Source: Acidobacteriota bacterium (GTDB taxonomy: Bacteria > Acidobacteriota > Blastocatellia > Pyrinomonadales > Pyrinomonadaceae). Taken from it: a DNA stretch of 35,547 bases. Shown one piece after another: positions 1-35,547 of the stretch; position 1 is the stretch's first letter; each line of letters starts with the position of its first letter. The notes beneath the pieces are model-generated. The model saw only the letters and a list, made by a program, of their open reading frames with translations, did no database searches and was not told the DNA's origin. Made by a program: the position numbers and the translations under genes. The stretch is from positions 1-35,547 of the forward strand of contig JAFAOW010000158.1 in the NCBI GenBank assembly GCA_019247455.1, read 5' to 3'.

Positions 1-274
1 CGCACACCTTGCCAAAAATAATGCCGCCCGCGCACCAGCCGATGAGTAGCGTCGACGTAAGTATCCCGGTCCACCAAAGGGTTGCGCTCTGCGCCTCAGG
101 TGTGCCGATCTGCAGGCCGAGGAGTGTGGGCACAGCATTAGGCGCGACGTAGTTCATCAGCAGACTGTCAAAAATGTCGAAGCCCCATCCCAGCCAGGCC
201 GCAAACAGCACGGTCCACTGGTAACCATTCATATCGAGGAGCGTTCGCCTCGGTAGTGCGATCTCACTTGCCAT
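1..274 (-). CDS. MFS transporter, N-terminal part (cut by window edge)
   Basis: The complement of the first 274 bases reads from an ATG at 274 to the left edge without a stop, giving about 91 residues. The protein opens MASEIALPRRTLLDMNGYQW, then has a first membrane helix rich in W, G and F (WTVLFAAWLGWGFDIFDSLL), a loop, and a second helix ending near the edge (LTSTLLIGWCAGGIIF). This arrangement, with an aromatic helix 1 containing a GFDxFD motif, is typical of the sialate/aromatic-acid type of major facilitator permease. A good ribosome binding site, GGAG, lies 6 bases before the ATG. It diverges from the thioesterase gene that follows. The substrate cannot be told from this fragment, and the C-terminal helices are outside the window. 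Confidence 0.8.
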   Translation of the reverse strand, partial: MASEIALPRRTLLDMNGYQWTVLFAAWLGWGFDIFDSLLMNYVAPNAVPTLLGLQIGTPEAQSATLWWTGILTSTLLIGWCAGGIIFGKVC

Positions 275-286
275 AATTTCTCCGGG

Positions 287-826
287 ATGTTGTTTTGCCT
301 GATAGCGTATACCGAAACGTCCGCGATGCATAGCCCGTCCTCGGTGGACTACAATGCGGATATGGCGGAATTATCGCTTCAAGAGAAATACTCGCCCGCT
401 AGCATTTGTTTCGGCTGCGGTCCTGCGAATGCAAAGGGCCTGCACATTCGCAGCTTCGCCGAGGGCGATGAAGTCGTCGCGGAGTGGCATTCGAAGCCCG
501 AATATCAAGCTTTCCCCGGGATGCTGAACGGCGGCATCATCGGCGCACTTCTCGACTGTCATTCCAATTGGGCGGCCGCATATTTTCTTATGAAACGCGA
601 CGGGCTTGATTACGCACCTTGTACCGTGACCGCCGAATTCCACGTCAAATTGATACGTCCGACACCCGTTGATGGTCCGATCACGCTGAAAGCGAGAGTT
701 GTCGAATCGAGCGAAGATCGTGCAACCGTCGAGGCCGAGCTGACCGCCGGCGGCAAGATCTGCGATACGTGCCGGGGTGTTTTTGTCCGGGTTAGGGAAG
801 GCCACCCGGCCTATCGTCGCTGGTAG
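287..826 (+). CDS. PaaI-family hotdog thioesterase
   Basis: Small single-domain hotdog-fold protein, up to 179 residues. An N-terminal CFGCGPANAKGLHIRSF segment is followed by the helix FPGMLNGGIIGALLDCHSNW, which matches the (H/N)GG...D active-site helix of PaaI/YbgC-type acyl-CoA thioesterases; the histidine is replaced by Asn here, as in many paralogues. The family hydrolyses acyl-CoA thioesters in the cytoplasm; the substrate is unknown. The longest reading starts at 287, only 12 bases from the divergent MFS gene, which leaves no room for promoters. Starts at 326 or 362 (MAELSLQEKYSP) are equally plausible, and none has a strong ribosome binding site. It converges on the exonuclease gene. 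Confidence 0.8.
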   Translation: MLFCLIAYTETSAMHSPSSVDYNADMAELSLQEKYSPASICFGCGPANAKGLHIRSFAEGDEVVAEWHSKPEYQAFPGMLNGGIIGALLDCHSNWAAAYFLMKRDGLDYAPCTVTAEFHVKLIRPTPVDGPITLKARVVESSEDRATVEAELTAGGKICDTCRGVFVRVREGHPAYRRW

Positions 827-837
827 CGTCTTTCCCT

Positions 838-898
838 CGAACACACGAAAGTCACAAAAGAGATATGCTAATTTTCGTGTCTTTCGTGTATTTCGTGG
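838..898. repeat. TTCGTG-phrase repeat, imperfect inverted copies
   Basis: From 871 the sequence has three TTCGTG units about 9 bases apart (TTTTCGTGTCTTTCGTGTAT, then TTCGTGG). The opposite orientation, ACACGAAAGTCACAAAAG, lies at 843-860. The arms 843-851 (ACACGAAAG) and 881-889 (CTTTCGTGT) pair perfectly. The element sits between the convergent thioesterase and exonuclease genes and could act as a weak two-way terminator, but it also runs into the exonuclease reading frame. A related phrase occurs at 2479-2510. Confidence 0.6.
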
Positions 899-1470
899 GC
901 CATTATTTTTTGCATCTGCGAGGCGAATTCACCCAGCATCCCCAGTTTCTCCATCCATGCATTTTGCTCGGCCATCAGCCGCGGTAGGTGCACGACATCC
1001 GATAACGCGTAGTTGACGAGCTCGTCGGTCCAGAGGCCGTTCCACGTGCGAGTGAATTTCGCTCGCTGCGACTTGTCGAGATCGACGGCGAAATATCGAT
1101 ACAACGTTTCCGCGAGCGAGGCGGATTGATTCGCTCCACGAGTGAGCACCTTTTCAGCGATCATCGTGTCGAACACATTCGTCGTCTCAACGCCGTGCGC
1201 CCGCAAAAACTCGAGGTCGAATTTCGCGTTGTGAAAGATCTTGATCACATCCGCGTTCGCGAGCAGGTCAGCAAACCTGCCCAATGAAACGCCCTCGCTA
1301 ATGGGAACGAGCACATTGAATTTGCCATCGGAGAATTGCACCGAATAGAGCTTACCGTACTGCGCGCTCAAGCCGGAGGTTTCTGTGTCGCAACCCAGAC
1401 AGGCGGCACCGCTCAGGCGCGAGCACGCCTCCTCGATCTCGGCGTCTGTGCGTGCGACTAGGATATCCAC
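868..1470 (-). CDS. RNase D-like 3'-5' exonuclease (DEDDy fold)
   Basis: A 200-residue DnaQ/RNase D-superfamily exonuclease domain. Exo I is seen as DTE (Asp28, Glu30), Exo II as HNAKFD (Asp85) and Exo III as YALSD (Tyr154, Asp158), so all four metal-binding acids and the DEDDy tyrosine are present. It is about half the length of E. coli RNase D (375 aa) and lacks HRDC domains, so it is the compact stand-alone form that trims RNA or DNA 3' ends. It diverges from the yceH-like gene across a 65-base spacer. The last residues (AHEIHERHEN) are encoded by a tandem-like intergenic repeat described separately, so the C-terminal tail is probably not conserved. Confidence 0.88.
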   Translation of the reverse strand: MDILVARTDAEIEEACSRLSGAACLGCDTETSGLSAQYGKLYSVQFSDGKFNVLVPISEGVSLGRFADLLANADVIKIFHNAKFDLEFLRAHGVETTNVFDTMIAEKVLTRGANQSASLAETLYRYFAVDLDKSQRAKFTRTWNGLWTDELVNYALSDVVHLPRLMAEQNAWMEKLGMLGEFASQMQKIMAHEIHERHEN

Positions 1471-1497
1471 GTTGTTGATTGTAGATTAAGTCAGAAG

Positions 1498-1515
1498 CGC
1501 CCGCGTTAGCGGGCG
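1498..1515. repeat. REP-like palindrome in the exonuclease/yceH spacer
   Basis: CGCCCGC and GCGGGCG form a perfect 7-base stem around a GTTA loop. It lies in the 65-base spacer between the divergent exonuclease and YceH genes, about 20 bases before the YceH start codon. No U-tract follows on either side and no gene ends here, so it is not a normal terminator. It resembles dispersed extragenic palindromes; only one copy is in this window. Confidence 0.5.
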
Positions 1516-1535
1516 GCCAGTTTGTTTTCTCAGCT

Positions 1536-2180
1536 ATGCCCGCATCCCTCAACGCAACCGAATGCCGCATCCTCGGCGCACTCGTCGAAAAGCAGCTCAC
1601 GACGCCGGAGTATTATCCGCTCACGCTCAACGCGCTCGTAAACGCCTGTAATCAAAAGAATAATCGCGAGCCGGTGATGTCGCTGACCCAGACTGAGGTT
1701 TCCGCGACGGTCGAGCGGCTTCGCGACCGGAATCTGATCTATGTTTTCTACGGCTCGACTAGCCGCGTGCCCAAATACAAGCACATGCTGCCGAGCGTTT
1801 ATGAATTGAATGACGCCGAGACCGCATTGATCGCTGTGCTGATGCTGCGCGGGCCGCAGACGCTCGGTGAGCTGCACGGACGCACCGCCCGCATGCACGA
1901 ATTTTCAGACCTCGGCGGGGTGCAGGAAACGCTCGACGGTCTCGCTCGCCGCGACGAACCACTCGTAGTAAAACTCGATCGCCTGGCCGGGCAAAAGGAA
2001 TCTCGCTTTGCTCATTCGTTGTCCGGACCGATCGACACGCACGCAATAGCTGACGCGCCCGCGCCGCGTGCGTCATCTGGTGATCGCATAGAGAAGCTGG
2101 AGGAAGAGGTTGCGGCGTTGCGTAGCGAGGTCGACTCGCTTAAGGTGGTGTTCGACGAATTCCGTAAACAATTCGAGTAG
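1536..2180 (+). CDS. YceH family protein (DUF480)
   Basis: A 214-residue protein with the recognisable YceH N-terminus: LNATECRILGALVEKQLTTP, followed by YYPLTLNALVNACNQKNNRE and the Q-rich winged-helix stretch. Two winged-helix modules (about 5-85 and 90-165) are followed by a variable region and a heptad-like C-terminal coiled coil from about 182 (IEKLEEEVAALRSEVDSLK). The length agrees with the family (about 215 aa). YceH proteins have no established biochemical role; the fold suggests nucleic-acid or protein binding. The start is the first ATG after the palindromic spacer. DUF6868 follows 29 bases downstream. Confidence 0.9.
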   Translation: MPASLNATECRILGALVEKQLTTPEYYPLTLNALVNACNQKNNREPVMSLTQTEVSATVERLRDRNLIYVFYGSTSRVPKYKHMLPSVYELNDAETALIAVLMLRGPQTLGELHGRTARMHEFSDLGGVQETLDGLARRDEPLVVKLDRLAGQKESRFAHSLSGPIDTHAIADAPAPRASSGDRIEKLEEEVAALRSEVDSLKVVFDEFRKQFE

Positions 2181-2209
2181 GCTTCCACCGGTCTCGTCGG
2201 AGGAAACTT

Positions 2210-2458
2210 ATGAATACAGACATGCTCCGCCATTTTTTCGCGTGGTGCGCGATCCTCAACTACGCGATGCTGATACTTTGGTTCGTGCTGCACATTGGGA
2301 TGCACGGCGCCCTGGTCAAGCTCGGCGAACGTTTCTTCAACATCCCTGCCGAGAAATACGACTCGATCAGCTTGAAAGGAATGCTTTTTCTAAAATTGGT
2401 GATCTGGGTCTTTAATATTACGCCGTATCTGGTGTTGCGGCTTTTTGTGCATCCGTAG
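2210..2458 (+). CDS. Small DUF6868-like inner-membrane protein
   Basis: 82 residues with two predicted membrane helices, at about 8-30 (FFAWCAILNYAMLILWFVLH) and 57-78 (FLKLVIWVFNITPYLVLRLF), joined by a conserved-looking loop with HGALVKLGERFF and IPAEKYD. Helix layout and motifs match the small DUF6868 family as I remember it; function unknown. A strong ribosome binding site (GGAGG, 6 bases before the ATG) supports expression. It may be cotranscribed with the preceding YceH gene. Confidence 0.8.
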   Translation: MNTDMLRHFFAWCAILNYAMLILWFVLHIGMHGALVKLGERFFNIPAEKYDSISLKGMLFLKLVIWVFNITPYLVLRLFVHP

Positions 2459-2478
2459 GCCGCATCGGCGGTAAAATT

Positions 2479-2510
2479 ATTTTTCGCGCGTCTTCGCGTA
2501 TTTGGCGAGC
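2479..2510. repeat. Second copy of the TTCGYG-phrase repeat
   Basis: The stretch TTTTTCGCGCGTCTTCGCGT, followed by ATTTGGCG, repeats the pattern seen at 871-898 with C for T in the core (TTCGCG instead of TTCGTG). It lies in the 59-base gap between the DUF6868 gene and the GH92 gene. It has no evident stem. Confidence 0.4.
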
Positions 2511-2517
2511 TGATCAT

Positions 2518-5500
2518 ATGTGTAGACACTCTCGGTCTCTATCTCTCTCGGGACTTCTCTTACTGTTCACAATTCACTGTTCTCTTTTCGATGTGGCCGC
2601 TCAGCGGACGCAAGACTACACCCGATGGGTGAATCCTTTCATCGGGACGGGCGGGCATGGGCATACGTTCCCGGGGGCGACGACGCCGTTCGGAATGGTC
2701 CAGCTCTCGCCCGACACGCGCACCGACAACTGGGACGGCTCGAGCGGCTATCACTACTCTGACGATGTGATCTATGGCTTTTCGCACACGCACCTGAGCG
2801 GCACGGGCATACCGGATTACTGCGACATCTTGTTTATGCCAACCGTCGGCGCACCGCAGTTCTTTGCAAAGGAAGGTGACAAGTCGGTCAACGGTTATGC
2901 CTCGAAGTTCTCGCATGCGAATGAGCATTCCGAGCCCGGTTACTACTCTGTGAAGCTTGATGACGATGATATTTTTGCCGAGATGACGGCGACGGCACGA
3001 GTTGGACTACACCGATATACCTTTCCAAAAAACGAGTCTGCAAATATCCTGGTCGATCTCAAATGGCGTGACAAGGTTCTTGATTCTCGGATAACGAGGG
3101 TTAGTGAGAATCGTATTGAAGGGTATAGATACTCGAAATCATGGGCCCAAGATCAAAGGATCTTCTTTGTCGCGGAGTTCTCGGAGCCCATCTCGGGGAT
3201 GACCTCGAGTTTGGGTTCTCTGCACGGCCCCGACGCATTGCGGGCAAGCGACAACTATCAGCAACTCTACTCGTTCAACTTAATACCAGGTGAACAGATC
3301 CTCGTCAAAGTCGCCCTCTCACCCGTCTCGATCGAGGGTGCTCGCAAGAATCTCGCGGCAGAGATGCCGGGCTGGGATTTTGACAAGGTTCGCGCGGACG
3401 CAAAGGCTGCGTGGAACAAAGAGCTATCAAAGATCGAGGTCACGGGCGGAACTGACGCTCAGCGAACGACGTTTTACACGGCGCTGTATCACACGATGAT
3501 CCAGCCGAATATCTTTGAGGATGTGGACGGCAGCTACCTTGGGCACGACGGGAAGGTGCATAACATCCGCGACGAAATGCAGAAGCCTGACCGTCAGGGA
3601 GGGCTTAACACGCAACGTAAGAGTAAAGCCCTTGCTGACGCGCGGGCCTCCGCACCGAGCCACGAGTACACCGTCTTCTCACTCTGGGACACGTTTCGTG
3701 CGGCGCATCCGCTATACACGATCATCGATCAAAAGCGGACGGTCGATTTCATCAACACCTTTATTCGCCAATACGAGCAGGGCGGGCGGCTGCCCGTGTG
3801 GGAGCTTGCGGGCAACGAGACCGATTGCATGATCGGTTATCACGCGGTGTCGGTGATCGCCGACGCGATGGCGAAGGGGATCAAGGGCTTCGATTACGAG
3901 AAGGCGTACGAGGCCGCGAAACATTCTGCCGAACTCGATCGCGAGGGCCTCGCCGCCTACAAAAAGCGCGGCTATATCTCGATGGAGGACACTAACGAGT
4001 CCGTATCAAAGACGCTCGAGTATGCCTACGACGATTGGTGCATCGCACAAATAGAGCGTTATTCAGGACACAAATGGTCCTTTACGTCATCCACCTCCGA
4101 GCAATTCGATGACATACAGAAACGTATGCGGAGCGACATCGACGATGCGAAACGTTTTCTTGAGGAGTACCGCCGCACACGTTCATTTGAAAATCTTTTC
4201 GATCCCGATACAGGCTTCATGCGGCCCAAGAAGAATGGCGGTTTCGTTTCCCCGTTCGCACCGAATGAGGTGACGTTTAACTACACCGAGGGCAACGCGT
4301 GGGTCTACACGTTCTTCGTACCGCAGGATGTTAGTCGTTTAATGGAACTGGAGGGCGGGCGCGACAAATTCGCCGCAAAGCTCGACGAGCTGTTTACCAC
4401 GACCGACAAGCTCGCCGGCCGTGAGCAGCCTGACATCACCGGGCTCATCGGCCAGTACGCACACGGCAACGAGCCATCGCATCACATCGCCTATCTATAC
4501 GACTACGCGGGTCAGCCCTGGAAGACACAGAAATACGTTCGTCAGATCCTCGACAATTTTTACAAGCCCGAACCGGACGGGCTCATAGGCAACGAGGACT
4601 GCGGTCAAATGTCAGCGTGGTACATTTTATCGGCGAGCGGAATTTATGAGGTGACACCGGGGACCGGTGTGTACATGTTTGGAACTCCACTGTTCCCGGA
4701 GGTGAAATACCATCTTGAAAACGGAAAAACGTTCACGATCCGCGCTAACAACTCCTCACCACAAAATATTTATATAAAAGCAGCCAGACTTAATGGCGAG
4801 GCATATGATCAAGCGTTCATTCTTCATAAAGACATAACCGATGGCTCAACACTTGAGTTTGATATGAGCGACACACCGGTGAAAACCGCGTTCAAGCCAA
4901 CACCGCCGACAAGTGGTAACTCAGGCTATGTTGCGGTTCCGATAATTGGAGATGGCAGCCGAGTATTTCGCCAGTCCTTGAGAGTTTCGGTTCGCGACGT
5001 CACACCGGGAGTCAGGATTCACTGCACTCTCGACGGAAGTGAGCCTGACGAACGCGCCATGTTATGTAATAGCCCCTTCACGATCACAAGAAATACGCGC
5101 GTTCGCGCGATCGCAATTGGCTATAAAGGTATCAAGAGTCAGATAGCCGAGGCGACGTACAACATTATTCCAAACGACTGGACCGTCAAGATCGACTCGA
5201 AATACAACCGCCAGTACACGGGCGGCGGCCCTGAGGGATTGATCGACGGCATTCGCGGCACGACGAGTCTTGCTTCGGGCGAATGGCAGGGTTATCAGGG
5301 GCAGGATTTTGTCGCGACGATCGACCTGCAGCGGCAGACGCAAGTGTCGAAGGTGGGAGGAGGCTTCTTACAGGTTGCCCGTTCGTGGATATGGATGCCG
5401 ACGCATATCGAATTTGAGGCGTCGATCGATGGCGTGAACTTCACGCGTGTTGCGGATATCAAGACGGACATAGACCCGACAGATATGAATGAACAAACCC

Positions 5501-5640
5501 GCGATTATGTGCAGTCGATCACGCCAGTCAACGCCCGATACATCCGCGTGCACGCTTACAACTTGGGGACGATCCCCGCCTGGCACCCCGGCGCGGGCTC
5601 TCAGGCGTTTATCTTTGTCGACGAGATCTTGATCAACTAA
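2518..5640 (+). CDS. Secreted GH92 family alpha-mannosidase with C-terminal accessory domains
   Basis: A 1040-residue exported enzyme. An N-terminal signal peptide ends near VAAQ (residue 28). The GH92 N-terminal beta-sandwich opens with VNPFIGTGGHGHTFPGATTP (about 37-56) and contains FSHTHLSGTG. The (alpha/alpha)6 catalytic part (about 290-785) shows LWDTFRAAHPLY, LAGNETDCMIGYHAVSVIAD, the acid-bearing NYTEGNAWVY and the GNEDCGQMSAWY segment. GH92 enzymes are calcium-dependent inverting exo-alpha-mannosidases, often alpha-1,2, that trim N-glycans or yeast mannan. After the catalytic part come a chitobiase C-terminal-like module (about 814-882) and a discoidin/F5-8 type C module (about 888-1039), probably carbohydrate-binding. 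It is longer than the usual 740-800 residues because of these. The ribosome binding site is weak. A strong terminator follows the stop. Confidence 0.92.
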   Translation: MCRHSRSLSLSGLLLLFTIHCSLFDVAAQRTQDYTRWVNPFIGTGGHGHTFPGATTPFGMVQLSPDTRTDNWDGSSGYHYSDDVIYGFSHTHLSGTGIPDYCDILFMPTVGAPQFFAKEGDKSVNGYASKFSHANEHSEPGYYSVKLDDDDIFAEMTATARVGLHRYTFPKNESANILVDLKWRDKVLDSRITRVSENRIEGYRYSKSWAQDQRIFFVAEFSEPISGMTSSLGSLHGPDALRASDNYQQLYSFNLIPGEQILVKVALSPVSIEGARKNLAAEMPGWDFDKVRADAKAAWNKELSKIEVTGGTDAQRTTFYTALYHTMIQPNIFEDVDGSYLGHDGKVHNIRDEMQKPDRQGGLNTQRKSKALADARASAPSHEYTVFSLWDTFRAAHPLYTIIDQKRTVDFINTFIRQYEQGGRLPVWELAGNETDCMIGYHAVSVIADAMAKGIKGFDYEKAYEAAKHSAELDREGLAAYKKRGYISMEDTNESVSKTLEYAYDDWCIAQIERYSGHKWSFTSSTSEQFDDIQKRMRSDIDDAKRFLEEYRRTRSFENLFDPDTGFMRPKKNGGFVSPFAPNEVTFNYTEGNAWVYTFFVPQDVSRLMELEGGRDKFAAKLDELFTTTDKLAGREQPDITGLIGQYAHGNEPSHHIAYLYDYAGQPWKTQKYVRQILDNFYKPEPDGLIGNEDCGQMSAWYILSASGIYEVTPGTGVYMFGTPLFPEVKYHLENGKTFTIRANNSSPQNIYIKAARLNGEAYDQAFILHKDITDGSTLEFDMSDTPVKTAFKPTPPTSGNSGYVAVPIIGDGSRVFRQSLRVSVRDVTPGVRIHCTLDGSEPDERAMLCNSPFTITRNTRVRAIAIGYKGIKSQIAEATYNIIPNDWTVKIDSKYNRQYTGGGPEGLIDGIRGTTSLASGEWQGYQGQDFVATIDLQRQTQVSKVGGGFLQVARSWIWMPTHIEFEASIDGVNFTRVADIKTDIDPTDMNEQTRDYVQSITPVNARYIRVHAYNLGTIPAWHPGAGSQAFIFVDEILIN

Positions 5641-5660
5641 GTGGTAGAACGGGAGAAAGC

Positions 5661-5698
5661 AAAGAAAAAGGCGGGCTACCGCGCCCGCCTTTTTCTTT
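5661..5698. terminator. Bidirectional intrinsic terminator
   Basis: A perfect 16-base stem (5661-5676 with 5683-5698, GC core GGCGGGC/GCCCGCC flanked by A and T runs) with a 6-base loop, TACCGC. The A-run on one side and T-run on the other make it work in both directions, between the convergent GH92 and bactofilin genes. Confidence 0.95.
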
Positions 5699-5710
5699 CA
5701 TCTTTTTGAC

Positions 5711-6355
5711 TTAGACGCTCGCGGCTTCCGCCGATTCCTCGTCGTCGTCGAAATCTTCGCTCAGATAAGGAGCCGGATCTTCATCTGCTTCGGCGGCTGC
5801 GACGGACGTTGCGGTCGATTCGTGATAGCTCGTCGCGGCGGCAACGGCCTCTTCTTCCTGGGTCTCGCGGGCCTTCAGCATCGAGCAGCTGCCTTCTAGG
5901 ATCGCGCCCTCCTCGACGATCAGTCGGGGTGATTGAATGTTGCCCATAACGCGCGCGGTTCGGCCGAGCTGAAGTTTCTCGGTGGCAACGATATCGCCGT
6001 TCACCGCGCCGTTGATCATCGCGGCGGCGACGGAAATGTTTGCATCGACCTGACCGTTAGTGCCGATGATGAGCGTGCCGGAATCACTTGTGACGGATCC
6101 CACCAGGTGCCCGTCGACGCGGAGCATCGCGTGGAATTCCGTTTCACCTGTAAGTGTTGTGCCGTGGCCGACGAAGCCAGAAAGGCGGCCTTCCTTGATG
6201 TCGCGGGCCATGGAATCGCTCTCCGAGATGGCGCCTGCCCGAGCCGCCGGCTGGGCGGGCTCAGTTGCGTAGTTATAAGCGTTTGACGGTGATGTCTGCG
6301 ATTCGGGATAGTCGGTACTTCCTTCGGGCCTATTGCCCCGTCCCATTCTGATCAT
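5711..6355 (-). CDS. Bactofilin (polymer-forming cytoskeletal protein)
   Basis: 214 residues from the ATG at 6355. I chose this start because GAGGT lies 8 bases upstream; an upstream in-frame ATG at 6412 would add 19 residues with no comparable site. The central domain (about 65-165) has the short repeating beta-helix pattern of bactofilins: GHGTTLTGETEFHAMLRVDG, GSVTSDSGTLIIG, MINGAVNGDIVATEKLQLG, ARVMGNIQSPRLIVEEGAIL, then EGSCSM. Flanks are disordered and acidic at the C-terminus (SEDFDDDEESAEAA). Bactofilins polymerise without nucleotide and act as scaffolds at the membrane or cell wall in shape and envelope biogenesis. It converges with GH92 and diverges from ttcA. Confidence 0.92.
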   Translation of the reverse strand: MIRMGRGNRPEGSTDYPESQTSPSNAYNYATEPAQPAARAGAISESDSMARDIKEGRLSGFVGHGTTLTGETEFHAMLRVDGHLVGSVTSDSGTLIIGTNGQVDANISVAAAMINGAVNGDIVATEKLQLGRTARVMGNIQSPRLIVEEGAILEGSCSMLKARETQEEEAVAAATSYHESTATSVAAAEADEDPAPYLSEDFDDDEESAEAASV

Positions 6356-6601
6356 ATTCGTTACCTCACTTTGATTTTGTCCCGCAAAAGGGCTTTGGAT
6401 GCAGGAATTCACCGCCAGAAGATACGTATCTTGAGGGCTCGGTTCAAGGGGGCCCGGTAAAACGGATTCTTGTAGATCCTTCCTTGCTTAACAATAATAT
6501 GGCAGCGGTCGGATGAGAGCAAGCGCTTTTTCCACAGGTTGTAAAACTTGCATCTAAGTGTCAAAATCTAACGTTTTCGCCGGATCACCCGGCAGTGACT
6601 G

Positions 6602-7501
6602 ATGAACGCCGAGACAAAGACCAAAGCTAAATTACTAAAGAAAATGGGCCGCGCCATCGAGGATTTCTCGATGATCGAGGACGGCGACAAGGTCATGGTA
6701 TGTCTCTCGGGCGGCAAGGACAGCTACACGCTGCTCGATCTGCTGCTCGACGTTCAACGCCGGGCGCCTGTAAATTTTGAAATACTTGCCGTTAACCTCG
6801 ATCAGAAGCAGCCCGACTTCCCCGAACATGTCTTGCCGGACTATCTTACCGAGCGGGGCGTGCCTTTTCGCATCGTTGAGGAGGATACCTTTTCGGTCGT
6901 AAAGGCCCATATCCCAGTGGGCAAGACATATTGCTCGCTGTGTTCGCGATTGAGGCGTGGAATTCTGTATTCCACGGCAGTCGAAGAGGGCTGCACCAAG
7001 ATCGCCCTCGGCCATCACGGCGACGACATCCTCGCCACGTTTTTAATGAATCTCTTTTACGTCGGTCAGCTAAAAGCGATGCCGCCGATCCTCAGATCAG
7101 ATGACAGCCGCAACACGCTGATCCGGCCGCTCGCTTACTGTCAGGAATCCGAGATCCAACGGTATTCGGACGAGCAGAAGTTTCCCATCATTCCCTGCAA
7201 TCTTTGCGGTTCGCAGCCAAACCTGAAACGCGCACGCGTCAAGCGGCTCATCAACGAGCTTGAGAAGGAAACGCCTTTCATCCGCCAGACTATGCTGACC
7301 GCGATGACCAATGTGACGGGATCCCACCTGATGGACAACAAGCTGTACGACTTTCAGAATTTCGAGCCGATGATAAAGGCTATCCCCGCCGGCCACGGCT
7401 CCGTCCAACGAGAACTCGACGACGTCTTTGACCACTCGGAAGCCGAATTCACGCCCGCGAGTACGGAATTCAAGTCCGTGGCGGCCGAGCTGATCCAATA
7501 A
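6602..7501 (+). CDS. ttcA: tRNA 2-thiocytidine(32) synthetase TtcA
   Basis: 299 residues with the family hallmarks. The PP-loop ATP-binding motif SGGKDS is at 36-41. The CSLC pair is Cys111/Cys114 and a second pair, CNLC, is Cys199/Cys202; these cysteines carry the [4Fe-4S] cluster used for sulfur transfer. GHHGDD and [10 protein letters not shown] are also conserved. The enzyme thiolates C32 of certain tRNAs in an ATP-dependent reaction in the cytoplasm. The length is normal. A small stem (GCCGG/CCGGC, 6579-6593) sits 8 bases before the ATG, and no strong ribosome binding site is seen. A membrane-protein gene follows 52 bases downstream. Confidence 0.94.
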
Positions 7502-7535
7502 CTCGAACATTCCCAACATCGATCTCGTTAGGCGT

Positions 7536-7551
7536 GTAAACGGAGGTTTAC
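7536..7551 (+). promoter_or_regulatory. Hairpin presenting the ribosome binding site (GGAG loop)
   Basis: GTAAAC (7536-7541) and GTTTAC (7546-7551) pair perfectly, leaving GGAG as the four-base loop; the start codon ATG follows 2 bases later. The Shine-Dalgarno core is thus displayed in, or trapped by, a hairpin. A GGA loop overlapping the ribosome binding site is the classic target layout for the CsrA/RsmA repressor. Confidence 0.55.
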
Positions 7552-7553
7552 GA

Positions 7554-8003
7554 ATGCTTGAGAGACTTTTCCCCGAGCGGCTTGATAACGAATATCGCGG
7601 CTGGCGGACGGCGCTGTGGCTGTTTGGGCTGGTAACGGCCGTCCGGCTGCTTCAGAGCATGATGATCATCTTCAGCGGGCCGGACACGGTCAGCCGGGCG
7701 GACGGTATCGCACTTGATCAGTATGCGCCCGATGCCGCGCAGACGACGCTCGCCCTTTTTGCACTAAACTCGTGGTGGCGAGCGCTCGTCTGCTTTCTCG
7801 GCGTCGCGGTGCTGATCCGATATCGAACTGCGCTGCCAATAATGTTCGTCGTGTACCTGCTTAGCTGGGCGGGAGGGCAAGTGCTCTCATTCTGGGTACC
7901 ACTAGCACGGGTTGGGACGCCCCCGGGCCCGTGGGTGAACCTCACTATGACGGGAATAATGCTAATCGGCCTGGTCCTCTCCCTAATTAAACGCGCGGAA
8001 TAA
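7554..8003 (+). CDS. Hypothetical inner-membrane protein
   Basis: 149 residues, not recognised. Four predicted membrane helices are visible, at about 21-42 (LWLFGLVTAVRLLQSMMIIF), 60-76, 79-110 (the ALVCFLGVAVLI region and FVVYLLSWAGGQVLSFW) and 125-145 (MTGIMLIGLVLSL). The N-terminus is charged (LERLFPERLDNEYRGWR) and probably cytoplasmic. No catalytic motif was found. Translation should be efficient because GGAGG precedes the ATG, but that site lies in a hairpin described separately. It is placed after ttcA and converges on the cytochrome cluster. Confidence 0.7.
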   Translation: MLERLFPERLDNEYRGWRTALWLFGLVTAVRLLQSMMIIFSGPDTVSRADGIALDQYAPDAAQTTLALFALNSWWRALVCFLGVAVLIRYRTALPIMFVVYLLSWAGGQVLSFWVPLARVGTPPGPWVNLTMTGIMLIGLVLSLIKRAE

Positions 8004-8064
8004 TTGTTGAGTGGAGACAGTCTCCCGAGGCGCGTCTAACTATCTATCTCTCGTGTTGTTCGCC

Positions 8065-9678
8065 TTATATCCCGCCCAAAGGCATCTTGAACGATTGGCC
8101 CTTGTGACATTCCGAACATTTGAACTGCGATATGTCGCCCAGGTTAAGGGGGTGAACGAACGTCCGGTCACCTTTGTGACACGCCGCGCATTGGAAAGTA
8201 TTCCGGTCGCCGAGTTCCACGGGGTGTCTGAACATCCCGTTATCGGCGGTGTAGGTCTTGCCGCCCCACGACTGATCGATGGTCGTGTGACAGATCGAGC
8301 ATTCATTGCGAATGACCTTGCCGTCCGATGAGAAGTGCTGGCCGTCATGACAGCGGAAGCAGCCCTGCGCGTTGTAGTGGCCGATGTTATTCAGATGCAC
8401 CTGCCAATCGGTTTTCATTTCCGGGAAGAAATAGGTTTGATAGATCCGCTGGATCTCCGCCACTGCTCCGCCGACGGAACCGGCCTTAGCCGAATAAACA
8501 TCCGGATACGTCGTCTTGTAGTAGTCATTGAGGCCGCCCGCTATCGCGGAAACCGCCTCATCCGTCGTGCTGTACGGCTTTGAAAGGATCTCAACGGCCT
8601 TCGCTTTTATGAAGGGCAGCGAAATGTCGATCCGTCCGGCTGAAAGCGATTGATCGACGGCCTGATTCGGCGTGAGGTATTGGTGCGCCGGCCGGTTGTG
8701 GCAGTCGATGCAATCCATCTTGCGCTTTTCGGCACTTGCGAGCTGTTGATCTGTGAAGTTTGCGTCTTTGGCGCGATACTCAACCACCTGCCCGGTCGCA
8801 TTCTTCATTCTTACCCATGGGATCACCGATCGCTTTTCGTCAGCCGCCACATAGGTCACCTCATTGGCGACGTTCATATGCCAGTGGATCCCGCCGACGG
8901 GACCAGCTTCCGGTGAGCCCCCGCCAACCTTTATGAGCATTCGGGTACGGTTGAGGGAATTCTGCTCGTCGTACTCGTAATGGTCGAAAACCTTAAGCAC
9001 CTCGCCGTTATATTTCTCCGACCAGTGGCATTTCTGGCATGTCTCAGCAGCTGCGGGAATGTTCTTAACAGGGGTCTCGATCGGTCGGCTATAATGCCCG
9101 CTGATCACGCCGTAGAGCTGTCGCATGCCGTTGATCTTTGACTGGGCGTACCCTCCGGCGCCGCTGCCGACGTGGCACTCCACACATGCCACACGGGCGT
9201 GCGGCGAAGCTCCGTACGCGACAAATTCAGGCTTCATCACGCTGTGGCACGCCTGGCCGCAAAATGACACGGACTCCGTGTACTCAAATGCTCGATAGCT
9301 GCCGAATGCCGTCAGAAAGAGAAAGCTGAACGCGAGGACCATAAAGATCAGCAGGTTGCGCCGCCGCCGAGGGTCATTCAGGTCCAGAACCGGGAATGCC
9401 GCTACGTGGGCCTCAGGGTCGCGTCTTCTACGCCGCCACTCGAGGAACACTCCGAGAAGAATGAGGAATATTCCGAATCCTAAAATGCTCGGAACAAAAA
9501 TATATGTAATGAGCGCCGAATAAGGATTGTCGGCGGCCGTACCCGAAAACTCAATAAGGACGAGCATCAGGAAGCTGGTCAGTGCAGCGGCGCAAATGGC
9601 CATACCCGCGAAACTTATGTAGTTGCGCAGAAGTGTGGGTTGTTTGGTTGTTTGCTCTTCTTCCGGTTCGTCGCTCAT
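8065..9678 (-). CDS. NapC/NirT-type membrane-anchored octahaem cytochrome c
   Basis: 537 residues. Three membrane helices occupy about 19-46, 57-80 and 107-128, followed by a large periplasmic part. Eight haem-binding sites are readable. The first, CGQACH (140-145), has three residues between the cysteines; the other seven are canonical: CVECH, CQKCH, CIDCH, CFRCH, CSICH, CAACH and CSECH. The region FCGQACHSVMKPEF, then SPHARVACVECHVGSG, matches the NapC/NirT/NrfH family, which takes electrons from membrane quinol and hands them to periplasmic partners. The second half resembles small cytochrome c3-like repeats. It is the last gene of the cytochrome cluster and so probably the quinol entry point. 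The partner reductase is not in this window. Confidence 0.9.
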   Translation of the reverse strand: MSDEPEEEQTTKQPTLLRNYISFAGMAICAAALTSFLMLVLIEFSGTAADNPYSALITYIFVPSILGFGIFLILLGVFLEWRRRRRDPEAHVAAFPVLDLNDPRRRRNLLIFMVLAFSFLFLTAFGSYRAFEYTESVSFCGQACHSVMKPEFVAYGASPHARVACVECHVGSGAGGYAQSKINGMRQLYGVISGHYSRPIETPVKNIPAAAETCQKCHWSEKYNGEVLKVFDHYEYDEQNSLNRTRMLIKVGGGSPEAGPVGGIHWHMNVANEVTYVAADEKRSVIPWVRMKNATGQVVEYRAKDANFTDQQLASAEKRKMDCIDCHNRPAHQYLTPNQAVDQSLSAGRIDISLPFIKAKAVEILSKPYSTTDEAVSAIAGGLNDYYKTTYPDVYSAKAGSVGGAVAEIQRIYQTYFFPEMKTDWQVHLNNIGHYNAQGCFRCHDGQHFSSDGKVIRNECSICHTTIDQSWGGKTYTADNGMFRHPVELGDRNTFQCAACHKGDRTFVHPLNLGDISQFKCSECHKGQSFKMPLGGI

Positions 9679-9707
9679 ATAACTCTCCGCTTACTATCAC
9701 AAAACGT

Positions 9708-9774
9708 GCCAAGGCCGCCGACCTTCGGAAACGAACCATCATTCGATCCTGTCCTCAGGTTGGCGGGCCTTGGC
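9708..9774. repeat. Intercistronic imperfect inverted repeat
   Basis: GCCAAGGCCGCCGACC at 9708-9723 pairs with GGTTGGCGGGCCTTGGC at 9758-9774, with one bulge and one mismatch, around a 34-base loop. It lies in the 130-base gap between the monohaem and octahaem cytochrome genes and has no U-tract. It may be an mRNA processing or stability structure that sets gene dosage within the cluster. Confidence 0.45.
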
Positions 9775-9808
9775 TGGGGGCACCGAAAGCGAGCGAACTT
9801 AGGGGGCT

Positions 9809-10141
9809 TTAGTTCGCCGGCTTCAGCGTCTTCATATATGCGGCTAACGCTTTCGCCTGATCTACGGTCATTCCCTTTGCCTCGAAACCCGGCATATACG
9901 GCGGCTTCTCGCCCTTCTTACCCTTAAGAATGATCTGGACGTGTTCGTCCTCCGGTTTGCTCGGGTCAAAGAATTTGCTCGCGGTTGGCGTATGGCATGC
10001 TGCACATTTGGCCTTAAAATCGTCAGCCGTGTCGCCGGCCGCTGCCACCGCCCCGATCATCTGCGGCCTGTAAGCCACGAGCATGATCATCGGAACTGCG
10101 AAAAGTACGATAGCTATCAATTTTACTTTATGTATTGTCAT
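9809..10141 (-). CDS. Monohaem class I cytochrome c
   Basis: 110 residues from the ATG at 10141, which has AAGGG about 8 bases upstream; a longer reading from 10219 has no such support. A signal or anchor helix spans about 6-24 (KLIAIVLFAVPMIMLVAY). One haem site, CAACH, follows at mid-protein, and the probable Met ligand lies in YMPGFEAKGM. The ending DQAKALAAYMKTLKP is the usual C-terminal helix of small class I cytochromes. It is probably a periplasmic one-electron shuttle between the multihaem proteins. A 203-base gap separates it from the upstream nonahaem gene, larger than elsewhere in the cluster. Confidence 0.9.
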   Translation of the reverse strand: MTIHKVKLIAIVLFAVPMIMLVAYRPQMIGAVAAAGDTADDFKAKCAACHTPTASKFFDPSKPEDEHVQIILKGKKGEKPPYMPGFEAKGMTVDQAKALAAYMKTLKPAN

Positions 10142-10344
10142 CACTTTGGCCCTTCGATAATTCCTTGGTCGAGCTCTTCCCGGACGTATCCGGTTGCTCC
10201 CGCCCAATAAGAGAAGCAACCTCCATGCCCTGCCCTATGCGCCGCTAAATGCAGAAAACAAAGGGAATTCGTCGTTGACGACCCCGCAATACTCAGTAAA
10301 ATCTCAGCTAACACCGCGAGAAATTCCACACGTTAAATTGTCAA

Positions 10345-11211
10345 TTAGAATGCGAAGGTCCTGCCTTCGTGACATCGCCTGCAATCTTTGAAGTCTGGTG
10401 GGCCGAAAGCACGCTTGTTGTTGTGGCACGCGGCACAACTTGTCCTGCCTGCCGGAGCAAAATGCATCGAAACCAAGGGTGCCGTCACCTGCCGTCCCCT
10501 CGCTGAGCCTGCTTGGACCAAATGGCAGCTCGAACAATTCATCGAGCCGCGCAAATGTTCTCGGTGGCTAAAATTTACGGAATAGGCCCTTGAAGAATCG
10601 GTAGCCCTTTGCGGCCGACCGAGCTGATGACACGTGGCGCACGATCCGATATTGCGCCCCCCTACTTCCGTCTGAGGCCCATGGCATTGAAAGCACGTCG
10701 TGTGCGCATAAGAACCCCCGGGCACTGAAAGGCCAGCTCCACCACGATTGGGCTTGTGACAAGTCGCGCAGCCGGTCTGCCTGATGTGCAGACCGTGATT
10801 GAACATAATGTTAAAGCTGCGCAACGGTGGGAACGGCTTGACCGACGTGGCTGTGTGACAGATCGTGCAGATCGGATTTTGATTGTCTGCAAACTGGGTC
10901 ACATGGCACCCGGCGCAAGGCATATGGCCGGGCATCTTCGGGCGGGTGAGGCCCACCTCACGCTTGTGACACAGCAGACAGGGCATTCGCGCGTGCTGCG
11001 CGCTGGAATGTTCAAATTTTGAAAAATCGAGATCCCCTTCAACCGGGACATATACTACATTCGGGGATGCCTCCGGCGCTTCCAGGCGAGCGTCATTCGG
11101 ATAGGCGCTCCAAACACAGGCAGCGGCGAGAATGAACGCGAGTGTGACATATAACTCGACACGCCGCGTTGCGGCGCTGCGGGGTCGAGGTTTGATGATC
11201 CTATTCCTCAT
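10345..11211 (-). CDS. Nonahaem cytochrome c
   Basis: 288 residues. A membrane-spanning signal sequence at about 18-37 (VELYVTLAFILAAACVWSAY) is followed by nine CXXCH sites: CLLCH, CAGCH, CTICH, CATCH, CFQCH, CATCH, CSSCH, CAACH and CRRCH. Distal His ligands are seen in recurring FxHxxH patterns such as FEHSSAQHARMPC, FNHGLHIRQTGC and FSHREHLRGSMNC, the pattern of cytochrome c3/c7-like folds with bis-His haems. It should be periplasmic or membrane-anchored, with a role as an electron wire. The ATG overlaps the stop of the upstream cytochrome gene by 4 bases, so the two are translationally coupled. Confidence 0.9.
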   Translation of the reverse strand: MRNRIIKPRPRSAATRRVELYVTLAFILAAACVWSAYPNDARLEAPEASPNVVYVPVEGDLDFSKFEHSSAQHARMPCLLCHKREVGLTRPKMPGHMPCAGCHVTQFADNQNPICTICHTATSVKPFPPLRSFNIMFNHGLHIRQTGCATCHKPNRGGAGLSVPGGSYAHTTCFQCHGPQTEVGGRNIGSCATCHQLGRPQRATDSSRAYSVNFSHREHLRGSMNCSSCHLVQAGSARGRQVTAPLVSMHFAPAGRTSCAACHNNKRAFGPPDFKDCRRCHEGRTFAF

Positions 11212-12398
11212 TTACCTGAGGCCGCTCTTGAGAGCGCCTGAGTATGGGACGCGGGGATTGGAAGCTTCCCGAATGCCACGTGACACTTCGCACATTCGAA
11301 CCGCGGATCTTCCTTTCGCTTATCGATCTCGTAGTTCAACGCCCCGCCATCATCAGAAGTCTTGGTCGCATGACACGATGCGCACGATGCTATCGTTACC
11401 TTCGTCGTATTCGGATCGGCCGTGTTCATCGTGTTTATGTTGTGACACGTGGCACACGCGACCTCCGCGTGGCTAAACCACTCGTGCCGGAACGTTCCGC
11501 TCGAATGCCGCGATTCCCAAGCCTGCATCATCACTTTGTCGTCAAAACCGATCGCCTTTGCGAGCTTCGGGTCGAAATCGGAGGGCGGCTGCGGCGGCCG
11601 CAGGCGATGGCATCCCGCGCAATTCTCCGGCGCGGGGAGGATGCCCGTGTCCGCCGAATGACAAGTGAAACATGAGGTATGACCGATCGGTGCTGATTTG
11701 AATGTCCCCTTTTTCAGCCAGAACGAGTCTCCGAGATTTACGGGAGGCTTTGTCAGATATTCCTCAGCTGCATCACCCTGCGGCTTCATGGTCTGATGGC
11801 AGACCGCGCAGCTTTCTTCCGCCATTGTGCGCGTAGATGCCGGAAGGTACGCTGCGTTCATCAGCCATGCCTTTGTCGAGTGAGTGCTCGCCGTCACGAT
11901 GTCCACATGTTTGTCATGCGGAAACGCAACTACCATGTCTGACGGTCCCGCTTTCTTACCCTTTGGCGATTGGTCGAAGATCTCTCTCGGATTCGGGAAG
12001 GGATGACGAGAGCTGTCCCTCGGACTCGGATTAGTATGGCAGATGGAGCAGATCTCGGGCCGTGCTCCGCGAAAGAACTGCTGCTGATGGCACTTCAGAC
12101 AAGACTCGTGATGGGGGTAGTCCGTTATGTCGGGGAATCCGTCTTTCGTAGACCGGACGGTTTTCCAGTTGGTTGACGGGAACGGGTTATGGCAGCTGCT
12201 GCAGGCCATCTGGTGAGCCCTCGTGGCGTGGTTAAACTCGGAATACTTAGAGGGTTTCGGTGCTGAAACTTTTCGGCCTGCGGGCTTGCGCCGCTGGGCG
12301 TCCACCCTCGAATTGACCATCATTAGTCCGCCCACCAAGAGGGAGAACACAATGACGGCCATTCCACGAACGGCGTTTTTTCCAAACGGAATGAACAT
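11208..12398 (-). CDS. Nonahaem cytochrome c, first gene of the cytochrome cluster
   Basis: 396 residues. The N-terminus has a signal or anchor helix (about 12-28, GMAVIVFSLLVGGLMMV) followed by a basic, Pro-rich linker. Nine CXXCH motifs are present: CSSCH, CLKCH, CSICH, CAVCH, CFTCH, CAGCH, CATCH, CASCH and CAKCH. His residues upstream of the sites (FNHATRAHQMAC, FPHDKH, FSHAEVAC) suggest bis-His ligation. It resembles the uncharacterised cytochrome c3-family proteins found beside NapC/NirT cytochromes in environmental bacteria. No clear ribosome binding site is seen at the ATG at 12398. Together with the next gene it gives 18 haems from one coupled pair. Confidence 0.9.
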   Translation of the reverse strand: MFIPFGKNAVRGMAVIVFSLLVGGLMMVNSRVDAQRRKPAGRKVSAPKPSKYSEFNHATRAHQMACSSCHNPFPSTNWKTVRSTKDGFPDITDYPHHESCLKCHQQQFFRGARPEICSICHTNPSPRDSSRHPFPNPREIFDQSPKGKKAGPSDMVVAFPHDKHVDIVTASTHSTKAWLMNAAYLPASTRTMAEESCAVCHQTMKPQGDAAEEYLTKPPVNLGDSFWLKKGTFKSAPIGHTSCFTCHSADTGILPAPENCAGCHRLRPPQPPSDFDPKLAKAIGFDDKVMMQAWESRHSSGTFRHEWFSHAEVACATCHNINTMNTADPNTTKVTIASCASCHATKTSDDGGALNYEIDKRKEDPRFECAKCHVAFGKLPIPASHTQALSRAASGK

Positions 12399-12451
12399 CG
12401 AGATGGCCCAGGCAGCCAGTATGATGTTAGTGGTACTTCGTGGCCTCCGGT

Positions 12452-12465
12452 GTGATGTACATCAC
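12452..12465. promoter_or_regulatory. CRP/FNR-like operator before the cytochrome cluster
   Basis: GTGATGTACATCAC is a perfect 14-base palindrome, within TGTGATGTACATCACG. It matches the half-site pattern of CRP/FNR/DNR-family regulators (TGTGA/TCACA or TTGAT/ATCAA with the same spacing). Its centre is about 60 bases before the first cytochrome start codon, a fitting place for an activator. No clear -10 or -35 was assigned. Confidence 0.6.
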
Positions 12466-12606
12466 GCCGCTGACCCGATAGTCCGGAATGATATACGCAA
12501 ATCGTCTAAAACAAAAAACCCTTCGTGAACCGTGTGTCTCGCCAGCACCTTCCGGGCCCGTCAGGCGGCGTTCACGATACCTGACCGGCTTAATATAACC
12601 CAGAGG

Positions 12607-13848
12607 TCATTCTCTTGCAGATCGTAGAGTCTTACTACCAAAGAATAGGCAGACCGAACTGGCTAGGCAGGCGATCGGACACACCAGCAAGGCATATCGC
12701 AGCATCACCGGATTCTCTGTTGCCCCCAGACGGTCGCTTATCAAGCCGATCAGGTTTGAACCGATGAGATATGCAGCGATATTGACGGAAAAGAAATAAA
12801 CGGCGATGCCAAGTCCGCGAAGATTAACACCGGTGATCTCCGTTACATCGGCCGCAGCCGCACCGAGCCACGCAAGAGCAGCCGCGAGCAGAAAGAAATT
12901 TGAGGCTACCATCAGGTATACATTGTCGGTAAAGATGAGCAGCAGCCAGAATGGAACAGAGAAAATGCCAAGCAACCCTCCATAAAACATCCGGCCGCGT
13001 CCCGTTCGGTGAAACCGATCGGCGATCGCCCCGCCAAATAAGGTCGCGGGAATTCCCGCCGCGAGTGTTAAGGCTCCGCCCCAATATCCGATCGTCGGCA
13101 GATCGATCTGGTGCAGGCGCGAATAAAAGGTCGCGCCCCATATCGAAAGATTGTTGGTCGCAAGGCCGAGCATGGCATAGCCTAAACACAATAGAATGAA
13201 CGACCTATTAGTAACCAGAGCTTTCCAGTCGGTCCCGGAATAGTCCGTACCGACAGCACCGGACGTCCTTCTCACCGGTTCGCGAAGGAAAAATGCCAGC
13301 AGACCAAAAAGAAGTCCAGGAAAACCGATCAACATAAACGCAGTTCGCCATCCATACTGGCTTAGGCTGCCCCCGAGCAAGGCCGCGAGCCCGGCGCCTA
13401 TCGCAATGCCCATCGAATAAATACTAGTGACGGTTGCCCGGCGTAACGGCGGAAAGTAGTCGGAGAGCAGCGAGATCGCCGCCGGACCGAGTGTCGCTTC
13501 GCCCACACCGACCATCACGCGGCAGGCAAACAGCGTCCAGAAATCATTCGCAAAAGCCGTCAGGCCCGAAAACAGGCTCCATACAATAACACCGATCGCG
13601 ATCATCTTGATCCGCGAACCTCGATCAGCGAAACGACCGAATGGAATACCAAGGGCGGTGTAAAAAATGACGAACGAAGTAGTCCCCAGCAATGCAAGCT
13701 GAGTATCCGAAAACGCCATCTCCTTTTTGATCAGTGGAAAAAGGATGTAGATGATGGTCCGGTCGAGAAAATTCAGAACGTAGATCAGCATCAGGAGCGC
13801 AAGCGCGTACCACGAGTATGCAGGTGTGCGTTCGAGATCCTCGGTCAT
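12607..13848 (-). CDS. MFS transporter (Spinster/anion:cation symporter-like)
   Basis: 413 residues from the ATG at 13848, only 6 bases after the stop of the MaoC gene; a longer reading from 13917 would overlap that gene. About 12 membrane helices are present. Helix 1 reads ALALLMLIYVLNFLDRTIIY, with the DR pair typical of this branch, and the motif A loop is GRFADRGSRIKM. The helix 4/5 region has VGVGEATLGPAAISLLSDYF, also found in Spinster-like permeases. Such transporters move lipids, sphingoid compounds or organic anions. As the last gene of the hydrolase/ligase operon it could export the product or import a precursor; the direction cannot be told. Confidence 0.88.
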   Translation of the reverse strand: MTEDLERTPAYSWYALALLMLIYVLNFLDRTIIYILFPLIKKEMAFSDTQLALLGTTSFVIFYTALGIPFGRFADRGSRIKMIAIGVIVWSLFSGLTAFANDFWTLFACRVMVGVGEATLGPAAISLLSDYFPPLRRATVTSIYSMGIAIGAGLAALLGGSLSQYGWRTAFMLIGFPGLLFGLLAFFLREPVRRTSGAVGTDYSGTDWKALVTNRSFILLCLGYAMLGLATNNLSIWGATFYSRLHQIDLPTIGYWGGALTLAAGIPATLFGGAIADRFHRTGRGRMFYGGLLGIFSVPFWLLLIFTDNVYLMVASNFFLLAAALAWLGAAAADVTEITGVNLRGLGIAVYFFSVNIAAYLIGSNLIGLISDRLGATENPVMLRYALLVCPIACLASSVCLFFGSKTLRSARE

Positions 13849-13853
13849 GATTC

Positions 13854-14252
13854 TTAGGGCAAGACCATCACGGCGGCCTCGCCTTTGACAAGCGTGACGC
13901 CGTGCTGATTGGTGCAAATGGTTTCGAGCGTTACGATGCCTTTGTCCTCGCGAATGTTGGTGACCTTCGCGGCGGTGGTCACGGTATCGTCGATGAAAAC
14001 AGGTGCGGTGAATTGCATGGTCTGCGTAAGATACACGATCTTACGGTCTTTGAACTCATTTCCGAGGACGGCTGAGATGAATGCCCCGCTCAACATCCCG
14101 TGAGCAATGCGCTTGCCGAAACGCGTCGTCTTCGCAAATTCCTCGTCGAGATGGATCGGGTTGTGATCGCCCGAAACCTCTGCGAATTTGCGTATTATCT
14201 CGTCGGTCACGAGCCGCGACGTCGAAAATGTATCCCCGATCTTAATGTCCAT
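13854..14252 (-). CDS. MaoC-like (R)-specific enoyl-CoA hydratase
   Basis: 132 residues from the ATG at 14252; a TTG 12 bases upstream is also possible. Single hotdog MaoC dehydratase domain with the catalytic hydratase signature FAEVSGDHNPIHLDEEFAKT (Asp29, His34), followed by RIAHGML. The family hydrates trans-2-enoyl-CoA to (R)-3-hydroxyacyl-CoA, or the reverse, feeding PHA, lipid or polyketide-like pathways. The start overlaps the stop of the exported hydrolase gene, so the two are translationally coupled. Its presence beside an acyl-CoA ligase implies that CoA or ACP thioesters are intermediates of this operon. Confidence 0.9.
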   Translation of the reverse strand: MDIKIGDTFSTSRLVTDEIIRKFAEVSGDHNPIHLDEEFAKTTRFGKRIAHGMLSGAFISAVLGNEFKDRKIVYLTQTMQFTAPVFIDDTVTTAAKVTNIREDKGIVTLETICTNQHGVTLVKGEAAVMVLP

Positions 14253-14253
14253 A

Positions 14254-15123
14254 TTATTTAGCAAGAAAAGTTAGGACCGCCTTGTTAAAATCCGCCGCTT
14301 TCTCAAACTGCGGCACGTGGCCGCACCCATCGAACACGAGCAATTCTGATCCCGCAATTCCTTTGTTAAAGGTATAGGCGTCGGCAACAGGAAGCAGGCC
14401 GTCCTGTTTGCCCCAGATGATAAGTGTCTGCTTTTTGATCTCGCCGAGGCGGTCGTTCAGGAAATCTTCCTTTCGCTTGATCGAATCGATAAGGCTGTTG
14501 ATCGTCCCGCCGTCATTTGCCGTCACGCGGCCGGTCATAAATTGATCGACAAGTGTCTCGTTATTTTGCCAAGCCGGAGTGGCGAATATTTTCTTCATAT
14601 TTGCACGGATCTCATCGCGCGTAGAGTTATTCAGTTGATACAGGTCCGCCTCGTTCAAGTTTCCGGGAACGATCCCGGCGGCATCCGCAAGCACGATCTT
14701 TTGAACACGTCCGGGATATTTGATCGCCATCAAACCCGCGACCCAACCGCCCATTGAGTTTCCGACAAGCGAGGCCGTTTCGATCTTGAGTTCCGACATA
14801 AATTTGTCGAGAAAATCGGCGTACGTACCGACACGGTATTTCAACATCGGCTTCTCGGACTTTCCGAATCCGATCTGATCGAGGGCGATGACGTGATAAT
14901 TTTGGGCGAGCGGGGCTGTGTTCGTGGCCCAATTTGCAAGGCTTCCGCCAAGGCCGTGCAGCAAAATTACGGTCGGCCTTGTCGCGTCCCCGGCCTCGAC
15001 ATAATTGATCTTGGCGCCAAAGACGACGACTGTCTTTTCCTGCAATCCCTGCGAAAAGGCGTTCACGGAAAGCGTAAATACTATCGAAAAAAGGACGATC
15101 AGCTTCTTGTGATCTTTATTCAT
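14254..15123 (-). CDS. Exported alpha/beta hydrolase
   Basis: 289 residues from the ATG at 15123, which has GGAGAGG 5 bases upstream; this overlaps the ligase gene by 8 bases. A signal peptide (KKLIVLFSIVFTLSVNAFSQ) predicts export to the periplasm. The fold shows the oxyanion loop HGLGGS, the nucleophile elbow GNSMGG (Ser123), the acid in WGKQDGLLP and the His in GCGHVPQFE. It resembles esterases and C-C hydrolases of the MhpC/BphD branch; the substrate is unknown. A periplasmic hydrolase beside a TonB-dependent receptor suggests that an imported ester or amide is cleaved after crossing the outer membrane. Confidence 0.9.
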   Translation of the reverse strand: MNKDHKKLIVLFSIVFTLSVNAFSQGLQEKTVVVFGAKINYVEAGDATRPTVILLHGLGGSLANWATNTAPLAQNYHVIALDQIGFGKSEKPMLKYRVGTYADFLDKFMSELKIETASLVGNSMGGWVAGLMAIKYPGRVQKIVLADAAGIVPGNLNEADLYQLNNSTRDEIRANMKKIFATPAWQNNETLVDQFMTGRVTANDGGTINSLIDSIKRKEDFLNDRLGEIKKQTLIIWGKQDGLLPVADAYTFNKGIAGSELLVFDGCGHVPQFEKAADFNKAVLTFLAK

Positions 15124-16783
15124 AAAGCCTCTCCAAAATTTCCTCATAATTTGCTGCGACGACGTTTCGTTTGAGTTTCATCGTCGGCGTGACCTCGTCC
15201 CGCATAAGAGAGAAATCCTCTTCCAACACGACAAATTTCTTGATCTGCTCGGATGACGACACGCGTCGGTTCGTTTTCGCAACCACCTCGTCAACCCGCA
15301 TTTGTATCTCCTCGGGACACATGTTCGCCGCCTCGTCTGCGTTTATGGTGATGAGGGCAACGCAATAATTGCGGCCATCGCCATGGACGAAGCAATGGCT
15401 GATCAGGTGCGATTCCTTCACGAGATTCTCGACAAGTGCGGGAGCGACATTCTTGCCAGACGAAAGGACAATGATCTCCTTCTTGCGGCCAGTGATCTTG
15501 AGAAACCCATCTTCGTCGAGCTCACCCAGGTCGCCCGTTTTCAGCCAACCGTCATTGGTGAACATCTCAGCCGTCTCTGCCGGCGCCTTGTAATAGCCCG
15601 AGAACATCATTGGCGAGCGCACCTCGATCTCACCATCCGACGCAATGCGAACTTCAGTCATCGGCATCGGCTTCCCGACCGTTCCGAATTTATGCTGCTC
15701 GACCGTGTTGAATGCAACAGCGATATTCTCCGTCAATCCGTACGCCTGCAGGATCGGTAAACCGCGCTCCTCGTAGAAGGCGGCGATCTCGGCGGGCAGC
15801 GGCGCACCGCCGGACGTGAGCAGCCGAACGTTTCCGCCGAATGCGTCCTTTAGGGCCTGCGGTCCCGCGTTTTCGCCGTGTTGGGCGACAACGGCGGCAT
15901 GGATCTTCTCAAAAAATCGTGGTAGGGACGCAAAGACGGTCGGCTTTACATCGAGCATGTACGTGTAGAGTTTCGACAGATCGTCAACAAAATACGCCGA
16001 CGCGCCGTTATAGAGACGGTTGTAGATCCCCGAGATCCTTTCCGCGACATGACAGCCTGGCAGGTACGATAGCGACGTATCCGAATCGAAGATCGGCACC
16101 GACCTGCGAAGCGACTCCACACTGTTAAGTATGTACGCGTGCGAAAGCATGGCGGCTTTTGGCTGACCGGTAGTGCCCGACGTATAGACCATGATGGCCG
16201 TATCGTCTGGCTTAGCGGACCGGCCGATCCGATCCAGGTCAGGGAGGTGTTTCTCCCGCTGCTGCCGGCCGTACTTAAGTACTTGACTCAATGGGCGTAC
16301 AGGGAGCTCAGCTACATCCAAAAAGATAGAATTTTTTTTTCGCACGAGCTCAACGGAGACGTCATCGATCGCGCTGATAATGAATATCTCCTTGAGCTTT
16401 GAATAAGGCTCGTTTGTGTCGGAGATAGTCTGCAACTGGCCTTCATTCTCGACAACAAGGAACTCCGCATCGGAATGCTCGACTATAAAATGCGCCTGCT
16501 CCGGTGAGCTGGTTGGATAGATGCCTACTCCCACGCCGCCAGCAGATATCGCTGCAACATCGACGATCGTCCATTCCGGAATATTGCCGGCCAGGATTGC
16601 GACCTTGCCGCCATTTGTGAGCCCTTTGGCCAGCAGTGCACAGCCCAGATCGAGCACTTTGTTTTCAAAGCTCGTCCACGTCTGCGGGACCCAGGCTTCC
16701 CCCGAGCTTGTGTAGAAGACAGGTCTATCACCGTATTTCTCACACTGAGCACGAAAGAGGCTGTAGATATTAGGGAATTCCAT
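15116..16783 (-). CDS. AMP-dependent acyl-CoA synthetase (long-chain FadD/FAA-like)
   Basis: 555 residues with all ANL-superfamily motifs: the P-loop YTSGTTGQPKAAMLSH (about 200-215), YGLTEN, GWLKTGDLGELDEDGFLKIT with the hinge GRKKEIIVLSSGKNVAP, and the C-terminal catalytic Lys region TPTMKLKRNV. The order and length fit the long-chain acyl-CoA synthetase branch with linker-type residues. It activates a carboxylic acid with ATP, then makes a CoA (or carrier-protein) thioester in the cytoplasm. It starts 3 bases after the KAS III-like gene. An A9 run in the coding strand (16332-16340) encodes part of VRKKNS and is a possible slippage site. Confidence 0.92.
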   Translation of the reverse strand: MEFPNIYSLFRAQCEKYGDRPVFYTSSGEAWVPQTWTSFENKVLDLGCALLAKGLTNGGKVAILAGNIPEWTIVDVAAISAGGVGVGIYPTSSPEQAHFIVEHSDAEFLVVENEGQLQTISDTNEPYSKLKEIFIISAIDDVSVELVRKKNSIFLDVAELPVRPLSQVLKYGRQQREKHLPDLDRIGRSAKPDDTAIMVYTSGTTGQPKAAMLSHAYILNSVESLRRSVPIFDSDTSLSYLPGCHVAERISGIYNRLYNGASAYFVDDLSKLYTYMLDVKPTVFASLPRFFEKIHAAVVAQHGENAGPQALKDAFGGNVRLLTSGGAPLPAEIAAFYEERGLPILQAYGLTENIAVAFNTVEQHKFGTVGKPMPMTEVRIASDGEIEVRSPMMFSGYYKAPAETAEMFTNDGWLKTGDLGELDEDGFLKITGRKKEIIVLSSGKNVAPALVENLVKESHLISHCFVHGDGRNYCVALITINADEAANMCPEEIQMRVDEVVAKTNRRVSSSEQIKKFVVLEEDFSLMRDEVTPTMKLKRNVVAANYEEILERLYE

Positions 16784-16786
16784 CCG

Positions 16787-17776
16787 TTAGAACTTCATAG
16801 CGAGGCACGCCATGTTTAGACCGCCGCCCGACGCGCATAGGACGATCGTGTTGCCGCGTGCGATCTTGCCAGCATGTAACGCGTCATGAAAGACCATCGG
16901 GATACAAGCAGAGCCGGTGTAGCCCCACTTCTCCATAACGGTGTGCGTCTTAGATTCCGGGATCTTCATCAGCGACATCACCTCTCTGATCGTCGACAGG
17001 TTTACCTGCGTCCAAAGAAATATATCGACATCGTCGAGCGAGATGGCGGCCTTTTTCAGCACGTCATCTACGATCTTCGGCCATCCGTTGATGTTGACCT
17101 CCGGCGGATATTTTTTTGCGAAGCGGAGCTTGTTCGTCTTGTTTTCGTCGAGCACAGCATGCGTGATGGGCATCTTTGTCCCGCCTGCGAAAATGCCCAT
17201 AAAATCGCTATAGCTGCCATCGGCGACCAGCTTTGACGCAAGGAAGTGCGGTTCGTTCTCGACAGCCCGCATGACGAAAGCACCGGCTCCGTCGGCAAAT
17301 AGCGTCGAGGTCTTTTTATCTTTCCAGTCAACAAATTTGCTCATCGCATAGCAGCCGATGACAAGCACGTTGCGATAGGTCGCGTCGGCGATGATGTACT
17401 TGTACGCTGCATCGAGCGTCGTCACGAAACCCGCACAGGCGGCGTTGATATCGTATGTCCCCGCGTTTACCGCACCGATGCGATCTTGAACGATGACGGA
17501 CGTCGCAGGAGAAATATACTCAGGCGTGTCGGTTGCGAGGAGGATCAGGTCGACGTCCTTAGCATCGACACCTGCATCGGCCAGAGCCGCCCTCGCCGCG
17601 TTTATTGCTAGATCTGCGGCGCTCTCGTCTTCGGCGGCAATGCGTCGCTCCTTGATGCCGACAACGGAGGATACAAATTCATCGATGTCGGTCCCGAGAT
17701 TTGCACTTAGCTCGGCGTTGGAAACTACACGCTCGGGCACGTAAACGCCGGTACCGATGATCCGCGCATCCTTCAT
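16787..17776 (-). CDS. KAS III (FabH)-like protein lacking the catalytic His and Asn
   Basis: 329 residues, thiolase fold. It opens MKDARIIGTGVYVPERVVSN and has the nucleophile region YDINAACAGF with Cys114, equal to Cys112 of E. coli FabH. The C-terminal half aligns clearly with FabH (WTQVNLSTIREV, then WGYTGSACIPMVFHDAL and CASGGGLNMACLAM). Where FabH has HQAN the protein has TQVN (Thr256 for His244), and where FabH has GNTSAAS it has GYTGSAC (Tyr286 for Asn274). Without these two residues decarboxylative Claisen condensation is unlikely; acyl transfer or thioester hydrolysis by the Cys is more plausible, as in acyltransferase members of the KAS III family. Its ATG overlaps the upstream hydrolase stop (ATGA). 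Confidence 0.88.
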   Translation of the reverse strand: MKDARIIGTGVYVPERVVSNAELSANLGTDIDEFVSSVVGIKERRIAAEDESAADLAINAARAALADAGVDAKDVDLILLATDTPEYISPATSVIVQDRIGAVNAGTYDINAACAGFVTTLDAAYKYIIADATYRNVLVIGCYAMSKFVDWKDKKTSTLFADGAGAFVMRAVENEPHFLASKLVADGSYSDFMGIFAGGTKMPITHAVLDENKTNKLRFAKKYPPEVNINGWPKIVDDVLKKAAISLDDVDIFLWTQVNLSTIREVMSLMKIPESKTHTVMEKWGYTGSACIPMVFHDALHAGKIARGNTIVLCASGGGLNMACLAMKF

Positions 17777-18567
17777 TTCGTCAAAAACTCCACGACAGCC
17801 GCGTTAAACTCACGTGCACGCTCGACAAAGAACATGTGAGACCCGCCCGCGATCACCTGCAGTGTACTCGATGGAATGGCGGCCGCAAGATTTTCGCTGT
17901 TCTGAGTCGGTACGACGGTGTCGGCGTCTCCGGTCAATACAAGTGTAGGAATGACGATCGAGCCGACTTTGTTTGTAGTATCAAAACTCATTGCCGATGT
18001 AAGCTGCGTCATATATACATCCTCAGGTACGACATTAGCCTCGCGAAGCTCACAAAACTCGTCAACGATCTCGGGCGAGGAGTCAGAGAATTCTTTTGTG
18101 AACGCCATCGACAGATATTGCCTGATACGATCAGCCGAATTTAGTCCCTGCACCGACGCGAAGGCCATCAAGACTTCAGGAGCGGGGGCAACATGACCGG
18201 CTCCGCCGAAGCTCGTACATGCAAGCACAAGCCTCTCTACCTTGTCAGGAAATTGCAGGGCAAACTCCTGCGCGACAAATCCGCCAAATGATATGCCGAG
18301 CACATTCGCTGGTGCCTCGCCGACATGATCGAGCAGCGCGGCCACATCCGTGGCGATCTGACCGATCGTCCCCGACGGACCATTGTTTATCGAGCGGGAC
18401 ACACCGCGCGGATCGAAGGTTATGACGCGGAACCGTTCCGCAAACGCGGGCAGTTGATGCTTCCAACTCCACGCTCCCGATGCAAAACCGGGCAAAAGAA
18501 CAAGCAGTTCGCCCTCACCGTGCGTCTCGTAAACCAAGTCACAGCCATCTATCGAGAATGTTGGCAT
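17773..18567 (-). CDS. Cytoplasmic alpha/beta hydrolase
   Basis: 264 residues from the ATG at 18567 (MPTFSIDGCDLVYETHGEG); an in-frame start at 18624 would overlap the hairpin described separately, so it is less likely. No signal peptide. The fold shows LLPGFASGAWSW as oxyanion loop, FDPRGVSRS, the nucleophile elbow GISFGG (Ser93), the acid in TGDADTVVP and the His in GGSHMFFVE. This is the 3-oxoadipate enol-lactonase/esterase-like branch. It is the first gene after the TonB-dependent receptor and is translationally coupled to the KAS III-like gene. It may release an acyl group from the imported compound or act as a thioesterase. Confidence 0.88.
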   Translation of the reverse strand: MPTFSIDGCDLVYETHGEGELLVLLPGFASGAWSWKHQLPAFAERFRVITFDPRGVSRSINNGPSGTIGQIATDVAALLDHVGEAPANVLGISFGGFVAQEFALQFPDKVERLVLACTSFGGAGHVAPAPEVLMAFASVQGLNSADRIRQYLSMAFTKEFSDSSPEIVDEFCELREANVVPEDVYMTQLTSAMSFDTTNKVGSIVIPTLVLTGDADTVVPTQNSENLAAAIPSSTLQVIAGGSHMFFVERAREFNAAVVEFLTK

Positions 18568-18581
18568 GATCGTAACCTGTG

Positions 18582-18614
18582 AGAAAACGAGGGCCGGCAG
18601 GTAAGCACCGGCCC
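18582..18614 (-). terminator. Hairpin with U-tract between receptor and hydrolase operon
   Basis: On the minus strand a GGGCCGG/CCGGCCC stem of 7 bases with a 10-base loop (18591-18597 with 18608-18614) is followed by TCGTTTTCTC. It lies after the receptor stop (18655) and 14 bases before the hydrolase ATG. It looks like an intrinsic terminator or attenuator that lowers downstream expression. Confidence 0.65.
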
Positions 18615-18654
18615 CCGAAAACATGCCCCCGAAGCGGGCGCCATCGACAGATGG

Positions 18655-21600
18655 CTAGAAGGTGACCTTGAACGCCAACTGGATCACCCGCGGACCGGTC
18701 GCGGCTCGATCGATCTTACCAAAACTGGCGCCCGTGATGACGTTGTTGTTCGGGTTTGCATAGTTCACCCAGTTGAAGGCGTTAAAGAACTCCGTCCGGA
18801 ATTCGCCACGCACTTGCTCGGTGATCGGGATCAGTTTGATGAACGAGATATCAACGTTCTTCTGCCCCGGTCCCCAGAAAGCATTCCTCGGCGTGTTGCC
18901 GAACGGATGCGTCGGGTCGAATGCTGCATTGGTTGGTGTCGCCGTCCCGCTGCTGCACGCAACCGTGGGACACGACACGGAAAATGCTCCGGTGTTGAAG
19001 TATCCACCCGTTCGCTGACTCATGCTGCCGGAGGTGTAGATACTTCCGGCAAAGGCAGCGTTATAGTTAGCGCGCTGTACGGTCTGGGCTCCGTTCTCCG
19101 AAACTATCGAGAACGGCAGGCCCGACTGGAACACCGTCACGGTTGCGATCTCCCAGTTATGGAGTACCGCCTTTGCGAACGAACCGCTACCCCATTTTGG
19201 CAAGGCATAAACACCGCTCAGCACAAAACGCTGCCTCCGGTTGAAGTCGGACGGACCGTAATTGGTTCGCCAGTTGACCTGGTCGCCGGAGACGTTTTGC
19301 AATTCGTTTACGCCCGTCCCGGAATAGTAGTCAAAAGACTTTCCATAGGTGTAGGCCGCAAGAAACTGCAGCCCGTTGGAAAAGCGCTTGCTGAGACTCG
19401 CCTGGATCGAGTCGTATTTCGACTCGCCGGTCGTCTGGATCTGCTGCACACCGCCTGTCGCGTTCTTATTGGCCGAGATCGCGGTAGGTGCCCAACGCGT
19501 CGAGAATGTATTCGTCGCCGCATTATAGATCGGCTGGTTCAACGTGACCATTTGCAGCAGGCTGCGGCCGCGGTTGCCGACGTATCCGACATCGACAACG
19601 AAGTTATCACCGACCTCCCACTGAACGCCCGCGTTGAACTGATGCACCATCGGCGTTTTGAGCTGGGGATCGACGAAGACACCCGCGACCGGCACGCCGA
19701 CCGTCGGAAAGGCCAGACCCGACAGTGGGGAGGGAATCGTCGCAGCTGTCGGGAAAGCCGACGGCAGCGGCATGTTCACAAACGGATTTGCGAACGTCTG
19801 CGTGAATCCCGGCAATCCAACTCCCAAAGCGAAGTAGGGGAAGTTGAAGAGCTGGGAGTTCGCAAAGCGAGTCGAGATCCTGTCGTAATAGAGCCCGTAT
19901 CCACCGCGAATCACAATGTGCTGCGTCGCTTGGTACGCGAGGCCGATCCGGGGAGCAAAATTGTTCTTATCGGTGGGAACGAGCGTGTTCGCCACCTTTG
20001 GCACGTTTGCAAGGGACCCGTTGCCAGCCTGGACGATACCGTTTGGCGGCTGTGCCGGAGTGGCGGTCGTTCCCACGACGACGGAATCGGGAAGGAGATT
20101 TACGAGCCTTCCCATCGCATCGCTGGGTAATCCGTAGTAGTCGTAACGCAGTCCGAGGTTGAGGGTAAGCTTAGGCGTGACCTTCCAATCGTCCTGAATG
20201 AAGAAATTCATATCTTTCACCTTGAACGATCGGTCGAAAACACCGGACCCCAACAATGATACGGTCGTCGCGAAGCTTCCTCCCGCCAGGAATGCCGCAA
20301 AGCTCGGGAAGTTGATCTGCCCGCGCGAGAACGCATTGAAGTAAAACTTCACGCTCGACTGCCGGTACTCGCCCCCAAAGCGGATTCGGTGATTGCCCTC
20401 GGTCCAGGACAGCGTGTCGCCGAAGGTATGCGCGCTGATCCTCGACGACTGATCGGAGAGCGGGGCACTGCCAAAGAAGAATTGCGAATCTGCACCAAGA
20501 ACGCGGATCGTCGGGGCACCGGGATAAAGGCCTCCCAACGGACTGGTGATGCCCAGGCTCGATGCCGAAAACGGCTCCTGCGGAACGCTCGTCACGAGCA
20601 GCCGGCTGAAGCCATAGCGGGCCTGATTCACGAGCTTTGGCGAGAAGACGTAAGTGTCCGTCACTGAGTACAACCGCTGGTTGATCTTTAGGTTCCCGCC
20701 AAAGCCGACGAGCTGATTCACCCCGTTGCCGAGACCGGCGAAATTGTAATTCGCCTGAAATGTAGGATTATTTGCCAGGTAAAATTTGGCAGACAGGCTG
20801 TGCTTCTGCGAGAAGAGGATATCGCCGTTCATGTTGCCCTGGTTTTCTTTGAACGTCGACTCTCCCGACTGCGGCACGGTCACGGCCGCGAATGGTGTTG
20901 CGGTCGAGGCAAGGCCTGACGAGGGGATCGCGTACTGGCCGTTGGGGAGCTTGGCGTTAAGGATCGCCACGGAAACGGCATTCGGCACGATGCCGAAGGT
21001 CGTCTGCAGAGCCGAGGCCGACCGGTTGTCATCGCGAAGTCCGGCCGGAACGACCGGGGAGGTCAGACTGTTGGTCAGACTAACGCCATTTCGCTCCTGA
21101 GTATGCTGGAACGATCCGAAGAAGAACACTTTGTCGCGAACCAAATGGCCGCCAAGAGCTCCGCCGAACTGGTTTCGCGTCGCAACTGGTCGGGCGATGC
21201 CTCGGGCTTTAATAAAAGGATCGTTCGCGTTGAGAGCTTTGTTCCTTAGAAACTCGTAGGCGCTCCCGTGAAAGTCGTTCGATCCGCTGCGGGTGATCGC
21301 CTCGATGGACCCGCCGGCATTTCGACCGTACGACGCGTCATAGAGCGACGTCTGAACGATGAATTCCTGCAGGCTATCGGTCGCCGGCACCGCGATATTG
21401 GGCGTCGAATTGGTTCCGATGGAGTTTGCATCGACGCCGTTGATGCGGACGTTGTTGCTGGTCGTCCGCTGTCCGTTTACACTGATCGTCGCGTCGCCCC
21501 GTCCTAGATCGGTCGAATTCGTGACCGAACTTTGCGCACCAGGCGATAGCGCAAGCAATTGCTGGAAATTCCTTGACGGCAGAGGCAGTTGACGGATCGT

Positions 21601-22008
21601 TTCGCCGGAGACCGTACGCCCGTTCTGGGAGGTCTCCAGCTGCAGAGTCGGAGCGGCGATATTTACAGTCGCGATGTCACCGCCGACGCTGAGGTTAACG
21701 TCTGCAGGTGTGATCTGGCTAACATTCACGACCGCGTTCAGACTCACCGGCTTGAACCCCTGTCCGGCAACCGAAACGGTGTAATTCCCGGCGGGCAGCA
21801 AGGTGAATGAGTAGATACCATCTTCATTCGTCGTTGTCTCACGCGTAAAGTTGGTCGCGGTATTCGTGACTTTTACCGCGGCACCCGTGACCACCGCACC
21901 GTTCGGATCCGTTACCGTGCCGCTAAGGCCTCCGGTCCCGCCCTGGGCAATGAGAGTTGCTGCTGACAACAGCAGCAGACTCAAAACGGCTATCGATCTA
22001 TGTAACAT
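18655..22008 (-). CDS. Oar-like TonB-dependent receptor
   Basis: 1117 residues. A signal peptide (LSLLLLSAATLIAQ) is followed by a carboxypeptidase-regulatory-like domain (about 26-105, GGLSGTVTDPNGAVVTGAAV and LLPAGNYTVSVAGQGF), the plug (about 120-240, with LPLPSRNFQQLLALSPG, NGQRTTSNNVRINGVDANS and YGRNAGGSIEAITRSGSNDF), and a long beta-barrel ending in an aromatic-terminated strand (IQLAFKVTF). This is the Oar/CarboxypepD_reg receptor type that is very abundant in Acidobacteriota. It imports a large or scarce ligand across the outer membrane with TonB energy. GGAGG lies 8 bases before the ATG, and a TetR-type palindrome lies just upstream. It probably feeds the hydrolase operon that follows. 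Confidence 0.93.
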   Translation of the reverse strand: MLHRSIAVLSLLLLSAATLIAQGGTGGLSGTVTDPNGAVVTGAAVKVTNTATNFTRETTTNEDGIYSFTLLPAGNYTVSVAGQGFKPVSLNAVVNVSQITPADVNLSVGGDIATVNIAAPTLQLETSQNGRTVSGETIRQLPLPSRNFQQLLALSPGAQSSVTNSTDLGRGDATISVNGQRTTSNNVRINGVDANSIGTNSTPNIAVPATDSLQEFIVQTSLYDASYGRNAGGSIEAITRSGSNDFHGSAYEFLRNKALNANDPFIKARGIARPVATRNQFGGALGGHLVRDKVFFFGSFQHTQERNGVSLTNSLTSPVVPAGLRDDNRSASALQTTFGIVPNAVSVAILNAKLPNGQYAIPSSGLASTATPFAAVTVPQSGESTFKENQGNMNGDILFSQKHSLSAKFYLANNPTFQANYNFAGLGNGVNQLVGFGGNLKINQRLYSVTDTYVFSPKLVNQARYGFSRLLVTSVPQEPFSASSLGITSPLGGLYPGAPTIRVLGADSQFFFGSAPLSDQSSRISAHTFGDTLSWTEGNHRIRFGGEYRQSSVKFYFNAFSRGQINFPSFAAFLAGGSFATTVSLLGSGVFDRSFKVKDMNFFIQDDWKVTPKLTLNLGLRYDYYGLPSDAMGRLVNLLPDSVVVGTTATPAQPPNGIVQAGNGSLANVPKVANTLVPTDKNNFAPRIGLAYQATQHIVIRGGYGLYYDRISTRFANSQLFNFPYFALGVGLPGFTQTFANPFVNMPLPSAFPTAATIPSPLSGLAFPTVGVPVAGVFVDPQLKTPMVHQFNAGVQWEVGDNFVVDVGYVGNRGRSLLQMVTLNQPIYNAATNTFSTRWAPTAISANKNATGGVQQIQTTGESKYDSIQASLSKRFSNGLQFLAAYTYGKSFDYYSGTGVNELQNVSGDQVNWRTNYGPSDFNRRQRFVLSGVYALPKWGSGSFAKAVLHNWEIATVTVFQSGLPFSIVSENGAQTVQRANYNAAFAGSIYTSGSMSQRTGGYFNTGAFSVSCPTVACSSGTATPTNAAFDPTHPFGNTPRNAFWGPGQKNVDISFIKLIPITEQVRGEFRTEFFNAFNWVNYANPNNNVITGASFGKIDRAATGPRVIQLAFKVTF

Positions 22009-22024
22009 TTCTTTGCCTCCAAAT

Positions 22025-22044
22025 AAAAATGAACGTTCGTTTTT
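22025..22044. promoter_or_regulatory. TetR-type operator before the receptor gene
   Basis: A 20-base near-palindrome centred between 22034 and 22035: core GAACGTTC with A-rich and T-rich flanks, only one symmetric pair (22030/22039) mismatched. The receptor ATG is about 26 bases away. A close copy, centred between 22766 and 22767, is in front of the TetR gene, which suggests that this is the operator of the neighbouring regulator. Confidence 0.72.
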
Positions 22045-22087
22045 TTTCCTCCAACACGGGGAGGTCGATTCTTAAGTTCTTCAAGGC

Positions 22088-22753
22088 CTATCCGGCTGCC
22101 TTATTCGCTGTTTTCTTAAAGCGTGCCAGGCTCGCCTCACTCAGCGTGCCATAAGCGAAGATCTTTGTAATATGGTTGAGCGCCTGCTCGTCCGTAAGTC
22201 CCATGTGGTGGTTACCGCCAAACAACTTCTCCACAAGAAAGTAGTTGAAGAACTGCATGTACGCCGCCGTGAATGCCGGCGCGGGCTCGACCCCGACCCG
22301 CAGATCGCCGCGCTTTTCAGCATCCCGGAATCGGCGTCCGAATATTTTTCTGAACCGATCGCTGACCCCGTCGAACATTTTCCTAAAATGCTGATTTTGG
22401 AACTCGAGCACATCGATGTACATGAGCAGCCAAAAGTCCGAATGATCATCTACCAGCCGTCCGACATTCGAGCCGAGCTTGCGTAAGCTCGCGGGCTCCA
22501 TCGGTTCGTCGATCTCGTCAAAGATCGCCCGCAGCTCCATGTCGATCACGCCAAGATATCGGTCAATTATCGACTCAAAGATCGCGTCCTTCGTCGCGTA
22601 GTAATTATAAAGATTACCTAACGAAACGCCCGCGCGCCTTGCGATGTCACGCATCGACGTCGCATGAAAACCGTGTTTGATGAACAGTTCTCTTGCAGCG
22701 TCCTCGATTATTGCCATCCTTTCTTGAATGGCCTCGTCGCTTAGCTTAGGCAT
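22088..22753 (-). CDS. TetR family transcriptional regulator
   Basis: 221 residues. The N-terminal helix-turn-helix is textbook: IIEDAARELFIKHGFHATSM, then RDIARRAGVSLGNLYNYYAT and KDAIFESII (about 14-63). The C-terminal ligand-binding part is all helical and unassigned. TetR proteins usually repress their own gene and neighbours until a small ligand binds. Two near-identical palindromes flank it, one directly upstream of its start and one before the receptor gene, supporting autoregulation and control of the receptor operon. Given the acyl-CoA ligase and MaoC genes downstream, an acyl-CoA or the imported lipid is a reasonable ligand, but this is inference. Confidence 0.93.
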   Translation of the reverse strand: MPKLSDEAIQERMAIIEDAARELFIKHGFHATSMRDIARRAGVSLGNLYNYYATKDAIFESIIDRYLGVIDMELRAIFDEIDEPMEPASLRKLGSNVGRLVDDHSDFWLLMYIDVLEFQNQHFRKMFDGVSDRFRKIFGRRFRDAEKRGDLRVGVEPAPAFTAAYMQFFNYFLVEKLFGGNHHMGLTDEQALNHITKIFAYGTLSEASLARFKKTANKAAG

Positions 22754-22756
22754 TAA

Positions 22757-22776
22757 AAAAACGAACGCTCGTATTT
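22757..22776. promoter_or_regulatory. TetR-type operator before the TetR gene
   Basis: A near-palindrome with core ACGAACGCTCGT, flanked by A-rich and T-rich sequence, starting 4 bases upstream of the TetR ATG (22753). Aligned with the site at 22025-22044 the two give the shared pattern AAAAAYGAACGYTCGTWTTT. Its place suggests autorepression. Confidence 0.72.
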
Positions 22777-23050
22777 GTATACGGGGTCGCTACCCGATTG
22801 TCAAGCACAAAATTGGATGTTTTCCTCTGCTAGGCCGTAGGCAGGCGGGGGTAGCGATCGTTCCGCGGACCGGAGTACGTGGCGACGCTAAAATTCGGCG
22901 TCGGGGTTTATTTAAATTAATTTTTCAGGTGAGGTATGATGAGCGTACACAAATTCATCTTTTTGTCGCACTTTTCGAGAAATCGGTATCGATACAAAGA
23001 CAGTGGCCCGCAGCGGGGGGTCCCATATCGAAATAGCCGACAAAGCCTCT
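22777..23050. other. Divergent intergenic region, TetR/FixJ-type genes
   Basis: About 270 bases between the TetR operator and the response regulator. A 9-base inverted repeat (TCGCTACCC at 22787-22795, GGGTAGCGA at 22849-22857) with a 53-base loop and an AT-rich stretch (22907-22928) are the only structures seen. A short reading frame after GTGAGG near 22935 overlaps the regulator gene and is not believed. Confidence 0.4.
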
Positions 23051-23683
23051 ATGAGAATGGACGAAAACGCCCCGATCGTTTACGTCGTCGATGACGACAG
23101 AGCCATTCGCGAGTCGCTTGAAAGCCTGCTTCGCTCGGTCGGGTTCCGCGTTTCGGTTTTTGCCTCAGGGGCGGAATTCCTTGAGACGAAGCGGGAGGAT
23201 AGCCCGAGCTGTTTGATCCTCGACGTGCGTCTTCCCGGTTTGGGTGGGCTTGATCTACAGAGCGAGATCAGCCGCTCCGGCATTGAGGTCCCGGTTATCT
23301 TCATCACCGGACACGGCGACATTCCGATGACGGTCAGGGCCATGAAGGCAGGCGCGATAGAATTTCTTACCAAACCCTTCCGTGAACAGGATCTGCTTGA
23401 CGCTATAGCTCAGGCGATCCAGCGCGACGGCGACGACCGACGGGCGCGCGGCGAGATCGCCGAACTGCAAACACGATTTGAAACATTAACCCCACGTGAG
23501 CGCGAAGTGATGCAATGGGTTGTCGCCGGCCTACTCAACAAACAGATCGCAAATCGCCTGGGCGTAAGCGAAATTACCGTCAAAACTCACCGAAGCCAAG
23601 TCGTCCAAAAAATGAAAGCTGATTCGGTCGCCGACCTCGTGCGCATGTCGGAACGGCTCAATTTGCCAACCGCAAAAGTTTAA
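23051..23683 (+). CDS. FixJ/NarL-type response regulator (REC + LuxR HTH)
   Basis: 210 residues from the ATG at 23051; an upstream GTG at 23003 would extend it, and neither has a strong ribosome binding site. The receiver (about 8-120) has the acidic pocket VVDDD, the phosphorylation site Asp58 in CLILDVRLPG, the Thr in FITGHGD and the Lys in FLTKPF. The C-terminal LuxR-type helix-turn-helix reads LTPREREVMQWVVAGLLNKQ, IANRLGVSEITVKTHRSQV. This is the FixJ group, normally paired with a FixL-like kinase. The HisKA sequence of the kinase at 28869 is of the kind found with such regulators, so it is the likely partner. It diverges from the TetR gene. Confidence 0.92.
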   Translation: MRMDENAPIVYVVDDDRAIRESLESLLRSVGFRVSVFASGAEFLETKREDSPSCLILDVRLPGLGGLDLQSEISRSGIEVPVIFITGHGDIPMTVRAMKAGAIEFLTKPFREQDLLDAIAQAIQRDGDDRRARGEIAELQTRFETLTPREREVMQWVVAGLLNKQIANRLGVSEITVKTHRSQVVQKMKADSVADLVRMSERLNLPTAKV

Positions 23684-23687
23684 CCAA

Positions 23688-23705
23688 CCTATACTTAGGT
23701 ATAGG
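23688..23705. promoter_or_regulatory. Perfect palindrome before the stand-alone receiver gene
   Basis: CCTATAC and GTATAGG pair perfectly around TTAG. It lies just after the FixJ-type gene and about 60 bases before the receiver gene. There is no U-tract, so it is more likely a binding site (possibly for the FixJ-type regulator) than a terminator. Confidence 0.4.
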
Positions 23706-23763
23706 AATTCCTTCCTAACGCATAATAGTTTTTCCCCATCCGGCCCTGATAACCTTGCTGCAA

Positions 23764-24168
23764 ATGACGGACGGGATAGAAGAATCCAAAGGAAAGTCTA
23801 CAGCATTCGTGGCAGTCGTTGACGACGACGAATCAATGCGGGAGGCCACCGAAAGCCTACTCAAATCGGTCGGTTTCCGAACGGCGATCTTCGCTTCGGC
23901 GCACGATTTCCTGAAGGCTGGGGGAGAACTGAAACCGGATTGCTTGATCCTCGACGTGCGAATGCCGGGTATGAGCGGAATCGAATTGCAGAAAAGACTT
24001 ATCGCCGAAAATCGGGACATATCGATCGTGTTCCTCTCGGCACACAGCGAAAGGGGATCGAGGGAAAAAGCGCTAGCGGCCGGGGCGATAGATTTTTTAG
24101 CAAAGCCATTTAACGAAGACTCATTGCTCAAGGCAGTAAAGGTAGCGATAGAAAGAAAAGAGAACTGA
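23764..24168 (+). CDS. Stand-alone receiver-domain response regulator
   Basis: 134 residues from the ATG at 23764 (a TTG 9 bases earlier is possible). It has only a receiver: VVDDDESMREATESLLKSVG, phospho-site Asp64 in CLILDVRMPG, FLSAHS and FLAKPF. It aligns along its length with the receiver of the preceding FixJ-type regulator (shared ATESLL/LESLL, SVGFR, FAS, CLILDVR, AGAI, KPF) but stops where that protein begins its DNA-binding domain. It thus looks like a duplicated and truncated copy, and may act as a phosphate sink or competitor for the kinase. The sigma-54 activator gene follows after 11 bases, so the two are likely cotranscribed. Confidence 0.9.
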   Translation: MTDGIEESKGKSTAFVAVVDDDESMREATESLLKSVGFRTAIFASAHDFLKAGGELKPDCLILDVRMPGMSGIELQKRLIAENRDISIVFLSAHSERGSREKALAAGAIDFLAKPFNEDSLLKAVKVAIERKEN

Positions 24169-24179
24169 GGAGATAGATC

Positions 24180-25274
24180 ATGTTGACGAGTGTCAGAACA
24201 ACCGAACATACGGGCGATTATTACGGTGGTTCTCCCAACGCTGCAGGCAGCAGCAGTTTTCGCGGCGACACCCATCGTCTCGCGAACGTCACTCCTCCCA
24301 AAACGAATTACAGTGAAATTGTCGGCGACAGCGAGCCGATCAGACGGCTTTTGCAGAGAATCGAAACGGTATCGCCGACGGACGCGACGGTTTTGATAAC
24401 GGGCGAAACCGGCACAGGCAAAGAGCTCATCGCCCGGGCGATCCATATGCATTCAAAGCGCCGTAGCGGAGCATTTATCAGCGTAAACTGCGCGGCCATA
24501 CCTCAGCCGCTGATCGCGTCAGAACTGTTTGGCCATGAAAAAGGCGCATTTACCGGAGCGATGCAGCGGCGTTTGGGGCGTTTCGAACTTGCGAATGGCG
24601 GAACGATCTTTCTTGACGAGGTTGGCGACCTTCCCCCTGAAACGCAGGTAGCTTTGCTGCGAGTCCTGCAGGAGCGCGAGATCGAACGCGTCGGCGGTAC
24701 GAAGTCGATCGATATCGATGTCCGCATTATCGCCGCGACTAACCGCGACCTTGAGTCAGCGATCGCCGACGGTGAATTCAGAAGCGATCTATTTTACAGA
24801 CTCAACGTTTTCCCGGTCGAGATCCCTCCTCTGCGTAACAGAAAGGATGACATACCTCTGCTTGTGGAATACTTCATTGACCGCTATGCACAGCAAGCGG
24901 GAAAGAAGCTGGATCTTCCGGACAAGCGCACTATAGACTTGCTTACTTCGTACTCATGGCCCGGCAATGTGCGAGAGCTTCAAAATATTATCGAACGCTC
25001 GATCATCATCTGCGATGGCAGGACCTTTGAGGTGGACGAAAGTTGGCTAAGCACCAGGCAAATTGAGACCGGCCCGGCGGCGTCATCTTTCGCGGCCGCG
25101 CTGATCGGTCAAGAGGTCGTATTGATCGAATCGGCCCTTTCCGATTGCCGCGGCCGTGTCGCCGGCCCATTGGGAGCCGCGGCGAAGCTTGGTATGCCGG
25201 TCTCGACGCTCGAATCAAAGATCAAGTCTCTTAAGATCGATAAATTTCGTTTTCGCTCCGCCGGAACGCAGTAA
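24180..25274 (+). CDS. Sigma-54-dependent transcriptional activator without receiver domain
   Basis: 364 residues; GAGGAG lies 7 bases before the ATG. The first 44 residues are disordered and hold no known sensor domain. The AAA+ central domain (about 45-280) has Walker A GETGTGKE (75-82), the sigma-54 contact loop GAFTGA (122-127), Walker B TIFLDE (142-147), FRSDLFYRLNVFPVEIPPLR, and YSWPGNVRELQNIIERSI. The C-terminal Fis-type helix-turn-helix (about 310-355) reads AAAKLGMPVSTLESKIKSL. It should drive ATP-dependent opening of sigma-54 promoters; a candidate is at 25439-25454 before the next gene. With no attached sensor, its activity must be set by expression or by a partner, perhaps the adjacent receiver. 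Confidence 0.94.
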   Translation: MLTSVRTTEHTGDYYGGSPNAAGSSSFRGDTHRLANVTPPKTNYSEIVGDSEPIRRLLQRIETVSPTDATVLITGETGTGKELIARAIHMHSKRRSGAFISVNCAAIPQPLIASELFGHEKGAFTGAMQRRLGRFELANGGTIFLDEVGDLPPETQVALLRVLQEREIERVGGTKSIDIDVRIIAATNRDLESAIADGEFRSDLFYRLNVFPVEIPPLRNRKDDIPLLVEYFIDRYAQQAGKKLDLPDKRTIDLLTSYSWPGNVRELQNIIERSIIICDGRTFEVDESWLSTRQIETGPAASSFAAALIGQEVVLIESALSDCRGRVAGPLGAAAKLGMPVSTLESKIKSLKIDKFRFRSAGTQ

Positions 25275-25381
25275 AGAAATCTTTCATGAAGGTTGGCTGC
25301 TCAAACGAGCCCGCCCGGTCACCGCTTTATCAGATGTCCGATAGATCAGCAACGGAAAGACCACAACCTTTAACGTCCGCT

Positions 25382-25396
25382 AGCATTGGGAATGCT
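25382..25396. promoter_or_regulatory. Inverted repeat, possible activator binding site
   Basis: AGCATT and AATGCT form a perfect 6-base inverted repeat around GGG, about 50 bases upstream of the candidate -24 box. Distance and symmetry fit an enhancer for a Fis-type helix-turn-helix such as that of the neighbouring sigma-54 activator. It is a short element and could occur by chance. Confidence 0.4.
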
Positions 25397-25438
25397 CTCA
25401 AATGAAGCCGTTCGTCCACCCGAGTTTAATATGCCTGG

Positions 25439-25454
25439 AGGCACTGCTTATGCG
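25439..25454 (+). promoter_or_regulatory. Candidate sigma-54 (-24/-12) promoter before the second receptor
   Basis: AGGCACTGCTTATGCG has the invariant GG (25440-25441) and GC (25452-25453) exactly 10 bases apart. The -24 box agrees with TGGCAC at five of six positions; the -12 box keeps TGC of TTGC. It is about 98 bases before the receptor ATG and follows a sigma-54 activator gene. Confidence 0.5.
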
Positions 25455-25550
25455 AGTCTTGTCGAGAGTTTAAATCTGTGCGAGAATCCCGATTCGACAC
25501 TCTCAGTCACGATTTCGACCTCCCATTGTAAACAGAAGGGGTGTTGAATC

Positions 25551-28500
25551 ATGATTTCCTCTTTCTCAGCAAGTCCTTTCCCCGGTGAGCCGTGGCGCGG
25601 GTGGGCTCTTGTTCTGATCCTCGTTTTGTGTTTTGTCCGCGAGGGGTTTGCCCAGCAGCCCTTCGGCACCATCGTCGGCACGGTGACTGACTCGACCGGC
25701 GCTACCCTCTCCTCAGTTACCGTCGCTATCACGAATGCGGAAACGCAAGTCAGTCAAGTGGTCGTGACGAGTGCCACCGGCGACTATTCTGTGCCCTACC
25801 TCGCGAGCGGGACATACACCATAAAGATGGAACACCCGGGGTTCCAGGCAGCGATGATAAGCCAGGTCATGGTTCGCGCAGCCCAAACCACACGAGCCGA
25901 CATCCGTATGGAAGTAGGAGAGGTCACGGAAGTCGTTGAAGTGTCGGCTGCATCTGCTGCTCTCCAGATGGATTCGGCTGCTGTCGGCACCACGATCGAC
26001 TCCAACGCCGTGAGCGATCTGCCGCTGAACGCGCGTACGTTCGCACAACTAGCAACCTTAGTGCCTGGGGTTGCGCCGCAGGGTGCCGTTAATATCGGCA
26101 CGGACCGGAAACGGGGATCGATCGGAACAGCCTTCGCTATTACGGCCAATGGCTTTGCCGACGTGCAAAACAGTTTCATTTTCGATGGCGTACCGGCGAT
26201 GGACCTGGACAGCTATAATTTCGCGTTCTCCCCCTCGATCGACGCGATCGCCGAGTTCAAAGTCCAAACCAACTCGTATTCAAGCGCCTATGGTGGAGAG
26301 CCAGGCGCACAGGTCGATGTCATAACCAAATCGGGCACGAACGGCTTTCATGGGACGCTGTGGGAGTTCAACCGGAATGATGCCCTCGCCGCGCGCAACT
26401 ATTTCAGTCCGACCAAAGCCCGGCTCAATCGGAATCAATTCGGAGCAAATTTAGGCGGGCCGATTCGTACGAACAAAGCCTTCTTCTTCTTCAATTGGGA
26501 ATCCGGCCGACAAGTCCAAGGCACGGCGAGCCAGTTATTGTCGGTCCCTCCCGAAGCTTTTCGGACGGGTGATTTCTCTTCTGTCCTACCCGTTGGGATC
26601 ATAATCACGGACCCAAAAACGGGTCAACCATTCTTTAATAACAAGATACCTTCCGATCGCATTGATGCCAATGCAAAAACATTCTTGGGGTTCACGCCCG
26701 TGCCGAATCAAAGTTCCAACGCTCTTGGTGCAAATGACTTCCTGACACAGAGTTTTAGCAATCGGACCAAAGAGGATCAGTATGTAGCGCGCGTGAACTA
26801 CAACCTTTCATCTCGCGATACGCTTTCTACACGATACATTTACGATCAACTCGCGACTCCTAATGAACCGCCGACATTCGGAAACGATGAAACCATTAAT
26901 ACGGCAAGGGGCCAGAACGTAGCTGCCGATTGGACGCATACGTTTTCTTCCCGATTCGTCTCGAACGCCCTATTCGGTTGGAACCGTTTTTTCGAGCGGC
27001 AGGTGCTGGGGACTACGAACAAGGCGGGATATGACATCGCTTGCGGACGCATGCACCTTCCTATGGTCGCGTGTGACGCTTTTAACTATGGACCACCGAA
27101 CATCCAGGCCGGTTACTCTGTTTTTGCCGTACGAGACAATGGCCCTCGGGATCGCCTGAATCAGCGCTTGTCTGTGGATGTGAAAAACTCCTTCCAGGTC
27201 GGACGCCACTTGCTCGATTTTGGCGGTTCCGCCTATCGGCTTAATTGGACGTTTCACGAGGTCGTCTTTCCCCGGGGCATATATCTTTTCGATGGGGCGC
27301 AGACGGCGCCCGCGGGCACGGCTCCAACTGCCGCGCACCAGTTCGCCGATTTTCTTTTAGGATTGGCGCACGGGCTGATACTCTCTCCGACGCCGTTCAG
27401 TATCTATGACAACAGCTGGAACACTAACCTATATTTCCAGGACAGCTGGCGCGTTGCTGAACACTTAACGCTCGATCTGGGCTTGCGTTGGGACCTCTTC
27501 ATGCGACCGATCGAGAAGCGAGGCAATGTTGCCAACTATTTTATGAACAGTAATGGCGGACTCATCGCGTCGGGCAAATTCCTTATCGCGAATCGTCCCG
27601 CCGACTGGTCAAAGGCGCTGGTGCTCAACGATTATCGCGATTTTGGCCCGCGCCTCGGGCTGGCGTGGACGCCGAGAAAAAGCACCGTCGTGCGTGCAGG
27701 CTTTGGCCTCTACTACTCCCCCGAGATCTCAAACTCGTACACGCTCATGGGGCTCAACGCTCCCTTCAATCAGTTCGTCAACGTGGTGGCCGGCGCGGCG
27801 AGCCCCATTGAATATGGCAACCCTTCAGCCGTGAACCCGTTGTTTGCCGGCGCGGGCGCGCTCGGGGCGTTTGGCGTAGCCCCGCAACTCCGAGACTCGC
27901 GTGCGTTTCACTGGAACGTCACCGTCGAACAATCGCTGCCCGCCAAACTTCTCCTGAACGTCGGTTATGTAGCGACGCATGGCGACCGTTTGACGAATTT
28001 TTGGGACGCGAATCGCGCGATCAAGCCAACTCTGCCGGGTACGCCCATTGTCAGGCCCAATGCCGGTTTTGGTGCGATATTCATGGCGGGCTCGATCGGC
28101 TCGTCGGATTACCGATCCTTGCAGGTGCAGTTGATCCGGCGCGTCAGAACGGGCCTCAACTTGATGGCGGCCTACACGTTCGCCAAGGCGGTTGGCGACA
28201 CCGACGGCGGAAATTTCGGGTCGGCCTATGGCACGAACCAGATTCAGGATGTTTTCAACATCGATGGCTCGCGGTCGGTCCAAAGCTTCGACATTCGACA
28301 TCGGCTCTCGGCGAGCTTACAGTACGAACTGCCTTTTTTCGACAGCCGGCGCGGATTGGCTCATCAGCTTTTTGCGGGCTGGCAGATCAATGCGATCATC
28401 ACGGCTCAGACTGGCATTGGAAATGGAGTGAGCTACGGCAACGACACATCGAATACAGGAGTTGGCTCGCGGCCGGACATGATCTCTAACCCTGTACTCC

Positions 28501-28811
28501 GGAGATCACAGCGCTCGGCTCAGCGGTGGTTCAATACCGGCGCGTTTGTGGCGCCGCCAGCGGGCAGATTTGGCAACTCGCCGCGTCTGAGCTTTCACAA
28601 TCCGGGTCTCAATAACGTGGACTTGATGGTAGGAAAGAAATTCCGGGTTCGTGAGGGTCTCACTGCGGCTTTGCGGGCAGAATTCTTCAATGTCTTTAAT
28701 CACACGAATTTCAAAGACGTTGACAATAGACTCACGTCACCCGGCTTCGGCTCCATCATTTCAGCGGCTGACCCACGCATTATACAGCTAGGGTTGAAGG
28801 TCTCTTTTTAG
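25551..28811 (+). CDS. Oar-like TonB-dependent receptor
   Basis: 1086 residues. A long signal peptide ends near REGFAQQ (about 35). A carboxypeptidase-regulatory-like domain (about 40-118, GTIVGTVTDSTGATLSSVTV and YLASGTYTIKMEHPGF) precedes the plug (about 130-245, SDLPLNARTFAQLATLVPGV, FIFDGVPAMDLDSY and GGEPGAQVDVITKSGTNGF) and a large beta-barrel ending in IQLGLKVSF. It is similar in layout to the receptor at 18655 but clearly diverged from it. It should import an unknown ligand across the outer membrane. AAGGGG lies about 9 bases before the ATG. The gene stands between a sigma-54 activator and a sensor kinase, which points to dedicated regulation of its expression. Confidence 0.93.
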   Translation: MISSFSASPFPGEPWRGWALVLILVLCFVREGFAQQPFGTIVGTVTDSTGATLSSVTVAITNAETQVSQVVVTSATGDYSVPYLASGTYTIKMEHPGFQAAMISQVMVRAAQTTRADIRMEVGEVTEVVEVSAASAALQMDSAAVGTTIDSNAVSDLPLNARTFAQLATLVPGVAPQGAVNIGTDRKRGSIGTAFAITANGFADVQNSFIFDGVPAMDLDSYNFAFSPSIDAIAEFKVQTNSYSSAYGGEPGAQVDVITKSGTNGFHGTLWEFNRNDALAARNYFSPTKARLNRNQFGANLGGPIRTNKAFFFFNWESGRQVQGTASQLLSVPPEAFRTGDFSSVLPVGIIITDPKTGQPFFNNKIPSDRIDANAKTFLGFTPVPNQSSNALGANDFLTQSFSNRTKEDQYVARVNYNLSSRDTLSTRYIYDQLATPNEPPTFGNDETINTARGQNVAADWTHTFSSRFVSNALFGWNRFFERQVLGTTNKAGYDIACGRMHLPMVACDAFNYGPPNIQAGYSVFAVRDNGPRDRLNQRLSVDVKNSFQVGRHLLDFGGSAYRLNWTFHEVVFPRGIYLFDGAQTAPAGTAPTAAHQFADFLLGLAHGLILSPTPFSIYDNSWNTNLYFQDSWRVAEHLTLDLGLRWDLFMRPIEKRGNVANYFMNSNGGLIASGKFLIANRPADWSKALVLNDYRDFGPRLGLAWTPRKSTVVRAGFGLYYSPEISNSYTLMGLNAPFNQFVNVVAGAASPIEYGNPSAVNPLFAGAGALGAFGVAPQLRDSRAFHWNVTVEQSLPAKLLLNVGYVATHGDRLTNFWDANRAIKPTLPGTPIVRPNAGFGAIFMAGSIGSSDYRSLQVQLIRRVRTGLNLMAAYTFAKAVGDTDGGNFGSAYGTNQIQDVFNIDGSRSVQSFDIRHRLSASLQYELPFFDSRRGLAHQLFAGWQINAIITAQTGIGNGVSYGNDTSNTGVGSRPDMISNPVLRRSQRSAQRWFNTGAFVAPPAGRFGNSPRLSFHNPGLNNVDLMVGKKFRVREGLTAALRAEFFNVFNHTNFKDVDNRLTSPGFGSIISAADPRIIQLGLKVSF

Positions 28812-28868
28812 GGTGGTCGATCTGAAGAGGGCTCGTTGCTTTCCGGAAACCCCATCGTTGGCACATAT

Positions 28869-31800
28869 ATGAATAGAGTCGACATGCCGCGATGGACCTT
28901 GATGACGGCGGTCATTCTTCTCCTTTTCTGGACTCCTGCCTCAGCGCTCAATCCTGAAATCGACATACGTCAATACGCACACAGGGGGTGGAAGATCGCC
29001 GACGGCGCCTTCAACGCTGGTGTCATTTTCGATGTCGCCCAGACGCCTGATGGTTATCTCTGGGTCGCCACCGACGCAGGCTTGTTCCGTTTCGATGGCG
29101 TTAGGAGCGCTCCATGGCAGCCGCCGGCGGGAGCGGCCCTGCCAAACAACGACGTCAGAGTTCTGCACACGGCGCGCGACGGCACGCTCTGGATCGGAAC
29201 GTCTCGAGGAGTTGCGAGTTGGAAAGAGGGAGAGCTGACTCGCTATCCGGTGGTCGACGGGCTCATCGTCGAGTCGCTTATCGAGGACCACGAGGGAACG
29301 ATCTGGGTCGGAACCTCGACCGCGACCGTCGGAAGATTGTGTTCGATCCAAAACGGCAAAACGGAGTGCAACGACTACGGGGGGCGTTTCGGCGCAGGAG
29401 TGACCGCTGTTTACGCAGACAGTCGGGGCAACGTCTGGGCGGGCGCGCGGACTGGCCTATGGCGATGGCTGCCTGGCCCGCCCACTCTTTATTCACTGCC
29501 CGATCCGGACTTCCGGATCAACGCCATGATCGAGAGCGATGACGGGGGCATCCTGGTTACCAAAGACACCGGGATCACAAACGTGAGAAACGGCCAGATC
29601 GAGCCGTTTCCGCTTCCTCGCGGCTTGGAGTTCAAACCCGGCTGTCTACTCCGCGATCGCGACGGCGGCCTCTGGATCGGTGCGGTCGTTGATAGCGGCT
29701 TATTGCATATCCATAACGGCCGATTTGATCTCTATTCTCAATCCGACGGACTCTCCGGCAACACGGTGCCGGCGCTTTTCGAAGATCGGGAGGGCAGCAT
29801 CTGGGTGGCAGCGGCGGACGGCCTTGATCGCTTTCGCGAGTTTGCCGTGACGACAATGTTTGTCGACCAAGGATTGTCGAGTCACGGTGTAGAGTCGGTG
29901 GTGTCGGCAAAAGACGGCACGATCTGGATCGCGACCGACGACGGCCTGGATAAATGGAACAATGGCGAGATCACCGTTTATCGCAGAAGAAGCCCTCCGA
30001 GCGGCTCGACGGCGAGCGCTCCTGCTAGGAATTCCAGGGTCGTTCGCACGATCATTGACCGGGGATTGCCGGCCGATCTACTGACCTCTGCATTTGAGGA
30101 CAGTCTCGAGCAGCTCTGGGTAACGAGTGAGAGCGGCGTCGCGATACTCAAGTCGGACCGTTTTGTCCCGGTGAGCTCGCTGCCGCACGGGCTCGTGCGG
30201 TCGATAGCCGAAGATCGCAAGGGGACGGTCTGGCTGAGTCAGCAGCAAGGGCTGTTCGGGTTGCGCGAGGGACGGGTTGTCGAACAGATCCCGTGGTCTA
30301 CCTTCGGGCACGAAGAGCCGGCCACGGCTCTGGTCCGCGATGACGTGGACGACGGCGTGTGGCTGGGGTTTCGTGACGGCAGCATCGCTCGGTTCACACA
30401 GGGTCGAGTTGCCGCGACATACGCGACGGGCGAAGGGCTTGCCACGCTGTATGCCGACGCGAACGGCGGGGTATGGGCAGCAACCGACGCCGGCTTAAGC
30501 CGGATCAAAGACGGTCAAGTGCTCACATTGAACAGTCAAAACGGATTGCCGTGCAGCACGGTTCACTGGATGATGAAAGATGGGGCAGGCGCGGTCTGGT
30601 TATATACGGCATGCGGCCTGATCCGCATCGCCGAGTCCGACCTGGATGCCTGGACCGCTAGTTCCACTTCGAAGCTGCAGGCGACGGTTTTCGACGCCGT
30701 CGACGGAGTACACAGCCAGCAATTTCATTACGGTTACAGCTCTCTCGTCACCATGTCGCCGGACAGCAGGCTGTGGTTCGTGTCGTCCGGAGGGTTGAGT
30801 GTCATCGATCCCGCTCGAATTCCATTCAACGCCACGCCGCCTCCGGTGCATATCGAGCAGATCATCGCGGACCGGCAAGCCTATGCCACGGAGCACGGAC
30901 TGCGACTGCCGCCGCTGTCTCGCGATGTGGAGATAGACTTTACGGCACTCAGCTTCGTTGCTCCGGAAAAGGTGCGATTCCGTTACAAGCTTGAGGGCTA
31001 CGACGACGACTGGCAGGAGGCGGGCAACCGTCACCAGGCGTTCTACACCAATCTGCCGCCGCGCGCCTATCGCTTCCGCGTACAAGCGTGCAATAACAGC
31101 GGCATCTGGAACGAAGAAGGCGCGCTGCTGGATTTCTCCATCGCCCCGGCCGTCTATCAGACGATCTGGTTCCGCCTGTTTGTCGCCGCCGCCCTGCTCG
31201 CATTGCTGGTGGTGCTCTACCGCCGTCGCATTCACCGGCTGCGGCAGCGCGAGAGGGAGCTTCAACAGACCGTCGAGACCATGCCGGCGATGGCCTTTAT
31301 TGCGCTGCCGGATGGCGCTCGCCTCTTTGTCAACCAGCGTTGGGTGGACTATACGGGCTTGAACGTCGAGCAGGCGTCGGGCAGCGGGTGGCAGGCGGCG
31401 GTACATCCAGAGGACCTCGACCGCGTGCTCAAGAAATGGCGAGACGCGCTTGTAAGCGGCGAGCCGTTGGAGTATGAGATGCGGCTGCGCCGGACGGTAG
31501 ACGGGCAGTACCGCTGGTTCCTGACACGGGCCGTGCCGCTGCGCAACCGGAGCGGCGAGATCGTCAAATGGTACGGCGTCACAACTGACATCGAAGAGCG
31601 CGAGCGGCTGAGACAATTAGAGTCTGAGATGGCGCACATCAATCGGGTAAGCATGCTTGGAGAGCTGACAGCATCGCTCGCTCACGAGATCAGGCAGCCT
31701 ATCGCAGCCGCACTCACCAATGCCAACGCCTGTATGCGCTGGCTCAAACACGATCCCCCAGACCTTGAGGAGGTCCGCGCGGCAGTTGATCGTATTTCCC

Positions 31801-32333
31801 GCGACGGCAATCGTGCAGCTGAGATCATTACGCGCTTGAGGTCCTTTTATACAAAAGGAGTTCCGCCAAAACGCGAATCGGTCAATGTTAACGATATCGT
31901 CGCCGAACTGGTGATGTTACTGCGCAGCGAGGTGGACCGTCATGCGATCACGATGCGAACGGATCTAATGGAGGATTTTCCGGCTGTTCGGGCCGACCGC
32001 GTACAGCTGCTGCAAGTCCTAGTGAACTTGACGCTTAACGCCGTTGACGCGATGAGAGAGACCGGGGGCGAGCTTACGATCAAGTCGCGGTACGAGGACG
32101 GGCAAGTGATAGTCTCGGTCAGCGACACTGGGATCGGACTCCCTCCGGAAACAATAGAAGACATATTTAGCGCGTTCTTTACGACAAAAGCGCATGGCAC
32201 GGGTATGGGACTGGCCATCAGCCGCTCGATCATCGAGGCGCACGGCGGCCGCTTGTGGGCTACCATCAACGACGGGCCCGGGGCGAGTTTCCATTTCAGG
32301 ATACCCGGCGAATCCCACAGCGATCTTGTGTGA
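28869..32333 (+). CDS. Propeller/Y_Y_Y-domain membrane histidine kinase
   Basis: 1154 residues from the ATG at 28869; starts at 28836 (TTG) and 28884 are possible. After a signal peptide the periplasmic part (about 35-690) is built of repeats such as DGTLWIGTSRGVASW, GTIWIATDDGLDKW, GTVWLSQQQGLFGL and GGVWAATDAGLSRI, the Reg_prop beta-propeller. A Y_Y_Y domain follows (about 700-760, YKLEGYDDDWQEAG), then one membrane helix (about 767-785), a PAS domain (about 800-910), a HisKA box with phospho-acceptor His939 (AHEIRQPIAA) and a HATPase (about 1048-1150, NAVDAM, DTGIGL, GTGMGL). It carries no receiver or DNA-binding domain, unlike Bacteroides hybrid sensors, so it must signal to a separate regulator; the FixJ-type protein at 23051 is the nearest candidate. 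Confidence 0.93.
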   Translation: MNRVDMPRWTLMTAVILLLFWTPASALNPEIDIRQYAHRGWKIADGAFNAGVIFDVAQTPDGYLWVATDAGLFRFDGVRSAPWQPPAGAALPNNDVRVLHTARDGTLWIGTSRGVASWKEGELTRYPVVDGLIVESLIEDHEGTIWVGTSTATVGRLCSIQNGKTECNDYGGRFGAGVTAVYADSRGNVWAGARTGLWRWLPGPPTLYSLPDPDFRINAMIESDDGGILVTKDTGITNVRNGQIEPFPLPRGLEFKPGCLLRDRDGGLWIGAVVDSGLLHIHNGRFDLYSQSDGLSGNTVPALFEDREGSIWVAAADGLDRFREFAVTTMFVDQGLSSHGVESVVSAKDGTIWIATDDGLDKWNNGEITVYRRRSPPSGSTASAPARNSRVVRTIIDRGLPADLLTSAFEDSLEQLWVTSESGVAILKSDRFVPVSSLPHGLVRSIAEDRKGTVWLSQQQGLFGLREGRVVEQIPWSTFGHEEPATALVRDDVDDGVWLGFRDGSIARFTQGRVAATYATGEGLATLYADANGGVWAATDAGLSRIKDGQVLTLNSQNGLPCSTVHWMMKDGAGAVWLYTACGLIRIAESDLDAWTASSTSKLQATVFDAVDGVHSQQFHYGYSSLVTMSPDSRLWFVSSGGLSVIDPARIPFNATPPPVHIEQIIADRQAYATEHGLRLPPLSRDVEIDFTALSFVAPEKVRFRYKLEGYDDDWQEAGNRHQAFYTNLPPRAYRFRVQACNNSGIWNEEGALLDFSIAPAVYQTIWFRLFVAAALLALLVVLYRRRIHRLRQRERELQQTVETMPAMAFIALPDGARLFVNQRWVDYTGLNVEQASGSGWQAAVHPEDLDRVLKKWRDALVSGEPLEYEMRLRRTVDGQYRWFLTRAVPLRNRSGEIVKWYGVTTDIEERERLRQLESEMAHINRVSMLGELTASLAHEIRQPIAAALTNANACMRWLKHDPPDLEEVRAAVDRISRDGNRAAEIITRLRSFYTKGVPPKRESVNVNDIVAELVMLLRSEVDRHAITMRTDLMEDFPAVRADRVQLLQVLVNLTLNAVDAMRETGGELTIKSRYEDGQVIVSVSDTGIGLPPETIEDIFSAFFTTKAHGTGMGLAISRSIIEAHGGRLWATINDGPGASFHFRIPGESHSDLV

Positions 32334-32413
32334 GCGTAAGAGTGCATACGATGGACCTGGAAAATTCCCGCGCTCGCTGCCCTACGACCAACCTCACAAA
32401 GACCTGAGCGCTA

Positions 32414-32451
32414 AATAGCGTAGCCTGCCAAGGCTGACGGGCTACGCTATT
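32414..32451. repeat. Long perfect hairpin between kinase and tRNA-Asn
   Basis: AATAGCGTAGCC (32414-32425) and GGCTACGCTATT (32440-32451) form a 12-base perfect stem with a 14-base loop. A competing inner pairing, AGCCT with AGGCT (32422-32426 with 32431-32435), is possible. It lies between the convergent kinase gene and the tRNA and may terminate either, but neither side has a good U-tract. It also looks like a dispersed extragenic palindrome. Confidence 0.6.
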
Positions 32452-32459
32452 GTGAATAT

Positions 32460-32534
<75 letters not shown>

Positions 32535-32568
32535 ATATGGCACGCCCTCTCGGGCGAACTTCAAGAGT

Positions 32569-32601
32569 AAAAACTTGGGCGAGTCTTGTCAAGATTCGCC
32601 C
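32569..32601 (-). terminator. Intrinsic terminator of the porin gene
   Basis: On the minus strand, just after the porin stop (32616), a 25-base near-perfect palindrome (32577-32601; arms GGGCGA and TCGCCC, inner TCTTG/CAAGA, one G-T pair) is followed by AAGTTTTT. This is a strong intrinsic terminator. It also contains TTGACA (32587-32592), 17 bases from TACTCT (32564-32569), which could be the promoter of the tRNA-Asn gene downstream. Confidence 0.85.
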
Positions 32602-32615
32602 GAGCGAGTTACGGT

Positions 32616-34334
32616 CTACTTGTCGTCTACGGGCGGCTTGCCCGGCAGAACGTAACGCAAGCTAATAATACCCATAAAGTTATGGGCGTTCTTTGGGGCA
32701 CCAGCCGGCACAAACCATGGTGCCCGCGTAATGTATGAACCCTGGCCTACCCATTGCAGAGCGCCCAACTCAGGATCGCGCCACACGGTGTAGGTATAGC
32801 CGACAGTACCCTGTTGAAAGGCCCGTATCGCCGAGTTAGGTGAATTCGTGCCACCAAAACCAGCGAACCGCCCGGGGACGGGATTAGTGGGATCCGCCGG
32901 AGCGTTCCGCTCGAAGTACGCGATCCCGTAGTAGCCGTCAAGCGTCAGTTTGTCATTCACCTTGTCCTCGAATCCGAATAGACCCGAGTATGACTTGACC
33001 AGCGATATAGCGGTTGTGAAAGTGGTCGGTCCTGTCTGGATCGGGACGATGACCACGTCCGGACCAAGGCCGCCGAGATAACGTCCTCCGCCCGCGCTGC
33101 CATATACGTCGCCGACCAGATGGAAGCCCTTCGCCACCTCGAGATTGAAGTTGGCAAAGGCACCGCCCCCCATCTTCGTATTGTGTGTGAACGAAACGCC
33201 GCCAACCGGCAGGATCGAATTCCTGAATGCACGCATGAAGCCGCCGCCTTCGACGTGAAAATGGCGGGTTCCGTGAGAATCATACGCCACTTTTCCAATG
33301 ACGTCGGGCAACAGGTTTGGGGCCCCGGGATTGTTTGCGGCGTCATACTGAGGGCCCAGCTGAGCATTGAAAGCGAATGGGAAGATCACCTCGCCCACCC
33401 CCACGAATTGCTGGGGATTCTCCGCCGCGACAGCCAGCTGTAGATTGTCGTTGGCGTGATAGACGAACCTTATGCCGGCCTGTCGGGCCCAGGGAAGTCC
33501 GACCTGGAACGCCTGGTCGTTATTCAACGTTACGAACACATTGTCATTCAAGGGCCCGGCGCCCTCGCGGTTCGGTGTCATCAAACTCCAGGTTTGACCC
33601 GCGACCATCTCGAATTTGTTGTGCCGGTAATCGAGCCAGAATTGCCGGAGCCGGTTGGTCGTGGAATTCGATGAAACAAAAAGGTTCGCCGGATTGTTCC
33701 CCGCGAAATCCGTCTCCATATAAGCGATCACGTGAGCGTCTTTTACGTCGGTGTCGAAGCGAAGCCCGAAGCGCGAATTCTGCGCGTGAAGACGGAACTC
33801 ACCAACATGACCTGAGATCGTGTTGTTGTAAGGAATGGCATTGAAGTTGGTAAAGCTGACGCTGCCGGTATTGGTCGATCTGAAGACCGCTGTAAGGTCG
33901 ACCATTCCCACCGGAGTTATCGTGGTCTTTGGGCCGAGATGAATGGTCAGCGGCGTGTCGTCGCCGCGGCTCTTGTCCCTTGCCGTGGGCGGTGTACCAA
34001 CATAAGGCCGAGTCCCGCTATCGGGCACGACTCCAGTCGCCGCAAACGAAAGCTGCTTTTGAAGCGAATCTATTTTTTGCTGCTGACTGTCGACGATCTG
34101 CTCCATCTTGCTTAGTTTGTCGGCGAGGGCGGCAAGCTGTTCGTCGGTCGTCGGAGCCCTTTTCTCCGTTTCGGCCTTGGACGCAGGCATCTTCTTAGTA
34201 TCGTCGTCGCTGCCGACTTTTCCAGCGGTGATCATTGCCTTCGCTGGGGGCGCGGTTTGGCCATAGGCCAGACCGGCGAAGATCAGACCGAAAAGTAGGG
34301 CGATGCCACATTTATATAGTCTTTTCAGTTGCAT
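32616..34334 (-). CDS. DcaP-family outer-membrane porin
   Basis: 572 residues. A signal peptide (CGIALLFGLIFAGLAYGQ) is followed by a low-complexity region and a coiled coil (about 63-95, EQLAALADKLSKMEQIVDSQ, then QQKIDSLQKQL), probably a trimerisation segment. The barrel (about 125-572) has DcaP signatures: the FNAIPYNNTISGHVGEFRLH region, ARFGLRFDTDV-like NSRFGLRFDTDV, MVAGQTWSLMTPNREGAGPL and LGPQYDA. The DcaP family forms trimeric channels for organic anions such as dicarboxylates. GGAGG precedes the ATG in a small stem, and a palindrome lies upstream. It forms a single transcription unit with its own terminator. The actual substrate is unknown. Confidence 0.85.
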   Translation of the reverse strand: MQLKRLYKCGIALLFGLIFAGLAYGQTAPPAKAMITAGKVGSDDDTKKMPASKAETEKRAPTTDEQLAALADKLSKMEQIVDSQQQKIDSLQKQLSFAATGVVPDSGTRPYVGTPPTARDKSRGDDTPLTIHLGPKTTITPVGMVDLTAVFRSTNTGSVSFTNFNAIPYNNTISGHVGEFRLHAQNSRFGLRFDTDVKDAHVIAYMETDFAGNNPANLFVSSNSTTNRLRQFWLDYRHNKFEMVAGQTWSLMTPNREGAGPLNDNVFVTLNNDQAFQVGLPWARQAGIRFVYHANDNLQLAVAAENPQQFVGVGEVIFPFAFNAQLGPQYDAANNPGAPNLLPDVIGKVAYDSHGTRHFHVEGGGFMRAFRNSILPVGGVSFTHNTKMGGGAFANFNLEVAKGFHLVGDVYGSAGGGRYLGGLGPDVVIVPIQTGPTTFTTAISLVKSYSGLFGFEDKVNDKLTLDGYYGIAYFERNAPADPTNPVPGRFAGFGGTNSPNSAIRAFQQGTVGYTYTVWRDPELGALQWVGQGSYITRAPWFVPAGAPKNAHNFMGIISLRYVLPGKPPVDDK

Positions 34335-34370
34335 GAAACCTCCGTAGATAGGTTATTGGTTGAATGGATA

Positions 34371-34392
34371 TGACCCTTGTCACAAGCGGTCA
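34371..34392. promoter_or_regulatory. Palindrome upstream of the porin gene
   Basis: Two nested inverted repeats with a common centre near 34381: TGACC (34371-34375) with GGTCA (34388-34392), and CTTGT (34376-34380) with ACAAG (34382-34386), one extra base on the right. Centre is about 47 bases before the porin start codon, so it may be an operator overlapping the promoter. The regulator is unknown. Confidence 0.45.
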
Positions 34393-34525
34393 GTCAAAAA
34401 AGTGGAAGGTTATGAAAGGCAAATAACGCAAACTACCTGCGCATACTACGCCCCGCAAAAATCAGGTGTCAACGTTTTTTATTTTATTTATAAACAGCAC
34501 TTCTGCTTTCGATAACAGCTCCTTG

Positions 34526-34554
34526 TTGGAGTAGTTTCGAATGGTCCGTATAAT
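34526..34554 (+). promoter_or_regulatory. Sigma-70 promoter of guaA
   Basis: TTGGAG (34526-34531) and a consensus TATAAT (34549-34554) are separated by 17 bases, the ideal spacing. Transcription would start near 34561, giving a leader of about 27 bases. Confidence 0.75.
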
Positions 34555-34587
34555 GGGCTAAAAAAGGAACGTCCTCATTACGCCAAC

Positions 34588-35547
34588 TTGCACCACGAAC
34601 TCATACTGATCCTCGATTTTGGCTCGCAATACACTCAGTTGATAGCCCGCCGTGTGCGGGAACAAGGGGTTTATTGCGAGATCCATCCGTTTCACCTCTC
34701 TGAAGGTGCGATAGCCGAAAAGCGTCCGAAAGGCATCATTTTGTCGGGTGGCCCGGCGAGCGTGACCGATGAAAATGCTCCGAGGATCCCCGCGAGCTTT
34801 TACGAGAATGCAGGCGCTCCGATCCTGGGCATCTGTTACGGAATGCAGCTTGCCGCGGTAGATCTTGGCGGTGAGACTGCCCCCGCGGCCCGCCGGGAAT
34901 ACGGTCACGCAAAAGTCAAAGTATTGAGCGGCCAGACAGCATTGTTCCAGGGCCTGCCGTTTGAGCTCGATGCGTGGATGAGTCACGGCGATCATGTGAC
35001 GCGGCTGCCCGAGGGGTTCACGTCTACGGCGACGACCGGTGAAGTCGTAACGGCGATGGAAAATCCCGGCCGAGGTATCTACTGTGTTCAGTTTCACCCC
35101 GAGGTCTCGCACACTCCTCTCGGAAAAGAAGTTCTGCGAAACTTCCTTTTCAACATCTGCGGATGCAAAGGCGACTGGACGCCTGCATCTTTTATTAAAG
35201 AAGAGATCGAGGCGATCAGGGCGACCATCGGGCACAACGACCGCGTAGTGTGCGGGCTCTCGGGGGGCGTTGATTCGACAGTTGCTGCGGTTCTTGTGCA
35301 CGAGGCGATCGGCGAAAGGCAAACGTGCATTTTTGTGAACAACGGCCTACTGCGAGATCGCGAGTTTGAGGACACGCTTGAGATCTATGAACAGAACCTT
35401 CACTTAAATGTTGTCGGCGTTGATGCCTCCCAGCAATTTTACGAAGTGCTTGCCGGCGTGGCCGACCCCGAGAAAAAGCGAAAAGCGATCGGCGCGAAAT
35501 TCATAGACGTTTTCGATGCTGAGGCGCGCAAGATCGGCGGCGTGAAA
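34588..35547 (+). CDS. guaA: GMP synthase (glutamine-hydrolysing), 5' part, cut by window edge
   Basis: 320 codons are present with no stop before the right edge; the full enzyme is usually about 510-525 residues. The N-terminal class I glutamine amidotransferase has LILDFGSQYTQLIARRVREQ, the nucleophile Cys83 in GICYGMQLA, and His170/Glu172 in QFHPEVSHT. The ATP-pyrophosphatase domain begins with DRVVCGLSGGVDSTVAAVLV (P-loop SGGVDS near 225). The enzyme converts XMP to GMP in the cytoplasm. No ATG is in frame upstream of the conserved start; a TTG at 34588 gives the expected N-terminus but lies 19 bases from the nearest AAGGA, so the start is uncertain. Confidence 0.93.
   Translation, partial: MHHELILILDFGSQYTQLIARRVREQGVYCEIHPFHLSEGAIAEKRPKGIILSGGPASVTDENAPRIPASFYENAGAPILGICYGMQLAAVDLGGETAPAARREYGHAKVKVLSGQTALFQGLPFELDAWMSHGDHVTRLPEGFTSTATTGEVVTAMENPGRGIYCVQFHPEVSHTPLGKEVLRNFLFNICGCKGDWTPASFIKEEIEAIRATIGHNDRVVCGLSGGVDSTVAAVLVHEAIGERQTCIFVNNGLLRDREFEDTLEIYEQNLHLNVVGVDASQQFYEVLAGVADPEKKRKAIGAKFIDVFDAEARKIGGVK

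Follow-up and report, generated by a model that had tools for sequence, protein, structure and literature searches.

A TetR-headed acidobacterial locus with an altered KAS III-like protein, a candidate regulon for the use of 3-hydroxyacyl esters

Related systems and layout of the locus

The closest described relatives of the KAS III-like protein analyzed in this study are the FabH enzymes (NF006829, PF08541/PF08545), which share its fold, length, and active-site cysteine but not the rest of the Cys-His-Asn triad, the KAS III-like protein having threonine for the histidine, tyrosine for the asparagine, and nearly invariant Asp83 and His278. A KAS III fold diverted from decarboxylative condensation, as is probable here too, is described, in excerpts of PMC9573744, for ChlB3 and CerJ; these proteins have a Cys-His-Asp triad (His296 and Asp301 in ChlB3) and belong to antibiotic clusters, whereas the protein considered here combines Cys-Thr-Tyr with neighboring uptake genes. 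Paucimonas lemoignei uses extracellular PHB by a PhaZ7-type depolymerase, and sister loci of ours carry a secreted PhaZ7-like enzyme; unlike in P. lemoignei, the Lipase_2 search found no PhaZ7-type gene in the genome that contains our locus. The words uptake, transport, and acyl-CoA synthetase are absent from a review (PMC11893044), passages of which mention no KAS III. PhaJ of Haloferax mediterranei, according to excerpts of PMC4823750, leads (R)-3-hydroxyacyl-CoA to beta-oxidation and has an Asp31/His36 dyad, the same Asp-x(4)-His spacing as in the MaoC protein of our locus, but it mobilizes intracellular storage PHA, whereas here the substrate would come from outside. No publication on the KAS III-like subfamily or on the operon was found in the open literature, subscription papers being outside the scope of the search.

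The locus lies in a 35,547-nucleotide stretch of acidobacterial DNA (the window). As the original prediction had it, eight ORFs at 12607-22753 are all encoded on the minus strand and belong to the families it named, as assigned by Pfam (Table 1), so that an outer-membrane receptor with plug and barrel domains, two hydrolases, an enzyme of CoA activation, and a MaoC hydratase are combined in one place. By coordinates, the TetR and receptor genes are 79 bases apart and the receptor and hydrolase 1 genes 30 bases. Hydrolase 1 overlaps the KAS III-like gene by 4 bases, a 3-base gap separates the latter from the ligase, and the ligase overlaps hydrolase 2 by about 8 to 32 bases depending on the start. 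Hydrolase 2 and MaoC range from an 11-base overlap to a 1-base gap, and the MFS gene follows after 5 bases, given an ATG start at 13848 instead of the listed TTG at 13917.

Table 1. Features of the locus, with genes in their order from TetR to the MFS transporter
Feature	Coordinates	Strand	Basis
Sigma-70-like promoter TTGACA-17-TATACA, ahead of TetR	22776..22804	-	Read from sequence
Putative operator copy 1 (ATACGAGCGTTCGTTTT), between -10 and TetR start codon	22758..22774	-	Pattern search
Regulator of the TetR family, 221 aa, heading the unit	22088..22753	-	PF00440; operators on both sides
Putative operator copy 2 (AAACGAACGTTCATTTT), between TetR and receptor gene	22026..22042	-	Pattern search
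TonB-dependent-receptor-like outer-membrane protein, 1117 aa, N-terminal CarboxypepD_reg	18655..22008	-	PF25183, PF13620, PF00593, PF07715
Alpha/beta hydrolase 1, 283 aa, PcaD/esterase-like	17773..18624	-	PF00561; best solved matches 8v16/6eb3 esterases
KAS III-like protein, 329 aa, Cys114-Thr256-Tyr286 replacing Cys-His-Asn	16787..17776	-	PF08545, PF08541; AlphaFold model
AMP-forming acyl-CoA ligase, 555 aa, long-chain/FadD11 type	15116..16783	-	PF00501, PF23562
Alpha/beta hydrolase 2, 297 aa, N-terminal signal-like stretch	14254..15147	-	PF00561; solved-structure matches
MaoC-type hydratase, 136 aa	13854..14264	-	PF01575; GDHNPIH in translation
MFS transporter, 413 aa counted from ATG	12607..13848	-	PF07690

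The KAS III-like protein and its partner enzymes

The AlphaFold model of the KAS III-like protein (mean pLDDT 95.9) has the FabH fold, and the fold search lists 50 PDB chains, including FabH, BioZ, and PqsD, with TM-scores by query length of 0.86-0.94. The protein passes the cut-off of NF006829 (272.7 versus 249) but not that of the TIGR00747 fabH family (240 versus 292), and an ordinary FabH is also present in the window genome. It is indeed unusual, as had been predicted: the cysteine is kept and the catalytic histidine and asparagine are replaced by Thr256 and Tyr286 in the window and in every row of an 18-row alignment, and among 98 cluster ORFs, 92 likewise lack both residues. The pattern-search motifs contain Tyr286 and TDT (Asp83), which partly builds in the conservation of these two residues in that set, while Thr256, as well as the 18 genomes with the KAS III-like gene described below, are free of this bias. 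The retained Cys114 suggests that the protein can form an acyl-Cys intermediate; since the residues used by FabH for decarboxylation are absent, it most likely does not condense this intermediate with malonyl-ACP. The lack of a genomic thiolase is ruled out as the reason for the gene, as the window genome has two thiolases above the Pfam cut-off; these, together with an extra thiolase in three neighborhoods, mean that a thiolase role of the protein is not forced.

Among the partner enzymes, no signal peptide was seen by eye in hydrolase 1. A signal-like stretch, likewise read by eye, makes hydrolase 2 probably periplasmic; its best solved match is 6i8w (2e-35), and the PHB depolymerase 8ynv also matches (3.6e-18). 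The match of hydrolase 2 to the HsaD-type hydrolase family (144 bits, far under the 400-bit cut-off) is the sole point in favor of a polycyclic lipid, one of the substrates suggested originally. The ligase belongs to the long-chain type and does not look like an obvious 3-hydroxybutyrate ligase, with NCBIfam FadD11 as its best match, though far under the cut-off (302 versus 950). The MaoC domain has the Asp-x(4)-His dyad (GDHNPIH) in the manner of (R)-specific enoyl-CoA hydratases, whose activity it may share.

Conservation of the locus and its operators

The KAS III-like gene is patchily distributed, being present in 7 of the 37 genomes of the window's genus and in 18 of the 60 genomes searched (the window's own included, 23 of them outside the genus). 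Five of the seven genomes in the genus (the window, G023, G027, G015, and G012) have all eight genes in the same order on one contig; in G004 they are split across two contigs, and six of the eight were seen in G008, which is assembled in short contigs. Since the arrangement is kept among the gene-bearing genomes of the genus, the locus is not a chance one. A neighborhood comparison, set in advance as the test on which the prediction could fail, found the unit conserved in the genus and its core still together in the class.

For a wider comparison, 92 neighborhoods were assembled: the window, L033-L049, L050, and 73 of at least 80 loci from the motif-pattern search, seven of which were dropped as lying on the same contigs as L033, L034, L035, L036, L040, L042, and L044. 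A same-strand acyl-CoA ligase is close to the KAS III-like gene in 82 of them. ORFs were called by simple scripts rather than a gene finder, so that genes in high-GC loci may be missed. The subfamily crosses phyla, occurring in Acidobacteriota, Gemmatimonadota, Myxococcota, Chloroflexota, Ignavibacteria-type bacteria, and Thorarchaeota; a locus of this kind (L066) is carried by the cultured relative Pyrinomonas methylaliphatogenes. In a quick tree with SH-aLRT support only, from which FabH_L030 (a wrong ORF) was left out, the node uniting the 92 altered rows has a support of 92, is not starred, and carries flagged long branches. The window's clade of 13 rows includes L067, which has the eight genes of the window plus a secreted lipase between the receptor and hydrolase 1, and two close variants, L063 and L065.

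The eight genes form one TetR-headed unit, as originally proposed. The promoter ahead of TetR is omitted by the consensus scan, the rule of which demands T at the last -10 position. A palindromic candidate operator occurs at the TetR gene's own promoter and again before the receptor gene, and pattern search found this pair at the locus in all seven gene-bearing genomes of the genus. Of 15 pattern matches in the genus, 14 are at the locus, compared with one match for the reversed control; the pattern was derived without G004 and G008. An extra operator-like match (G008:C58, L145), not near any of the eight genes, was dismissed as chance. Among 19 acidobacterial loci that have a TetR gene, a looser pattern matches beside this gene in 18, and in 8 of the 9 loci outside the derivation set. 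Among the matching loci are those with a Lip8-type lipase (L041, L063, L067, and L072) or a PhaC-like gene (L044, L063, and L072). When 11 genomes from other families were searched, 14 matches appeared in seven of them (4 with the reversed control), four of them on the contig of the KAS III-like gene (one in G058, two in G037, and one in G038) and ten elsewhere, so that the operator can be followed into some families but not into all.

Predicted function and alternative readings

We propose, with confidence about evenly balanced, that the locus is a regulon by which (R)-3-hydroxyacyl esters, for instance PHA oligomers, are hydrolyzed, imported, and activated with CoA. TetR would repress from its two operators until released by a pathway compound. 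The receptor would import the ester or oligomer, from which hydrolase 2, acting in the periplasm, and a cytoplasmic hydrolase 1 would free the acid, and the ligase would make its CoA thioester. MaoC would then convert (R)-3-hydroxyacyl-CoA to enoyl-CoA for beta-oxidation, while the KAS III-like enzyme may cleave 3-ketoacyl-CoA with CoA or transfer the acyl group to another acceptor.

Uptake and CoA activation are likely. Transport genes vary by phylum among a TonB-type receptor, an SSF symporter, and an ABC importer, which favors uptake; in other phyla, the pair of KAS III-like and ligase genes adjoins ABC systems with binding proteins or SSF symporters, and secreted lipases accompany it in several lineages. 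The substrate would, with moderate likelihood, be (R)-3-hydroxyalkanoate esters, either oligomers of PHA or similar 3-hydroxyacyl esters, because in sister loci the same core is found with a PhaZ7-like secreted depolymerase or a PHA synthase. Lipase_2 genes (E < 1e-15, a cut-off picked after the list was seen, any Lipase_2 match occurring in 25 of the 60 genomes) are present in 8 of the 18 genomes with the KAS III-like gene and in none of the other 42, four of the eight lying within about 1.2 kb of it; PhaC_N matches are found in 7 of 18 versus 1 of 42. The respective Fisher values are 1.7e-5 and 5e-4 over 60 genomes and 3e-4 and 0.009 over the 23 genomes outside the genus, all of them optimistic as the compared genomes are related (three are Chloracidobacterium-like). 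At E 0.001, neither Lipase_2 nor PhaC_N finds a match in the window genome, hence the link to PHA comes from relatives only. Also at odds with this reading, the lipase of nine Myxococcota loci is encoded on the opposite strand.

A general scavenging of lipids or fatty-acyl esters (acylglycerol, wax, or phospholipid), with nearby PHA genes merely storing surplus carbon, is the strongest alternative, though we consider it rather unlikely. It would suit the long-chain type of the ligase, the proximity of hydrolase 2 to 6i8w and generic hydrolases, and the presence of true lipases in the Lipase_2 family. Three lipase-like proteins, from L037, L042, and L126, were compared with solved structures, and PhaZ7 is the best match of the first two (2e-17 and 5e-9). 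The L037 lipase scores 66.6 bits to PhaZ7 versus 21 to LipA-type lipases, which argues against simple lipid scavenging, although for L042 the scores are only 38 versus 33. All five aligned Lip8 proteins have HSMG, in agreement with an xHSMG lipase box, the box of PhaZ7 being AHSMG according to excerpts of PMC5171882. The lipases thus appear PhaZ7-like by their sequences, a likeness that is no proof of PHB specificity. Further, ordinary fatty acids need neither an (R)-specific hydratase nor a FabG-like SDR, and several clusters contain PhaC-like and PhaR-like genes. Lip32 of L126 (the type found in Corallococcus and Archangium) matches no Pfam family or solved structure and, with no more than an AWSKG stretch visible by eye, was rejected as a lipase and left out of the PhaZ7 argument.

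That an acylated metabolite is made and exported, the other half of the original prediction, has become unlikely. Here the KAS III-like protein would be an acyltransferase of the type of CerJ and ChlB3 (KSIII-like acyltransferases exist, according to the excerpts of PMC9573744) and the MFS protein an exporter, consistent with a cysteine retained where decarboxylation residues are lost and with an MFS gene in the operon. The homologous loci with binding-protein importers, SSF symporters, and secreted lipases point the other way, although 22 of the 92 neighborhoods have no transporter among the types sought; the unit has no other plainly biosynthetic gene, and ChlB3 and CerJ use a Cys-His-Asp triad, while the KAS III-like protein has threonine at least at the FabH-type histidine position. 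The original interpretation is thus supported in part: the unity and conservation of the locus are borne out, the degradation of an imported acyl ester is favored, and export loses ground.

Slightly less probable still is that the KAS III-like protein builds 3-ketoacyl chains by an unusual condensation and feeds PHA synthesis via FabG. It has the overall fold of FabH, and PhaC-like genes and same-strand FabG-like SDR genes occur in 5 and 14 of the 92 neighborhoods, respectively; this reading is opposed by the replacement of both histidine and asparagine in nearly all cluster members and by the absence of PhaC_N matches from the 37 genomes of the genus.

OleA requires histidine and asparagine. 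An Ole-type pathway to a beta-lactone or olefin, mimicked in many loci by the same four enzyme classes (KAS III-like, alpha/beta hydrolase, AMP ligase, and, in other phyla, SDR, for OleA, OleB, OleC, and OleD), is very improbable, and in its simple form is ruled out by the match strengths, as the KAS III-like protein matches 3row/3s1z, which we take to be OleA (the database entry says only 3-oxoacyl-[ACP] synthase III), at 6e-16 versus 9e-57 for the best FabH, the two SDRs compared are FabG-like, the window unit has no SDR, and the transporters indicate uptake.

Returning to the use of (R)-3-hydroxyacyl esters, we suggest more tentatively that a catabolic KAS III fold, cleaving 3-ketoacyl-CoA with CoA or transferring acyl groups from imported 3-hydroxyacyl oligomers to CoA, might work beside a CoA ligase in a multi-phylum ester-scavenging module for PHA or a similar natural polyester. 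If so, a core of hydrolase, altered KAS III, and CoA ligase with exchangeable uptake would make the use of environmental 3-hydroxyacyl polyesters widespread, including in many lineages for which metagenomes are the main source of knowledge. The data suggest, though not significantly, that SDR and MaoC strictly replace each other (both in one of the 92 neighborhoods, p 0.10). Finally, a subfamily member on a Chloroflexota plasmid is annotated as "ketoacyl-ACP synthase III" without the residues needed for that activity, so that gene names may mislead across phyla.

The eight-gene unit and its conservation

The window is the complete contig C244 of a 3.28-Mb draft genome, and its eight-gene unit and neighboring features are listed in the table. 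The closest named matches among those listed, from Pyrinomonadaceae and 'Chloracidobacterium sp.' MAGs, suggest that the source is probably an acidobacterium close to Pyrinomonadaceae. The component families of the unit are already known. The gene combination, the conserved Cys-Thr-Tyr subfamily of KAS III-like proteins, and the pairing of this subfamily with a CoA ligase across phyla are apparently undescribed, as no description of them was found in the open literature searched.

Features of the window and Pfam assignments of the unit members
Feature	Position	Strand	Domains or content
Glycosyl hydrolase gene	2518-5640	+	family 92
Three adjacent cytochrome-type genes	8065-12398	-	NapC/NirT-like; Cytochrome_C7; Cytochrome_C7 with MtrC-like domain matches
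Eight-gene unit	12607-22753	-	
TetR (first gene)	from 22753	-	TetR_N
Receptor		-	OMP_b-brl_4, CarboxypepD_reg, plug
Hydrolase 1		-	Abhydrolase_1
KAS III-like protein		-	ACP_syn_III
Ligase		-	AMP-binding
Hydrolase 2		-	Abhydrolase_1
MaoC hydratase		-	MaoC
MFS transporter (last gene)	to 12607	-	MFS_1
Regulatory and receptor genes	23003-32333	+	two response-regulator-like ORFs, sigma-54 activator, second receptor, sensor kinase with Reg_prop repeats
Second receptor	25551-28811	+	OMP_b-brl_4

The altered KAS III-like gene (KAS below) is present in 18 of 60 genomes, the window's own included: 7/37 in the genus and 11/23 outside it. Within the genus, all eight genes lie on one contig in five genomes and on two contigs in G004, and six were seen in G008. 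A same-strand ligase occurs near KAS in ten of the 11 KAS-positive genomes outside the genus (the exception is G049); tblastn with the window MaoC and MFS proteins gave no match in the stretches taken from these 11 genomes. Both genes are retained in some named Acidobacteriota contigs (L052, L055, L058, L059, and L067). A scan of named genomes matched at least 585 stretches, of which at least 566 encode a relative of some kind; the best 80 loci, which were retained, are labeled as Acidobacteriota, Gemmatimonadota, Myxococcota, Chloroflexota, Bdellovibrionota, Calditrichota, Ignavibacteria, Bacteroidetes, Chlorobi-type, KSB1, Elusimicrobia, Acetothermia, and Thorarchaeota. Among the 92 neighbourhoods compared, 82 have a same-strand ligase and 60 a same-strand α/β hydrolase within approximately 4 kb of KAS; several of the ten lacking a ligase are truncated by contig ends.

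The unit is followed, after 208 bases, by the nearest cytochrome-type gene. L046 and L068 also have sigma-54 regulators and sensor kinases close to KAS, as do, judged by protein cluster, L057 and L061.

The altered KAS III-like protein

NF006829, the general KAS III subfamily model, is the sole model above its cut-off among the best 25 NCBIfam rows for each protein. The predicted structure is confident (mean pLDDT 95.9), with FabH and BioZ as the best structural matches; the family profile finds FabH entries first, and the protein is closer in sequence to FabH than to PqsC or HMG-CoA synthase entries. In the alignment with FabH of the genome and its relatives, Cys114 is retained (in ACAG), TQVN replaces HQAN (His to Thr), and GYTGSAC replaces GNTSSAS (Asn to Tyr). 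Thr256 and Tyr286 are invariant in the 18-row alignment, including a Chloroflexota plasmid sequence. Of 98 cluster ORFs, 92 have both residues; the other six comprise an ordinary FabH and five paralogs in which the Tyr position is His and the other three positions read Glu-Cys-Leu/Ile. Asp83 is common to the 92 ORFs and His278 to 90, the conservation of Asp83 and Tyr286 being partly selected, since the scan patterns contained both; Thr256 was absent from the patterns.

The His and Asn of FabH serve in malonyl decarboxylation and enolate binding. As both are replaced and Cys114 is kept, decarboxylative condensation by the KAS III-like protein appears unlikely and formation of an acyl-Cys possible; we propose thiolysis or acyl transfer as candidate activities. 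In Chloroflexota and Thorarchaeota, the KAS regions also encode a second KAS III-like paralog, in which positions 83, 114, 256, and 286 are occupied by Glu, Cys, Leu/Ile, and His; it lies at L107:15377 and L123:45 and, in L108, L113, and L120, upstream.

Candidate operators of the TetR regulator

The TetR promoter (TTGACA-17-TATACA) is immediately followed by a copy of the palindromic candidate operator, ATACGAGCGTTCGTTTT, and a second copy, AAACGAACGTTCATTTT, precedes the receptor gene. The fitted pattern, derived without G004 and G008, finds two sites at the locus in each of the seven KAS-bearing genomes of the genus, with one additional site elsewhere (in G008) and one match for the reversed control. 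In G004 and G008, the sites flank the TetR and receptor genes on contigs separate from the rest of the unit. A looser pattern matches before or behind TetR in 18 of 19 acidobacterial loci with TetR upstream of KAS, the sole exception being L037, and in 8/9 acidobacterial loci outside the motif-discovery set. It matches none of the 11 TetR loci of Myxococcota and Chloroflexota, and has one match, at the start codon, in L121 from Elusimicrobia. With a shorter pattern, eleven genomes from other families yielded 14 matches, four of them on the KAS contig; the reversed control yielded four. Given these counts, support for a dedicated TetR with predicted operator sites is good within the window's genus but only partial beyond it. 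In three Chloracidobacterium-like genomes (L047-L049), KAS lies between two CoA ligases and a PhaR-like regulator at the head replaces TetR; the operator pattern tried has no match genome-wide.

Lipases, PHA-related genes, and transporters

Several sister loci encode secreted-type lipases. For those of L037 (genome G042) and L042 (G051), the PHB depolymerase PhaZ7 is the top solved structure (2e-17 and 5e-9, respectively), with LipA-type lipases far behind in the former (0.001) and nearer in the latter (2e-7). Lipases of clusters Lip8, Lip41, or Lip35 occur within 9.5 kb of KAS in 21/92 loci (26/92 if Lip32, which has no family assignment, is included): ten from Acidobacteriota, one from Gemmatimonadota, one from Chloroflexus, and nine from Myxococcota, the last being Lip8-type and encoded on the other strand from the KAS cluster. 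One Myxococcota lipase (L098:7399-8565) shares 62% identity with the acidobacterial lipase of L037. L067 contains the window's eight genes, a lipase of these clusters between the receptor and hydrolase 1, small extra ORFs, and operator matches flanking TetR. Of its close variants, L063 lacks MaoC and has PhaC-like genes on the opposite strand and an operator match behind TetR, and the contig of L065 ends early; all three fall inside the window's 13-row clade (SH-aLRT 97).

Lipase_2 (E < 1e-15) is found in 8/18 KAS-positive versus 0/42 KAS-negative genomes (Fisher 1.7e-5), and PhaC_N in 7/18 versus 1/42 (Fisher 5e-4), both Fisher values ignoring kinship. PhaC-like genes occur in five of the 92 loci, on the KAS strand in four; the one scanned, from L044, is close to the class III cut-off (355 versus 365 bits). 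PhaR-like genes occur in six, on the KAS strand in three, the PHB_acc domain being checked in L048 alone. The window MaoC has the same dyad as PhaJ, and Haloferax PhaJ1 is reported to direct (R)-3-hydroxyacyl-CoA from PHA to β-oxidation (PMC4823750). Against (R)-3-hydroxyacyl esters as the substrate are the lack of PhaC_N matches in all 37 genomes of the genus, the lack of a Lipase_2 match in the window genome, and the ligase, which is of the long-chain type by Pfam and NCBIfam. The PhaZ7-like lipases, PhaC- and PhaR-like genes, Lipase_2 and PhaC_N co-occurrence, and MaoC dyad together point to (R)-3-hydroxyacyl esters as the substrate.

Within 9.5 kb of KAS, TonB-type receptors are found in 34/92 neighbourhoods, MFS transporters in 17, outer-membrane-like proteins without a Pfam match (barrel-like by our reading) in 16, SSF symporters in 15, branched-chain-type ABC permeases in 11, and ABC binding proteins in nine; 22 loci have none of these types in a slightly smaller range. 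The proximity of receptors by itself says little, since the group has many such proteins, including the second one in the window. SSF symporters, and ABC systems that include binding proteins, are importers, and their presence near KAS in relatives argues, by analogy, for a role of the locus in uptake.
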